Shown: piece after piece, positions 1-48,409 of the stretch
Numbering within the stretch: the first letter of the stretch is position 1
Layout: the number at the start of each line of letters is the position of its first letter
From: Mameliella sp. MMSF_3455
GTDB taxonomy: Bacteria > Pseudomonadota > Alphaproteobacteria > Rhodobacterales > Rhodobacteraceae
Direction of reading: 5' to 3'
DNA length: 48,409 nucleotides
Assembly (NCBI RefSeq): GCF_030733205.1
Contig: NZ_JASHJL010000037.1
Location: 1 to 48,409, forward strand
Translations under genes and position numbers: made by a program
The notes under the pieces: generated by a model
Databases searched by the model: none
What the model was told of the DNA's origin: nothing
The model's input: only the letters and a program-made list of their open reading frames with translations

Positions 1-1113
1 ATCCACATCAGTGTAAGGGGGTCATTTTTGGACGCCGATCACCCCTCTACGGGGTCAAAATTGCACGCCGGTTCACAGACTCTGGAACCTCAGGGCGATA
101 AAAGTACGACCTTTCAGTTCAACGACAAGCACGTTTTGTACGGAAGGCTGCGGCCCTACCTCAACAAGGTAATGCTTCCCGATTTTGAGGGACATTGTTC
201 GTCCGAAATATTTCCTTTGCTTCCGAGCCAATCGCTCGACAGGGGCTTTCTGTTTTACTGGCTGACCAGTGACCGCACAGTCGAAAAAATCAACGAGACC
301 TCCACGGGCGCGCGGATGCCGCGCGCCAATGTCAAAGAGATGCTCGCGTTCGAAATCCCCCTCCCGCCGTTGGAGGAGCAACGGCAGATTGTGGCGGTGC
401 TGGACGAGGCCTTTGCCTCTCTGTCCCGCGCCCGCGCCCACACCGAAGCCAACCTCCAAAACGCGCAGGAGTTGTTTGAGAGCCACCTTTTCGAATTGTT
501 TGAGCACCCTGATCCCGCGTGGGACATGGCACCGCTCGCCAAATATTGTTCGCGCATTACGGTTGGGCATGTCGGGCCGATGGCCAAGCGTTATGTCGAT
601 AGCGGAATGCCGTTCTTGCGCTCGCAAAACATCCGTCCTTTTCGTGTGGACCTTACTGACGTGAAGTACATTGATGAGGACTTTGCCTCTGAGTTGACGA
701 AATCTGAACTGCGTCCGGGCGATGTTGCCATCGTGCGCACAGGTTATCCCGGTACATGCGCCGTTATCCCTGAGGATTTGGAGGTCGCAAATTGTGCTGA
801 TCTGGTGATCGCGACGCCAGGACCCAAGTTGCTCCCCGATTTCATGGCTTTGTTGCTGAACTCGGACTTTGGAAAAAAGCTTGTGGCGGGTGCCGCTGTC
901 GGTTCCGCTCAAAAGCACTTTAACGTTGGTTCGGCAAAAAAGGCGATATTCCCGATACCGCCTGTTGAAGTTCAAGGTGTCCTCATCGACGAGGCCCAAA
1001 ACTTTTCGGATGCTTCAGAAAGCTTAGCCACAAACTACCAATCCTAACTCCGCGACCTCGACGACCTCCGCCAATCCCTTTTGCAGAAAGCCTTTTCCGG
1101 CGAATTGACATGA
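1..1113 (+). pseudogene. hsdS: Type I restriction enzyme specificity subunit HsdS, 5' partial, with in-frame stop
   Basis: HsdS is the DNA-recognition subunit of a type I restriction-modification complex; it carries two target-recognition domains joined by conserved helices. The reading frame is open from base 1, so the start lies outside the window. The visible part has the end of the first recognition domain, the central conserved spacer (PLPPLEEQRQIVAVLDEAF, about bases 360-415) and a second recognition domain starting near WDMAPLAKY. A TAA stop at 1045-1047 interrupts the frame. Downstream, the same frame continues for 21 codons to TGA at 1111-1113 and encodes the typical HsdS carboxy-terminal helix (LDDLRQSLLQKAFSGELT). 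A Lys AAA to TAA change would explain the stop. The shortened product would lack the last conserved helix, which in the family contacts HsdM, so function is doubtful. hsdM would be expected upstream, outside the window. Confidence 0.85.
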
Positions 1114-1129
1114 AGAAAGAAGATTTCTG

Positions 1130-1453
1130 GTGACACGAAAGAAAATTACCAAAAAGCGAGCCGCGCTGTTGGCGGATCTAGAGCAGATCGTTGGAAGCAG
1201 TTGTTACAATGGGAACATTCAGAACTGGGGACCAAATGGGGTACAGTATCGGGACGGACGGAGTTTCCGATACCCGTTGGCAATGCTCAACGAAGACGGA
1301 GAACAGATCAAACTTCGTTCCACTGCCACCAATGTGACACCCGAAGTCCTCTGGTCAGGTCACTACAAATTCGGAGCCAACCGGCTCCACATCATTCAAG
1401 CTCTCGATGAGGTGCTGGCCCACCTTGAGGAAGCCTATGGTCTAAAAATCTAG
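1130..1453 (+). CDS. Small hypothetical protein inside the hsd locus
   Basis: This 107-residue protein starts at GTG, with a purine-rich AAGAAAGAAG stretch just upstream as a possible ribosome binding site. It lies 16 bases after the ancestral end of hsdS and 13 bases before hsdR, in the same direction, so it is probably co-transcribed with them. The amino terminus is strongly basic (KKITKKR). The rest is a small soluble mixed alpha/beta sequence with a possible helical tail (HIIQALDEVLAHLEEAYG). There is no signal peptide and no membrane segment. I do not recognise a family. Genes of this size sit between hsdS and hsdR in various type I loci and may be anti-restriction, antitoxin-like or accessory factors, but nothing in the sequence decides between these. 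Unlike its neighbours it has no internal stop. Confidence 0.6.
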   Translation: MTRKKITKKRAALLADLEQIVGSSCYNGNIQNWGPNGVQYRDGRSFRYPLAMLNEDGEQIKLRSTATNVTPEVLWSGHYKFGANRLHIIQALDEVLAHLEEAYGLKI

Positions 1454-1466
1454 TTATCCGCATCCC

Positions 1467-3788
1467 ATGCCATTCAACGACGAAACCGAAGCCGAAACCC
1501 GGACCACCCGTATCCTGCCAATTCTGCAAGCGGCGGGATGGGGAACCGTTCCCGGCTCTCGCCTGCGAGAGGAAATGATTTGTCCCGGGCGCATCCAGTC
1601 CGGGGGCACGCGGGGCAAGGGCCTCTCTGCCGATTACGTCCTGACCTACAAGGGTCAGAAGTTCGGCGTGATCGAGGCCAAGCGCGCGGGCAAGTCCCAC
1701 CGCGACGGGGTTGGTCAGGCCAAGGATTACGCCACCCGGCTGGGCTGTCGCTTTGCCTGGGCCACCAAAGGGATCGGCTGGTATCACATCGACATGAAGG
1801 GTCAGGAGGGCGACACCGCCCCGCCGTTCCCCACGCCCGGCCAGCTTTGGGATATGACCTTCGGCGAGGCGAGCCTCTGGCGCGACCGTTTCGGCGCGGT
1901 GCCCTTCGAGGATGGCGGCGGCAAGTGGGAGTTGCGCTACTACCAGCACAACGCTATCAACGCGGCGCTGGAGGCCATCGCCAAGGGCGACCGCCGCATC
2001 CTGCTGACGCTGGCCACTGGCACGGGCAAGACCGCCATCGCCTTTCAGACCGCCTGGAAGCTATTCCATGCCAAGTGGAACCTGTCCGGCGAACCCACGC
2101 GCCGCCCACGCATCCTGCTCCTTGCAGACCGCAACATCCTCGCCGATCAGGCCTTCAACTCGTTTTCCGCCTTCCCCAGCGATGCGGTGACGCGGATCGA
2201 CCCGGCGACGATCCGCAAGAACAAGGGCGCGGTGCCGAAGAACGCGAGCCTGTTCGTCACCATATTCCAGACCTTCATGACCGGCGAAGGTGAACCGGTC
2301 TACAGGCAATACGACCCGGGGTTTTTCGACTTCATCGTGATCGACGAATGCCACCGGGGCGGGGCCAAGGACGAAAGCGAATGGCGGCAGGTGCTGGAGT
2401 ATTTCGAACCGGCCTATCAGCTTGGCCTGACCGCCACGCCCAAACGCAAGCACAACGCGGATACCTACGCCTATTTCGGCGAGCCGGTTTATACCTACGC
2501 CCTGCGCGACGGGATCGAGGATGGATTCCTGACGCCCTTCAAGGTGCGCCAGATGGCCAGCACGATAGATGAATACGTCTGGGATGGCTCCGACGAGTTG
2601 ATCGAAGGCGAGATCGAAGAAGGTGAAGAATTTTCTGAAAGCGACTTCAACACGCGGGTGATCATCAAAGAACGTGAGTTGAGCCGGGTTCAGGAGTTCA
2701 TGAGCCAGATCGACCAGCGGGAAAAGACGCTGGTGTTTTGCGCAACGCAGGACCACGCGGCGTTAGTGCGGGATCTGATCAACCAGGTGAAGGTGAGCAA
2801 CCACCCGGACTATTGTCACCGGGTCACGGCGGAGGATGATGCAGTCGGCGAGGCGTAGTTGCGGACGTTTCAAGACAACGAAAAGACCATCCCCACGATC
2901 CTGACGACGTCTCAGAAACTCTCAACGGGCGTGGATGCCCGGAACATTCGCAACATCGTTCTGATGCGGCCCGTGAAGTCGATGATCGAGTTCAAGCAGA
3001 TCATCGGGCGCGGAACGCGGACCTATGAAGGGAAGGATTTCTTCACCATCTGGGACTTCGTGAAAGCACATCTGAACTTTCAAGATCCTGAGTGGGATGG
3101 TGAGCCTGACGATCCAGAACCCCCAAACCCGCGCCCGCCGTCCGGGCCAAGCGACCCCGCAGACCCTTCACCGAAGCCCGACGACACGTCCGAAGACGAC
3201 GAGAAACCCGCGAAGATCAGGATCAGCCTTTCAGACGGGTCAGTGCGCGACATACGGTATCTGTCGACCACGACGTATTGGAGCGCAGACGGACGGCCTA
3301 TGACGGCGCAGCAGTTCCTTGAACAGCTCTTCGGAGATCTTTCCGGGCTGATCAAGGACGAGGACGAGTTGCGCCAGAAGTGGAGCAACCCCAAGACGCG
3401 TGTTGCCTTGGTCCAGCAGCTTTCGGAACGAGGTTATGACGCCGAGAAGCTGAAAGAGATCAGGCGCATGGTCAGCGACGAGAACAGCGAACTCTTCGAT
3501 GTATTGGCTTACATCCTGTATCAAGCGGAACAGAAAACGCGCGAAGAGCGTGTAGAAGCTGCAAAGCCGGATGTCGAAGGCCAAGAGAACGGTGATCTGC
3601 GAGAGTTGCTGGCAAGTGTTCTTTCGGCCTACGAAGAGCGGGGGTTCGAAGAACTCCGGATGGACAAACTCGGCGAATATCTGACGGCGCGGTTCGGCGG
3701 TGTTTCTGAAGCCAAGAGCAAGATCGGTGATTTGGGTATCATCCGAGCGGCATTCCTGAAGGTCCAAGAGGCGTCATACCGCCACTGA
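1467..3788 (+). pseudogene. hsdR: Type I restriction enzyme motor/nuclease subunit HsdR, interrupted by an in-frame TAG
   Basis: HsdR is the ATP-driven translocase and nuclease of type I restriction enzymes. The first piece (463 codons, ATG at 1467) has the PD-(D/E)xK nuclease (Asp56, then EAK with Glu70 and Lys72), Walker A TGTGKT at 184-189, the DECH box at 293-296 and motif III (LTATPKRK). A TAG at 2856-2858 then breaks the frame. The next codon resumes in the same frame with LRTFQDNEKT and helicase motifs V and VI (STGVDARN; IIGRGTR), running to the stop at 3786-3788. Joined, the two pieces give about 773 residues, a normal length for the family, so a single nonsense change is the only visible damage. 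The first fragment lacks motifs V and VI and cannot be an active motor. The second fragment has no good start or ribosome binding site. Together with the stop in hsdS this points to an inactivated system. Confidence 0.9.
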
Positions 3789-3920
3789 CGGGGGGATATG
3801 GGGGTATTTTTGGGGGTAGGCGGATTTTTTCCTCAATTATTTCCGTTTAATATCAGATTTTAATGCCCCAAATTTCCGTCCCTTCACGACCTTCCCCGGG
3901 ACCTAGGTGCGGAACTGGTC
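3789..3920. other. AT-rich gene-free border between hsd and nad loci
   Basis: No gene is visible in these 132 bases. The first half is much richer in A and T than its surroundings, with runs of T and AATTATTTCC-like stretches. It contains two direct copies of GGGGGTA (3800-3806 and 3812-3818) separated by TTTTT. An inverted GGACC/GGTCC pair (3899-3903 and 3917-3921) lies just after nadC and could be a weak end-of-transcript hairpin, but it has no T-tract. The change in composition suits the edge of a horizontally acquired hsd segment; no integrase or complete attachment site is visible. Confidence 0.4.
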
Positions 3921-4784
3921 CTAGCCCTCTGCGACAGAGACGAAGTCGAGCCCGATGTCCAGTGTCGGCGCGCTGTGCGTGATCCAGCCGAGCGAGATCA
4001 GGTCGACGCCGCTGGCTGCGACCGCGGCGGCGGTGTCGGGCGTGATGCCCCCCGAGGCTTCGGTGATTGCACGGCCCGCGACCATGTTCACCGCCTTGTG
4101 CAGCGTGTCAGGGTCCATGTTATCCAGCAGAACAGCGTCGGCGCCGATCTCCAGCACCTCGCTCAGCTGGTCCAGCGTGTCGACTTCGATCTCGACCTTG
4201 ACCATGTGGCCGGTCGCGGCGCGCGCGGCTTCCAGCGCCGGGCGGATGCCGCCCGCGATGGCGATGTGGTTGTCCTTGATCAGCACCGCATCGGCCAGCG
4301 AATAGCGGTGGTTCATGCCGCCGCCCGCACGGACGGCATATTTTTCCAGCGCGCGCAGGCCCGGCGTGGTCTTGCGGGTGCAGACGATATGCGCGCGCGT
4401 CCCCGAGACGGCCTGCACTAGACCGGCGGTGACACTTGCGATCCCCGACAAATGCCCCAGGAAGTTGAGCGCCGTGCGTTCGGCGGTCAGAAGACTGCGG
4501 GACGGCCCCTCGAATGTCGCGATGCGGGTACCGGGGGTGACGGGTGCGCCGTCCTGAAGGTGGCGGGTGACCTTGATTGCCGGGTCGACCAGCGCACAGG
4601 CCAGTTCGGCGCAGTCCAACCCGGCGATCACGCCGGGTTTGCGGGCGACGGCGGTTACGATGGAACGATGTTCGGCCGGGATCACAACAGCCGAGGTGAT
4701 GTCACCGGCAAGGCCAAGATCCTCTTCCAGCGCGGTACGCAGGGCGGGTTCGATCACCGGGCGGGGCAGGGGGACAAGTGTCAT
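3921..4784 (-). CDS. nadC: Nicotinate-nucleotide diphosphorylase (carboxylating), quinolinate phosphoribosyltransferase
   Basis: NadC converts quinolinate and PRPP to nicotinate mononucleotide, CO2 and pyrophosphate, the third step of de novo NAD synthesis in the cytoplasm. The 287-residue protein has the family features: the amino-terminal open-face sandwich ([12 protein letters not shown]), [15 protein letters not shown], the substrate-binding [22 protein letters not shown], the [15 protein letters not shown] stretch and the TIM-barrel segments [18 protein letters not shown] and EASGGIT. I start it at the ATG at 4782-4784 (MTLVPLPRP), which gives the usual length and leaves one base after the nadB stop; a longer frame to 4847 would overlap nadB. 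It is the last gene of the nadABC operon and is co-regulated with it. Confidence 0.97.
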
Positions 4785-4785
4785 G

Positions 4786-6321
4786 TCAGGCACTCCGGGG
4801 CAGGGATAGGGCCGCCTGCTGTTCCGCGACGGCCATGATGTCATCAAGCGTCATCCGGCGCGACGTGCTGCCGGGCAGGGGCGTGGGAAAATCGGTGCGC
4901 GCATGGGCACCGCGCGATTCCTGGCGCAACAGTGCAAAGACCGCGATGGCCAGGCCGACGATGGCCGGGTCGGCGGTCGGCTGGGGTCCGCGTGCAAGCG
5001 GCAAGAGATCGGTCAGTGCATCCCGCAATCCGTTTTCGTCGCGGAGCAGGCCCAGCCTGTTCGAGACGATCCCGCGGACTGCGGTGGTTTCCGCCACGGT
5101 GGGCAGTGACATGGATGGCAAGGGCGCCACGCGCGCGCCTCGGGCGTGGCGGCCCGCAATGTCGCGGGCGGCGCGCCGCGCCATGACGACCGCCTCCAGC
5201 AGAGAGTTGCTGGCCAGTCGGTTCGCTCCGTGCAGGCCCGTGGCGGCGCATTCGCCGACAGCCCAGAGGCCCTCGACACTGGTCCGGGCATGGTGATCCG
5301 TAAGGATGCCGCCCATGTGGTAATGCGCGGCGGGGCGCACCGGGATGGGCTGTTGCGCAGGGTCGATTCCCGCCGCACGGCAAAGCCGGGCGATCCCGGG
5401 GAACCGCTTGGCAAATCCCGTGCCCAGTGCCGGCCGCGCATCCAGGAAAACGCGCCCGCCGCGCGCGATCTGTGCCGCGATGGCACGGGCCACCACGTCG
5501 CGCGGCGCAAGCTCAGCCCCCGGCGTGTCGGCCATGAAGCGCTTGCCGCCCTCGTTGATCAGCACCGCACCTTCGCCCCGGACGGCCTCGGAGATCAGGC
5601 CCAGCGGCGTGCCCCGTGCATCCAGTGCCGTGGGGTGGAACTGTACAAACTCCATGTCCGACAGTTTCGCGCCGGCGCGGGCGGCCAGCATCACGCCCTG
5701 GCCGTAATTGCCCACCGGGTTCGTGCTGGCATCGTAGAGTCCGCCCAACCCGCCGGTTGCCATCACCACTTGCGAGGTCGACAGCAGGCGGCCGTCACTC
5801 AGCAGGACGCCACATATACACTGGTCGCGCTGGACCAGTCGCACCACCTCGGTGCCGGTCAGGACGGTGATCGAGGGGCAGCGTTGGACAGCGTCGGCCA
5901 GGGTGCTGGTGATCCCAGCGCCGGTGCCGTCGCCGTCGACGTGCAGGATCCGCTTGCGTGAATGCGCCGCCTCCAGTCCGCGGGCGAAATCGCCCTCCGG
6001 CGTCCGGTCGAAGCGGACTCCATGCGACTCGAGCATGGCGATCGCCTCGGGCGCGCCGCTCAGGATGGTCTCGGCCACTTGCGGATCACAAAGCCCCGCC
6101 CCGGCGGCCAGTGTATCGGCCAGGTGCAGCGCCACGCTGTCATCGGCGCCAAGGCAGGCCGCGATGCCGCCCTGCGCCCATTGGCTGGAGCTTTCCTGCC
6201 CCAGACCGGCGCGTGTGATCAGCACCACGGGACGCGGTGCGAGTTCGAGCGCGCAGATCATCCCGGCGATGCCGCCGCCGACGACCGTGACCCGGTCGTC
6301 GTCCTGGCCAGGCCGGATCAT
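4786..6321 (-). CDS. nadB: L-aspartate oxidase
   Basis: NadB is the FAD-dependent enzyme that oxidises L-aspartate to iminoaspartate, which NadA condenses with dihydroxyacetone phosphate. The 511-residue protein begins with a dinucleotide-binding site ([15 protein letters not shown]), followed by [11 protein letters not shown], a flavoprotein signature typical of the fumarate reductase/aspartate oxidase family. Later come [25 protein letters not shown] and HYHMGGI, and the carboxy-terminal FAD motif [23 protein letters not shown]. The chosen ATG at 6319-6321 overlaps the nadA stop by four bases (ATGA), a sign of translational coupling. An upstream in-frame extension exists but lies inside nadA and is not family-like. 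It sits between nadA and nadC in one operon. Confidence 0.97.
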
Positions 6322-7289
6322 TTTACGGCAAGCATCCGTTCGACCGCGCGGCGTGCATCCGCGGCGATGGCAGCGTTCACCGTGACCTCGTGATGGTTCT
6401 GTTCCAGCGCCTCGCGGATGTTGCCCAGGCTGATCCGCTTCATGTGCGGGCACAGGTTGCAGGGGCGCACGAATTCCACATCCGGGTGATCGACCGCCAC
6501 GTTGTCGCTCATCGAACATTCGGTCAGCAGAACAACGCGGCCCGGCTTCTTCTCACCGACGTAGCTGGACATGACGGCGGTCGAGCCGGAGAAATCGGCT
6601 TCTGCCACCACCTCGGGCGGGCATTCCGGGTGCGCCAGGATGGTCACGCCGGGATAGGCCTCGCGCATGCCGCGCACGTCATCGGCGGTGAACAACTCGT
6701 GCACCTCGCAATGGCCGTTCCAGGCGATGATCTCGACATCCGTTTCGCGGGCCACGTTCTTGGCCAGGTATTCGTCCGGGATCATCAGGACCTTGGGCAC
6801 GCCCAGCGATTCGACCACCTGCTTGGCATTGCCGGAGGTGCAGCAGATGTCCGAGGCGGCCTTTACCGCGGCGGAGGTGTTCACATAGGTGATGACCGGC
6901 ACGCCGGGATGCGCCTGCCGCAGCAGGGCGATGTCCTCTGGCGTGATCGAATCCGCCAGCGAACAGCCGGCGCCCATGTCCGGGATCAGCACGGTCTTTT
7001 CCGGGTTCAAGAGCTTGGCCGTCTCGGCCATGAAATGCACGCCCGCGAGGACGATCACGTCGGCCTCGACCTCGATCGCCTTGCGCGCCAGCGCCAGGCT
7101 GTCGCCGACGATATCGGCAACGCCGTGAAAGATTTCCGGCGTCTGGTAGTTATGCGCCAGGATCACCGCGTTCTTTTCCCGCTTCAGGTCCAGAATGGCG
7201 GCAATATCGTCCTCGTAGCGGATCCAATCCGGTTCCGGAACGATCTTGCTGACCCGGTCATAAAGTTCGGGAAGGCGAAGGTAGGTCAT
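6318..7289 (-). CDS. nadA: Quinolinate synthase
   Basis: NadA is the [4Fe-4S] enzyme that makes quinolinate from iminoaspartate and dihydroxyacetone phosphate. The 323-residue protein shows three repeated sub-domains and the expected cluster cysteines: Cys109 (GAGCSLAD), Cys194 (NGHCEVHE) and Cys280 in the CNLCPHMK motif, with HPECPPEV in between. Other family landmarks are [11 protein letters not shown], the GDSLALA segment, [22 protein letters not shown] and [10 protein letters not shown]. It is the first structural gene of the nadABC operon and its stop overlaps the nadB start. The 65-base leader before it holds two operator-like palindromes, described separately, that should make the operon respond to NAD status through the upstream nadQ product. 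Confidence 0.97.
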
Positions 7290-7301
7290 GGCGGCTCCTT
7301 A

Positions 7302-7316
7302 TACTCTGGATGAGTA
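7302..7316. promoter_or_regulatory. Operator-like palindrome 1 before nadA (TACTC-N5-GAGTA)
   Basis: A perfect five-base inverted repeat, TACTC then TGGAT then GAGTA, lies 13 bases upstream of the nadA ATG, where a bound repressor would block initiation. A second, weaker copy with the same spacing lies 34 bases further upstream. Position and pairing fit a site for the neighbouring NadQ-type regulator; binding itself is inference. Confidence 0.6.
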
Positions 7317-7335
7317 CATCTGGAGCCGCTTGATA

Positions 7336-7350
7336 TTCTCAATCCGAGTT
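7336..7350. promoter_or_regulatory. Operator-like palindrome 2 before nadA (TTCTC-N5-GAGTT)
   Basis: This repeats the architecture of the site at 7302-7316: two five-base half-sites around a five-base spacer. CTC/GAG pairs are conserved but the outer bases are degenerate. The centre-to-centre distance of 34 bases is about three helical turns, so two dimers could sit on the same face of the DNA. It lies in the gap between the nadQ stop and nadA. Confidence 0.45.
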
Positions 7351-7354
7351 TATG

Positions 7355-8266
7355 TCAATGCCGTGACACGGGCAGTCTTGGACCGGCCAATGCCTGGGCC
7401 TGCAGGACCGTCGGCCGATACCGGTACAGCTTGGCCGGACGGCCCCCGGTACCACTGGACATCTCGCCGGTTTCCTCGACCAGTTCCTGCTGGTCGATCT
7501 GGCGGCGAAAGTTCGGCTTGTGCAGGCGCAGGCCTGACAGCGCCTCGACCGTGCGTTGCAGGTGCAGCAGGGTGAAACTGTCCGGCATCAGCTCAAAGAC
7601 CACCGGGTGATACTTGATTTTGGCCCTGAGCCGCGCGATCCCGGTCGCCAGGATGCGCCGGTGATCCCCGGTCATGGGCCGCCCGAACCCCTCGATCGCG
7701 GGGCGCGAGGGGCTTTCGGCCAGTCCGGCCTCGTACATCAGTTCATAGCGTTGCAGCGCCAAGTCCTCGTTCCAGGGCAAGCCATTCTGCCCGAACAGGA
7801 AATCGACACGCTCGCGGCGCAGGGCATCCGACCCCACCCAGTTGTCCAGGCGGTCCGCGATGTTGTTCAGAACAGCCGGTCGGCGGTCCCGGTGATCTTC
7901 CCAGGGGAAATATTCGTACCAGCCGTGCCACTGGGGCTGGCCGGTGCCGGGCGTGACCTGTTCCCGAACAAGGCCTAGGTATCCAATCGAGATCCGCCGC
8001 GCCGCGCCGGCCTCGGAAGGGGCCTCCCGGTCGCGATCGGCAAAGGTATAGAGCTGTTCGAGGTAGCCGACCGGGTGGCCCGTCTGGCTTTCGATCCAGT
8101 CGCGCAGCCCGCTTTGCAGGCTGCGGTGCTGGGACTCGAAGGGGCCAGAGGGCAGTGCCTCGCCCGCGCGCAGGGTCATCACGCGCGGTTCGTTGTCCGT
8201 CACCGCCACGAGGACGGCGATCAGGTCGGCATTTGCCAGCCCCGCGCGCAGTTGGACGCCTGTCAT
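7355..8266 (-). CDS. nadQ: NAD biosynthesis transcriptional regulator, NadQ (COG4111) type
   Basis: The 303-residue protein matches the alphaproteobacterial NAD regulator family, distantly related to NrtR. The amino-terminal two thirds form a Nudix-like ligand-binding domain (AVLVAVTDNEPRVMTLR, EQLYTF, SIGYLGLVREQ, YEYFPWEDHR) without a clear Nudix hydrolase box, so it probably senses rather than hydrolyses a nucleotide. Conserved segments LQRYELMYEAGL and DHRRILATGIARLRAKIKY link to a winged-helix DNA-binding end (LHKPNFRRQIDQQELVEETGE and GRPAKLYRYRP). It lies directly upstream of nadA in the same direction, with 65 bases between holding two palindromes. Known members repress nad genes; control of nadABC here is therefore likely. 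The ATG at 8264-8266 has an AGGAAG ribosome binding site. Confidence 0.85.
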   Translation of the reverse strand: MTGVQLRAGLANADLIAVLVAVTDNEPRVMTLRAGEALPSGPFESQHRSLQSGLRDWIESQTGHPVGYLEQLYTFADRDREAPSEAGAARRISIGYLGLVREQVTPGTGQPQWHGWYEYFPWEDHRDRRPAVLNNIADRLDNWVGSDALRRERVDFLFGQNGLPWNEDLALQRYELMYEAGLAESPSRPAIEGFGRPMTGDHRRILATGIARLRAKIKYHPVVFELMPDSFTLLHLQRTVEALSGLRLHKPNFRRQIDQQELVEETGEMSSGTGGRPAKLYRYRPTVLQAQALAGPRLPVSRH

Positions 8267-8361
8267 GCTCTTGTCTTCCTGCCAGAATGAATGCCCAAGT
8301 ACCTGTCAGAAGTCCCGTCGCGAGACAAGCCGCGGGGCCGCCAATCCGGGCGTGGCGCCGT

Positions 8362-9006
8362 TCAACCCCGGCGCAGCTGGCGCAGCCGGGCGCGGTGCGC
8401 GGCGGCGATATGGGCCCGCATCGCCTGTTCCGCGGCATCCTGGTCCCGGGCCTGCAGACCTTCGAGGATTGCCGCGTGTTCACGCAGGGCGTCCTCGGCG
8501 CGTTCCTCTTCGCGCAGAGTCGTGGGGCCTAGGATCAGCAGCGTGGTGTGGATCGAGGCGACCGCTTTCTTCAGGAAACGGTTGCGTGCGGCGTCCAGAA
8601 GGGCGGCGTGGAATTGCCGGTTGAGCACATAGGGATCGCCCTCTCCGGCGGCCATCGCGGCGTGAATGTCGGCCAGCTCCGCCAGTTCCACCTCTGACGC
8701 GGCGCGGGCTGCAAAGCGCGCCGCGGTGCCTTCCAGCACCGTGCGCATGTCGTAAAGCTCCGAGATTTCCGCGTGATCCAGGCTGCGGATCGCGGCGCCG
8801 ACGCGGGGCACATGGGTCACGACACCGTCGCTTTCCAATTGGCGGATCGCTTCGCGCACGGGGGTCCGGGAAAAGCCGAGCCGCTTGGCAAGCTCGACCT
8901 CCATCAGCCGGTCGCCTGGCATCAGGTGGCCGGCGCGCACCTCGTCGAGAATCCGGCGATAGGCCTCTTGTCCCTGGGACAGCTCAAGCGGTTTCTCGTC
9001 GGTCAT
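8362..9006 (-). CDS. GntR family transcriptional regulator, FCD (FadR/VanR) subfamily
   Basis: This 214-residue regulator has an amino-terminal winged helix (RRILDEVRAGHLMPGDRL, then SRTPVREAIRQLESDGVV) and an all-helical FCD effector domain (ELYDMRTVLEGTAARFAARAA, FHAALLDAARN, EHAAILEGLQARDQDAAEQAMRAHI). Histidines in the FCD part probably hold a metal that takes part in binding a carboxylate ligand, as is common in the subfamily. I start it at the ATG at 9004-9006; a much longer open frame runs upstream through the divergent gene but is not coding-like. It is divergent from the AbrB-type membrane protein and gamma-glutamyltransferase genes. The 63-base gap contains a TGTATACA palindrome, so it probably controls that pair and itself. 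Confidence 0.93.
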   Translation of the reverse strand: MTDEKPLELSQGQEAYRRILDEVRAGHLMPGDRLMEVELAKRLGFSRTPVREAIRQLESDGVVTHVPRVGAAIRSLDHAEISELYDMRTVLEGTAARFAARAASEVELAELADIHAAMAAGEGDPYVLNRQFHAALLDAARNRFLKKAVASIHTTLLILGPTTLREEERAEDALREHAAILEGLQARDQDAAEQAMRAHIAAAHRARLRQLRRG

Positions 9007-9036
9007 GCGGCGCTCCTTGCGGATATTGAGTACATC

Positions 9037-9044
9037 TGTATACA
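9037..9044. promoter_or_regulatory. GntR-type operator palindrome TGTATACA
   Basis: A perfect eight-base palindrome TGTATACA lies in the 63-base divergent gap between the GntR gene and the AbrB-type gene. FCD-subfamily GntR proteins commonly bind GTATAC-centred sites, so this is the natural operator candidate for both directions. Just beside it (9027-9038) is TGAGTACATCTG, also present in the nadA leader. Confidence 0.6.
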
Positions 9045-9069
9045 CAAGGATGCAAGACAGGAGTGCATC

Positions 9070-10128
9070 ATGCCCGACCGTCCCCGTACCGCCACCCTCC
9101 GCCGGATCGAGACCGCGCTGACCGCCGCAGCCGGTGTCGCGCTGTTCACGCTGCTGGGTTTGCCGCTCCCGTTTCTCTTTGGCCCGCTGGCGGCCTGCCT
9201 GTTTGCGGCACTGGCGCAGCGGCCATTGAAGGGGTTCGGGCAGGTCTCGACAGGATTTCGCACGATCCTTGGCGTTGCGGTCGGCGCCTCGTTGACGCCG
9301 GACGTGGTGGCAGCATTGCCCAGCATGGCGGCTTCGCTGGCATTCATCCCGCTCTACATCCTTGTCATCGGACTGATCGGCGTTCCCTATTTCCACCGGG
9401 TCCACGGGTTCGACCGTGTCACCGCATGGTACGCGGCCATGCCCGGGGGCCTGCAGGACATGATCATCTTTGGCACCGAGGCCGGCGGCGATCCCCGGGC
9501 GCTGTCTCTGATCCATGCCACGCGGGTGATGATCATCGTCACCGTGGCGCCGATGATCCTGACCTTCGGCTTTGGTTCTGCGCTGACCAATGACATCGGT
9601 GCGCCCGCCGCCGAGATCCCGCTGCACGAACTGGCCCTGATGGCCGGTGCCGCGCTGATCGGCTGGAAGGGGGGCGAGCGGATCGGTCTGTTCGGGGCCT
9701 CGATCCTGGGGCCGATGATCGTCACCGCCGTGCTCAGCCTCACGGGGTTTATCCATGCGCGCCCTCCGGCAGAGGCGATCCTGGCGGCGCAGTTCTTTAT
9801 CGGGGTGGGGATCGGCGTGGGCTACGTCGGGATCACACTTGGCGAATTGCGGCGTGTGGTCCTGGCGGGCGTGCTGTTCGTGCTGATCCTTGCCGTGTTG
9901 GCGGCGATCTTTTCGGAAGTGGTTGTCTTGCTGGGGCTTGCGCCGCCGGTCGAGGGATTCCTCGCCTTCGCACCGGGCGGTCAGGCAGAGATGACGGTGC
10001 TGGCCATCGTGGCGGGGGCTGACCTCGGCTTTGTCATCGTGCATCATCTGACCCGCGTCTTCCTCGTGATCACAGGGGCGCCGCTGGCCGCCCGGTTCCT
10101 CATGAAACCCCGAAAGGATCGCCCATGA
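9070..10128 (+). CDS. AbrB family integral membrane protein (putative regulator/transporter)
   Basis: The 352-residue protein is almost entirely hydrophobic, with about ten membrane segments arranged as two homologous halves, each containing the family's Gly/Pro-rich stretches (LPLPFLFGPLAACLFAAL; IGLFGASILGPMIVTAV) and the MPGGLQDM and FAPGGQAEMTVLA motifs. This matches the AbrB/DUF-type family, sometimes mislabelled ammonia monooxygenase. Its biochemical role is not established; a transport function is possible. The start at 9070 is the first ATG after a CAGGAGTGC ribosome binding site. Its stop overlaps the start of the gamma-glutamyltransferase gene (ATGA), so the two are translationally coupled. 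The divergent GntR gene is the likely regulator. Confidence 0.85.
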   Translation: MPDRPRTATLRRIETALTAAAGVALFTLLGLPLPFLFGPLAACLFAALAQRPLKGFGQVSTGFRTILGVAVGASLTPDVVAALPSMAASLAFIPLYILVIGLIGVPYFHRVHGFDRVTAWYAAMPGGLQDMIIFGTEAGGDPRALSLIHATRVMIIVTVAPMILTFGFGSALTNDIGAPAAEIPLHELALMAGAALIGWKGGERIGLFGASILGPMIVTAVLSLTGFIHARPPAEAILAAQFFIGVGIGVGYVGITLGELRRVVLAGVLFVLILAVLAAIFSEVVVLLGLAPPVEGFLAFAPGGQAEMTVLAIVAGADLGFVIVHHLTRVFLVITGAPLAARFLMKPRKDRP

Positions 10129-11933
10129 GTTTCACAACCCGCCCCGAATTGCAGGGCACCTTCGGTGTCTGCGCGTCGACCCACTGGATCGCCACGGCGG
10201 TCGGGATGCGCATGCTGGAGGCGGGTGGAAACGCCTTTGACGCCGGGGTGGCGATGGGCTTTGCCCTCAACGTGGTCGAGCCGCACCTGAACGGTCCCCT
10301 GGGCGACATGCCCGCGCTGGTCTGGCCTGCGGGCGACGAGGCGCCGCAGGTGATCTGCGGGCAGGGCACGGCACCGGCCGGGGCGACGCTGGACCATTAC
10401 CGCGATCAGGGGCTGGATCTGATCCCCGGTTCGGGCCTGTTGGCGACGGTGATCCCGGGCGCTTTCGACGCCTGGATGGTCATGCTGCGCGACCACGGCA
10501 CGATGACCCTGCGCGAGGTGCTGGAACCGGCGATCCACTACGCCGAAGAGGGGCACCCGGTGCTGGCCGGCGTGTCGGCCATGATTGCCCAGACCGCCGA
10601 TCTGTTCCGAAACCACTGGCCAACCTCTGCCGCGACATGGCTGCCGGACGGAGAAGCGCCCGCGCCGGGCGGCCTGTTCCGCAACCCGGAGCTTGCCGCG
10701 TTCTGGCGGCGCCTGCTGGACGAAGCCGAGACCGCAGAGGGCCGCGAAGCCCAGATCGAGGCGGCGCGCAAAGCGTTTTACGAGGGGTTCGTCGCCGAGG
10801 CCATCGACGACTATCTGCGAGAGGCTTGCGTGATCGACGGCACCGGAACCGCCCGCAAGGGGGTGCTGACCGGGCAGGACATGGCGGGCTGGCGCGCCAC
10901 GACGGAACCGGCCATTTCCGTCGATTATCACGGCTGGCAGGTCTGGAAGGCCGGGCCCTGGTCGCAAGGGCCGTCGCTGTTGCAATCCCTGCGCCTGCTC
11001 GACGCGCTGGGATTCGGCAAGGAAGACCCGTATTCCGACGCCGCCGTGCACCGCATCACCGAGGTGCTGAAACTCTCGATGGCCGACCGCGAGGCCTATT
11101 ACGGCGATCCAGACCACAGCGCAGTTCCGCTGGAAACGCTGCTCTCTGCCGACTATGCGCGCACCCGCGCCGGGCTCATCGGGAGCATGGCCAGCCACGA
11201 CCAGCGTCCCGGGATGATCGATGGATTGGAGACACAGGCACAGGCCTTCATGGCCCGCGCGGCCCGGATGCGCGCGACCGATGCCGGGCCAGGGGGTGGA
11301 GAGCCCACCTTCTCACATCTCGCCCCGGAGACACCCAAACAGCCGGACGAGGGCGATACCGTGCACATCGACGTCATCGACCGCTGGGGCAACATGGTCT
11401 CGGCCACGCCTTCGGGCGGCTGGCTGCAGTCGAACCCGGTCGTGCCGGGGCTGGGCGTGCCACTGAACAGCCGGGCGCAGATGTTCTGGCTGGAAGAGGG
11501 ACTGCCAACCTCGCTGGCGCCGGGGCGCCGTCCGCGCACCACGCTGACGCCCTCAATGGCGATGCGGCCCGACGGCACGCGGTTGGCCTTTGGCACGCCC
11601 GGAGGCGACCAGCAGGACCAGTGGCAGCTGGTCTTTCTGCTGCGCCTTGTGCATCAAGGGATGAACCTGCAGGAAGCGATCGACGGTCCGCTGTTCCACA
11701 GCCAGCACCCGCAGGCGAGCTTTTATCCGCGCGGCTGCACGCCCGGGGGCCTGATGATCGAACCGGATTTCCCTCGGGCCACGCTGGACGCGCTGCGCGC
11801 GCGGGGGCATCTGGCGACAGAGGCCGCGCCATGGTCCATCGGGCGTCTGACCGTGACCAGCCGCAGCCCCGCAGGGCTGCTGAAGGCGGCGGCCACGCCA
11901 CGGCTGATGCAGGCCTACGCGGCGGGCCGGTGA
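10125..11933 (+). CDS. Gamma-glutamyltransferase family protein
   Basis: This 602-residue protein belongs to the Ntn-hydrolase gamma-glutamyltransferases, which cleave gamma-glutamyl bonds (glutathione and related compounds) after self-processing into two chains. The large-subunit part shows MLEAGGNAFDAGVAMGFALNVVEPH and GPLGDMPALV. The autoprocessing nucleophile is probably Thr412 in GDTVHIDVIDRWGNMVSATPSGG. The small-subunit part has PRTTLTPSMA and GTPGGDQQDQWQ. No signal peptide is visible, whereas many family members are periplasmic, so this one is probably cytoplasmic. It is somewhat longer than the classical enzymes. It is coupled to the AbrB-type membrane protein, which suggests uptake and breakdown of a gamma-glutamyl or related amide compound under GntR control. 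Confidence 0.92.
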   Translation: MSFTTRPELQGTFGVCASTHWIATAVGMRMLEAGGNAFDAGVAMGFALNVVEPHLNGPLGDMPALVWPAGDEAPQVICGQGTAPAGATLDHYRDQGLDLIPGSGLLATVIPGAFDAWMVMLRDHGTMTLREVLEPAIHYAEEGHPVLAGVSAMIAQTADLFRNHWPTSAATWLPDGEAPAPGGLFRNPELAAFWRRLLDEAETAEGREAQIEAARKAFYEGFVAEAIDDYLREACVIDGTGTARKGVLTGQDMAGWRATTEPAISVDYHGWQVWKAGPWSQGPSLLQSLRLLDALGFGKEDPYSDAAVHRITEVLKLSMADREAYYGDPDHSAVPLETLLSADYARTRAGLIGSMASHDQRPGMIDGLETQAQAFMARAARMRATDAGPGGGEPTFSHLAPETPKQPDEGDTVHIDVIDRWGNMVSATPSGGWLQSNPVVPGLGVPLNSRAQMFWLEEGLPTSLAPGRRPRTTLTPSMAMRPDGTRLAFGTPGGDQQDQWQLVFLLRLVHQGMNLQEAIDGPLFHSQHPQASFYPRGCTPGGLMIEPDFPRATLDALRARGHLATEAAPWSIGRLTVTSRSPAGLLKAAATPRLMQAYAAGR

Positions 11934-12065
11934 TCCCGCCCGACCTCAGGCCAGCCGCGGCAGGGCGTGCGCTCGGGCGTCGACGGATGAGATCCGCTTC
12001 GCTAGGCTCACGTCAGGTCCGGGGTTTCCGGATCGACTCGCGGGATTGGCAAGAGGACAAGGGCA

Positions 12066-13274
12066 ATGAGAACAGCGGGACTGGCACTGGCGGGATTCCT
12101 CGTGGCGGCCCCGGCCTGGGCCGAGTTCACCACCGGCGATGCACTGGTGATCGGGAACGCGCGCTATGGCGAGACCGCGACTGCCTTTGGCCCTGACAGG
12201 GTGCTGGCGGTGGCCAGGGCCTTGCGCCTGCGCGGTCAGGAGGTCGAACAGTTGGCCAATGGTGGGTCTGACGCGATGCAACAGGCGCTGGATGGTTTCG
12301 TTGCCGCGATCGACGAGGGAGAGACGCCGCTGATCGTGGTGCTGTCAGGGCAGTTTGTCCCGGGCGAAAGCGGCCCGGCCTTGCGTCCGGCGGGCCGCGA
12401 AGTGACAGGGGCTCCGGGCCTGTCGCTTGCGGCCGTGTTGGAGGTGCTGGCCCAGAGCCCGCGCCGGGCCTTCCTTGTATTGGGTGAGACCGGTGAGGGA
12501 ACTGGCCTGGACGCGCTGGAGATCCCCGAGGGTGTGACAGTGATCCGTGGCCCGGCCAACAAGGTGGCAGAGTTCGCCGCGCGCGAGATGGCGCAACCGG
12601 CCCTGCCGTTGGAAAAATCCGCCGACGGGTATGGGTTGGCGCTGTCCGGATATGTGAGCGATGATCTGGCGGTCCTCACCCATACCGAGGTGCGGCCCCC
12701 GTCCGAGGCGGAACAGGCCGCTGCCCGCGACCGTATCGTCCTGCTGGACGAGGCGGCGTGGCAACGCGCCGTCAAGAGCGGGGCGTTCCAGGCCTACCTG
12801 GACAGCTATCCGCACGGCATGCACGCCGAGGAGGCGCTGCAAAGGCGCGACGGCGAACCTGCGGTCAGCCCGGCCGAGGCCGAGGTGGCATTAGCGCTGG
12901 ACACGGGCACCCGCCGCGAGATTCAGCGAAACCTGAACCGGCTGGGGTATCGTACACGCGGGGTCGACGGGGTTTTCGGCCCCGGCACACGCGGTGCGAT
13001 CACCGCCTGGCAGAAAAAGGTCGGCGCTGCTCCGACCGGCTACCTTGATGCGGCGCAGGTTGCGCGGTTGGCAAAGGATGCGGCGACACGAGGCCCCGTC
13101 GTTTCACGACCGCAGCGCCTGAGCGCTGCCGTCTCGGCGCAGGAAACTGCAACCTGGAACATGGCACGGGGTGAACAGGGGCTGCTTGCCTACCTTGGCC
13201 GGTATCCGAACGGTGCCTATTCGGCGCGAGCGCGGGTCAAGCTGAGCAACATGCAGCGCGGGTCGGGCCAGTAA
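12066..13274 (+). CDS. Secreted caspase-fold protein with degenerate catalytic site and peptidoglycan-binding domain
   Basis: This 402-residue protein starts with a signal peptide (cleavage near AWA-EF, residue 19-20). It continues with a caspase p20-like fold (ALVIGNARYG at 26-35). In active caspase-like enzymes the second and third strands end in SGHG and DxC. Here the equivalents read SGQF (94-97) and LGET (139-142), so both the catalytic His and Cys are missing. Two similar short units follow (AWQRAV...YLDSYPHG, about 231-258; TWNMAR...YLGRYPNG, about 363-393). Between them is a peptidoglycan-binding type 1 domain (REIQRNLNRLGY...GVFGPGTRGAITAWQ, about 284-336). It is probably periplasmic and attached to the wall, with a structural or binding role. 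It converges on the lipoprotein gene, four bases away. Confidence 0.8.
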   Translation: MRTAGLALAGFLVAAPAWAEFTTGDALVIGNARYGETATAFGPDRVLAVARALRLRGQEVEQLANGGSDAMQQALDGFVAAIDEGETPLIVVLSGQFVPGESGPALRPAGREVTGAPGLSLAAVLEVLAQSPRRAFLVLGETGEGTGLDALEIPEGVTVIRGPANKVAEFAAREMAQPALPLEKSADGYGLALSGYVSDDLAVLTHTEVRPPSEAEQAAARDRIVLLDEAAWQRAVKSGAFQAYLDSYPHGMHAEEALQRRDGEPAVSPAEAEVALALDTGTRREIQRNLNRLGYRTRGVDGVFGPGTRGAITAWQKKVGAAPTGYLDAAQVARLAKDAATRGPVVSRPQRLSAAVSAQETATWNMARGEQGLLAYLGRYPNGAYSARARVKLSNMQRGSGQ

Positions 13275-13278
13275 GCGG

Positions 13279-13851
13279 TCAGCGCGTCCTGGACGCCTCG
13301 CGCGCACGCCTCGCGGCCAGCATCTCTTTCAGGACTTCCGGGCGCGGGCGCCAGTCATAGCGATCATCCGCACGGGTCTTTTGCCAATGCAGTGCGCCGC
13401 CATTGCGCCAGGGGTCCAGCACGACGCCATCATAGATCGTGCCGCCGCGCGGGCTGACAACCGCCGTGTGGTGAATGATCCGGAAAGGCGAGCGCGGAGA
13501 AATCGCACGCAGCACCGACAGCGTCCGGAAATTTTCCTGGCTGAGGCGGCGGTGCATGTCCTCGGCCCAGTGGTTGCACAGGCCGCGTTCGCGTTCGCCG
13601 TTGTGGACCTTGGCATTGTGGATCAGCGGCGGGTCGGTGATGCCGTAGTCCTGCCTCAGCTGACGGGAATAGGTATAGGCGATCCGCGCGGCGCGGTCGG
13701 CCTCACGCGCATCGACATCGGGACCAAGTGAACGGATTTCCGCTGCCAGCGCGTCGATGTCGTCCTGTCCGAACTCGGGACTGACCGTCGTGCACCCGCC
13801 GATGGCGAGCATGGCCAGAGCCATCAACATCATTGCAAAACGCTTTGTCAT
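13279..13851 (-). CDS. Lipoprotein with transglutaminase-like Cys-His-Asp arrangement
   Basis: I start this 190-residue protein at the ATG at 13849-13851, which gives a clean lipoprotein signal: basic MTKR, a hydrophobic core and the lipobox LAIGGC with Cys20. The mature part contains LCNHWAEDM (Cys92), RIIHHTAVV (His127/128) and YDGVVLDPWRNGG (Asp141, Asp146). This order, a Cys at a helix start, then His, then Asp in strands, is what transglutaminase-like cysteine hydrolases use; the match is by pattern only and I cannot prove the fold. It is likely anchored in the outer membrane. It converges with the caspase-fold gene. The downstream and upstream neighbours do not point to a pathway. Confidence 0.75.
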   Translation of the reverse strand: MTKRFAMMLMALAMLAIGGCTTVSPEFGQDDIDALAAEIRSLGPDVDAREADRAARIAYTYSRQLRQDYGITDPPLIHNAKVHNGERERGLCNHWAEDMHRRLSQENFRTLSVLRAISPRSPFRIIHHTAVVSPRGGTIYDGVVLDPWRNGGALHWQKTRADDRYDWRPRPEVLKEMLAARRAREASRTR

Positions 13852-13920
13852 GGTCGCGCACCCAAAGTTCCCAGCAGTCCTGCCCGAGGCCATAGCCCCG
13901 GCGCACCGGATGTGCCAGAC

Positions 13921-13943
13921 CCCGGGCGGCTTTTGCGCCCGGG
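13921..13943. repeat. Perfect 8-bp hairpin between lipoprotein and GST genes
   Basis: CCCGGGCG (13921-13928) and CGCCCGGG (13936-13943) form a perfect eight-pair stem with a seven-base loop. It lies 22 bases downstream of the minus-strand GST stop and could end that transcript, but no T-run follows the stem on the minus strand, so it is at best a weak terminator or an RNA-stabilising hairpin. Confidence 0.4.
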
Positions 13944-13965
13944 TGATGCGGCGCGGGCGCCGACA

Positions 13966-14574
13966 CTAGAGGGCAAAGGCCTTTTGCGCCGCGGGCCGCG
14001 CCAACAGCCGGTCGACGTAGGCCTTGAGGTTGGGCATCCCCGAGAAATCGACGCCGAATTTCTCGCACATGATGCAGGCATGGCCGGTGATCGTGTCGGC
14101 GGCGGTGAAATCCCCGGCCAGGTAATCGCGATCCGCCATGTGCGCATCCACGGTCTGCACCATGCGGGTCATCAGCTTCAGCGCGCGCTTGGCGTGTTCC
14201 TCGGACCGTCGCTCGGGCTTGAGGAGGATGGTTTCGACGACGTAGTTGTTCATCGGCCCCATGATCATGCCTTCGCCGTAGTGCAGCCATTGCAGGTACT
14301 GCGGAAAGGCCGGGGATTCGACCGCCGGAACCAGTTTGCCCTGTCCATAGCGCGCGACCAGGTACTCTGCGATGGCGGGCGATTCAAAGATCCGCACGTC
14401 GCCGTCCTGCAGCACGGGGATGCGGCCATTGGGGCTGATTTCCAGGAACTCGGGCGCGCGCATGGCCGGATCGCCCAGCTTCTCGAACCGGTGCAGTTCG
14501 AAATCGAGGCCCAGTTCGTACATCAGCCAGGCGGTGCGCACGGCGCGGGTGTCGGGGGCGAAATAGAGTTTCAT
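13966..14574 (-). CDS. Glutathione S-transferase family protein
   Basis: The 202-residue protein has the classical GST layout: a thioredoxin-fold amino-terminal domain (MKLYFAPDTRAVRTAWLMYELGLDFELHRF, then SPNGRIPVLQDGDVRIFESPAIAEYL with the cis-Pro and the glutathione-gamma-glutamyl Glu-Ser pair) and a helical carboxy-terminal domain (DYLAGDFTAADTITGHACIM). The start chosen is the ATG at 14572-14574 because it begins directly with the first strand; a longer frame adds 12 residues without homology. It is cytoplasmic and probably acts in detoxification or as a disulfide reductase. It is divergent from a second, unrelated GST; the 125-base gap may hold both promoters. Confidence 0.92.
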   Translation of the reverse strand: MKLYFAPDTRAVRTAWLMYELGLDFELHRFEKLGDPAMRAPEFLEISPNGRIPVLQDGDVRIFESPAIAEYLVARYGQGKLVPAVESPAFPQYLQWLHYGEGMIMGPMNNYVVETILLKPERRSEEHAKRALKLMTRMVQTVDAHMADRDYLAGDFTAADTITGHACIMCEKFGVDFSGMPNLKAYVDRLLARPAAQKAFAL

Positions 14575-14699
14575 CAGGGTCTCCGGTTGGCGGGGCGCGT
14601 GCGTCCCCATTGGCGATATCCGGGCCGGACGGTCGTCTTGCCGGGTTGCGCGTTATTGGGTAGCGGTTGGAACAGGACAGTCAACCGGCAGGACAGCCC

Positions 14700-15398
14700 A
14701 TGATCGACGCCCATTTCTGGCCCACGCCCAACGGGTGGAAAATCTCCATCGCGCTCGAGGAGATGGGGCTCGATTATCGCGTGGTGCCGGTCAATATCCT
14801 GCGCGGCGAACAGTTCGACCCGGAGTTCCTGAAGATCAGCCCGAACAACCGGATGCCCGCCATCGTGGACCATGCGCCCAAAGGCGGTGGTGCTCCGATC
14901 TCGGTCTTCGAGGGGGCCGCGATCCTGATCTACCTGGCCGAGAAAACCGGTCAGTTCCTGCCCCGCGATCTGCGTGGGCGGACCGAGGTGCTGGAATGGC
15001 TGATGTGGCAGGCCGCCGGGGTCGGGCCGATGTTCGGGCAGGCGGGCCATTTCAAGTTCTACACACCCGAGCCGAACCCCTATGGACTGGAACGCTATAC
15101 GACCGAGGTGCTGCGCCTTTACGGCGTGCTCGACCGGCGGCTGGAGGGGCGCGAGTATATCTGCGGGGCTTGTTCGATCGCCGACTTCGCCACTTGGCCC
15201 TGGGTCGTCACCTACCGCAAGCAGGAGATCGACCTGGACCAGTTTCCCAATGTGCGCCGCTGGTACGAGTTGATGAAAACCCGCCCGGGCCTGCGCCGCG
15301 GCTATGACGTGGGCAAGGAACTGGGCAAGCCGCAGGGCAACTGGGACGAGGAGGCGCGCAGGCACCTGATGCCGCGCAGCACGCAGGACCGGGGCTAG
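14700..15398 (+). CDS. Glutathione S-transferase family protein, YfcG/YghU-like (nu class)
   Basis: The 232-residue protein begins MIDAHFWPTPNGWKISIALEEMG. The TPNGWK motif, with Thr and Asn in place of the classical catalytic Tyr/Ser, is the mark of YfcG/YghU-type enzymes, which act as glutathione-dependent disulfide-bond reductases. ISPNNRMPAIVDH and SVFEGAAILIYLAEK complete the glutathione site, and ACSIADFATWPWV lies in the helical domain. I start at the ATG at 14700, preceded by GGCAGGACA; eleven upstream in-frame residues are not family-like. Its stop codon overlaps that of the convergent peroxiredoxin gene within GCTAGC. The pairing with a peroxiredoxin hints at thiol-redox defence. 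Confidence 0.92.
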   Translation: MIDAHFWPTPNGWKISIALEEMGLDYRVVPVNILRGEQFDPEFLKISPNNRMPAIVDHAPKGGGAPISVFEGAAILIYLAEKTGQFLPRDLRGRTEVLEWLMWQAAGVGPMFGQAGHFKFYTPEPNPYGLERYTTEVLRLYGVLDRRLEGREYICGACSIADFATWPWVVTYRKQEIDLDQFPNVRRWYELMKTRPGLRRGYDVGKELGKPQGNWDEEARRHLMPRSTQDRG

Positions 15399-15931
15399 CG
15401 TGTGGGCCCGGAGCGCAGATGTGCCAGCATGGTCTCGGCATTCGAAACCTTGACCGGGACACCGGGCGGGTTGTCTCTCAGCCCCGGTTCGGAAAACAGC
15501 GCGGTGATCTCACCGTCCTCGACAAGCATCGCGTAGCGCCAGCTGCGCAGGCCCATGCCTTGCGCCGACCTGTCGACCAGCATTCCCATCTGGCGGGTGA
15601 AATTGCCGTTGCCATCGGGCAGCATCATGACCTTTTCGACCCGCTGCGCCCGTGCCCATTGGTGCATGACAAAGGCATCGTTGACCGACAGGCAGATCAC
15701 GCGGTCGATCCCTTCGGCTCGGATGTCGTCATGCAGCCGCTCGTAGCCGGGCAGGTGGGTTTCGGAACAGGCAGGCGTAAAGGCCCCGGGCACTGCGAAC
15801 AGAACGACGCGCTGACGGTCGAACAGTTCAGCGCTGGTCACGTCCTTCCATTCGTAGGGGGTGTCGCCGTCCAGGGAGTCGTTGCGCTGGCGGGTGTGAA
15901 AGACGATTTCGGGGACGCGCTGCGGTGTCAT
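15395..15931 (-). CDS. Peroxiredoxin, Prx5 type
   Basis: This 178-residue thiol peroxidase reduces hydroperoxides in the cytoplasm. The peroxidatic site is VVLFAVPGAFTPACSETHLPGY, with Cys55 inside the conserved PGAFTPxC motif. The later segment ICLSVNDAFVMHQWA and SWRYAMLVEDGEI match the Prx5 (AhpE/PrxV) subfamily. Family members are usually recycled by glutathione/glutaredoxin, which suits the two GST neighbours. It converges with the YfcG-like GST, and both stop codons lie in the same GCTAGC palindrome. The 89-base gap upstream separates it from the divergent citF-like gene. Confidence 0.94.
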   Translation of the reverse strand: MTPQRVPEIVFHTRQRNDSLDGDTPYEWKDVTSAELFDRQRVVLFAVPGAFTPACSETHLPGYERLHDDIRAEGIDRVICLSVNDAFVMHQWARAQRVEKVMMLPDGNGNFTRQMGMLVDRSAQGMGLRSWRYAMLVEDGEITALFSEPGLRDNPPGVPVKVSNAETMLAHLRSGPTR

Positions 15932-16020
15932 GTCCGGGCTCCTGTTGCAGGTCGGTGCGGCCTGTCCCAGAGTATCCGCCCGGGGCGAACGGTAAAGCGC
16001 CCAAGTTGACGAGAGAGACG

Positions 16021-17511
16021 ATGCCCGACCAGCCGCCCGATCTTCCCGGCTATGGCGCCTTGCGCCGCTACAAGCCCGCCGGTGTCGCGCGCGGCCCTCG
16101 CCTGACCAAGCTGCTGCCTGATCTGGACGCGGCGATATCCGCCTGTGAGCTGCGCGACGGGGCCACGGTGTCCTTCCACCACCACCTGCGCAATGGCGAT
16201 CACGTTCTGAACATGGTGCTGGCGGCGCTGGCCCGGCGGGGATTGAAGGACCTGCATGTGGCGGCCAGTTCGATCTTTCCCGTCCATGCGCCTCTGGTCG
16301 ATCACATCCGGAACGGCACCGTCTCGGGCATCTCCGCCGCCTTCATCTCGGGCCCTGTGGCTGAGGCGATCTCGACCGGCGTTCTGCCCCAACCGGCGGT
16401 CCTGATGACCCACGGTGGCCGGGCGCGGGCGCTGGATGCCGGGGAAATCGTGATCGACGCTGCCTTTGTCGCCGCACCATCGGCGGACGAGATGGGGAAT
16501 GTCTCGGGCAGCACGGGGCCGACTGCCTGCGGGACACTGGGCTATCCGATGACGGATGTGGCCGTCGCCCGCCGGACCGTGGCGGTCACCGATACGCTGG
16601 TGCCCTACCCGGCGCCTGCCATCGACATTCCGCAGGGACAGGTGGATCACGTCGTGCAGGTGCCGCGCATCGGTGATCCGTCTGGCATCGCCTCTGGCAC
16701 CACGCGCCCGGCAGAAGACGCGGTCAGCCTGGCGATTGCAGATAGCGCCGCGCGGACCATCGCCGCCAGCGGGTTGCTGAGCGACGGGTTTTCCTTCCAG
16801 ACCGGGGCGGGCGGCGCGTCTCTGGCGACTGCTGCCGCCGTTGGGCGGCAGATGGCAGAAATGGGCGTCACGGGCAGTTTCTGTTCCGGCGGGATCACCG
16901 GTTTCCATGTCGAGATGCTGCGCGCGGGGCTTTTCCGCGGGTTGATGGACGTGCAGTGTTTCGACCTGGAGGCCGTGCGATCCTACAGGGACGATCCCCG
17001 GCACCAGTCCATGTCGGCGGCCACCTATGCGGCCCCGCATATCGGCGGCGCGGTGGTCGACCGGGTCGATGCGGTGGTGCTGGGCGCGGCCGAGATCGAC
17101 CTGGAGTTCAACGTCAACGTGACCACGCGGGCGGGTGGAGTTCTGATCGGCGGGTCGGGCGGGCACGCGGACACGGCGGCAGGCGCGCGCTTGTCCATCG
17201 TGACCACGCGGCTGACCGCTGCCGGTTTTGCCAAGATTGTGCCGAAGGTGGGCACGCTGACCACGCCGGGCCAGACCATCGACGTTCTGGTGACGGAGGC
17301 GGGGCTGGCGGTGAACCCGGCGCGGCCAGAGTTGGCGGAGAGGCTGCACAAGGCTGGCTTGGCCGTGCGCCCGATTCAGGACCTCGCGCGCGAGGCCGCC
17401 GCCAAGGCGCGTCAGCCGGTGTCGCCCCGCGCGCAGGGACGTGTTGTCGCCGTCAGCGAATACCGCGATGGCAGCGTGACTGACCTGGTCCGCCAAATTG
17501 GCAGGGACTGA
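16021..17511 (+). CDS. citF: Citrate lyase alpha subunit-like acyltransferase (orphan CitF)
   Basis: The 496-residue protein resembles CitF, the CoA-transferase-type alpha chain of citrate lyase that swaps acetyl and citryl groups on the acyl carrier CitD. Typical segments are CELRDGATVSFHHHLRNGDHVLNMVL, ASSIFPVHAPLVDHI, GSTGPTACGTLGYPM, SFQTGAGGASLA, FCSGGITGFHVEMLRAG and the GG(S)GGHADTAAGARLSI stretch. Length is close to the usual 500-510. The start at 16021 follows a GAGAGAGAC ribosome binding site; earlier in-frame Met residues fall in the divergent promoter region. No citD, citE, citC, citX or citG is near, which is unusual because CitF works only in the complex. It may serve as a stand-alone CoA-transferase, or the partners may be encoded elsewhere. 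Confidence 0.88.
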   Translation: MPDQPPDLPGYGALRRYKPAGVARGPRLTKLLPDLDAAISACELRDGATVSFHHHLRNGDHVLNMVLAALARRGLKDLHVAASSIFPVHAPLVDHIRNGTVSGISAAFISGPVAEAISTGVLPQPAVLMTHGGRARALDAGEIVIDAAFVAAPSADEMGNVSGSTGPTACGTLGYPMTDVAVARRTVAVTDTLVPYPAPAIDIPQGQVDHVVQVPRIGDPSGIASGTTRPAEDAVSLAIADSAARTIAASGLLSDGFSFQTGAGGASLATAAAVGRQMAEMGVTGSFCSGGITGFHVEMLRAGLFRGLMDVQCFDLEAVRSYRDDPRHQSMSAATYAAPHIGGAVVDRVDAVVLGAAEIDLEFNVNVTTRAGGVLIGGSGGHADTAAGARLSIVTTRLTAAGFAKIVPKVGTLTTPGQTIDVLVTEAGLAVNPARPELAERLHKAGLAVRPIQDLAREAAAKARQPVSPRAQGRVVAVSEYRDGSVTDLVRQIGRD

Positions 17512-17651
17512 CACTTTGCCGTGACAAGGCGCTGGTATTCCGTTCCAAAACCGCGACAATCGCCGCGGATGCGCTATGGTTTTCGCGGATCCGGGTCGCC
17601 GTTCTCAGGACAGGACGGACCGCGGCGTTCAACAGGGAAAGAGGTTTCAGG

Positions 17652-18869
17652 ATGACAAAAGACATCCAGTTCAAGCGGTCCTGGCGTGCAATTGCCGGCG
17701 CCGGTGTGCTGGCGCTGATGCTGCCGGCCGGTGGGTTTGCCCAGGACGCCGCGCCGGTGCAGGTCGACACGATGCGGCTGGAGTCGGGCCAGCCTGTCAC
17801 CACGGACACCTTTTTTGGCACCGTGCAGGCCAGCGACATGCTGGGCCTGTCCTACGAGGCAGGCGGTTGTGTGATTGAGGTTTCGGACAAGGCCAAGCGC
17901 GCACGCGTCGCCACTGCCGGGCAGGTGCTGGTGCGTCTGGATGACAAGCGGTCGCTGCTGGCACTGCGCACGGCCGAGTCGCGGGTTGCCGAACTGGCCG
18001 CCACCATCGAGGAGCGTGAACTGGACATCCAGTCCGCCATTGCCGACGACAAGCGCCGCCAGCAGGAACTGGACCTGACCACCGCCGAATATGAGCGCAA
18101 CAGCACCATGCTGGGCCGGGGCCTGATCAACGAGACAACGATGGAAGGCGTCGAGCGCCGCTTCATGGAGGCGCAGTTTGCCGCCGACCGCGCGCAAGAG
18201 GCCATCGCCACCGCCCGCGCCGCCAAGCGCCGCGCCGAAATCGCGCATGAGATCGGGCAGCTGGACCTGCAGACCGCGCAGCTCAACCACGAACAGCTGG
18301 TGCTGACCGCGCCCATCGACGGCGTGCTCGTGGGGTTTGAAACCAACGTGGGCGACTGCGTCTCGGCCGGGGAGCGCGCCGCGCAGATCTATGCGCCCAG
18401 CGAGAAATCGGTGGATGTCTTCATCCTGATCAGCCGCCTGTCCGAAAGTGGCCCGACCGGGATTTCCGACGGCTCGGGCGTGCGCATCACCCGCGTGAAC
18501 GGCCAGGTCTGCGCCGGGACGATCACCCGTTTCGACACCGAGGCGGACCTGGAAAATCAATTCGTGAAGGCCACCATCGAGGTCGACGAGACCTGCGCCC
18601 CCGACCTGTTCCTGAACGAGGCGGTGGAGGTCGAAGCGATGCTGGATGCCGGTGACGAAACCTTTGAGATCCCCACCAACGCGCTGACCAGTGGCGACAC
18701 GGTCTTTCTGGTAGACGAAGAGGGCGCCACGCTGCAGGAGGTCGCGGTCGAGATCCTCAAGACCGGCCCGCGTGAGACCATCGCGCGTATTCCCGGCGCT
18801 GCGGGGCGGCTGATCGTCAGCGATGCCCTTGCCGGTCTGGGCGAAGGTCAGGCGGTGGCGCTGCGCTGA
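17652..18869 (+). CDS. Periplasmic adaptor (HlyD/RND membrane fusion type), orphan
   Basis: The 405-residue protein has a signal peptide (to about GGFAQ, residue 31), a barrel-sandwich half (SYEAGGCVIEVSDKA...GQVLVRLDD, about 67-98), a long alpha-helical coiled hairpin (about 105-210), the second barrel half (APIDGVLVGFETNVGDCVSAGE, about 220-241) and beta-barrel/membrane-proximal domains. This is the architecture of adaptors in tripartite efflux pumps. No inner-membrane pump or outer-membrane channel gene is beside it, so its partner is unknown. Four Cys (73, 236, 287, 315) are unusual for such adaptors: one lies in each barrel half, and disulfides are possible in the periplasm. Its end converges with the histidine kinase gene 24 bases away. 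Confidence 0.85.
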   Translation: MTKDIQFKRSWRAIAGAGVLALMLPAGGFAQDAAPVQVDTMRLESGQPVTTDTFFGTVQASDMLGLSYEAGGCVIEVSDKAKRARVATAGQVLVRLDDKRSLLALRTAESRVAELAATIEERELDIQSAIADDKRRQQELDLTTAEYERNSTMLGRGLINETTMEGVERRFMEAQFAADRAQEAIATARAAKRRAEIAHEIGQLDLQTAQLNHEQLVLTAPIDGVLVGFETNVGDCVSAGERAAQIYAPSEKSVDVFILISRLSESGPTGISDGSGVRITRVNGQVCAGTITRFDTEADLENQFVKATIEVDETCAPDLFLNEAVEVEAMLDAGDETFEIPTNALTSGDTVFLVDEEGATLQEVAVEILKTGPRETIARIPGAAGRLIVSDALAGLGEGQAVALR

Positions 18870-18893
18870 TCGCCTTGCGGTGATCCTGCCCGG

Positions 18894-21128
18894 TCAGGGC
18901 GGGGTCAGCGTGCCCCGCATGGTTGCGGAGTAAAGGAAATCCTCGAGATCCTCGGTGTCGATCGGCTTGGTCATCAGCACGGTCTGCGCCGCGTCGCACA
19001 TCTGGCGCAGTTCGGTCGAGCGGTTGGCCGACATGAGGCGCGCGGGCAGGCCCGGATCGCGCGCCCGCAACTGCCGGACCAGCGCCAGCCCGTCCTGCCC
19101 CTCGCCAAGGTGGTAGTCCGCCAACAGGGCGTCCGGCAGGATGCCGATGTCATGCAGCAGTGCGCGCGCCTCCTCGACGCTGCCCGCATCCAGCACGCTG
19201 CCGCCCCAGCGTTCGATCAACAGGCCCAGCGCGTGGCGCAGTTCCTCGTCATTTTCCACCAGCAGCACGATCAATCCGCTGTCGCGCAGGCGTTGCCGAG
19301 CTGCCGGGCTCTTGCGGGGTACGGGCATCTCGTTCGGGCCGTTCACCCTTTGCGCGCTGAAGAAGAACCGCGTGCCGCGCCCAAGTTCAGAGGTCACACC
19401 AAGCGGATGGCGCAACTGCGCGCAGGCGCGTTCCACGATCGCCAGGCCAAGGCCCAGCCCCTCGTTCACGCTGCTCTTGCTGTCCAGACGCTCGAACTCG
19501 CGAAAGATCCGTTCCTGGTCGTCCTCGGCGATGCCGGGTCCGGTGTCCCAGACCTCGAAGCGGACCGTGTTGCCCTGCCGCCGCGCACCAACAAGCACAC
19601 GGCCCTTTTCGGTATAGCGCACCGCGTTCGCGATCAGGTTCTGCAGGATGCGGCGCAGAAAGCCGGGATCGCTGGCCACGCTGCCAGAGGCGGGCACCAC
19701 GCGCAGATCCAGCCCCTTGAGCGCGGCAAGGGGGGCGAACTCATCATGCAGTCGCTGCAAGAGCTGGTTCACCGAGACGGCGGTGATGTCCAGGCTGGCG
19801 GCGCCGGAATCCAGCTTGGAGATGTCCAGCAGGGCGTCGATGATCTTTTCGACGCTGTCCATCGCGCTCAGCGCCTTCGTCGCGTGTTCCTGCGCGGTGT
19901 CATCGCCACCACGCTCCGCGATCCCCGAGATGTAAAGCTTTGCCGCCGACAGAGGTTGCAGCAGGTCATGGCTGGCCGCCGCGACAAAGCGGGACTTGGA
20001 CGCATTGGCCCGTTCCGCCGTGACCAGCGCGTCCTCCAGTTCCAGCGTGCGTTCCATCACCCGCCGTTCCAGCAGTTCGTTGGCCTCTTCCAGCGCCCGT
20101 GCCGCCTGGCGTTCGACCGAGACGTCGGTGAATGAGATCACGAAACCGCGGTCGGGCATTTCCTGCGCGAAGACGTCCAGCGTGATCCTGCTCTCGGCGC
20201 GGATCTCGAACCGCAAGGGTTGGCGGCCGCGGTCCTGGTGCGCCCATGCGCGCAGTTCCTCGGCGGTCATCACGTCGGCGTCAAAGCGGGTTTCTAGCTG
20301 TTCGATCAGCCGGTCGAAATCCACGCCAAGCCGCAGCGTGGCGATGGGCAGGGACAGCATTTCGCCGATCTTGTCGTTCCAGCCCACCAGCCGTGCGTCG
20401 CGGTCAAAGATGCAGACCCCCTGGTTGAGGTGGTCCAGGGTCGCCCGCAGCATGCGGGCCTGGCTGTCCAGCAGCTTGCCGCGTTCCTGCCGTTCCAGCC
20501 GCATGATGTCTGTCACGTCGGTCTGCAGAACCACGGTGCCGCCGTCCGGTGTGCGGTGTTCGCTGACCTGCAGCCAGCGATCCCAGATCAGGCGCACGTT
20601 GAAGATCGCGTGCCGGTCCTTGTGACGTTTCAGCCGCTGTTCGGCCCATTGCGCGGGGCTGACGATGTCGGGCAGTTGCAGGAACCGGCTTTCGCTGACC
20701 GCCTCGACATAATCGGCAAAGGGCAGACCTTCGGCCAGCCGCGGTTGCACGTCGTGCAGCGGCAGGCTGAACCGGCTGTTCCACATCACCAGCTTGTCGG
20801 CGCTGTCGAACAGGGCAAAACCCTCCTGCACCGCCTCGATCGCGTTGGCGAGATTCTTGCGGGCGTGTTCGGCCTCGTGCTTGGCGCGGGCCAGCGCGGC
20901 GTTGGACTGGTTCAGCAGGTCCAGCGTGTATTCCAGGTCGCGGGTGCGCTGGCGCACCTGGTCCTCCAGCATGGCGGCGCGTTCGAACTGGGCATAGGCG
21001 GCGCCGGATTGATCGGTGTCCTGTTCGACCCGGCGCATCAGCGCCTCGCTGATCTTGAGCAGCTTTTCGTTCTGGCGTTCCAGCGGGTCGTCGGGATTGA
21101 TCAGGAAATGCGTCACGTCTCCCTGCAT
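18894..21128 (-). CDS. Hybrid sensor histidine kinase with two PAS domains and a receiver domain
   Basis: The 744-residue protein has no membrane segment and is probably cytoplasmic. Order: a coiled coil (about 15-95), PAS 1 (about 95-210, EAVQEGFALFDSADKLVMWN), PAS 2 (about 228-340, HLNQGVCIFDRDARLVGWND), another coiled coil, a dimerisation/phosphoacceptor domain with His387 in ASHDLLQPLSAAKLY, the ATPase with N box (NLIANAVRY), DTGPGIAEDD and GLGLGLAIV, and a carboxy-terminal receiver with Asp671 (LADYHLGEG) and Lys721. The SHDLLQPL box is typical of the NahK/ErcS'-like hybrid kinases. Its start overlaps the FIST gene stop by 16 bases, so kinase and FIST protein are made together and probably form one sensor. 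The upstream response regulator is the likely output. Confidence 0.93.
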   Translation of the reverse strand: MQGDVTHFLINPDDPLERQNEKLLKISEALMRRVEQDTDQSGAAYAQFERAAMLEDQVRQRTRDLEYTLDLLNQSNAALARAKHEAEHARKNLANAIEAVQEGFALFDSADKLVMWNSRFSLPLHDVQPRLAEGLPFADYVEAVSESRFLQLPDIVSPAQWAEQRLKRHKDRHAIFNVRLIWDRWLQVSEHRTPDGGTVVLQTDVTDIMRLERQERGKLLDSQARMLRATLDHLNQGVCIFDRDARLVGWNDKIGEMLSLPIATLRLGVDFDRLIEQLETRFDADVMTAEELRAWAHQDRGRQPLRFEIRAESRITLDVFAQEMPDRGFVISFTDVSVERQAARALEEANELLERRVMERTLELEDALVTAERANASKSRFVAAASHDLLQPLSAAKLYISGIAERGGDDTAQEHATKALSAMDSVEKIIDALLDISKLDSGAASLDITAVSVNQLLQRLHDEFAPLAALKGLDLRVVPASGSVASDPGFLRRILQNLIANAVRYTEKGRVLVGARRQGNTVRFEVWDTGPGIAEDDQERIFREFERLDSKSSVNEGLGLGLAIVERACAQLRHPLGVTSELGRGTRFFFSAQRVNGPNEMPVPRKSPAARQRLRDSGLIVLLVENDEELRHALGLLIERWGGSVLDAGSVEEARALLHDIGILPDALLADYHLGEGQDGLALVRQLRARDPGLPARLMSANRSTELRQMCDAAQTVLMTKPIDTEDLEDFLYSATMRGTLTPP

Positions 21129-22297
21129 GGACCCTCCGGTGCATAGATCGCGACTCCGGTCATGGTCTGGTTGACATGCATCCCGTTGACCTGCTCGCCG
21201 TAGGTGGAAAACCCGGTGACCCTGTGCCGCGACAGCACATCGTCAAGGGGCCGTTTCAACTGCCGTTTTTCTGCCTCTATCCGGCGCAGAACGCAATCGC
21301 AGGCCAGGATTGCCTCGGGCTTTTGGGTCCGTGACAGTTCGCTCAGCTGCTGGTCCAGGTGATCGACGATATGGGCCGCATCGGCCAGGGTCAGCACAAG
21401 GCCCTCGTCGATGGCGGAAAAGAATTCCAGCGCGCCGCTCTCGGTCACGCGCTTGATGGCGCGGACATGGTGACTGCCGCCCAGGCGCACGACCATCGGG
21501 CTGTCGGCAAAGGTGAAGGTGTCGATCTGGTGCGGGTCCTTGCCCAGCAGTCGCCCAAGCTCCAGTGCTGCCGGTTCGGCGTTGATTTCGTGCACCAGCC
21601 GGCGTGACGGATCCGCGCGTGTCACCACCATGCGCAGGTCGGTGGGGGTGAAATGGTTGACGCTGAACACGCGCAACCGACAGGTGCTGCGCACCAGGGC
21701 CATGACAGCCGCCTTTTCGTGGCAGACGCCGTTCAGGGCGACGAAGGTATGTTCGAACCGCACGCCGTCCCCGGCAGATCCGCCGAAAAGCTGCGTCGGC
21801 CCCAGCCCGGCGGTCAGGGACGAGGCCAGCCGGTCTTCCTGCATCGACAGCCCGTCGACCATGAGAAAAGCGAATTCCTCGGTCATCTCGGGGGCGCGGG
21901 CACCCAGGTCGGCGCGGGCGCGGATGGTGCGCTGGGTCATCTCGTGGCTGGGCAGGTTTTCCAGGTCCTCGTACAGCAGGACCTCGGCCTCGAAACAGCG
22001 CTGGGGCAGGGCCATTGCCACCACCTGGTTCTCGACATAGCCAGCGCCCATCGCGATCTCTCCGGCGGTGGTGCAGGCCATGACCGGGGCATCGCCCAGT
22101 CTGGACTGCAGGCCTGTTACCAGCGTCTGGAATGGTGTCGCGGGGCTGCAAAAGATCATCACGACGGCAAAGGGGCCGTTGCCCAGCCCGTCGGCAAGCT
22201 GGTCGATCAGGTCGGGTGCGTCGCAATCGGCGCGGGCTGTCCGCAGAACGGCGTCTTTGTCGACACCCCCCTCGGACGGAGAGGCTGCTCCGTCCAT
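21113..22297 (-). CDS. FIST domain sensory protein (FIST_N plus FIST_C)
   Basis: The 394-residue protein matches the FIST sensory family: the amino-terminal half (FAVVMIFCSPATPFQTLVTGLQSRLG, VMACTTAGEIAMGAGYVENQVVAMAL, LFGGSAGDGVRFEHTFV) and the carboxy-terminal half (LRMVVTRADPSRRLVHEINAEPAALEL, PEAILACDCVLRRIEAE, GFSTYGEQVNGMHVNQTMTGVAIY). Such domains are thought to bind small molecules and to signal to partner kinases or cyclases. There is no signal peptide, so sensing would be cytoplasmic. The ATG at 22295-22297 has a strong GGGGAGGAGAAC leader. It is the middle gene of a regulator-FIST-kinase operon and overlaps the kinase start, which suggests the two act as a complex. Confidence 0.9.
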   Translation of the reverse strand: MDGAASPSEGGVDKDAVLRTARADCDAPDLIDQLADGLGNGPFAVVMIFCSPATPFQTLVTGLQSRLGDAPVMACTTAGEIAMGAGYVENQVVAMALPQRCFEAEVLLYEDLENLPSHEMTQRTIRARADLGARAPEMTEEFAFLMVDGLSMQEDRLASSLTAGLGPTQLFGGSAGDGVRFEHTFVALNGVCHEKAAVMALVRSTCRLRVFSVNHFTPTDLRMVVTRADPSRRLVHEINAEPAALELGRLLGKDPHQIDTFTFADSPMVVRLGGSHHVRAIKRVTESGALEFFSAIDEGLVLTLADAAHIVDHLDQQLSELSRTQKPEAILACDCVLRRIEAEKRQLKRPLDDVLSRHRVTGFSTYGEQVNGMHVNQTMTGVAIYAPEGPCRET

Positions 22298-22329
22298 CGG
22301 TTCTCCTCCCCAAATGTTCTGTCTTTATT

Positions 22330-22353
22330 CCGGACAGATTACGGAGTGTCCGG
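22330..22353. repeat. Intercistronic hairpin spanning the response-regulator stop
   Basis: CCGGACA (22330-22336) and TGTCCGG (22347-22353) form a seven-pair stem with a ten-base loop; the TAA stop of the response regulator (22339-22341) lies in the loop. There is no T-tract on the minus strand, so this is more likely an mRNA processing or stability element that sets the ratio of regulator to FIST/kinase than a full terminator. Confidence 0.35.
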
Positions 22354-23037
22354 CTGTCTTGGCAAGAGGTTCGAAAAGCTGGCCTCGCCCGCGATCAGCA
22401 CGGCCTGGGTGCGGCTCTGGACACCCAGCTTGCGCATGATGGCGGTGACATGCGCCTTGACGGTGGTTTCCGCGATCGACAGGTCATAGGCGATCTGCTT
22501 GTTCAGCTTGCCTTCGCAGATCAGTTGCAGGATGCGCGCCTGCTGGTTGGTCAGCGTCGACAGTCGCGACACCGCGTCGTCCCCGGACTCTGCCGGCTGC
22601 CCGGCATCGCCCACGTCGACGAACCCCTCGGGGACAAAAACCTCGTCCCGGGCCAGCGCGTCGAAGGCCTGGCGAAAGACTCCGCGCTGGCTGTGCTTGG
22701 GCACGAACCCCTTGGCGCCCGCGCGCATCACCGATGTCACCATCCGGTTGTCCGCCATCGACGAGACGACGACCACGGGGATCCCCCCGGCGGCGGTCTT
22801 GAGGCGGATCAGCCCGTCCAGCCCGTTCACGTCCGGCAGGTTGAGGTCCAACACGATGACATCCGGTTCCGCGCCTTCGCCCAGGGCGTCCAGCGCATCC
22901 TCAAGCAGGCTGGCAGTTTCGATCTCCTCGATCCCGGCCACGGTCTTGAGCGTCATGGCCAGCGCGTCGCAGAACAGCGGATGATCGTCCACGATCAGCG
23001 CAGAGGCGAAATGCCGTTGATGATCCGTATCGGGCAA
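22339..23037 (-). CDS. LuxR/NarL family response regulator
   Basis: This two-domain regulator has a receiver (ALIVDDHPLFCDALAMTLK; phospho-Asp in VIVLDLNLPDVNG; VVVVSSM; the GAKGFVPK lysine) and a LuxR-type helix-turn-helix (LTNQQARILQLICEGKLNKQIAYDL, TVKAHVTAIMRKLGVQSRTQAV). I place the start at the TTG at 23035-23037, because GGGGAGGAGAAC stands five bases before it and the same leader precedes the FIST start. An ATG at 23050-23052 would put this Shine-Dalgarno sequence inside the gene. The receiver is close in style to AgmR/ErbR-like regulators that control quinoprotein alcohol oxidation in other bacteria; this is by resemblance only. It is the first gene of the operon with the FIST protein and hybrid kinase and is probably their target. 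Confidence 0.9.
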   Translation of the reverse strand: MPDTDHQRHFASALIVDDHPLFCDALAMTLKTVAGIEEIETASLLEDALDALGEGAEPDVIVLDLNLPDVNGLDGLIRLKTAAGGIPVVVVSSMADNRMVTSVMRAGAKGFVPKHSQRGVFRQAFDALARDEVFVPEGFVDVGDAGQPAESGDDAVSRLSTLTNQQARILQLICEGKLNKQIAYDLSIAETTVKAHVTAIMRKLGVQSRTQAVLIAGEASFSNLLPRQPDTP

Positions 23038-23184
23038 CGTTCTCCTCCCCATTGAACGCCGGTCTCTTGGTATACCTTACGATCCTAGCAAAGCGCCAGA
23101 GCCTCGGCACCTGTGCTAAGGTCTTAGGAGGATGTGCAGACGGCATGACCAGGGTCACGCCGTCAGATGGTCCTGCGTGCCGGT

Positions 23185-24618
23185 TCAACCGGTCCAGTTG
23201 GTCGCTTGGGCAAAGATCAGGAAGGCGATCGCAATGCCGATCCAGGTCACGAAGAGCGGCAGGAAGAACCGGATCCAGCGATCCCAGCCCACACCGGCCA
23301 GCGCGAGTGTCGCCATGAAATAGCCGGAAGTCGGGTAGAAGATGTTCGATAGTCCGTCACCCAACTGGTAGGCCAGCACCGCGTTCTGCCGTGTCACCCC
23401 GATCAGGTCCGAAAGCGGCGCCATGATCGGCATGGTCACAAGCGCCTGGCCGCTGCCCGACGGAATGACAAAGTTGAAACCGAGCTGCGACAGGAACATG
23501 CCCACCGCCGAAAGCGTGTCGGGAAAGCTGCCGACAAGGCCGCCAAGCCCGTGCACCAGCGTGTCCATCACCTGCCCCTGCTCGAACATCACCGCGACCG
23601 CCCGCGCCAGCCCGACGATGATCGCGCCCATCAGCACGTCGCGAAAGCCCTCGTTGAAGGCATCGCAGATGCGCGAGGTGTTCAGCCCGGCGACAAGGCC
23701 GACGGCCACGCCCATCAGGACAAACAGGCCCGCCATTTCCAGCATGAACCAGCCACGGGTCAGCACGCCCCAGACGAGGATCGCGAAAAAGCCCAGCGTG
23801 ACCAGCCCGGCCAAGGACTGGCGCGGGGTAAAGCGCATCGGCTCGGACGAGAAATCGTGCTGGTAGGCGCCGCGCTTCGTCTCTTCGCGGGAATCCCCGG
23901 CCATCAGGCTGTCGTCGGGGTTGGCGCGGACACGGCGGGCGTAGCGGATCGTGTGCAGCATGGCCACGACCAGAAGAACGACAAAGAGCGTCGCGCGCAG
24001 GCCGGCACCGGAATACAGCGGGAGTTCGGCAATGGTCTGGCCCAGTCCGGTATTGATCGGGTTCAGGACACCGGCGGTGAAACCGGCTGTCGTTGCCAAA
24101 AGTGCGGTGGCGGCAGCGGTGATCGAATCGTACCCCAGTGCGATCATCAGCGGCAGGATCACCGGCACATAGACCAGGGCCAGTTCCTGTGTCCCGATCA
24201 ACGAGGCCACGATTGCAAAGACCGTCATCAGCACGGGAAACATCAGCAGGCTGCGCGAGGAAAATCGCCGTGCGAGCTTGTCCACCGCCACGTCGATCAG
24301 GCCGGTCCGGCGCACCACCATGAACGTGCCGCCGATGATGAAGGTAAAGAAGACGACGGTGGCGGCATCCACCAGCCCGTTCGGGACAGCCAGCATGAAC
24401 TGTTCCAGTCCCACGGGCGTGGCCGGAACCTCGCGATAGCTGGTCGGGTCGATGGCGCTGCGACCATTGGCAAGCGTCACCCGGTCATACAGACCAGCCG
24501 GAATGACATGGGTCAGCGCGGCGGCAATGGCCGTGAAGACGAAAAGGATGACGTAGATGTGCGGCATCCGGATACCGGGCGCCTCTGTCTCGTCCACTTC
24601 GGTGTTCTCGGCGGTCAT
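23185..24618 (-). CDS. YfcC/DcuC-type membrane carrier
   Basis: The 477-residue protein has about twelve membrane segments and the motifs of the YfcC branch of the DcuC-like carriers (PF03606): PHIYVILFVFTAIAAALTHVIPAG near the amino terminus, NPINTGLGQTIAELPLYSG, and the FVIPSGSGQALVTMPIMAPLSDLIG re-entrant motif with YQLGDGLSNIFYPTSGYFMA near the end. Family members are proposed to carry C4-dicarboxylates or basic amino acids; the substrate here is unknown. The ATG at 24616-24618 follows GAGGACCAGAC. It is divergent from a GntR regulator across a 171-base gap that holds an 18-base palindrome, so expression is probably set by that regulator. Confidence 0.87.
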   Translation of the reverse strand: MTAENTEVDETEAPGIRMPHIYVILFVFTAIAAALTHVIPAGLYDRVTLANGRSAIDPTSYREVPATPVGLEQFMLAVPNGLVDAATVVFFTFIIGGTFMVVRRTGLIDVAVDKLARRFSSRSLLMFPVLMTVFAIVASLIGTQELALVYVPVILPLMIALGYDSITAAATALLATTAGFTAGVLNPINTGLGQTIAELPLYSGAGLRATLFVVLLVVAMLHTIRYARRVRANPDDSLMAGDSREETKRGAYQHDFSSEPMRFTPRQSLAGLVTLGFFAILVWGVLTRGWFMLEMAGLFVLMGVAVGLVAGLNTSRICDAFNEGFRDVLMGAIIVGLARAVAVMFEQGQVMDTLVHGLGGLVGSFPDTLSAVGMFLSQLGFNFVIPSGSGQALVTMPIMAPLSDLIGVTRQNAVLAYQLGDGLSNIFYPTSGYFMATLALAGVGWDRWIRFFLPLFVTWIGIAIAFLIFAQATNWTG

Positions 24619-24678
24619 TGTCTGGTCCTCCCTCGATCCTGCGGCGCGCCATGGCGCAAGGATCGCCTGATGTTGCAA

Positions 24679-24696
24679 TAACTGACATGTTAGTTA
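24679..24696. promoter_or_regulatory. 18-bp near-perfect palindrome, probable GntR operator
   Basis: TAACTGACATGTTAGTTA is symmetrical at 16 of 18 positions, centred on ACATGT. It lies 60 bases upstream of the YfcC-type carrier start and 93 bases upstream of the divergent GntR start, next to an AT-rich stretch that can serve as promoter. It is the obvious site for the neighbouring regulator. Confidence 0.65.
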
Positions 24697-24789
24697 AAAT
24701 ATTTTGTGTAATGCCATAAACGCTTTCAGAAGGGTCTGTTTGCAAATTTTTGAAAGCGGCGCCAAATATAAGGGAAAGCGGAGGAAAAC

Positions 24790-25446
24790 ATGACGGAGGC
24801 AGGCGGTGAAGCGCAGAGCAGACGTGCCTTTGGCGCCCTCATCGATGCGCTGAGACGTGGAGAGCTGCCGTCGAGCAGCTTTCATTCGATGCAGCAACTG
24901 GTGAGCGTTCTGGGGTTTCCGATCTCGTCGATTCGCGAAGCGGTCAAGCGGGCAGAGGCACAGGGTCTGGTCGAGATCCTGCCCAAACGCGGCATCCAGG
25001 TGATGTCGGCGGACCTCAACTCCACGCGCAACTGCATGGACATGCGCGCGACGCTGGACAAGGAAGGCGCGCGCCGCCTGCTGGCGCGCGAAAAGGGGCG
25101 TGACTGGTCTGGGCTGCGCGCGGCGCATGAGGCGCTTCTGGCGCGGGCACGGGCCGGGATCGGCGCCGCAGAGGCGGTAGACGCCATCGACGTCGACCTC
25201 AGCCTGCACGACGCGCTTGCCGAGGAACTCGACAATCCTCTGCTGCGGCAGTGCTACGCAGAGAACCGCACGCGCATCGCCATCATCCAGAACACGCGCC
25301 CCTTTCTCGCCGACCGCGTCGCCTCGGCGATGGAAGAGCACCTGGCCATCATTTCAGCGATCGAGGCCGGGGACGAAGCGGCGGCGATGAAGGCCATCGA
25401 CCTCCATTTCGTGCAGACCCTGCGCTGGTGGGGCATCTACGGCTGA
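24790..25446 (+). CDS. GntR family transcriptional regulator, FCD subfamily
   Basis: The 218-residue protein has a winged helix (RRAFGALIDALRRGELPSSSF, PISSIREAVKRAEAQGLVEILPKRGIQVM) and a helical FCD-type effector domain (MRATLDKEGARRLLAREKG, DLSLHDALAEELDNPLLRQCYAENRTR, MEEHLAIISAIEAGDEAAAMKAIDLHF). The wing carries GLVEILPKRGIQV, the usual recognition-wing pattern. The start has a GCGGAGGAAAAC ribosome binding site. It is divergent from the YfcC-type carrier and most likely represses it in the absence of substrate; the 18-base palindrome in the gap is its candidate operator. Confidence 0.92.
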   Translation: MTEAGGEAQSRRAFGALIDALRRGELPSSSFHSMQQLVSVLGFPISSIREAVKRAEAQGLVEILPKRGIQVMSADLNSTRNCMDMRATLDKEGARRLLAREKGRDWSGLRAAHEALLARARAGIGAAEAVDAIDVDLSLHDALAEELDNPLLRQCYAENRTRIAIIQNTRPFLADRVASAMEEHLAIISAIEAGDEAAAMKAIDLHFVQTLRWWGIYG

Positions 25447-25486
25447 GCTGTCCCGCTTTTTGCGGCGGCGGTGCCGTAGGTGCGGA

Positions 25487-26272
25487 TCACCTGTCGCCGA
25501 ACATGTCGCCCAGCCCGCCCAGAACAGAGCCTTCGCCCTTGTTGCCGCCGGGACCCGCGGCGCGCAGAACGCGGTCCGCCAGTCGCGAGAAGGGCAGGCT
25601 TTGCAGGAACACGGTTCCCGGGCCGCGCAGGGTGGCCAGAAAGATCCCCTCGCCGCCGAAGACCATGCTCTTCAGGTTCCCGGCCCGTTCGATGTCATAG
25701 TGGACGCCGCTGGTCATCGCCGCCAGACAGCCGGTATCGACGCGCAGAACCTCGCCGGCCTGCAATTCGCGCCGGATGACGGTTCCGCCCACATGGATAA
25801 AGGCCATGCCGTCGCCGTTCAGACGCTGCAGGATGAAACCTTCGCCGCCGAAGAACCCGGCGCCCAGCCGACGCTGAAAGGCGATGTCGGTCGTCGTTCC
25901 GAAGGCTGCGCAGAGAAAGGCGTCCTTCTGGCAGATCAGCTCTCCGCCCATTTCGGCCATGTTCACCGGGATGATTTTGCCCGGGTAGGGCGCGGCAAAG
26001 GCGACGCGTTTCTTGCCCTGACCGGTGTTGGTGAAATGGGTCATGAAGATGGATTCGCCGGTCAGGACGCGCTTGCCGACGTTCAGAAGCGAATCCATGA
26101 ACCCGGCGGACGGGCGGGCGCCATCGCCAAGACGGGTTTCAAAACCGATCCCGTCATCCATGTAGTTCATGGCCCCGGCCTCGGCGATCACGACCTCCGC
26201 AGGATCCAGCTCGACCTCGACGATCTGCATGTCATCGCCGAAAATCTCGTAGTCAACTTCATGGCACCGCAT
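25487..26272 (-). CDS. AIM24/TIGR00266 family protein
   Basis: This 261-residue cytosolic protein belongs to the AIM24 (DUF124) family of beta-sandwich proteins of unknown function. The sequence begins [35 protein letters not shown], the normal family start, and continues with [63 protein letters not shown] and [23 protein letters not shown] chose the ATG at 26270-26272 because it has GAAAGG upstream and matches the family start; a TTG nine codons earlier (26299) lacks a ribosome binding site. The end is rich in Gly. It is close to but not clearly in an operon with fau. Confidence 0.93.
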
Positions 26273-26377
26273 TTCAAACTGCCTTTCGAATATGGCCAAA
26301 GGGAATGGGCCGAAGGCTAGACCGGTCAGGCTGGCGAAGTCCAGAAGCCGCGCGACGGTTGCATCCGTTCGACCCGG

Positions 26378-27076
26378 TCAGGCGGAACGCTCGGCCGCTA
26401 TGCCGTCTTCGGTCAGGATCAGGTTCAGCGGAATGTCGTGGGCTTGCGGATAGATCGTCCGCAGCTTGGCTGCCTGGAACCCGATGCCGACGGTAAAGGG
26501 GCAGGGTGTCAGCGCGGCCAATGTCCGGTCAAAGTAGCCGCCGCCATAGCCCAGTCGGAAACACCCCGCGTCCCAGCCCATGACGGGGGCCAGCGCGATT
26601 TCCGGTGTCAGCCGGTCCGCGTCCGGCGAGGGAACCGGGATGTTCCAATCCCCGCGCACCATGTCACAGCCCGGTGTCCAGCGGCGAAAGGCCAGTGGCG
26701 CGGCTTTTTCTTCGACGACCGGCAGTGCGACGATGCAACCGGCGTCATGCAGTTCCGCCATCACTGGGCGCAGGTCGGGTTCCCCCTTGATCGGCCAATA
26801 GGCGGAAACGACCCGCCCACGGGCGCCGCCGAAACGGTCTGAAAGCAGTTTTTGCAGGTGCTGGCACAGCGCCTGGCCGACCTGCTGCCGTTCATCGACC
26901 GAGAGCGCTTGCCGCGCGGCGCGCAAATGCCCGCGCTCGGCCCAGCGCCACCGGGCGACGTCGCTGCTCTGCACGGGGTCCGTTGCCAGCGGGTCGAAAT
27001 AATCCGGCGCTATCTCCTGCGCCATACAGGGTGACGATGCGTACGGGCTGGAACTTTCCACGGTATCGTTGCTCAT
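26378..27076 (-). CDS. fau: 5-formyltetrahydrofolate cyclo-ligase
   Basis: This enzyme uses ATP to convert 5-formyl-THF to 5,10-methenyl-THF in one-carbon metabolism. The 232-residue protein has the conserved RAARQALSVDERQQ start of the domain, VSAYWPIKGEPDLRP, the substrate segment AFRRW, LAPVMGWDAGCFRLGYGGGYFDRTLA with the GYGGGYFDR signature, and VGIGFQAAKL. About 45 residues precede the domain, more than in most family members. I use the ATG at 27074-27076, preceded by GAAGGAGGTCTTAC. In some bacteria this gene follows the 6S RNA gene; no such RNA is recognisable in the 136 bases upstream, which hold the terminator of the quinoprotein gene instead. Confidence 0.93.
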   Translation of the reverse strand: MSNDTVESSSPYASSPCMAQEIAPDYFDPLATDPVQSSDVARWRWAERGHLRAARQALSVDERQQVGQALCQHLQKLLSDRFGGARGRVVSAYWPIKGEPDLRPVMAELHDAGCIVALPVVEEKAAPLAFRRWTPGCDMVRGDWNIPVPSPDADRLTPEIALAPVMGWDAGCFRLGYGGGYFDRTLAALTPCPFTVGIGFQAAKLRTIYPQAHDIPLNLILTEDGIAAERSA

Positions 27077-27162
27077 GTAAGACCTCCTTCCCACCCACCC
27101 ATAGCGGATCGTGCGGCCTGACGCATGGTTCTTTGCGACAAGTCGCGCGCAGGGTTTCGAAC

Positions 27163-27191
27163 AAAAAAGGGGCGCCCCGCAGGACGCCCCC
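27163..27191 (-). terminator. Rho-independent terminator of the PQQ alcohol dehydrogenase gene
   Basis: On the minus strand a GC-rich hairpin (stem GGGGCG/CGCCCC, 27185-27190 with 27169-27174) is followed by six T (27163-27168). It lies 22 bases after the dehydrogenase stop and before fau, so it ends the dehydrogenase transcript and separates it from the folate gene. Confidence 0.8.
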
Positions 27192-27212
27192 TGTCAAACC
27201 CCAAGGGGTCGA

Positions 27213-28979
27213 TTACTGCAGGCTGGCCAGTTCCTTGGGCAGCTTGAAGGTCCAGACGGTGCCGCCCTGGTTGAGGTAGTTCACCTTCTTGGCAACCTCG
27301 CCACCCCAGAGCGGAACAGCCCCGCCCCAGCCGGAGACGATCGAGACATATTGCTCGCCGTCCATCTCCCAGGTCACGGGTTGGCCCACGATGCCCGAGC
27401 CGGTCTGGAACTCCCAGAGAACTTCGCCGGTCTCGTCATCCAATGCGATGAACAGGCCCTCGGGCGTGCCGGTGAAGACAAGGCCGCCGCCGGTGGTCAT
27501 CACGCCACCCCAAAGCGGTGCGTCGTTCTTGTATTCCCAGACCAGGTCGCCGGTATCCGGATCGATCGCCTTGAGCGAGCCGATGTGATCCTCGTAGTTC
27601 GGCTTGATGGTGAATCCTGCACCCAGGTAGGCCGCGCCCTTCTTGTAGGTGATCGGCTCATTCCAGATATCCATGCCCCATTCGTTGGAGGGCACGTAGA
27701 AGTTGCCGGTCTTCTGGCTGAAGGCCATCGGCATCCAGTTCTTGCCGCCAAGGAACGACGGCGAGGCAAAGATTACTTCACCCTTCTTGCCGTCTGCGGC
27801 CGCGCTGGGATCGCCGGGACGGTTGGCCTCGTTGAAGATCGGGCGGCCGTTCTCGTCGATGCCGTTGGCCCAGGTGATGTCCTTGACGAAGGGCGTGGCC
27901 GAGATGAATCCGCCGTCTTCGGCGTCCAGAACATAGAAATAGCCGTTCCGGTCGGCTGTGGCGAGGCGCATGTTGCCGTCGCGGTCGTTGTAGGCGACCA
28001 CTTCATTAACGCCGTCATAATCCCAGCCTTCGCGCGGGGTGGTCTGGAAGTGCCACTTGATCTCGCCGGTCTTGGGGTCGATGCCGATGCGGCTTGCGGC
28101 ATAGAGGTTGTCGCCCGAACCGTCGTTCTTTTGCCCGGCGTCGCGCAGCCAGCTGTTCCACGGTGCCGGGTTGCCCGCGCCAAAGATCAGCGTATCGGTG
28201 CGGGCGTCATAAGAGCCGCCCAGCCAGGTGGCGCCGCCGCCGGTTTTCCACATGTCGCCCGGCCAGGTCGCGTTCAGCTCTCCGGTCATGGTCGAGGGTT
28301 CGCCGTTCAGCATGCCCATGTGGCCTTCGATCACGGGACGTTCCCAGACCAGGTCGCCGTTCTCGACGTTGCGGGCCTGCACGGTGCCGACGATACCGAA
28401 TTCACCGCCCGAGTTGCCGGTGATGACCAGCCCGTCGACGATCAGCGGTGCGGCAGTGTAGGAATAGCCGGCCTTGTAATCGGCGATCTTGTCGCGCCAG
28501 ACGACATCGCCGGTATCCTTGTTCAGCGCCACGATGCGCGCGTCCAGCGTGCCGAAGATGATCATGTCGCCATAGATCGCGGCCCCCCGGTTGACCACGT
28601 CACAGCAGGGCAGGATTCCCTCGGGCAGGCGGGCGTCGTACTGCCACAGTTCGCGACCGGTCTTCAGGTCGATGGCATAAAGCCGCGAATAGGAGCCGGT
28701 GACATACATCACGCCGTCGTAGATGATCGGCTGGGCTTCCTGACCGCGCTGCTTTTCACCACCAAAGCTGAAGGCCCAGGCCGCCTGCAGGAACTTGACG
28801 TTGTCCTTGTTCAGCGTGTCCAGCGGGCTGTACCGCTGCAGGTGGCGGCCCATGCCGTTGGTCACGACCTGCGTCGTGATGGTCTGGTCGTCGGCCAGGT
28901 CGGCCTCTGTCACTTCTGCCGTGGCGGCTGTGCCGGTCAGCAGGATGCTGGCAGCGGCTGCCAGAATGAATCGGTTCAT
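27213..28979 (-). CDS. PQQ-dependent alcohol dehydrogenase, predicted lanthanide-dependent (ExaF/PedH type)
   Basis: This periplasmic quinoprotein oxidises primary alcohols and passes electrons to a cytochrome c. The 588-residue protein has a signal peptide (to about residue 21) and an eight-bladed propeller with repeated tryptophan-docking motifs. Seen residues: the adjacent-Cys disulfide Cys125-Cys126 ([11 protein letters not shown]), metal ligands Glu193 (GGEFG) and Asn270 (GAGNPAPWN), and catalytic Asp320 followed by Tyr321 and Asp322 in GWDYDGVN. An Asp two residues after the catalytic Asp marks lanthanide-dependent enzymes, whereas calcium enzymes have Ala or Ser there. The start [21 protein letters not shown] is closer to ethanol-type (ExaF/PedH) than to XoxF. 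The ATG at 28977-28979 follows GGGAGGAAATCTC. It belongs to the large quinoprotein island; no PQQ synthesis gene is nearby. Confidence 0.93.
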
Positions 28980-29479
28980 GAGATTTCCTCCCTTCATCGC
29001 CCAGGCGACGTGGATACACGCGCCCCTCTCCCGGACGCCGCCAACAGTATTCAGGGAAGCCGCGTGGCGAGGTATTGCACAATGGTCGTACGACCGTGGC
29101 GCGGTTGACAGGATCCCGGAAACATGACCCGCACAGGGTCGGCCAAGGTCCCGCAGATCCCGCTGACACCAAGACCAAGGGCGGCGCCGCGGGCCGCGCT
29201 TTCGTTCCGCGATGGGGCAGGGATCAATCCCGAAGTCGCGCCGCCGTCCCGGGTGGTGATGCTGCCGATCACGGGCAAATACCATCCGCTGCATTGATCG
29301 TATTCCTGCGCCTGCGTGGGCTTGTCATGGTCAGGACCACGGCATCAGGCCGTCCTCGAACGTGCCGCGGGGCAGTTGCCACGGAACATCCCGGCTCGCC
29401 CGGCCCCCCGAAGGGGCGAGACCCGAGGCCGCAAGGGGTCCTCCTCGATCCGGCGCTTTGCGGGATGACCGGCGCAGGT
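28980..29479. other. 500-bp gene-free leader of the quinoprotein dehydrogenase
   Basis: This is the only stretch over 300 bases without a convincing gene. Open frames in it have no ribosome binding site and no family-like sequence, and I see no pqqA-like short gene. It holds a perfect 12-base palindrome at 29084-29095, a GACCTTGGCC on the minus strand (29141-29150) related to motifs in the other island promoters, and a seven-pair hairpin CTCGCCC/GGGCGAG (29395-29401 with 29414-29420) 60 bases after the Sel1 gene. It is most likely a long, regulated promoter region. Confidence 0.5.
29084..29095. promoter_or_regulatory. Perfect palindrome GGTCGTACGACC before the PQQ alcohol dehydrogenase
   Basis: This twelve-base perfect palindrome lies about 105 bases upstream of the dehydrogenase ATG. 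Read on the minus strand it continues as TACGACCATTG; a near copy, TACGACCATAG, occurs at 41607-41617 upstream of the SoxYZ-like gene. It is a candidate activator or repressor site for the island. Confidence 0.45.
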
Positions 29480-30016
29480 TCAGAAGAGCGGCGCGTATTT
29501 CCAGTTGTCCGCGTCGGGAGTAACCTCGTCCAGGTCATAGTTCGCATCCTGAAGCCGCCGGGCCACGGGCAGTCCCGCCTGTGCGGCGCGATCCACCATC
29601 GCCCGGCCCGCGGCCTCGTCCCGGGCGACGCCGTGCCCGCGGATCAGCGCCAGACCGTAGTTGAACTGGCCCACCGGATCGCCCGCCTCGGCGGCCCGTC
29701 GGTCCCATTCGGCGGCGGCATCGGGGTCATAGTCGCCGCCGAGGCCGTTATTCTGCAACTGGCCCATCCAGGTCATCGCGGCCGTGTAGCCGCCCTTTTC
29801 GGCACAGAGCCGAAAGATCTCGCGTGCGTCGGCGTGATCGCCCTTCTTGGTGAAGTGATAGCCAGAGGCGCAGGTGGTCATGTCGGCCTGTCCGCGACGG
29901 ATGTTGTCGATCACCCGGTCCATGCCCATCTCGGGCGGGTTGAGGGTGCCCAGGTCTTCCTCGGCCAAGGCGGGTGCGGCAATCGCGGTGCAGATCGCCA
30001 GGACGGTCATGCGCAT
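29480..30016 (-). CDS. Periplasmic Sel1-repeat protein of the quinoprotein island
   Basis: The 178-residue protein has a signal peptide (MRMTVLAICTAIAAPALAEED, cleavage near residue 18) and then Sel1/TPR-like helical repeats: AREIFRLCAEKGGYTAAMTWMGQLQNNGLGG, DPDAAAEWDRRAAEAGDPVGQFNYGLALIRGHGV and DEAAGRAMVDRAAQAGLPVARRL. Such repeats make protein-protein contacts. Two Cys (in TTCASGY and FRLCAEK) could form a disulfide in the periplasm. I start at the ATG at 30014-30016 with GAAAGGAGAATGCC upstream. It lies between the beta-propeller gene and the dehydrogenase, all leftward, so it may help assemble or dock the quinoprotein; this is inference from position. Confidence 0.8.
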   Translation of the reverse strand: MRMTVLAICTAIAAPALAEEDLGTLNPPEMGMDRVIDNIRRGQADMTTCASGYHFTKKGDHADAREIFRLCAEKGGYTAAMTWMGQLQNNGLGGDYDPDAAAEWDRRAAEAGDPVGQFNYGLALIRGHGVARDEAAGRAMVDRAAQAGLPVARRLQDANYDLDEVTPDADNWKYAPLF

Positions 30017-30107
30017 GGCATTCTCCTTTCGCGGCATCGCGACGGGATCCACCGCGATGCGACTAATCTAGCGTGTCGGGCCGGAGCGACCAACTGCAAG
30101 CTGCGGG

Positions 30108-31094
30108 TCAGGGGCGCAGCGCGGCCCCCCAGGGGAAGCGGCCTACCTTGATGGTCTTGATCGCCTCACGCTTGGCCACGTCGATCACTGTCACGTCGCC
30201 GGACACACCGTTCGTGGTGAACAGCAGCGACTTGTCGCTGTTGAAGGCCATGTGCCAGACGCGGCGCCCGACCAGGATGTATTTCTCGACCTCGAATGTC
30301 TCGGCGTTGACGACGGCGACATGGTTGGACGGCCCAAGGGCGACAAAGGCGGTCTTTTCCTCGCCGTCGAATTCGAACCCGACGGGCTGGACCCGGTCCG
30401 GGTGCACGCCCTTGACGGCAAAGTCGATCTTGGCCAGTTCGGCCTTCGACTCAACGTCAAAGATGCTGACCGTGCCGCCGATTTCCGCAGAGACCCAGAG
30501 CTGGGTCCCTCCGGCGGCGAATTCCGCGTGGCGGGGCCGCGAATCGACCAGCGTGTTGGCGACCAGCTCGCGGGTTTCCGTGTCGATCCAATGCGCCATG
30601 TTGGTGGTTTCCGAGGTGGTGATGGCATAGCGCCCGTCGGGCGAAACGGCCATGCCCTCGGGTTCGATGCCCACGTCGATCTGGGCCACCACGGTGCGGC
30701 TCACCACGTCGACGACGGTGGTGATCGCGTCATCCTCGTTGGCAATGTAGAGATGCCGGTTGTCCGGGTGCAGGACGAATTGTTCCGGATCTTCGCCCGA
30801 GGGCAGGTCGAACAGGATCTCGCCGGTGGCCGGGTCCATGACCTGCACCGTGTCGCTGTCCGAGGCGCAGATGTAGACCACCTTGTGGTCGTGGCTGAAG
30901 GTGATTCCGCGCGGGCGTTCGCCGGTCGGGATGGTGCGCACCACCTCGAGCGTGGCGACGTCGATCACGCTGATGGTGTCGTCCTTTTCGTTGGTGATCC
31001 AGATTTCCTCGGCGGCGACGGGGGGGGCCAGCAGACATGCGGCGAGGCCCGCGGTGAGGGTCTTGCGAGTATTTTCAGAGAGAAGAAACATCAT
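30108..31094 (-). CDS. PQQ-dependent catabolism-associated YVTN beta-propeller protein
   Basis: The 328-residue protein has a signal peptide (to about VAAEE, residue 28) and YVTN/NHL-type propeller repeats of about 42 residues: IWITNEKDDTISVIDVATLEVVRTIPTGERPRGI, VYICASDSDTVQVMDPATGEIL, LYIANEDDAITTVVDVVSRTVVAQIDVG, and so on to FTTNGVSGDVTVIDVAKREAIKTIKVGRFPWG. It fits the periplasmic propeller family seen regularly in PQQ-dehydrogenase clusters (TIGR03866-like). Its role is unknown; scaffold or ligand binding are likely. The ATG at 31092-31094 follows GAGGACCGAC and is eight bases after the upstream binding-protein gene, so the two form an operon. Confidence 0.88.
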   Translation of the reverse strand: MMFLLSENTRKTLTAGLAACLLAPPVAAEEIWITNEKDDTISVIDVATLEVVRTIPTGERPRGITFSHDHKVVYICASDSDTVQVMDPATGEILFDLPSGEDPEQFVLHPDNRHLYIANEDDAITTVVDVVSRTVVAQIDVGIEPEGMAVSPDGRYAITTSETTNMAHWIDTETRELVANTLVDSRPRHAEFAAGGTQLWVSAEIGGTVSIFDVESKAELAKIDFAVKGVHPDRVQPVGFEFDGEEKTAFVALGPSNHVAVVNAETFEVEKYILVGRRVWHMAFNSDKSLLFTTNGVSGDVTVIDVAKREAIKTIKVGRFPWGAALRP

Positions 31095-31102
31095 GTCGGT
31101 CC

Positions 31103-32263
31103 TCAGTTTCCGAACGCCATACAATCGGACTCGGGGGCGTCGCGGCCCAGTGTGTCGAGTTCGTTGACCTGGTGGAGAAAGCCTTCGAGCGGGGCCTGCG
31201 CCACCAAAGCGCGTTGCGTGACCAGAGGGATCGGCTGGCGCAGCTGACCGTTCCAGTCGCGGAAGGACAGCGGGCGGCCCTTGAAGCCGGCCAGTTCGAA
31301 GTCGGGGCCCAGCAGGTAGGCGCGCAGGATTGCGGTGTCGGCGGCGCCGGTGCGGGTGACGGCCTCGCCAATGGCACGCACGGCGGCCCAGGCGGCGTAG
31401 TCGCGCGATTGCATCGGGCGCGCGGCCAGGTCCGTGAATCGCGATTGCAGCTGTGCCGCGCCCCATTGCTCCACCACCGGCGCCCAGGCAACGGGCACCA
31501 GCCCCTCGGAGCCGGCGACAGGGCGGGGCGTCCAGGTATTGTAGGCGATGTAGCGTCCGAAATCCTGGATCTCGTCCGCGATCAGCAGGACGTCATGCGC
31601 CTTGAGGTCCTGAGTGAAGAGCGGCACCTCCTGGCTGGCGTTGCGGCGCATGTCGGCGTCGAAGGCCCAGGTCTTTTCCGAGCTCAGGCGCATTCCGAAC
31701 TTGGCCAGGCTGGCGCGCATCGCGTCGCCGAAGGCGATGTCATCCGGGTGGGTGCCGGTGATCATCGCCAGGTCGTCCCAGCGGCGGCTCAGCAGGAACT
31801 GCGCGAGAGCATCGGTGCGCATGGCATTGCTGGGCAGGGTGTGCAGCAGGTTTGCCCGGCAGTCGGCACCGCGCAGGCGGTCGTCGGGTGCGGTGCTGTT
31901 GAAGATCAGCGCGCCCGCGGCCTCGGGCAGGTCTGCCAGCGCCAGCGCCGCATCGGCGGGGGCGTCCAGCACGATCAGGTCGGTGGTCGCCAGCGCGGCG
32001 CGCGCCGCCTCTGCAAGATCGCCGCCGATGGGCACCTCCGTCACCTCCAGCGCCCAGGTCTGACCCATGAACCGGCCGGTCGTGGCATTGTCGGCGAGGC
32101 CCAGCTCGGCGCCCTTCAGGCCAAGGTCTTGGGGAATCGGATCGAGGTTGGACAGGACGGGGGGCTGTTCGACCTCTTGCCGGAGGTAGTGAATCGTAAC
32201 GGACACATCGGCAACAGCAGCCGACGTGCCAAGGCACAAGGCCAGAGCCAGGCGCAGCAACAT
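31103..32263 (-). CDS. ABC-type substrate-binding-like protein of PQQ alcohol dehydrogenase systems
   Basis: The 386-residue protein has a signal peptide (MLLRLALALCLGTSAAVA) and a type I periplasmic binding-protein fold: SVTIHYLRQEVEQPP, GLKGAELGLADNATTGRF, the SNAMRTDALAQFLLSRRWDDLAMITG domain switch and FTQDLKAHDVLLIADE. It matches the family of substrate-binding-like proteins found in PQQ alcohol dehydrogenase systems (TIGR03863-like). No permease or ATPase gene is close, so it is not part of an ordinary transporter and may sense or shuttle a cofactor or substrate. The ATG at 32261-32263 follows GGGAGGATTTCACG. It heads the leftward half of the island and is divergent from pedF. Confidence 0.88.
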   Translation of the reverse strand: MLLRLALALCLGTSAAVADVSVTIHYLRQEVEQPPVLSNLDPIPQDLGLKGAELGLADNATTGRFMGQTWALEVTEVPIGGDLAEAARAALATTDLIVLDAPADAALALADLPEAAGALIFNSTAPDDRLRGADCRANLLHTLPSNAMRTDALAQFLLSRRWDDLAMITGTHPDDIAFGDAMRASLAKFGMRLSSEKTWAFDADMRRNASQEVPLFTQDLKAHDVLLIADEIQDFGRYIAYNTWTPRPVAGSEGLVPVAWAPVVEQWGAAQLQSRFTDLAARPMQSRDYAAWAAVRAIGEAVTRTGAADTAILRAYLLGPDFELAGFKGRPLSFRDWNGQLRQPIPLVTQRALVAQAPLEGFLHQVNELDTLGRDAPESDCMAFGN

Positions 32264-32317
32264 CGTGAAATCCTCCCTTTGCCAAGAGAGTAGGCACCGC
32301 ATCTGGCAGCGGAATAG

Positions 32318-32327
32318 GACCTTGGTC
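32318..32327. promoter_or_regulatory. GACCTTGGTC inverted repeat in the pedF divergent promoter region
   Basis: GACC-TT-GGTC lies midway between the binding-protein gene and pedF. The same ten bases occur at 41563-41572 in the other divergent promoter of the island, and nowhere else that I could find in the window. A second near-palindrome, GGACTTAGGTCC, follows at 32346-32357. These are candidate sites for a shared regulator. Confidence 0.45.
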
Positions 32328-32421
32328 GCGGTTCCGCGTGGCTTGGGACTTAGGTCCAATAGCTTCGGTGCGAGACGGCCCCCTAAGAAAAGGGCAATCT
32401 CACCGAGGAGGAAACACGCAC

Positions 32422-33105
32422 ATGACCCGCAAGACCACTGCACTGAGCCTGGCCTTGATGTTCGGCGCCACGATGGCGCTGTCGCATGGGGACGTTGCCC
32501 CGCAGCCCGTCAATACCGACGCCCTGCCCGATGTGGGCGAGGAATGGCTGATCGAGAACCCCTACCGCGACCAGGGAGACGAGGTCTACTGGACGGCCGT
32601 CGAGATCGGCGCATCCGGTTACAACCAGAACTGCGCACGCTGCCACGGGCTTGAGGTGATCTCGGGCGGGCTGGCACCCGATCTGCGCTTTCTCGAGGCC
32701 GAGGAGTACGGCGACGAATGGTACATGGAACGGTTCATCCACGGTTACACCCAGAACGGCACCACCAAGATGCCGGCCTTTGGCGAGCTCCTGGGCCAGA
32801 AGGCGGCCTGGGCGATCCGCACCTATATCGAGGCGCGCCCCGACGATGAGCAGATGGCGGAACTGACGCCCGAGCTGAAGGTCCTGCGCGATCAGCTGGC
32901 CGCCTGGTCCGAGGATGCCTCGGGCGCCGATCCGGATGCCATGAAGGCCAAGCTGGACGAGATCGCGTCCGGCATCGAGACGCTCAGCGGCGCGCCCGTG
33001 GCCGACAGCGCGGCCTACCGGGCGTCGGCGCTGATCGACGGCACCGCCGAGGGTTATCGCAAGGCGGCCGAGGCGTTGACCATCGGCCTGTCGGCGGCGC
33101 ACTGA
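32422..33105 (+). CDS. pedF: Cytochrome c-550 PedF, electron acceptor of the quinoprotein dehydrogenase
   Basis: The 227-residue periplasmic cytochrome has a signal peptide (to about ALS-HGD, residue 21), a heme c attachment site CARCH at 71-75 and an axial Met in TKMPAFGE (Met117). Segments NPYRDQGDEVYWTAVEIGASGYNQNC and GLAPDLRFL match PedF/c550 of quinoprotein ethanol dehydrogenases. After residue 150 it carries a further helical region of about 75 residues without a heme site. It probably takes electrons from the dehydrogenase and delivers them to the terminal oxidase. The ATG at 32422 has GAGGAGGAAAC upstream. It heads the rightward operon, with the binding-protein gene one base behind it. 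Confidence 0.92.
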   Translation: MTRKTTALSLALMFGATMALSHGDVAPQPVNTDALPDVGEEWLIENPYRDQGDEVYWTAVEIGASGYNQNCARCHGLEVISGGLAPDLRFLEAEEYGDEWYMERFIHGYTQNGTTKMPAFGELLGQKAAWAIRTYIEARPDDEQMAELTPELKVLRDQLAAWSEDASGADPDAMKAKLDEIASGIETLSGAPVADSAAYRASALIDGTAEGYRKAAEALTIGLSAAH

Positions 33106-33106
33106 C

Positions 33107-34012
33107 ATGATTGCAGCGCGCCCCTTGCTGAAACTGTGCCTGGTGGCCGGCCTTTGGGCCGGCATCGCGGGCGCCGTCGAGGCGCGCTGCGAGGACTGGG
33201 TGCCGCAACCGAAACCCCAGAACGCCAGTCGCGACATTGTTGGTCAGGACATCGACCAGATCATGGAGCGCGGCTGGATCGAATTTGCCGTCTACGAGGA
33301 TTACCCGCCCTATTCCTACGAAGAAAACGGCAAGCCGCGTGGTGTCGACATCGAGATCGGGCGCCTGATCGCCGAGGATCTCGGTGTCGCACCGCGCTTC
33401 AAGTTCGTGTCGGCGGGTGAGAACCTGGACGCCGACTTGCGCAACTACCTGTGGAAGGGGCCGGTGGTGGGCGGTGCCGTGTCCAACGTGATGCTGCGCG
33501 TGCCTTATGACAGTGCCTTTACCTGCCGCGTGGAGCAGGTGGCCTTTACCGGCCAGTACCAGACCGAGGGGATCGCCATAGCCTATGACAAGGCGGCCTA
33601 CCCCGAGGAAAAACCCGTTCCGGCCTATTTCCGCTTTGATACGGTGGCGGTGGAAAACGACTCGATTGCCGATTTCTACCTGACCTCGCTGGCGGGCGGT
33701 CAACTAAATGCCAATATCCGGCGATTCCCGACCACCGCGGAGGCAATGGCGGCGCTGGCGGCGGGCGAGGTGAAGGCGGCGATGGGTCCGATGGCCCAGC
33801 TGGAATACGGCCTGACAGAGGACCTGGCCGTGCACCAGCCGCCCTTGCCGGGCTTCTCTGTGGGCAAGTGGACCATCGGATTGGGTGTAAATTTCCGTTA
33901 TCGCCCGCTAGGTTACGCGGTGGACGATGCGATCTACGCGGCGCTCGACGATGGGCGCATCGCGGCGATTTTCGAAAGCTACGGGTTGAGTTTCACGCCA
34001 CCTGAGCGTTGA
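33107..34012 (+). CDS. Quinoprotein dehydrogenase-associated periplasmic binding protein (XoxJ/MoxJ-like)
   Basis: The 301-residue protein has a signal peptide (to about residue 25) and a type II binding-protein fold: IEFAVYEDYPPYSYEENGKPRGVDIEIGRLIAEDLG, GAVSNVMLRVPYD, FTGQYQTEGIAIAYD, and the switch back through FDTVAVENDSIADFYLTSL and AAGEVKAAMGPMAQLEYGL. It matches the XoxJ/MoxJ-type proteins that accompany methanol and alcohol quinoproteins and may activate or load the dehydrogenase with cofactor or metal. It is one base from pedF, which implies tight co-expression. It is not next to any permease. Confidence 0.9.
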   Translation: MIAARPLLKLCLVAGLWAGIAGAVEARCEDWVPQPKPQNASRDIVGQDIDQIMERGWIEFAVYEDYPPYSYEENGKPRGVDIEIGRLIAEDLGVAPRFKFVSAGENLDADLRNYLWKGPVVGGAVSNVMLRVPYDSAFTCRVEQVAFTGQYQTEGIAIAYDKAAYPEEKPVPAYFRFDTVAVENDSIADFYLTSLAGGQLNANIRRFPTTAEAMAALAAGEVKAAMGPMAQLEYGLTEDLAVHQPPLPGFSVGKWTIGLGVNFRYRPLGYAVDDAIYAALDDGRIAAIFESYGLSFTPPER

Positions 34013-34079
34013 GTGACCCGTAGGGAGCACAGGAACGAGGCAGCCCACGGGCGTCCGTCAGAAGGAAGAGGGTTGAGAG

Positions 34080-34607
34080 ATGCAGATGAGTGACAGCCGC
34101 GAGATCGCGGCCCCCCGCGACGTGGTATGGCAAGCGATCCTCGATCCCGAGGTTCTGAAGGCCTGCGTGCCCGGTTGCACCGAGATGACAGGATCGGCGG
34201 AGGAAGGCTTTGAGGCGACCGTGGTGCAGAAGGTCGGCCCGGTGAAGGCGACCTTCAAGGGCCAGGTCACGCTGGCCGACATGGACAAGCCGAACTCTGT
34301 CACGCTGAACGGCGAAGGCAAGGGCGGCGCCGCCGGGTTCGCCAAGGGCGGCGCCAAGGTCGACCTGGAAGAGACCGCGGACGGCGGCACCCTGCTCAGC
34401 TACGAGGTCGAAGCCAAGGTCGGCGGCAAGCTGGCGCAGCTGGGCAGCCGGATCATCGACGGTTTCGCCAAGAAGATGGCCGACCAGTTTTTCCAGAACT
34501 TCCAGGACGCGGTCGAGGGCCCGTCCGATCCGGACGACGCGGAACCCGGCGCGGATGGCGACGAGAACCACAAGAAAGGCTGGTTCAAGCGGCTCGTGAA
34601 GGGCTGA
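34080..34607 (+). CDS. coxG: CoxG family protein (carbon monoxide dehydrogenase subunit G-like)
   Basis: The 175-residue protein is a START/SRPBCC-fold member of the CoxG group: [74 protein letters not shown] and [36 protein letters not shown]. In carboxydotrophs CoxG is membrane-bound and anchors the dehydrogenase; the basic, aromatic tail [11 protein letters not shown] here could do the same. The start has GAAGGAAGAGG upstream. It opens a run coxG-coxS-coxL-coxM that follows pedF and the XoxJ-like gene in the same direction. Confidence 0.93.
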
Positions 34608-34659
34608 ACCGGCGACATCGAGATACCCAGACACGACATTTTATCCAGGGAGGATAGCG

Positions 34660-35145
<486 letters not shown>

Positions 35146-35230
35146 ATTGACCCCGTGGCAGGATGACCTGCCGCGCAACCGATTTCCGCAAGGTGGGTCA
35201 TCGGCCCATCGACTCTAGGGAGGAATCCAC

Positions 35231-37600
<2,370 letters not shown>

Positions 37601-37606
37601 TCCCTG

Positions 37607-37634
37607 CCCCCGGCCCTGCATCCAGGGCCGGGGG
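37607..37634 (+). repeat. 12-bp perfect hairpin between coxL and coxM
   Basis: CCCCCGGCCCTG (37607-37618) pairs perfectly with CAGGGCCGGGGG (37623-37634) around a four-base loop. It begins six bases after the coxL stop. No T-run follows, and an AGGAGG site and the coxM ATG come directly after. It is better explained as an RNA processing, 3'-stabilising or attenuation element than as a full terminator. Confidence 0.75.
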
Positions 37635-37655
37635 AGATCAACAGGAGGATAAGAG

Positions 37656-38447
37656 ATGTATTCATTCGACATGGTACGGCCCACCAGCGTGGCCGATGCG
37701 GTTTCGGCCCTGGGCCAGGACGAGGCGCAGGCCCTTGGCGGCGGCCAGACCCTGATCCCGACCCTGAAACAGCGCCTGGCGATGCCGTCCGTGCTGGTCA
37801 GCCTGTCCGGCATCGACGAGTTGAAGGGCGTCTGCCGCGAGGACAACGGCGACCTGTCCATCGGCGGTGGCACCACCCATGCCACCGTCGCGGCCGAAGC
37901 GGCGGCGCACTACCCTGGTCTGGCCAGCCTCGCCGGCGGCATCGGGGATCCGGCGGTCCGCAACCGCGGTACCATCGGCGGATCGCTGGCCAACAACGAC
38001 CCTTCCGCCTGCTACCCGGCGGCGGCGCTGGGTTCGGGGGCGACCATCGTGACCAACACCCGCGAGATCGCGGCGGACGACTATTTCCAGGGCATGTTCA
38101 CCACCGCCCTCGAAGAGGGTGAGATCATCACCTCGGTCCGTTTCCCGGTGCCGGAGGCGGCCGGTTACGCCAAGTTTGAACAGCCCGCATCGCGCTTTGC
38201 GCTGACGGCTGTCTACGTGGCCAAATACGCCGACGGCGTGCGTGTCGCGGTCACGGGCGCGTCGGAAAACGGCGTCTTCCGCTGGACCGAGGCGGAACAG
38301 GCGCTGTCGTCCAACTTCTCGCCTGACGCTGTAGCCGGCCTGTCGGTGCCCGCCGATGGCATGATCTCGGACCTGCACGGCACGGCGGCCTATCGTGCCC
38401 ACCTGGTTGGCGTGATGACCAAGCGTGCGGTTGCCGCGGCCAGCTGA
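37656..38447 (+). CDS. coxM: Molybdenum hydroxylase medium subunit, FAD-binding (CoxM-like)
   Basis: The 263-residue protein is the flavin subunit: it begins MYSFDMVRPTSVADAVSAL and has the two FAD motifs LGGGQTLIP and TIGGSLANNDPSACYPAAAL (the CO dehydrogenase-type TIGGxxANNDP motif), with GTIGG at about residue 108. LEEGEIITSVRFPVP and KFEQPASRFALTAVYVA complete the family pattern. It is slightly shorter than classic CoxM (about 285). The ATG at 37656 follows AACAGGAGGATAAGAG. It receives electrons from CoxS; the onward acceptor is unknown. It ends the operon, with a strong terminator 20 bases on. Confidence 0.95.
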   Translation: MYSFDMVRPTSVADAVSALGQDEAQALGGGQTLIPTLKQRLAMPSVLVSLSGIDELKGVCREDNGDLSIGGGTTHATVAAEAAAHYPGLASLAGGIGDPAVRNRGTIGGSLANNDPSACYPAAALGSGATIVTNTREIAADDYFQGMFTTALEEGEIITSVRFPVPEAAGYAKFEQPASRFALTAVYVAKYADGVRVAVTGASENGVFRWTEAEQALSSNFSPDAVAGLSVPADGMISDLHGTAAYRAHLVGVMTKRAVAAAS

Positions 38448-38466
38448 GCCAGCTGCAACACTTTCG

Positions 38467-38495
38467 AACCCCCGGTCCTTGGCCGGGGGTTTTTT
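38467..38495 (+). terminator. Rho-independent terminator after coxM
   Basis: A CCCCCGG/CCGGGGG stem (38469-38475 with 38483-38489) with a seven-base loop is followed by six T (38490-38495); two A before the stem allow two more pairs. It lies 20 bases after the coxM stop and ends the pedF-to-coxM transcript. Confidence 0.9.
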
Positions 38496-38553
38496 GATGC
38501 CAGGTGTTTCTTTGGGCCAAAAATACCTCCGGGGGAGTCGACCGAAGGGAGAC

Positions 38554-38568
38554 GGGGGCAGCGCCCCC
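38554..38568 (-). terminator. Short GC hairpin after apbE
   Basis: GGGGGC (38554-38559) and GCCCCC (38563-38568) form a six-pair stem just after the minus-strand apbE stop. There is no T-tract on the minus strand, so termination is uncertain. Confidence 0.3.
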
Positions 38569-38569
38569 G

Positions 38570-39457
38570 CTACACCGTCCGCAGGTTGCCCTCGGCATCG
38601 ACCAGCAGCACCCGGATCTCCCCGGGCGCCTCTGCCTTGACCCGCTGCACCTCTGCTTGGTCGGCAAAGACCAGCGCCGTGGACAACCCGTCGGCCAACG
38701 CGGCAGAGCCTGCCTCGACGCTCACCGTCGACCAGCGCGGTGCGGCCTCTTCCAGCGGGTCCAGGATATGGCCCATGTCGCCCAGCATCAGGGCCGAGGG
38801 GCTGGAGGTCGCTATGGCCCGGTTCGTCAGATCGCGCGTCGTGACAAGGCCCGCGTCGGGATCCAGGATCCCGACCGTCCACGGACCGCCCAGCCCGCGC
38901 ATCTCACCGATCTGCACCAGCGCGTTTTCAAAGCCGTGTTCCTCCAGCACCCCGGTCACCAGGTCGGTGGCAAAGCCCTGTGCGACGCCGTTCAGGGTCA
39001 GGGCCTGACCCGGCGCCAGTGCGATCCGGTCGGTAGAGGCGCGGACGCGCTGCCAGCCGATGGCCTGCCGTGCCGCCGTGGCGTCGCCGCCACGAGCCAG
39101 CGCCTGCCAAAGCGGCTGCACTGTCGGGTCAAACCGGCCCCGCGTCATCCGGTGCAGCTCGCCCACCAGTCCCATTAGAAAATGCATGTTCGGCGAGGGC
39201 CGGACCAGAACACCGTCTCGATTCAGCCGGGACAGGGCCGACGCGGGATCGTACAGGCTGAACTCCGCCTCGATCTCTTGCAGCAGGGTGGTGCAGGCGG
39301 TCAATGCGGCCTCGGTCCACCCGGCCGGGCCGTGCAGCGTGATCGACACCTCGGCGCCCAGCGCCTGCCCGGTCCAGCGCCGTTCTTCGGCGGCCAGCCT
39401 CCGGGGGGCAAGCGTCATCGCCGCGCTGATGCTCAGGAAACGCCGCCGGGATATCAT
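38570..39457 (-). CDS. apbE: FAD:protein FMN transferase (ApbE/NosX-like)
   Basis: ApbE attaches FMN covalently to a Thr or Ser of exported flavoproteins. The 295-residue protein starts with a Tat-type signal (MISRRRFLSISAAMTLA) and has EIEAEFSLYDPASALSRLN, FDPTVQPLWQA, GQALTLNGVAQGFATDLV with the flavin-binding NGVAQG motif, ENALVQIGEMRGLG and the metal-site segment AIATSSPSALMLGDMGHILDP. The ATG overlaps the stop of the NosR-like gene (ATGA), so the two are coupled. The partner has a fitting acceptor motif, which makes it the likely substrate. Family members in denitrifiers are called NosX. It is exported and works in the periplasm. Confidence 0.93.
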   Translation of the reverse strand: MISRRRFLSISAAMTLAPRRLAAEERRWTGQALGAEVSITLHGPAGWTEAALTACTTLLQEIEAEFSLYDPASALSRLNRDGVLVRPSPNMHFLMGLVGELHRMTRGRFDPTVQPLWQALARGGDATAARQAIGWQRVRASTDRIALAPGQALTLNGVAQGFATDLVTGVLEEHGFENALVQIGEMRGLGGPWTVGILDPDAGLVTTRDLTNRAIATSSPSALMLGDMGHILDPLEEAAPRWSTVSVEAGSAALADGLSTALVFADQAEVQRVKAEAPGEIRVLLVDAEGNLRTV

Positions 39458-41523
39458 GCCGCCCTCTTCCTTTCGCGCGCCTTCAGCACCAATGGCACGC
39501 ATTGCGCGGTATCGTCATGGATCTTCACGCAATCGAGGCAACCAAAGCACTCGGTATAGTCGATCTGGCCCGATCTTGGTATCGCCTGATACTTGCACCG
39601 GACGGAACATAGCTGACAGGGGCTGCCGCATTCCGCCCGTCGCGCGATCCAGTCGCGCCCCCGCAGCAACCCGGCCAATGCAATCAGTGCGCCCAGCGGA
39701 CAAAGATAGCGGCAGAACCCCTTGAAGATGAGCGCAGACAGCACCAGCAAGCCCACCGCATAGGCCACATAGTACCATTCGCGGATGAAATAGGTGGTCA
39801 CGGCGGTCTTGAAGGGCTCCACCTCTGCCGCCGTGTCCAGCGCACCGGGGGCCACGAAAACCAGCGCCACCAGACCCGCCAGTACAAGGTATTTCACCCG
39901 TTTCAGCCGGCTGTCCCAGCGTGCGGGCACCGTCACCTCGGGCAGGCGCAGCAATCGGCCAAGGTGATGGGCAAATTCCTGCATGGCCCCAAACGGACAC
40001 AGCCAGCCACAGAACAGCGCCCGCCCCCAGAGGACAAACCCGAGGATCGCCGCCGCCCAGACAAGCAGCGAAAACGGATCGTAGAGGAGAAAGGCGTAAC
40101 TTCCGCCCTCCCAGGCGGTTCGGATCACCCCGATCACCGTCACGATGGACAGTTGTCCCTGTCCCCACCAGCCGACAAAGCCCGTCATGACCGCAAGGAT
40201 GCCCAGCCGAACCGGCGTGAACATGGTCAGCCCGGCCAGAGCGGACTGCCGCCAGAACAGCACCGGCAAAAGCACCGCCAGCCCCAGCGCCAGGGCGATC
40301 AGGTCCGCCTGCCGCTCGCGCAGCGCCGCCCGCCAGGGAGGCAGCGAGCGGGGCGCCTCGGCGCGGGCAAAGAACCGGGCGTCCGTCGACTGGGTCGAGG
40401 AGAGCGTCACGCTACCCACCTGCGGCATGAAGGAGCCGTGTTCGCGTACCGCCTCGACATGCAGGGTCCAGGGTTCTGTCGGGTCAAAGCCCAGCCGCCG
40501 GTCGGTGCGCAGGATCATTGCCGTGCCCTCTTGAAGGGCGTCAGGCAAGTCGTCGCGCAGGGAAAACAGCAAGTCGCTGTCGCGCAGGGCCACCGGCAGG
40601 CCGAATTGCTCCGCGCTGACAAGGTCGGGCGCGGTGTTGCGCACGAACTCCTCCGTGATCAGCCCATGCCGCCCGGTCTCGACCAACAGGATCGGTTCGG
40701 CATGGTCCGAAATCGTCAGGAAAGCCTGCAATTCGGCCAGTGAGTCCGCGTCCAGCACCGCCCGAGCGATCGAGGGCGGGCCGATATCCACGATCCAGAG
40801 ATCCAGGTAGGCGCCGTCGGGATCGTCCTGTGCCACCGGATCGTCATCTTCCCAGAGCGTTCCGGCAAAGGCGGCGTTCACCTCGGCATTGCTCACACGG
40901 TGGCGGGTCGCCAGCCCCTGCGCCACAAGGTCGTCCCAGGTCAGGGCCTCATCCACCGCGAGATCGGGGTAGGCGGGCGGGCCGTTGGACACGCCCTGCA
41001 TCTTTTCCCGCGCCACCTGCAAGGTCGCGGCAAGGATGGATTCATGCGCGATCCGCACGCTGGCCGTCGCCTTTGTCACCCCGTCCAGGTAGACCAGCGC
41101 GCTGCTGCCCTGAGTTTCGCCATAGGGGGTTCCGACGACCATAGGCGCAGAGATCGAATGCCCCCGGTATTGGGTAAAGAACTGTTCAAAGGCGGCCTGC
41201 CCCAGACCAGAGACGAAAATCGGCTCGTTATGGTCAAGCAGCTGGACATCGACGAACCGGCCTTCGAGGTCCAGCATCACCAGGACGTTGATCGCGGCAC
41301 CGGAAAAGCCGGGCAGGGGGGCCAGGGGCTCGGTCTCGAAAACGTAGCCGGCGGTCTGTCCGCCCGCGTTTTCCAGCGTCCAGACACCCTTGTCGTTGAC
41401 CGGCTCGCCCAGAAGAAAGGGGGGGATGACCCGTTCTGCCAGCGCCTCGCGGCTCAGCATCTCTGCCCGGACGGTGCCGGTCAGCAGGCAGAAACAGGCC
41501 AGGATGCAGAGGATCGCGCGCAT
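39454..41523 (-). CDS. NosR/NirI-like membrane flavo-iron-sulfur protein
   Basis: The 689-residue protein has a signal peptide (to about residue 20), a periplasmic FMN-binding domain, a long periplasmic spacer, about five to six membrane helices and a carboxy-terminal iron-sulfur part. The flavin acceptor motif is DGVTKAT with Thr153. The membrane part carries two Cys-Pro motifs, CGWLCPFGA and CRYLCPLGA, and the end has CGSPCQLCSVRCKY and CFGCLDCVK, fitting two [4Fe-4S] clusters. This is the NosR/NirI architecture, which moves electrons across the membrane to periplasmic enzymes. No nos gene is near; the setting is a quinoprotein island, where similar proteins recur. It is coupled to apbE. 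Confidence 0.92.
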   Translation of the reverse strand: MRAILCILACFCLLTGTVRAEMLSREALAERVIPPFLLGEPVNDKGVWTLENAGGQTAGYVFETEPLAPLPGFSGAAINVLVMLDLEGRFVDVQLLDHNEPIFVSGLGQAAFEQFFTQYRGHSISAPMVVGTPYGETQGSSALVYLDGVTKATASVRIAHESILAATLQVAREKMQGVSNGPPAYPDLAVDEALTWDDLVAQGLATRHRVSNAEVNAAFAGTLWEDDDPVAQDDPDGAYLDLWIVDIGPPSIARAVLDADSLAELQAFLTISDHAEPILLVETGRHGLITEEFVRNTAPDLVSAEQFGLPVALRDSDLLFSLRDDLPDALQEGTAMILRTDRRLGFDPTEPWTLHVEAVREHGSFMPQVGSVTLSSTQSTDARFFARAEAPRSLPPWRAALRERQADLIALALGLAVLLPVLFWRQSALAGLTMFTPVRLGILAVMTGFVGWWGQGQLSIVTVIGVIRTAWEGGSYAFLLYDPFSLLVWAAAILGFVLWGRALFCGWLCPFGAMQEFAHHLGRLLRLPEVTVPARWDSRLKRVKYLVLAGLVALVFVAPGALDTAAEVEPFKTAVTTYFIREWYYVAYAVGLLVLSALIFKGFCRYLCPLGALIALAGLLRGRDWIARRAECGSPCQLCSVRCKYQAIPRSGQIDYTECFGCLDCVKIHDDTAQCVPLVLKARERKRAA

Positions 41524-41562
41524 GGACGAGACCCTAGGCCCGGCCCGGGCGCGTCCCTATGC

Positions 41563-41572
41563 GACCTTGGTC
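41563..41572. promoter_or_regulatory. GACCTTGGTC inverted repeat in the NosR-like/SoxYZ-like divergent promoter region
   Basis: This is the second exact copy of the ten-base element at 32318-32327. On the minus strand the flank reads GGACCAAGGTCGC, against GGACCTTGGTCGC at the pedF site, so eleven of thirteen bases agree. It lies 40 bases upstream of the NosR-like gene. TACGACCATAG follows at 41607-41617 on the side of the SoxYZ-like gene. Confidence 0.45.
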
Positions 41573-41683
41573 CCATGAGGCGGGCCTGACGCAATGGTGA
41601 TGCATCTACGACCATAGGCGAAGTGATCCGCCCGCACCCGCCATGCTAGCCTTGCCGCCATGGTACGACAGGGAGGGTCCGCC

Positions 41684-42469
41684 ATGTTCATCCGCACCGC
41701 ATTCGCCGCGCTGATCGCCGTTGCAGGCAGCGCCGCCGCCGCTCTCGACGATCCGCAGACCGTGCTGCAGGATCCGATGGGATCGGGCATGTGGAACTAC
41801 CACCAGAAGGGACTGCTGGGCGATCCCGCCGACATCCGTTTCGACGACCGGGTCGTGGTGCGCGCGCCGGACTCGGCCGAGGACAGCCTGAACGTCCCGC
41901 TGCTGGTGGATGCGACCGCGATCCCCGACGTGAAACGTATCGTTGTCAGCGCCGATTATGGCCCGATCCCCCATATCCTGACCTACTATCCCGAACAGGC
42001 CGCGCCCAAGCTGGCCCTGCGGTTCAAGATCGACCAGGCGACCGCCATTCGTGCCAGCGTCGAGACGCATTCCGGCAGCTGGCACATCGGGTCGACCTAT
42101 ATCGACGCGGCGGGCGGCGGCTGTACCGCACCTGCCCATGCCTATGCCAGCGACGACTGGGAGGAAAAGCTGGGTGAGGTGCACGGGCGGCTGTGGTCGG
42201 CTTCGGGCCGCGCGCGGCTGGTGGTGGATCACCCGATGGACACCGGGCTGGCCGATGGCATCCCCGTCTTCATCATCGAGGACCTGTCCCTGCAGGACGA
42301 GGACGGCACGCCGCTGGCGCGTCTGGAACTGCATGAGCCTGTGAACGAGGACCCTGCCTTTACCTTCTATTTCGATGCGGGAGCATTGCCCGCCTCGGTA
42401 AAGGTCATGGGCCGCGACAACAACGGCAACCGCATCCGCGGTGTCCTGACCGAGGGCGAGCTGAACTGA
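41684..42469 (+). CDS. Quinoprotein dehydrogenase-associated SoxYZ-like carrier protein
   Basis: The 261-residue protein has a signal peptide (MFIRTAFAALIAVAGSAAAA) and then a SoxY-like domain fused to a SoxZ-like domain. The SoxY part (RFDDRVVVRAPDSAEDSLNVPLLVDAT ... RIVVSADYGPIPHILTYYP) ends in AGGGCTAP, where Cys147 would be the carrier residue. The SoxZ part has VDHPMDTGLADGIPVFIIEDLSLQDEDG and DPAFTFYFDAGALPASVKVMGRDNNGN. In sulfur oxidation SoxYZ holds sulfur intermediates on the SoxY Cys; fused versions linked to quinoproteins are a known group with unknown cargo. The ATG at 41684 follows GGGAGGGTCCGCC. It overlaps the metallohydrolase gene by one base. Confidence 0.9.
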   Translation: MFIRTAFAALIAVAGSAAAALDDPQTVLQDPMGSGMWNYHQKGLLGDPADIRFDDRVVVRAPDSAEDSLNVPLLVDATAIPDVKRIVVSADYGPIPHILTYYPEQAAPKLALRFKIDQATAIRASVETHSGSWHIGSTYIDAAGGGCTAPAHAYASDDWEEKLGEVHGRLWSASGRARLVVDHPMDTGLADGIPVFIIEDLSLQDEDGTPLARLELHEPVNEDPAFTFYFDAGALPASVKVMGRDNNGNRIRGVLTEGELN

Positions 42470-43410
42470 TGCTGACCCGCCGGACGACCCTTGGCCTGCT
42501 GGCTAGCCTGCCGCTGGCCCCCCGCGCCTTTGCCCAGCCACGCCTCGCCTATGACCTGGCAGCCAAGCCGCTGGCCGACGGTATCTGGATGATCGAAGGG
42601 GCGACCGATTATTTCTCGATGGAGAACGGCGGGGCTATCGTCAATGTCACCCTGATGAAGGGCGACAGCGGTTTGATCCTTTTCGACACCGGGTCCTCCC
42701 GCCGCTACGGCGACGCGCTGAACACGCTGGCGCGCGGCCTCGACATCCGCGGAATCTCGACCGTGGTGAACACGCATCATCACCCGGACCACTTTTTTGG
42801 CAACCAGGTCTTTGCCGACAGGCCGATTCATGCGCTGGGCGGTACCCGGCAGGCGGCGCTGGACGAAGGCGAGGCCTTTGCCGACAACATGTATCGCCTG
42901 CTGGGCGACTGGATGCGTGGAACGGAGGTCGTGCCGCCAAGTGACGTGATCGCTGGCGGCGACTTGACGCTGGACGGGCGCGATTTCCTGGCCTTGCCGC
43001 TGGACGGGCACACGACGGCGGACCTTGCCTTGATGGACCGGCGCACCGGGACGCTGGTGGCCGGGGACCTCGTTTTCTACAACCGCGCGCCCACGACCCC
43101 CAGCGCGGACCTGCCGCGCTGGCAGCAGGCGCTGGACGCCCTGCAGGCAGAGAGACCGGCGCTGATCATTCCGGGCCACGGTCCGGCGGACCCGACCGGA
43201 GAGTCCATCACCCAGACACGGGACTATCTTGCCTGGCTTGATTCCGCGCTGCGCGGCGGCGCGCGGTCCGGCCAGGACATGGTGGAACTGATGGAGATGC
43301 CCCTGCCGGACCGCTTTGCCGGAATGGGTGCCCAGCCGCAGGAATACCAGCGGTCTGTCGCGCATCTGTTTCCGCGGATCGAACGCGAGGAACTGCCGCG
43401 CGGCAACTGA
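42469..43410 (+). CDS. Quinoprotein relay system zinc metallohydrolase (SoxH-related MBL fold)
   Basis: The 313-residue protein starts with a Tat-like signal (MLTRRTTLGLLASLPLAPRAFA) and has a metallo-beta-lactamase fold with a full set of metal ligands: THHHPDH (102-108), His181 in DGHTT, Asp200 in VAGD and His237 in PGHGP. SMENGGAIVNVTLMKGDSGLILFDTGSS is the normal first strand pair. It matches the SoxH-related hydrolases that accompany quinoproteins and SoxYZ-like carriers, and its TGATG overlap with that gene makes a joint function likely, perhaps release of the carrier's cargo by hydrolysis of a thioester or persulfide. That reaction is inference. Confidence 0.9.
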   Translation: MLTRRTTLGLLASLPLAPRAFAQPRLAYDLAAKPLADGIWMIEGATDYFSMENGGAIVNVTLMKGDSGLILFDTGSSRRYGDALNTLARGLDIRGISTVVNTHHHPDHFFGNQVFADRPIHALGGTRQAALDEGEAFADNMYRLLGDWMRGTEVVPPSDVIAGGDLTLDGRDFLALPLDGHTTADLALMDRRTGTLVAGDLVFYNRAPTTPSADLPRWQQALDALQAERPALIIPGHGPADPTGESITQTRDYLAWLDSALRGGARSGQDMVELMEMPLPDRFAGMGAQPQEYQRSVAHLFPRIEREELPRGN

Positions 43411-43449
43411 GCGTGAGACGTGGAACGGGAAACCCGACCCGCCCAGCCG

Positions 43450-44028
43450 TCAATCCACGTCCACCGGCACCGGGTCTACCGGGGCCAAGGTCTCTCCGAT
43501 ATCCAGCCAGCCATCGGTTCCCAGCCGGAACCAGTAGACACGGGAATACCCCAGACCCGCGATCCGCTGTGCCGCGTTCCAGCTCATCCAGCAATCCGCC
43601 ACGCAGTAGATGACCAAGGCCCGATCCCTGTCGCCCGCCGTGATCCGCACCAGGTTGTCCGTCAGGTAGCGCTGCATGATCTCCGACAGTCGCCCGCGGC
43701 CCACCTCTGGCAGCCAGACGGCCCCGGGCAGGGATAGCCGCTGCTCTGACACCAGCCAAGTTCCCTCCAACTCGTCAAATCTCGATTGCTGGGCGGCAAA
43801 GACATCCAGCGCCACGGCGCCGTTCGCCAGCAACTTGCGCGCCTGATCGGGCGTGATCAGAACGGCGGGCGCGGGAATGTCATCCGGCGTCGGCGCCCGC
43901 TGGCGACCGATGCGATAGCCCGTTTCCGGGTCAAACAGCTCGGGCCTTCGGGCCTGATGCTCGGCATAGGGCGCGGCGGCCAGCGAAGATGCGCACATCA
44001 GGCCCAGCAGGAAAAACAGGCGTTTCAT
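43450..44028 (-). CDS. PQQ-associated rhodanese-like protein with Cys-x3-Cys-Trp motif
   Basis: The 192-residue protein has a signal peptide (MKRLFFLLGLMCASSLAAA) and a rhodanese-like domain (ITPDQARKLLANGAVALDVFAAQ ... ALVIYCVADCWMSWNAAQRIAGLGYSRVYWFRLGTDGW). The active-site loop has two Cys, Cys142 and Cys146, followed by Trp147. This fits the family described as PQQ-dependent catabolism-associated Cys-Trp motif proteins (TIGR03865-like). Two Cys in the loop instead of one suggest a dithiol/disulfide or persulfide relay, which would suit the SoxYZ-like Cys carrier beside it. The start is the ATG at 44026-44028; its ribosome binding site is weak. It converges on the metallohydrolase gene. 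Confidence 0.88.
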   Translation of the reverse strand: MKRLFFLLGLMCASSLAAAPYAEHQARRPELFDPETGYRIGRQRAPTPDDIPAPAVLITPDQARKLLANGAVALDVFAAQQSRFDELEGTWLVSEQRLSLPGAVWLPEVGRGRLSEIMQRYLTDNLVRITAGDRDRALVIYCVADCWMSWNAAQRIAGLGYSRVYWFRLGTDGWLDIGETLAPVDPVPVDVD

Positions 44029-44150
44029 GAATGCAGGATAGGCTGGCTGCCGCTGCTGGGAAACCCGCCCTTGCCATCCGCGCCGCGAGGCGGGAAAACA
44101 GCCGCGCGCCCCGGTGCGCAGCGGCATTTGACAAGGCAAGGATGGTAAAG

Positions 44151-45548
44151 ATGGCCCCCAAATTCGGCACAAGCGGCCTGCGCGGCCTGGTGGTGGAGCT
44201 GACAGAGGACCTGGTGCGCGACTACGTCACTGCCTTTCTCTCTGCCTGTCCGCATGGGAACGCCGTGCATGTGGGCCGTGATTTGCGCCCCTCCTCTCCT
44301 CAGATCGCGGAATGGGTCATCGCCGCCGTGCGTGACGCGGGTGTCGATGCGGTCGACTGCGGCGTGGTGCCGACGCCGGCGCTGGCCTTGTCGTCGCTTC
44401 AGGCGGGGGCCGGGGCCGTCATGGTCACCGGCAGCCATATCCCGGCCGACCGCAACGGGTTGAAATTCTACGTCCCCACCGGTGAAATCTCGAAAGAGGA
44501 CGAGGCCCGCATCAACGGTGCATTGGGTCAGTCCATTGCGGGCGCGCCCGGCGCCAAGGCCACCGCCGACGCCCGCGCAGCCTATGTCGCCCGCTACACG
44601 CGCGCCTTTGGCCAAGAGGCGCTGCAGGGCCTGCGCGTCGGTGTCTACCAGCACAGCTCTGTCGCCCGCGACATCATGGTCGAAGTGGTCGAGGCGTTGG
44701 GCGCCACCGCGCTCCCCATCGCGCGCTCGGACGTGTTCATTCCCGTCGACACCGAGGCGCTGGATCCGGACACCAGACAACTCTTCGCTGGCTGGTTCGC
44801 GGATCATCAACTGGATGTCCTGATCTCGACCGACGGTGATGCCGACCGGCCGATGCTGGTGGATGATGCGCAAAGGGTGGTGCCGGGAGACGTGCTGGGT
44901 GCTGTAACCGCACGGGCGCTGGGCGCGCGGGTGGTCTGCACACCGGTTTCCTCGAACACGATGATCGAGGCCGAGGGCGGCTTTGACTTCGACGCCATCC
45001 ACCGCACGAAAATCGGCTCGCCCTTCGTCATCGCCGCGATGGAAGAAGTGTTGCAGGCTGACTCTGCCGCCCGTGTCGTCGGCTACGAGGCCAACGGCGG
45101 CTTTCTGCTGGGCTTCGAGGCCGACGCCCCTGCGGGCAGGCTGGCGCCGCTGATGACCCGCGATTGCCTGCTGCCGATCCTTGCCCCCCTCAGCGCCGCC
45201 CGTGCCGAGGGGAAGCCGCTGTCGCGGTTGCTCGACGCGCTGCCGCCGCGCTTTACCGCTGCCGACCGTATCCAGGGGATCGAGAGCGCGACCTCCAAGG
45301 CCTTCATCGCGGAACTTTCCGGCGATGCCGGGGCCCGGACCAGCTTCTTTGCGGACAGTGGTGCCATCGCGGAACTGGACGAAACCGACGGTCTGCGTGT
45401 CACCTTTGCCACTGGCGACGTTGTGCACCTGCGCCCCTCCGGCAATGCGCCGGAATTCCGTTGCTATGCCGAGGCGGGCACCCGCGAGACCGCCGCCGCG
45501 CTGGTGGAGAGCTACCTTGCGAAATTGGGCGAGACCCTGTCCGCCTGA
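44151..45548 (+). CDS. Phosphomannomutase/phosphoglucomutase family protein
   Basis: The 465-residue alpha-D-phosphohexomutase has FGTSGLRGLVVE at the start, the phosphoserine loop TGSHIPADRNGLK (Ser95), the metal loop DGDADRP, the sugar loop GYEANGGFLLG and the phosphate-binding RPSGNAPEFRCYAE. The GYEANGG sequence is typical of phosphomannomutase-like members; specificity for mannose or glucose cannot be fixed by eye. I use the ATG at 44151 because AAGGA stands eight bases before it; an ATG at 44142 is an alternative. Its product feeds nucleotide sugars, which fits the Kdo genes and the UDP-glucose dehydrogenase nearby. Confidence 0.9.
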   Translation: MAPKFGTSGLRGLVVELTEDLVRDYVTAFLSACPHGNAVHVGRDLRPSSPQIAEWVIAAVRDAGVDAVDCGVVPTPALALSSLQAGAGAVMVTGSHIPADRNGLKFYVPTGEISKEDEARINGALGQSIAGAPGAKATADARAAYVARYTRAFGQEALQGLRVGVYQHSSVARDIMVEVVEALGATALPIARSDVFIPVDTEALDPDTRQLFAGWFADHQLDVLISTDGDADRPMLVDDAQRVVPGDVLGAVTARALGARVVCTPVSSNTMIEAEGGFDFDAIHRTKIGSPFVIAAMEEVLQADSAARVVGYEANGGFLLGFEADAPAGRLAPLMTRDCLLPILAPLSAARAEGKPLSRLLDALPPRFTAADRIQGIESATSKAFIAELSGDAGARTSFFADSGAIAELDETDGLRVTFATGDVVHLRPSGNAPEFRCYAEAGTRETAAALVESYLAKLGETLSA

Positions 45549-45564
45549 GCGGATCGTCCGGACG

Positions 45565-45596
45565 GACCGTCACAGGTATTTGAACCAGTGACGGTC
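45565..45596. terminator. Inverted repeat between convergent hexomutase and kdsA genes
   Basis: GACCGTCAC (45565-45573) pairs perfectly with GTGACGGTC (45588-45596). Inside, GGT/ACC adds three pairs after one mismatch, leaving a six-base loop. It lies 16 bases after the hexomutase stop and 21 bases after that of kdsA, so it could end both transcripts, although neither side has a T-run. Confidence 0.55.
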
Positions 45597-45617
45597 TAGA
45601 CGCCAAGGCGGGGCCGG

Positions 45618-46439
45618 TCAGGCTCCCTTGGTCAATGCATCCACCGCCGACAGCCCCTTGAGCAGCCGTTCGAGATCATCGACCGGGACCATGTTCGGGC
45701 CGTCGCTGGGGGCGTTGTCGGGGTCTTCATGCGTTTCGATGAAGACCGCGGCACAACCCACGGCGACGGCGGCGCGGGCCAAGGGCTCGACGAACTGGCG
45801 CTGCCCGCCCGAGGAGGTGCCCTGTCCGCCCGGCAACTGGACGGAATGGGTGGCGTCGAAGACCACAGGGTAACCGGTTTCCGCCATGATCGGCAGCGAC
45901 CGCATGTCCGAGACCAGCATGTTGTAGCCGAAGCTGGCGCCGCGTTCGCAGAGCAGGATTTTCTCGTTCCCGGTCGAGGCGATCTTGGCCGCGACATTGG
46001 CCATGTCCCAAGGAGCCAGGAACTGGCCTTTCTTGACGTTGATCGCGGCGCCGGTTTCGCCGGCGGCCAAAAGCAGGTCGGTCTGGCGCGACAGGAAGGC
46101 GGGAATCTGCAGCACGTCCACCGCCGAGGCCACCACCGAGCATTGGTCCGGCCCGTGCACATCGGTGAGCACCGGCACGCCGAACTCCTTGCGGATCGTC
46201 GACAGCACGCGTAGCCCGTCCTCCATACCGATTCCGCGCTTGCCGGACAGGGACGAACGGTTGGCCTTGTCGTAGCTGGCCTTGAAGATCCAGTTCACGC
46301 CCGCCGCCTCTGCCGCATGCGCGATCCGTTCTGCCAGCATCCGGGCGTGATCCAGGCTCTCGATCTGGCAGGGGCCCGCGATCAGGGTGAGGGGCGCGGC
46401 GTTGGACACCGTGTAGCTGCCGATGGACACATCCGTCAT
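45618..46439 (-). CDS. kdsA: 3-deoxy-8-phosphooctulonate synthase (Kdo-8-P synthase)
   Basis: KdsA condenses arabinose 5-phosphate and phosphoenolpyruvate to Kdo-8-phosphate. The 273-residue protein has the TIM-barrel motifs LIAGPCQIESLDHA, NWIFKASYDKANRSS, VPVLTDVHGPDQC, DVLQIPAFLSRQTDLL, NVKKGQFLAPWDM, CERGASFGYNMLVSDMRSL, PVVFDATHSVQLPGGQG and FIETHEDPDNAPSDGPNM. Cys24 in AGPCQIE would mark a metal-dependent (class II) enzyme if the other ligands match, since metal-free class I enzymes have Asn at this place. The ATG overlaps the kdsB stop (ATGA). Third gene of the kdsD-kdsB-kdsA operon. Confidence 0.97.
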   Translation of the reverse strand: MTDVSIGSYTVSNAAPLTLIAGPCQIESLDHARMLAERIAHAAEAAGVNWIFKASYDKANRSSLSGKRGIGMEDGLRVLSTIRKEFGVPVLTDVHGPDQCSVVASAVDVLQIPAFLSRQTDLLLAAGETGAAINVKKGQFLAPWDMANVAAKIASTGNEKILLCERGASFGYNMLVSDMRSLPIMAETGYPVVFDATHSVQLPGGQGTSSGGQRQFVEPLARAAVAVGCAAVFIETHEDPDNAPSDGPNMVPVDDLERLLKGLSAVDALTKGA

Positions 46440-47224
46440 GCGATGCCTTCCTTTGCAAGGACGCCCTCGATCCGGGTCACGTCCACGGGGTTGTTGAGTT
46501 CCCAGAACACCCGGCCTCGCGCATCGACCGGGACGCAGGTGACGTCCATGCCGTTTTCGAGAAAGCGCAGCTGTTCCAGGCCCTCGGCGCGTTCGATCGG
46601 GCCTTCGGGCCAGCCCATGTAGGCGGTCAATGCCGACGGCCGGTAAGCGTAGACACCCACATGATGCCAGACCTCCGGCGGCGTTTCGAGGTTGCCGACA
46701 TAGGGCAGCACTTCCTTGGAAAAATAGAGCGCGGTGCCATCTGCTCGCATCACAGTGGTGGTGCCTCCGACACGACCGGCATGACGGTCCGAAACGAAGT
46801 TCGACAAGGTCTCGTGGTCGCATTTCAGCACGGGCGTCGCCATGTTCACCTCCGGCGACCGCATCGCACCGATCAGCGCCTCGACGAACCAGGGCGGGGT
46901 CAGCGGTGCGTCGCCCTGCAGGTTGACGACGCAATCGGGCACCCGGTCCAACTGTGCCACTCCTTCGGCGCAGCGTTCGGTCCCGTTGCGCGCCTTGTCC
47001 GAGGTCATCAGCACATCTGCGCCAAAGCCGCGCGCTGCCTCGGCGATCCGGTCGTCGTCGGTCAGGATATAGACCGCGTCGGCGCCCTTGACCTGGCAAG
47101 CCGCTTCCCAGCTGCGCTGGATCAGCGGTTTGGACTCGCCGGTTGCCCCCTTGAGGGCGACCAGCGGCTTGCCGGGGTAGCGGCTGGAGGCATAGCGGGC
47201 GGGAATGAAGATCACTGCGCTCAT
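46436..47224 (-). CDS. kdsB: 3-deoxy-manno-octulosonate cytidylyltransferase (CMP-Kdo synthetase)
   Basis: KdsB activates Kdo with CTP to CMP-Kdo for capsule or lipopolysaccharide. The 262-residue protein has the nucleotidyltransferase start VIFIPARYASSRYPGKPLVAL, AVYILTDDDRIAEAA, VLMTSDKARNGTERCAE, VVNLQGDAPLTPPW and HVGVYAYRPSALTAYMGWPEGPIERAEGLEQLRFLENG. In the family the QGDEP motif has Glu where QGDAP stands here; QGDAP versions are common in alphaproteobacterial capsule-type enzymes as far as I recall. Start and stop overlap the neighbouring genes (ATGA on both sides), a compact operon. Confidence 0.96.
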   Translation of the reverse strand: MSAVIFIPARYASSRYPGKPLVALKGATGESKPLIQRSWEAACQVKGADAVYILTDDDRIAEAARGFGADVLMTSDKARNGTERCAEGVAQLDRVPDCVVNLQGDAPLTPPWFVEALIGAMRSPEVNMATPVLKCDHETLSNFVSDRHAGRVGGTTTVMRADGTALYFSKEVLPYVGNLETPPEVWHHVGVYAYRPSALTAYMGWPEGPIERAEGLEQLRFLENGMDVTCVPVDARGRVFWELNNPVDVTRIEGVLAKEGIA

Positions 47225-48171
47225 GCCACACCTGCCCGCAGCGCGTCGTGGATGTGCAGCAGACCCACGAGGGTCTCGCCCTCTGTGACCAGCAGGACAG
47301 TGCGTTTCGTCGTGTTCATGATGCCCAAAGCCTCCAGCAGCAACGTATCGGGGGCGGTGACCAGCGGGCCGCGGGTGGCGACCTCTCCGGCCGTGCGCTC
47401 CATCAGCCCCGCCATGTTGCGGCGCAAATCGCCGTCGGTGATGATGCCGGCCAGGCGCCCGTCTTCGACCAGGGCGGCGACGCCGAACCCCTTCTGGCTC
47501 ATGACCAGCAGCGTCTCGGACATCGGGGTATCGGCAGCGACGACGGGCAGTTCCTCGCCCCGGTGCATCACGGCGGAGACGCGCAGCAGTTGCGCCCCCA
47601 GCGTGCCGCCGGGATGAAAGGCGGCAAAGCTGGCCCGGTCAAAGCCTCGATACTGCATCATCGCCACCGCCAGCGCGTCGCCCAGGGCCATTGCCATCGT
47701 GGTCGACGTGGTGGGCGCCATGCCGATGGCGCAGGCCTCGGGCGCGTCGGGCATCAGCAGCACATGATCGGCGGCGCGGCCAAGGGTGCTGTCGGCCCGC
47801 TTGGTCATGGCCACCAGCGGCACCGAGAACCGCGCGCAATGGGCGATCATGTCGGCCAGTTCCCTGGTCTCGCCGGAATTGGAAATCAGGATCACCGCGT
47901 CGGCCGGCGTGATCATGCCCAGGTCGCCGTGGCTGGCTTCGCCGGGATGGACACCCTGCGCCGGTGTTCCGGTCGAGGCGAAGGTGGCGGCGATCTTGTT
48001 GGCGACGTGCCCCGACTTGCCCATGCCGGAGACGATCACCCGTCCCTGTACCTGCAAGAGACTCGTCACGACGGCATCGAAACTTTCTGGCAGTTCTTCG
48101 CCCAGGCGCGCCAGGGCCGCGCTTTCGGTGGCAAGGACGGTGCGGGCGACCGCGGAGGGGCTGTCTGTCAT
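47221..48171 (-). CDS. kpsF: Arabinose-5-phosphate isomerase (KdsD/KpsF)
   Basis: This isomerase turns ribulose 5-phosphate into arabinose 5-phosphate, the first step to Kdo. The 316-residue protein has an SIS domain (VIVSGMGKSGHVANKIAATFASTGTPA, HPGEASHGDLGMI, DAVILISNSGETREL, GMAPTTSTTMAMALGDALAVAMM and FHPGGTLG) and two CBS domains (DTPMSETLLVMSQKGFGVAALVE...GIITDGDLRR; DTLLLEALGIMNTTKRTVLLVTE...GLLHIHDAL). I start it at the ATG at 48169-48171; an ATG at 48192 with AGGCGACAG is a possible alternative giving seven extra residues. Because kdsA and kdsB follow with overlaps, this is a full CMP-Kdo module, as in capsule (kps) loci. Confidence 0.95.
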   Translation of the reverse strand: MTDSPSAVARTVLATESAALARLGEELPESFDAVVTSLLQVQGRVIVSGMGKSGHVANKIAATFASTGTPAQGVHPGEASHGDLGMITPADAVILISNSGETRELADMIAHCARFSVPLVAMTKRADSTLGRAADHVLLMPDAPEACAIGMAPTTSTTMAMALGDALAVAMMQYRGFDRASFAAFHPGGTLGAQLLRVSAVMHRGEELPVVAADTPMSETLLVMSQKGFGVAALVEDGRLAGIITDGDLRRNMAGLMERTAGEVATRGPLVTAPDTLLLEALGIMNTTKRTVLLVTEGETLVGLLHIHDALRAGVA

Positions 48172-48332
48172 GCGGCTCTGCTCGGGTAACATTCTGTCGC
48201 CTGCATTAGCCGCTCTGCCAAAGCTTGTCCAATCGCGCAACAGATTGCCGCTCTGCGAGGGGTCCGCGTTGACATTTCCCCGGACTCGCCCGCATGACGA
48301 TTGTATTGGATACCAGGCTGGGGAATGCCAAA
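48172..48332. promoter_or_regulatory. Divergent promoter region between kpsF and ugd
   Basis: This 161-base gap must drive transcription in both directions. A consensus-like TTGACA is at 48269-48274 on the plus strand, 59 bases before the ugd ATG; the -10 box is not clear. A second, weaker AT-rich stretch lies at 48299-48312. No strong palindrome was found. Confidence 0.35.
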
Positions 48333-48409
48333 ATGAAGATTGCGATGATCGGAACGGGCTACGTCGGTCTTGTTTCCGGGGTTTGTTTTTCGGATTTCGG
48401 TCACGAAGT
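48333..48409 (+). CDS. ugd: UDP-glucose 6-dehydrogenase, 3' cut by window edge
   Basis: Only the first 25 codons are present. They read MKIAMIGTGYVGLVSGVCFSDFGHEV (given in two pieces here: MKIAMIGTGYVGL and VSGVCFSDFGHEV), the dinucleotide-binding start of UDP-glucose or related UDP/GDP-sugar dehydrogenases, with the GxGYVGLV pattern. The enzyme makes UDP-glucuronate for capsule or exopolysaccharide. GGGGAA lies nine bases upstream of the ATG. Divergent from the Kdo operon, it extends the surface-polysaccharide theme of this end of the window. GDP-mannose dehydrogenase has a very similar start, so the exact sugar is not certain. Confidence 0.85.
   Translation, partial: MKIAMIGTGYVGLVSGVCFSDFGHE

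What the first reader, a model, noticed from the sequence alone, without database searches (positions are those of the whole stretch)
32422..38447. Form II CODH-like molybdenum hydroxylase embedded in an alcohol-oxidation operon
pedF, the XoxJ-like gene and coxG-S-L-M run in one direction with short gaps and one terminator after coxM. CoxL has AYRGAGR, not the form I AYxCSFR, so CO is an unlikely substrate. Form II enzymes have no agreed function. Placement behind a quinoprotein's cytochrome points to oxidation of the aldehyde made by the dehydrogenase, a possible role for this orphan enzyme class.
Basis: partly seen in the sequence, partly recalled or inferred. Interest (0 to 1): 0.7.

Follow-up and report, generated by a model that had tools for sequence, protein, structure and literature searches.

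The report
CODH-like enzyme in an alcohol-oxidation regulon
In many marine relatives of Ruegeria, a molybdenum enzyme often labelled carbon monoxide dehydrogenase carries the same DNA control site as the machinery that oxidises alcohols, so it probably burns the aldehydes that this machinery makes.

Summary
The genes are as described: pedF, a XoxJ/PedG-like gene, coxG-S-L-M and a terminator, beside a PedH-type PQQ alcohol dehydrogenase. CoxL has AYRGAGR, as in all 101 sequences read.

The neighbourhood alone is weak evidence. CoxL orthologues are in 104 of 149 same-family genomes and PedF in 31. Co-occurrence is chance level (p=0.38), and 10 of 24 genomes with both show the linkage.

Stronger evidence is a ~20-bp motif learned only from coxG upstreams at loci without pedF. 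It reappears before pedF (28/31), PQQADH (17/24) and nosR (15/19), against 0/30 xoxJ and 3/100 coxM. It follows a NosP-NahK-regulator trio: 25/37 loci versus 4/64. In one genome the slot behind pedF-xoxJ holds ExaC, a predicted acetaldehyde dehydrogenase, with the same motif.

Best reading: a quinone-linked aldehyde dehydrogenase of the alcohol regulon; the substrate is inferred. In the window's own lineage coxG lacks the motif and probably depends on the pedF promoter. The role is not general: 60 of 101 loci lack both motif and trio.

The parts
18894..21128 (-). hybrid sensor kinase of the NahK/ErcS family (PAS_7, HisKA, HATPase, receiver)
   Evidence: Pfam; NCBIfam NF041832 344 bits (cut-off 400) and NF041831 398 bits (cut-off 1500)
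21113..22297 (-). NosP-like FIST sensor
   Evidence: PF08495/PF10442; NF041558 NosP 357 bits (cut-off 450)
22339..23052 (-). LuxR-type response regulator, ErdR-like; candidate binder of the motif
   Evidence: Response_reg + GerE; NF041830 161 bits (cut-off 390)
27213..28979 (-). PQQ alcohol dehydrogenase, PedH type, with a D-Y-D motif (lanthanide mark, recalled) and a CC pair
   Evidence: TIGR03075 756 bits (cut-off 480); best PDB match 6zcv/6zcw; start at MNRF and motifs
29071..29090 (+). operator-like site before the PQQ dehydrogenase (score 14.9)
   Evidence: matrix scan
29480..30052 (-). Sel1-repeat protein
   Evidence: PF08238
30108..31136 (-). PQQ-associated beta-propeller protein
   Evidence: TIGR03866 518 bits
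31103..32299 (-). PQQ-associated ABC substrate-binding protein
   Evidence: TIGR03863 495 bits
32344..32363 (-). operator-like site in the divergent region before pedF (score 17.7)
32422..33105 (+). pedF, cytochrome c-550
   Evidence: TIGR04494 191 bits (cut-off 122)
33107..34012 (+). XoxJ/PedG-like periplasmic binding protein
   Evidence: SBP_bac_3; no specific NCBIfam model; follows pedF in the other loci
34080..34607 (+). coxG, membrane anchor / quinone carrier (role from literature)
   Evidence: PF06240 116 bits
34660..35145 (+). coxS, 2x[2Fe-2S] subunit
35231..37600 (+). coxL, molybdenum subunit, form II (AYRGAGR)
37607..37634 (+). strong 12-bp hairpin between coxL and coxM, no U-run
   Evidence: a run of 8 or more paired bases in 50 of 77 coxL-coxM gaps
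37656..38447 (+). coxM, FAD subunit
   Evidence: PF00941
38466..38492 (+). intrinsic terminator
38570..39502 (-). ApbE-like flavin transferase; marks the far edge of the cox insert
   Evidence: PF02424; directly after xoxJ in 11 pedF loci without cox
39454..41523 (-). NosR-like membrane flavo/iron-sulfur protein
   Evidence: NF046105 443 bits (cut-off 1000)
41556..41575 (+). operator-like site between nosR-like and soxYZ-like genes (score 18.4)
41603..41622 (+). second operator-like site in the same region (score 14.8)
41660..42469 (+). SoxYZ-like carrier of quinoprotein systems
   Evidence: TIGR04557 210 bits
42469..43410 (+). quinoprotein relay zinc metallohydrolase 1
   Evidence: TIGR04558 393 bits

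Best explanation
coxGSLM encodes a cytoplasmic molybdenum hydroxylase that oxidises the aldehyde released by the periplasmic PedH-type PQQ alcohol dehydrogenase to the acid, passing electrons through CoxS and CoxM to CoxG and ubiquinone, while the first oxidation drains through PedF. It belongs to one regulon with the alcohol genes, switched by a NosP-NahK-LuxR regulator trio acting on a ~20-bp near-palindromic operator. Shown by computation: gene order, form II signature, the shared motif, its dependence on the trio, the ExaC exchange in one genome. Inferred: that the motif is an operator, the regulator that binds it, the aldehyde substrate, the electron route. In the window itself coxG has no such site of its own, so the genes should ride on the pedF promoter.
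For: Motif trained on 38 coxG upstreams at loci without pedF nearby; hits at p<=0.01 before pedF 28/31, PQQADH 17/24, nosR 15/19, PQQ-linked coxG 7/10; controls xoxJ 0/30, coxS of coxG loci 0/48, coxM 3/100, xdhC 1/40, moxR 1/31. The site follows the trio: 25/37 vs 4/64 loci, p=7e-11; coxG loci alone 23/29 vs 2/19, p=4e-6; genomes without PQQADH 13/17 vs 4/64, p=1e-8; independent pairs on the CoxL tree 8.2 for, 0.2 against, 4.7 undecided, median p 0.008 (38 of these loci trained the motif, without regard to the trio). Second set: linked coxG 22/26, other coxG 18/22, loci without coxG 2/27. NosP is in 30 of 30 PQQADH genomes and within 12 kb of CoxL at 15 of 49 places. ExaC (922 bits, cut-off 900) in the same slot with two sites of the motif. 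Best NCBIfam match of all three subunits is glyceraldehyde dehydrogenase, below the cut-offs. CoxG is described as a quinone carrier (PMC13240472) or membrane anchor (PMC11962113) (passages).
Against: No co-occurrence of CoxL with PQQADH (23 vs 20.9 expected, p=0.50) or PedF (24 vs 21.6, p=0.38). 64 of 101 loci are in genomes without the trio; 60 of those lack the motif. For loci that begin with coxS the motif-trio link is not significant (2/8 vs 2/45, p=0.10), nor in the 20 extra coxG genes (4/10 vs 0/10, p=0.087). The window's own coxG has no site (score 1.1). The ExaC exchange is one genome. Some controls exceed the 1% expected (sel1 4/22, apbE 3/19, coxS without coxG 4/53). The ped review says NosP/PedS1 may answer to NO rather than alcohols. 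The authors of the R. pomeroyi study (PMC10041152, passages) read weak coxL-1 fitness effects (-0.17, -0.23) as CO use.
Confidence: 0.6

Rival explanations
1. The cox genes are co-regulated with alcohol oxidation but act on another compound: the shared regulator signals a general state (nitric oxide, low oxygen, energy shortage) sensed by NosP-NahK, and both systems are parallel electron sources.
For: NosP is named for nitric oxide sensing, and the ped review leaves open that it answers to NO rather than alcohols. The motif stays with the cox genes in genomes without PQQADH (13/17 with the trio). NosR-like genes carry the motif (15/19).
Against: ExaC, a predicted acetaldehyde dehydrogenase, takes the same slot and motif in one genome. 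The nearest curated family of each subunit is an aldehyde enzyme.
Confidence: 0.22
2. A true CO dehydrogenase: a scavenging enzyme for CO, as its annotation says.
For: Annotated as CO dehydrogenase in R. pomeroyi (SPO1519), where the authors read mutant fitness as CO use; the two best matches among solved structures are CO dehydrogenases.
Against: No Cys/Phe of the form I motif in any of 101 sequences; far below the CODH model cut-off (626 vs 991); the own genome has a separate form I gene (AYRCSFR) with its own helper genes; PMC6794299 says recent studies suggest that CO is not the physiological substrate of form II (passage).
Confidence: 0.05
3. Positional accident: a mobile form II cassette landed behind xoxJ and the motif similarity is hitch-hiking.
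For: Linkage is a minority state and needs at least 4 changes on well supported branches of the CoxL tree; no excess co-occurrence.
Against: pedF, PQQADH and nosR were not in training yet share the motif; the motif depends on the trio even where there is no PQQADH; before coxG it mostly sits near -60 (25 of 31 hits at 54-66 bp, 37 of 40 at 55-66 bp).
Confidence: 0.08

Closest known systems
Form II CO dehydrogenase-like enzymes (CoxSLM; R. pomeroyi SPO1519 coxL-1)
   Same: AYRGAGR signature, S-L-M gene order, CoxG; R. pomeroyi SZCCDBG043 has the same pedF-linked locus with the motif
   Different: Here the genes are tied to alcohol genes by motif and regulator, which I did not see stated in the listings and passages of the papers searched
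ped/exa alcohol-oxidation cluster of Pseudomonas (PMC12997753, passages)
   Same: PedF, XoxJ/PedG-like protein, PedH-type dehydrogenase, PedA1/A2-like proteins, SoxYZ-like and metallohydrolase genes, NosP-NahK-LuxR regulators
   Different: The aldehyde step in Pseudomonas is ascribed to the NAD enzyme PedI/ExaC; here a molybdenum hydroxylase would take the place
Molybdenum glyceraldehyde dehydrogenase (NF041018-020)
   Same: Best curated match of all three subunits
   Different: All below the curated cut-offs
Azospirillum brasilense Sp7 fructose response (PMC11837500, passages)
   Same: CoxS, CoxL, CoxM, MoxR and a molybdate transporter rise together with PQQ synthesis proteins and PQQ-dependent alcohol dehydrogenases
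   Different: Fructose as inducer; the relation of that CoxL to this one was not tested

Membership tests
Form I aerobic CO dehydrogenase | AYxCSFR active-site motif | tested here: not met
   AYRGAGR in 101 of 101 sequences, the window included
Form I aerobic CO dehydrogenase | curated model score | tested here: not met
   TIGR02416 626 bits, cut-off 991
Form II CODH-like molybdenum hydroxylase | AYRGAGR motif and S-L-M order | tested here: met
   motif definition from PMC13240472 passages
Form II CODH-like molybdenum hydroxylase | place in a tree with reference form II sequences | not tested
   no form II reference sequences from the literature were placed in the tree
ped/exa alcohol-oxidation system | PedF and PQQ alcohol dehydrogenase over curated cut-offs | tested here: met
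   TIGR04494 and TIGR03075
ped/exa alcohol-oxidation system | XoxJ/PedG-type binding protein | tested here: inconclusive
   only SBP_bac_3 and weak ABC models; position after pedF fits
NosP-NahK-regulator system | curated NosP, NahK and regulator scores | tested here: not met
   NosP 357/450; NahK 344/400 (subfamily domain) and 398/1500; ErdR 161/390 bits: homologous but below the cut-offs; works-like claim only
Glyceraldehyde dehydrogenase (molybdenum) | curated model scores of three subunits | tested here: not met
   alpha 646/790, beta 188/350, gamma 206/290
Aldehyde dehydrogenase activity | oxidation of aldehydes in vitro | not testable with these tools
   needs purified enzyme

The most novel reading that the evidence does not exclude
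In Rhodobacteraceae that carry a NosP-NahK regulator trio, the orphan form II CODH is the quinone-linked aldehyde dehydrogenase of lanthanide-type alcohol oxidation, an exchangeable alternative to ExaC/PedI under one operator, switched by a nitric-oxide-type sensor; elsewhere in the family the same enzyme serves other aldehyde sources under other control.
Probability: 0.45. Interest if true: 0.85.

Novelty: new variant of a known kind. Interest (0 to 1): 0.72.

Why it matters
Form II CODH genes turn up in ocean and soil surveys while their substrate is unknown. A defined motif, a candidate regulator and an exchange with a predicted acetaldehyde dehydrogenase turn the question into simple tests in Ruegeria pomeroyi. 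If true, part of what is read as marine CO oxidation potential would be oxidation of alcohol-derived aldehydes.

Tried and rejected
Co-occurrence of CoxL with PedF, PQQADH or NosP as evidence: no signal for the first two, mild for NosP (40 vs 33.5, p=0.014). CoxL tree for a single origin of the PQQ linkage: rejected; the label needs 6 changes against the maturation-linked rows and 9 against all rows, and starred branches force at least 4 (quick tree, LG+G4, with a long-branch warning). Linkage outside the family: of 26 non-family genomes with CoxL of 54%+ and a listed PQQ dehydrogenase, three of one family (f49) have them 9.2 kb apart, but there coxL is without coxS/coxM in the 20-kb stretch, among P450 and short-chain dehydrogenase genes: a different context. 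Consensus promoter scan: uninformative. Structure prediction was not run: I expected a model like the known CODHs that would not settle the substrate. Own-genome scan: a strict 18-base pattern found 4 sites in 5.7 Mb, 2 of them in the window, against 1 for the reversed control. The own genome's second PQQ locus has no site above 12.

Limits: NosP is used as marker of the trio, at 44% identity or more; paralogues of 35-42% were left out, so G088 (39%) counts as lacking it although it has the motif. PQQADH counts take the 30 genomes at 77%+ and leave out weaker matches (one search lists 32). Upstream regions begin at the tblastn match start, which can differ from the true start codon. In one search I gave 39 of the listed coxG matches to the distance count, only 52 of the listed PQQADH places (those I judged to be in CoxL genomes). 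One of the 20 extra coxG genes (G147) adjoins coxS. 5 of 80 named loci lacked enough upstream DNA. The 11 named loci treated as repeats of the first survey were matched by me from names and contig sizes; without them the counts are 21/25, 15/18 and 2/23. The motif finder is my own script; its p-values rest on 100 dinucleotide shuffles per sequence.
Full report
What is there. Six genes run in one direction from 32422 to 38447: pedF, a XoxJ/PedG-like binding protein, coxG, coxS, coxL and coxM, with gaps of 1, 67, 52, 85 and 55 nt, closed by a terminator at 38466-38492. PedF is over its curated cut-off, the cox proteins match their Pfam families, and CoxL carries AYRGAGR. Upstream on the other strand lie a TIGR03863 binding protein, a TIGR03866 propeller, a Sel1 protein and a PQQ alcohol dehydrogenase. 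Among solved structures that enzyme is closest to 6zcv/6zcw, a quinoprotein ethanol dehydrogenase that I recall as PedH of Pseudomonas putida (842 bits, against 688 for 1flg, recalled as ExaA). It starts at 28979 and has a D-Y-D motif, which I recall as the mark of lanthanide enzymes. Further on the same strand stand a response regulator, a NosP-like FIST protein and a NahK-family hybrid kinase. Downstream are ApbE, a NosR-like protein, a SoxYZ-like carrier and a metallohydrolase of quinoprotein systems. The nearest named genomes are Mameliella (98-99% in CoxL).

How common is the arrangement. Among 149 genomes of the family, one per genus, a CoxL of 67% identity or more is in 104, and PedF over the cut-off is in 31. 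Both are in 24, where 21.6 are expected (p=0.38). In 10 of those 24, the window's included, coxL starts 2.3-2.5 kb after pedF on the same strand. Of the 31 pedF loci read, these 10 have coxG-S-L-M after xoxJ, with apbE beyond it in 7. Two more (G031, G106) break off in the assembly just after coxG, and one (G078) has coxG without SLM. In 11, the convergent apbE-nosR genes follow xoxJ at once, and in one short contig nosR does; so the cox genes look like an insert between xoxJ and apbE. One has ExaC there, four have unrelated or unclear sequence, and one (G002) is a different kind of locus. In the class sample (289 genomes) PedF is in 8: the window's genome, G399 of the same family, which is linked, and six outside the family. 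Of these six, G176 and G199 have CoxL elsewhere, the CoxL place of G322 was not listed, and three have no CoxL match at E<=1e-180.

Two settings for one enzyme. I read 101 loci including the window (100 fetched stretches). At 48, coxG stands directly before coxS; at 53 it does not. Maturation genes (MoxR, VWA, XdhC-like, MoeA-like; at least two) flank 44 of the 53 but 5 of the 48. PedF flanks 10 of the 48 and none of the 53. The regulator trio (at least two of three) flanks 12 of the 48 and 1 of the 53. The CoxL tree mixes the settings. Ruegeria marina shows both settings in one genome (L199, L201). In the window's genome, form II-type moxR and VWA genes are on another contig (C57), and a separate form I CODH with its own helpers is on C24.

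The regulator trio. All 30 genomes with the PedH-type dehydrogenase (77% identity or more) have the NosP orthologue (44% or more), which occurs in 48 genomes at 49 places. Of these places 21 lie within 12 kb of the dehydrogenase and 15 within 12 kb of CoxL, four counted in both, and 17 near neither. Nine of the eleven near CoxL only are in genomes with no such dehydrogenase. At least 14 of the 49 have coxG within 8 kb (part of the coxG list). According to passages of a 2026 review, the Pseudomonas ped cluster has the same kind of trio (PP_2663 to PP_2665: NO-sensing protein, PedS1, AgmR) and AgmR activates the cluster. The aldehyde enzyme there is PedI, homologous to ExaC, whose own mutants showed no growth defect on short-chain alcohols. 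The review also says the NosP/PedS1 pair may sense NO rather than, or besides, alcohols (PMC12997753).

The motif. I trained a motif on the 250 bp before coxG in the 38 coxG loci without pedF nearby (some of these genomes carry PQQ genes elsewhere) and scored other genes against 100 dinucleotide shuffles each. It reads roughly TAT-N2-GAC-N4-GTC-N-TA. In the training set it is present at p<=0.01 in 12/12 loci beside the trio and 12/26 others. Outside training: pedF 28/31, the binding protein that shares that intergenic region 27/29, PQQADH 17/24, nosR 15/19, soxYZ 1/2, the regulator gene 4/13, and coxG of PQQ-linked loci 7/10. Controls: xoxJ 0/30, NosP 0/10, coxS in coxG loci 0/48, coxS in other loci 4/53, moxR 1/31, xdhC 1/40, coxM 3/100, apbE 3/19, sel1 4/22. 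Of the 31 hits before coxG, 25 are centred 54-66 bp from the start codon.

The motif follows the regulator. Across 101 loci, a site of score 12 or more within 130 bp of the first cox gene is present in 25 of 37 loci whose genome has NosP and in 4 of 64 without (p=7e-11). The coxG loci alone give 23/29 against 2/19 (p=4e-6), the coxS-first loci 2/8 against 2/45 (p=0.10), and genomes without PQQADH 13/17 against 4/64. On the CoxL tree, independent pairs agree 8.2 to 0.2 with 4.7 undecided (median p 0.008, range 0.002-0.125). A test on 20 coxG genes fetched apart gave 4/10 against 0/10, which is not significant (p=0.087). In named loci the site is before coxG in 22 of 26 pedF-linked loci and 18 of 22 others, and before coxS in 2 of 27 loci without coxG, with 5 of the 80 loci not scored. 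R. pomeroyi SZCCDBG043 is among the linked ones (score 18.2 at -61).

The exchange. In G139, whose coxSLM is on another contig beside maturation-type genes (L058), the slot behind pedF-xoxJ holds a protein over the curated cut-off for ExaC, acetaldehyde dehydrogenase (922 against 900), followed by two DUF779 genes. Two sites of the motif (20.7 and 14.1) lie in the gap before it. It is one genome, but it puts a predicted acetaldehyde dehydrogenase in the place of coxGSLM.

The window itself. Sites lie before PQQADH (29071-29090), between pedF and the binding protein (32344-32363) and between nosR-like and soxYZ (41556-41575, 41603-41622), none before coxG. Three Mameliella loci and Antarctobacter share this lack.

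Mechanism. The dehydrogenase makes aldehyde in the periplasm and gives electrons to PedF. The aldehyde enters the cytoplasm and is oxidised by CoxSLM, in whose sequence I see no export signal (by eye). CoxG carries quinone, as proposed for CODH (PMC13240472 passages), or anchors the enzyme, as concluded for an archaeal glycerol-phosphate enzyme, where it was not needed for electron transfer (PMC11962113 passages). The primary paper on CoxG was not held. The regulon membership I hold at about 0.85, the aldehyde substrate at about 0.7 given that.

Literature. In the listings and passages I saw from the searches, no paper links form II CODH to alcohol oxidation or to this motif. I read passages, not whole papers. 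Form II is described as of unresolved activity (PMC13240472) or, on recent studies, not acting on CO physiologically (PMC6794299). In R. pomeroyi, coxL-1 mutants had slightly lower fitness in mixed communities (-0.17, -0.23), read by the authors as CO use (PMC10041152). In Azospirillum, CoxSLM proteins rise together with the PQQ system on fructose (PMC11837500).

Noticed in passing
window 37607-37634: GC-rich 12-bp hairpin between coxL and coxM without a U-run; a run of 8 or more paired bases occurs in 50 of 77 such gaps. It may set the subunit ratio.
   Followed up: partly
L252 (G000 contig C59): The own genome has a second PQQ alcohol dehydrogenase locus with its own regulator trio, SoxYZ-like and propeller genes, but without a motif site above 12.
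   Followed up: partly
L249, L250, L251: In a family of 1.4-Mb genomes (f49) a coxL (54-56%) without coxS/coxM nearby lies 9.2 kb from a PQQ dehydrogenase; in the one locus read by ORF (L251) P450-like, short-chain dehydrogenase and amidohydrolase-like genes lie between (gene names by eye).
   Followed up: partly
L199, L200, L201, L211, L226, L228: In several Ruegeria and Sedimentitalea assemblies contigs break at coxS-coxL, and R. marina shows copies in both settings: near-identical duplicates may collapse in assembly.
   Followed up: no
window 39454-41523: A NosR-like protein next to ApbE carries the motif (15 of 19 upstream regions); its role in alcohol oxidation is unclear.
   Followed up: no
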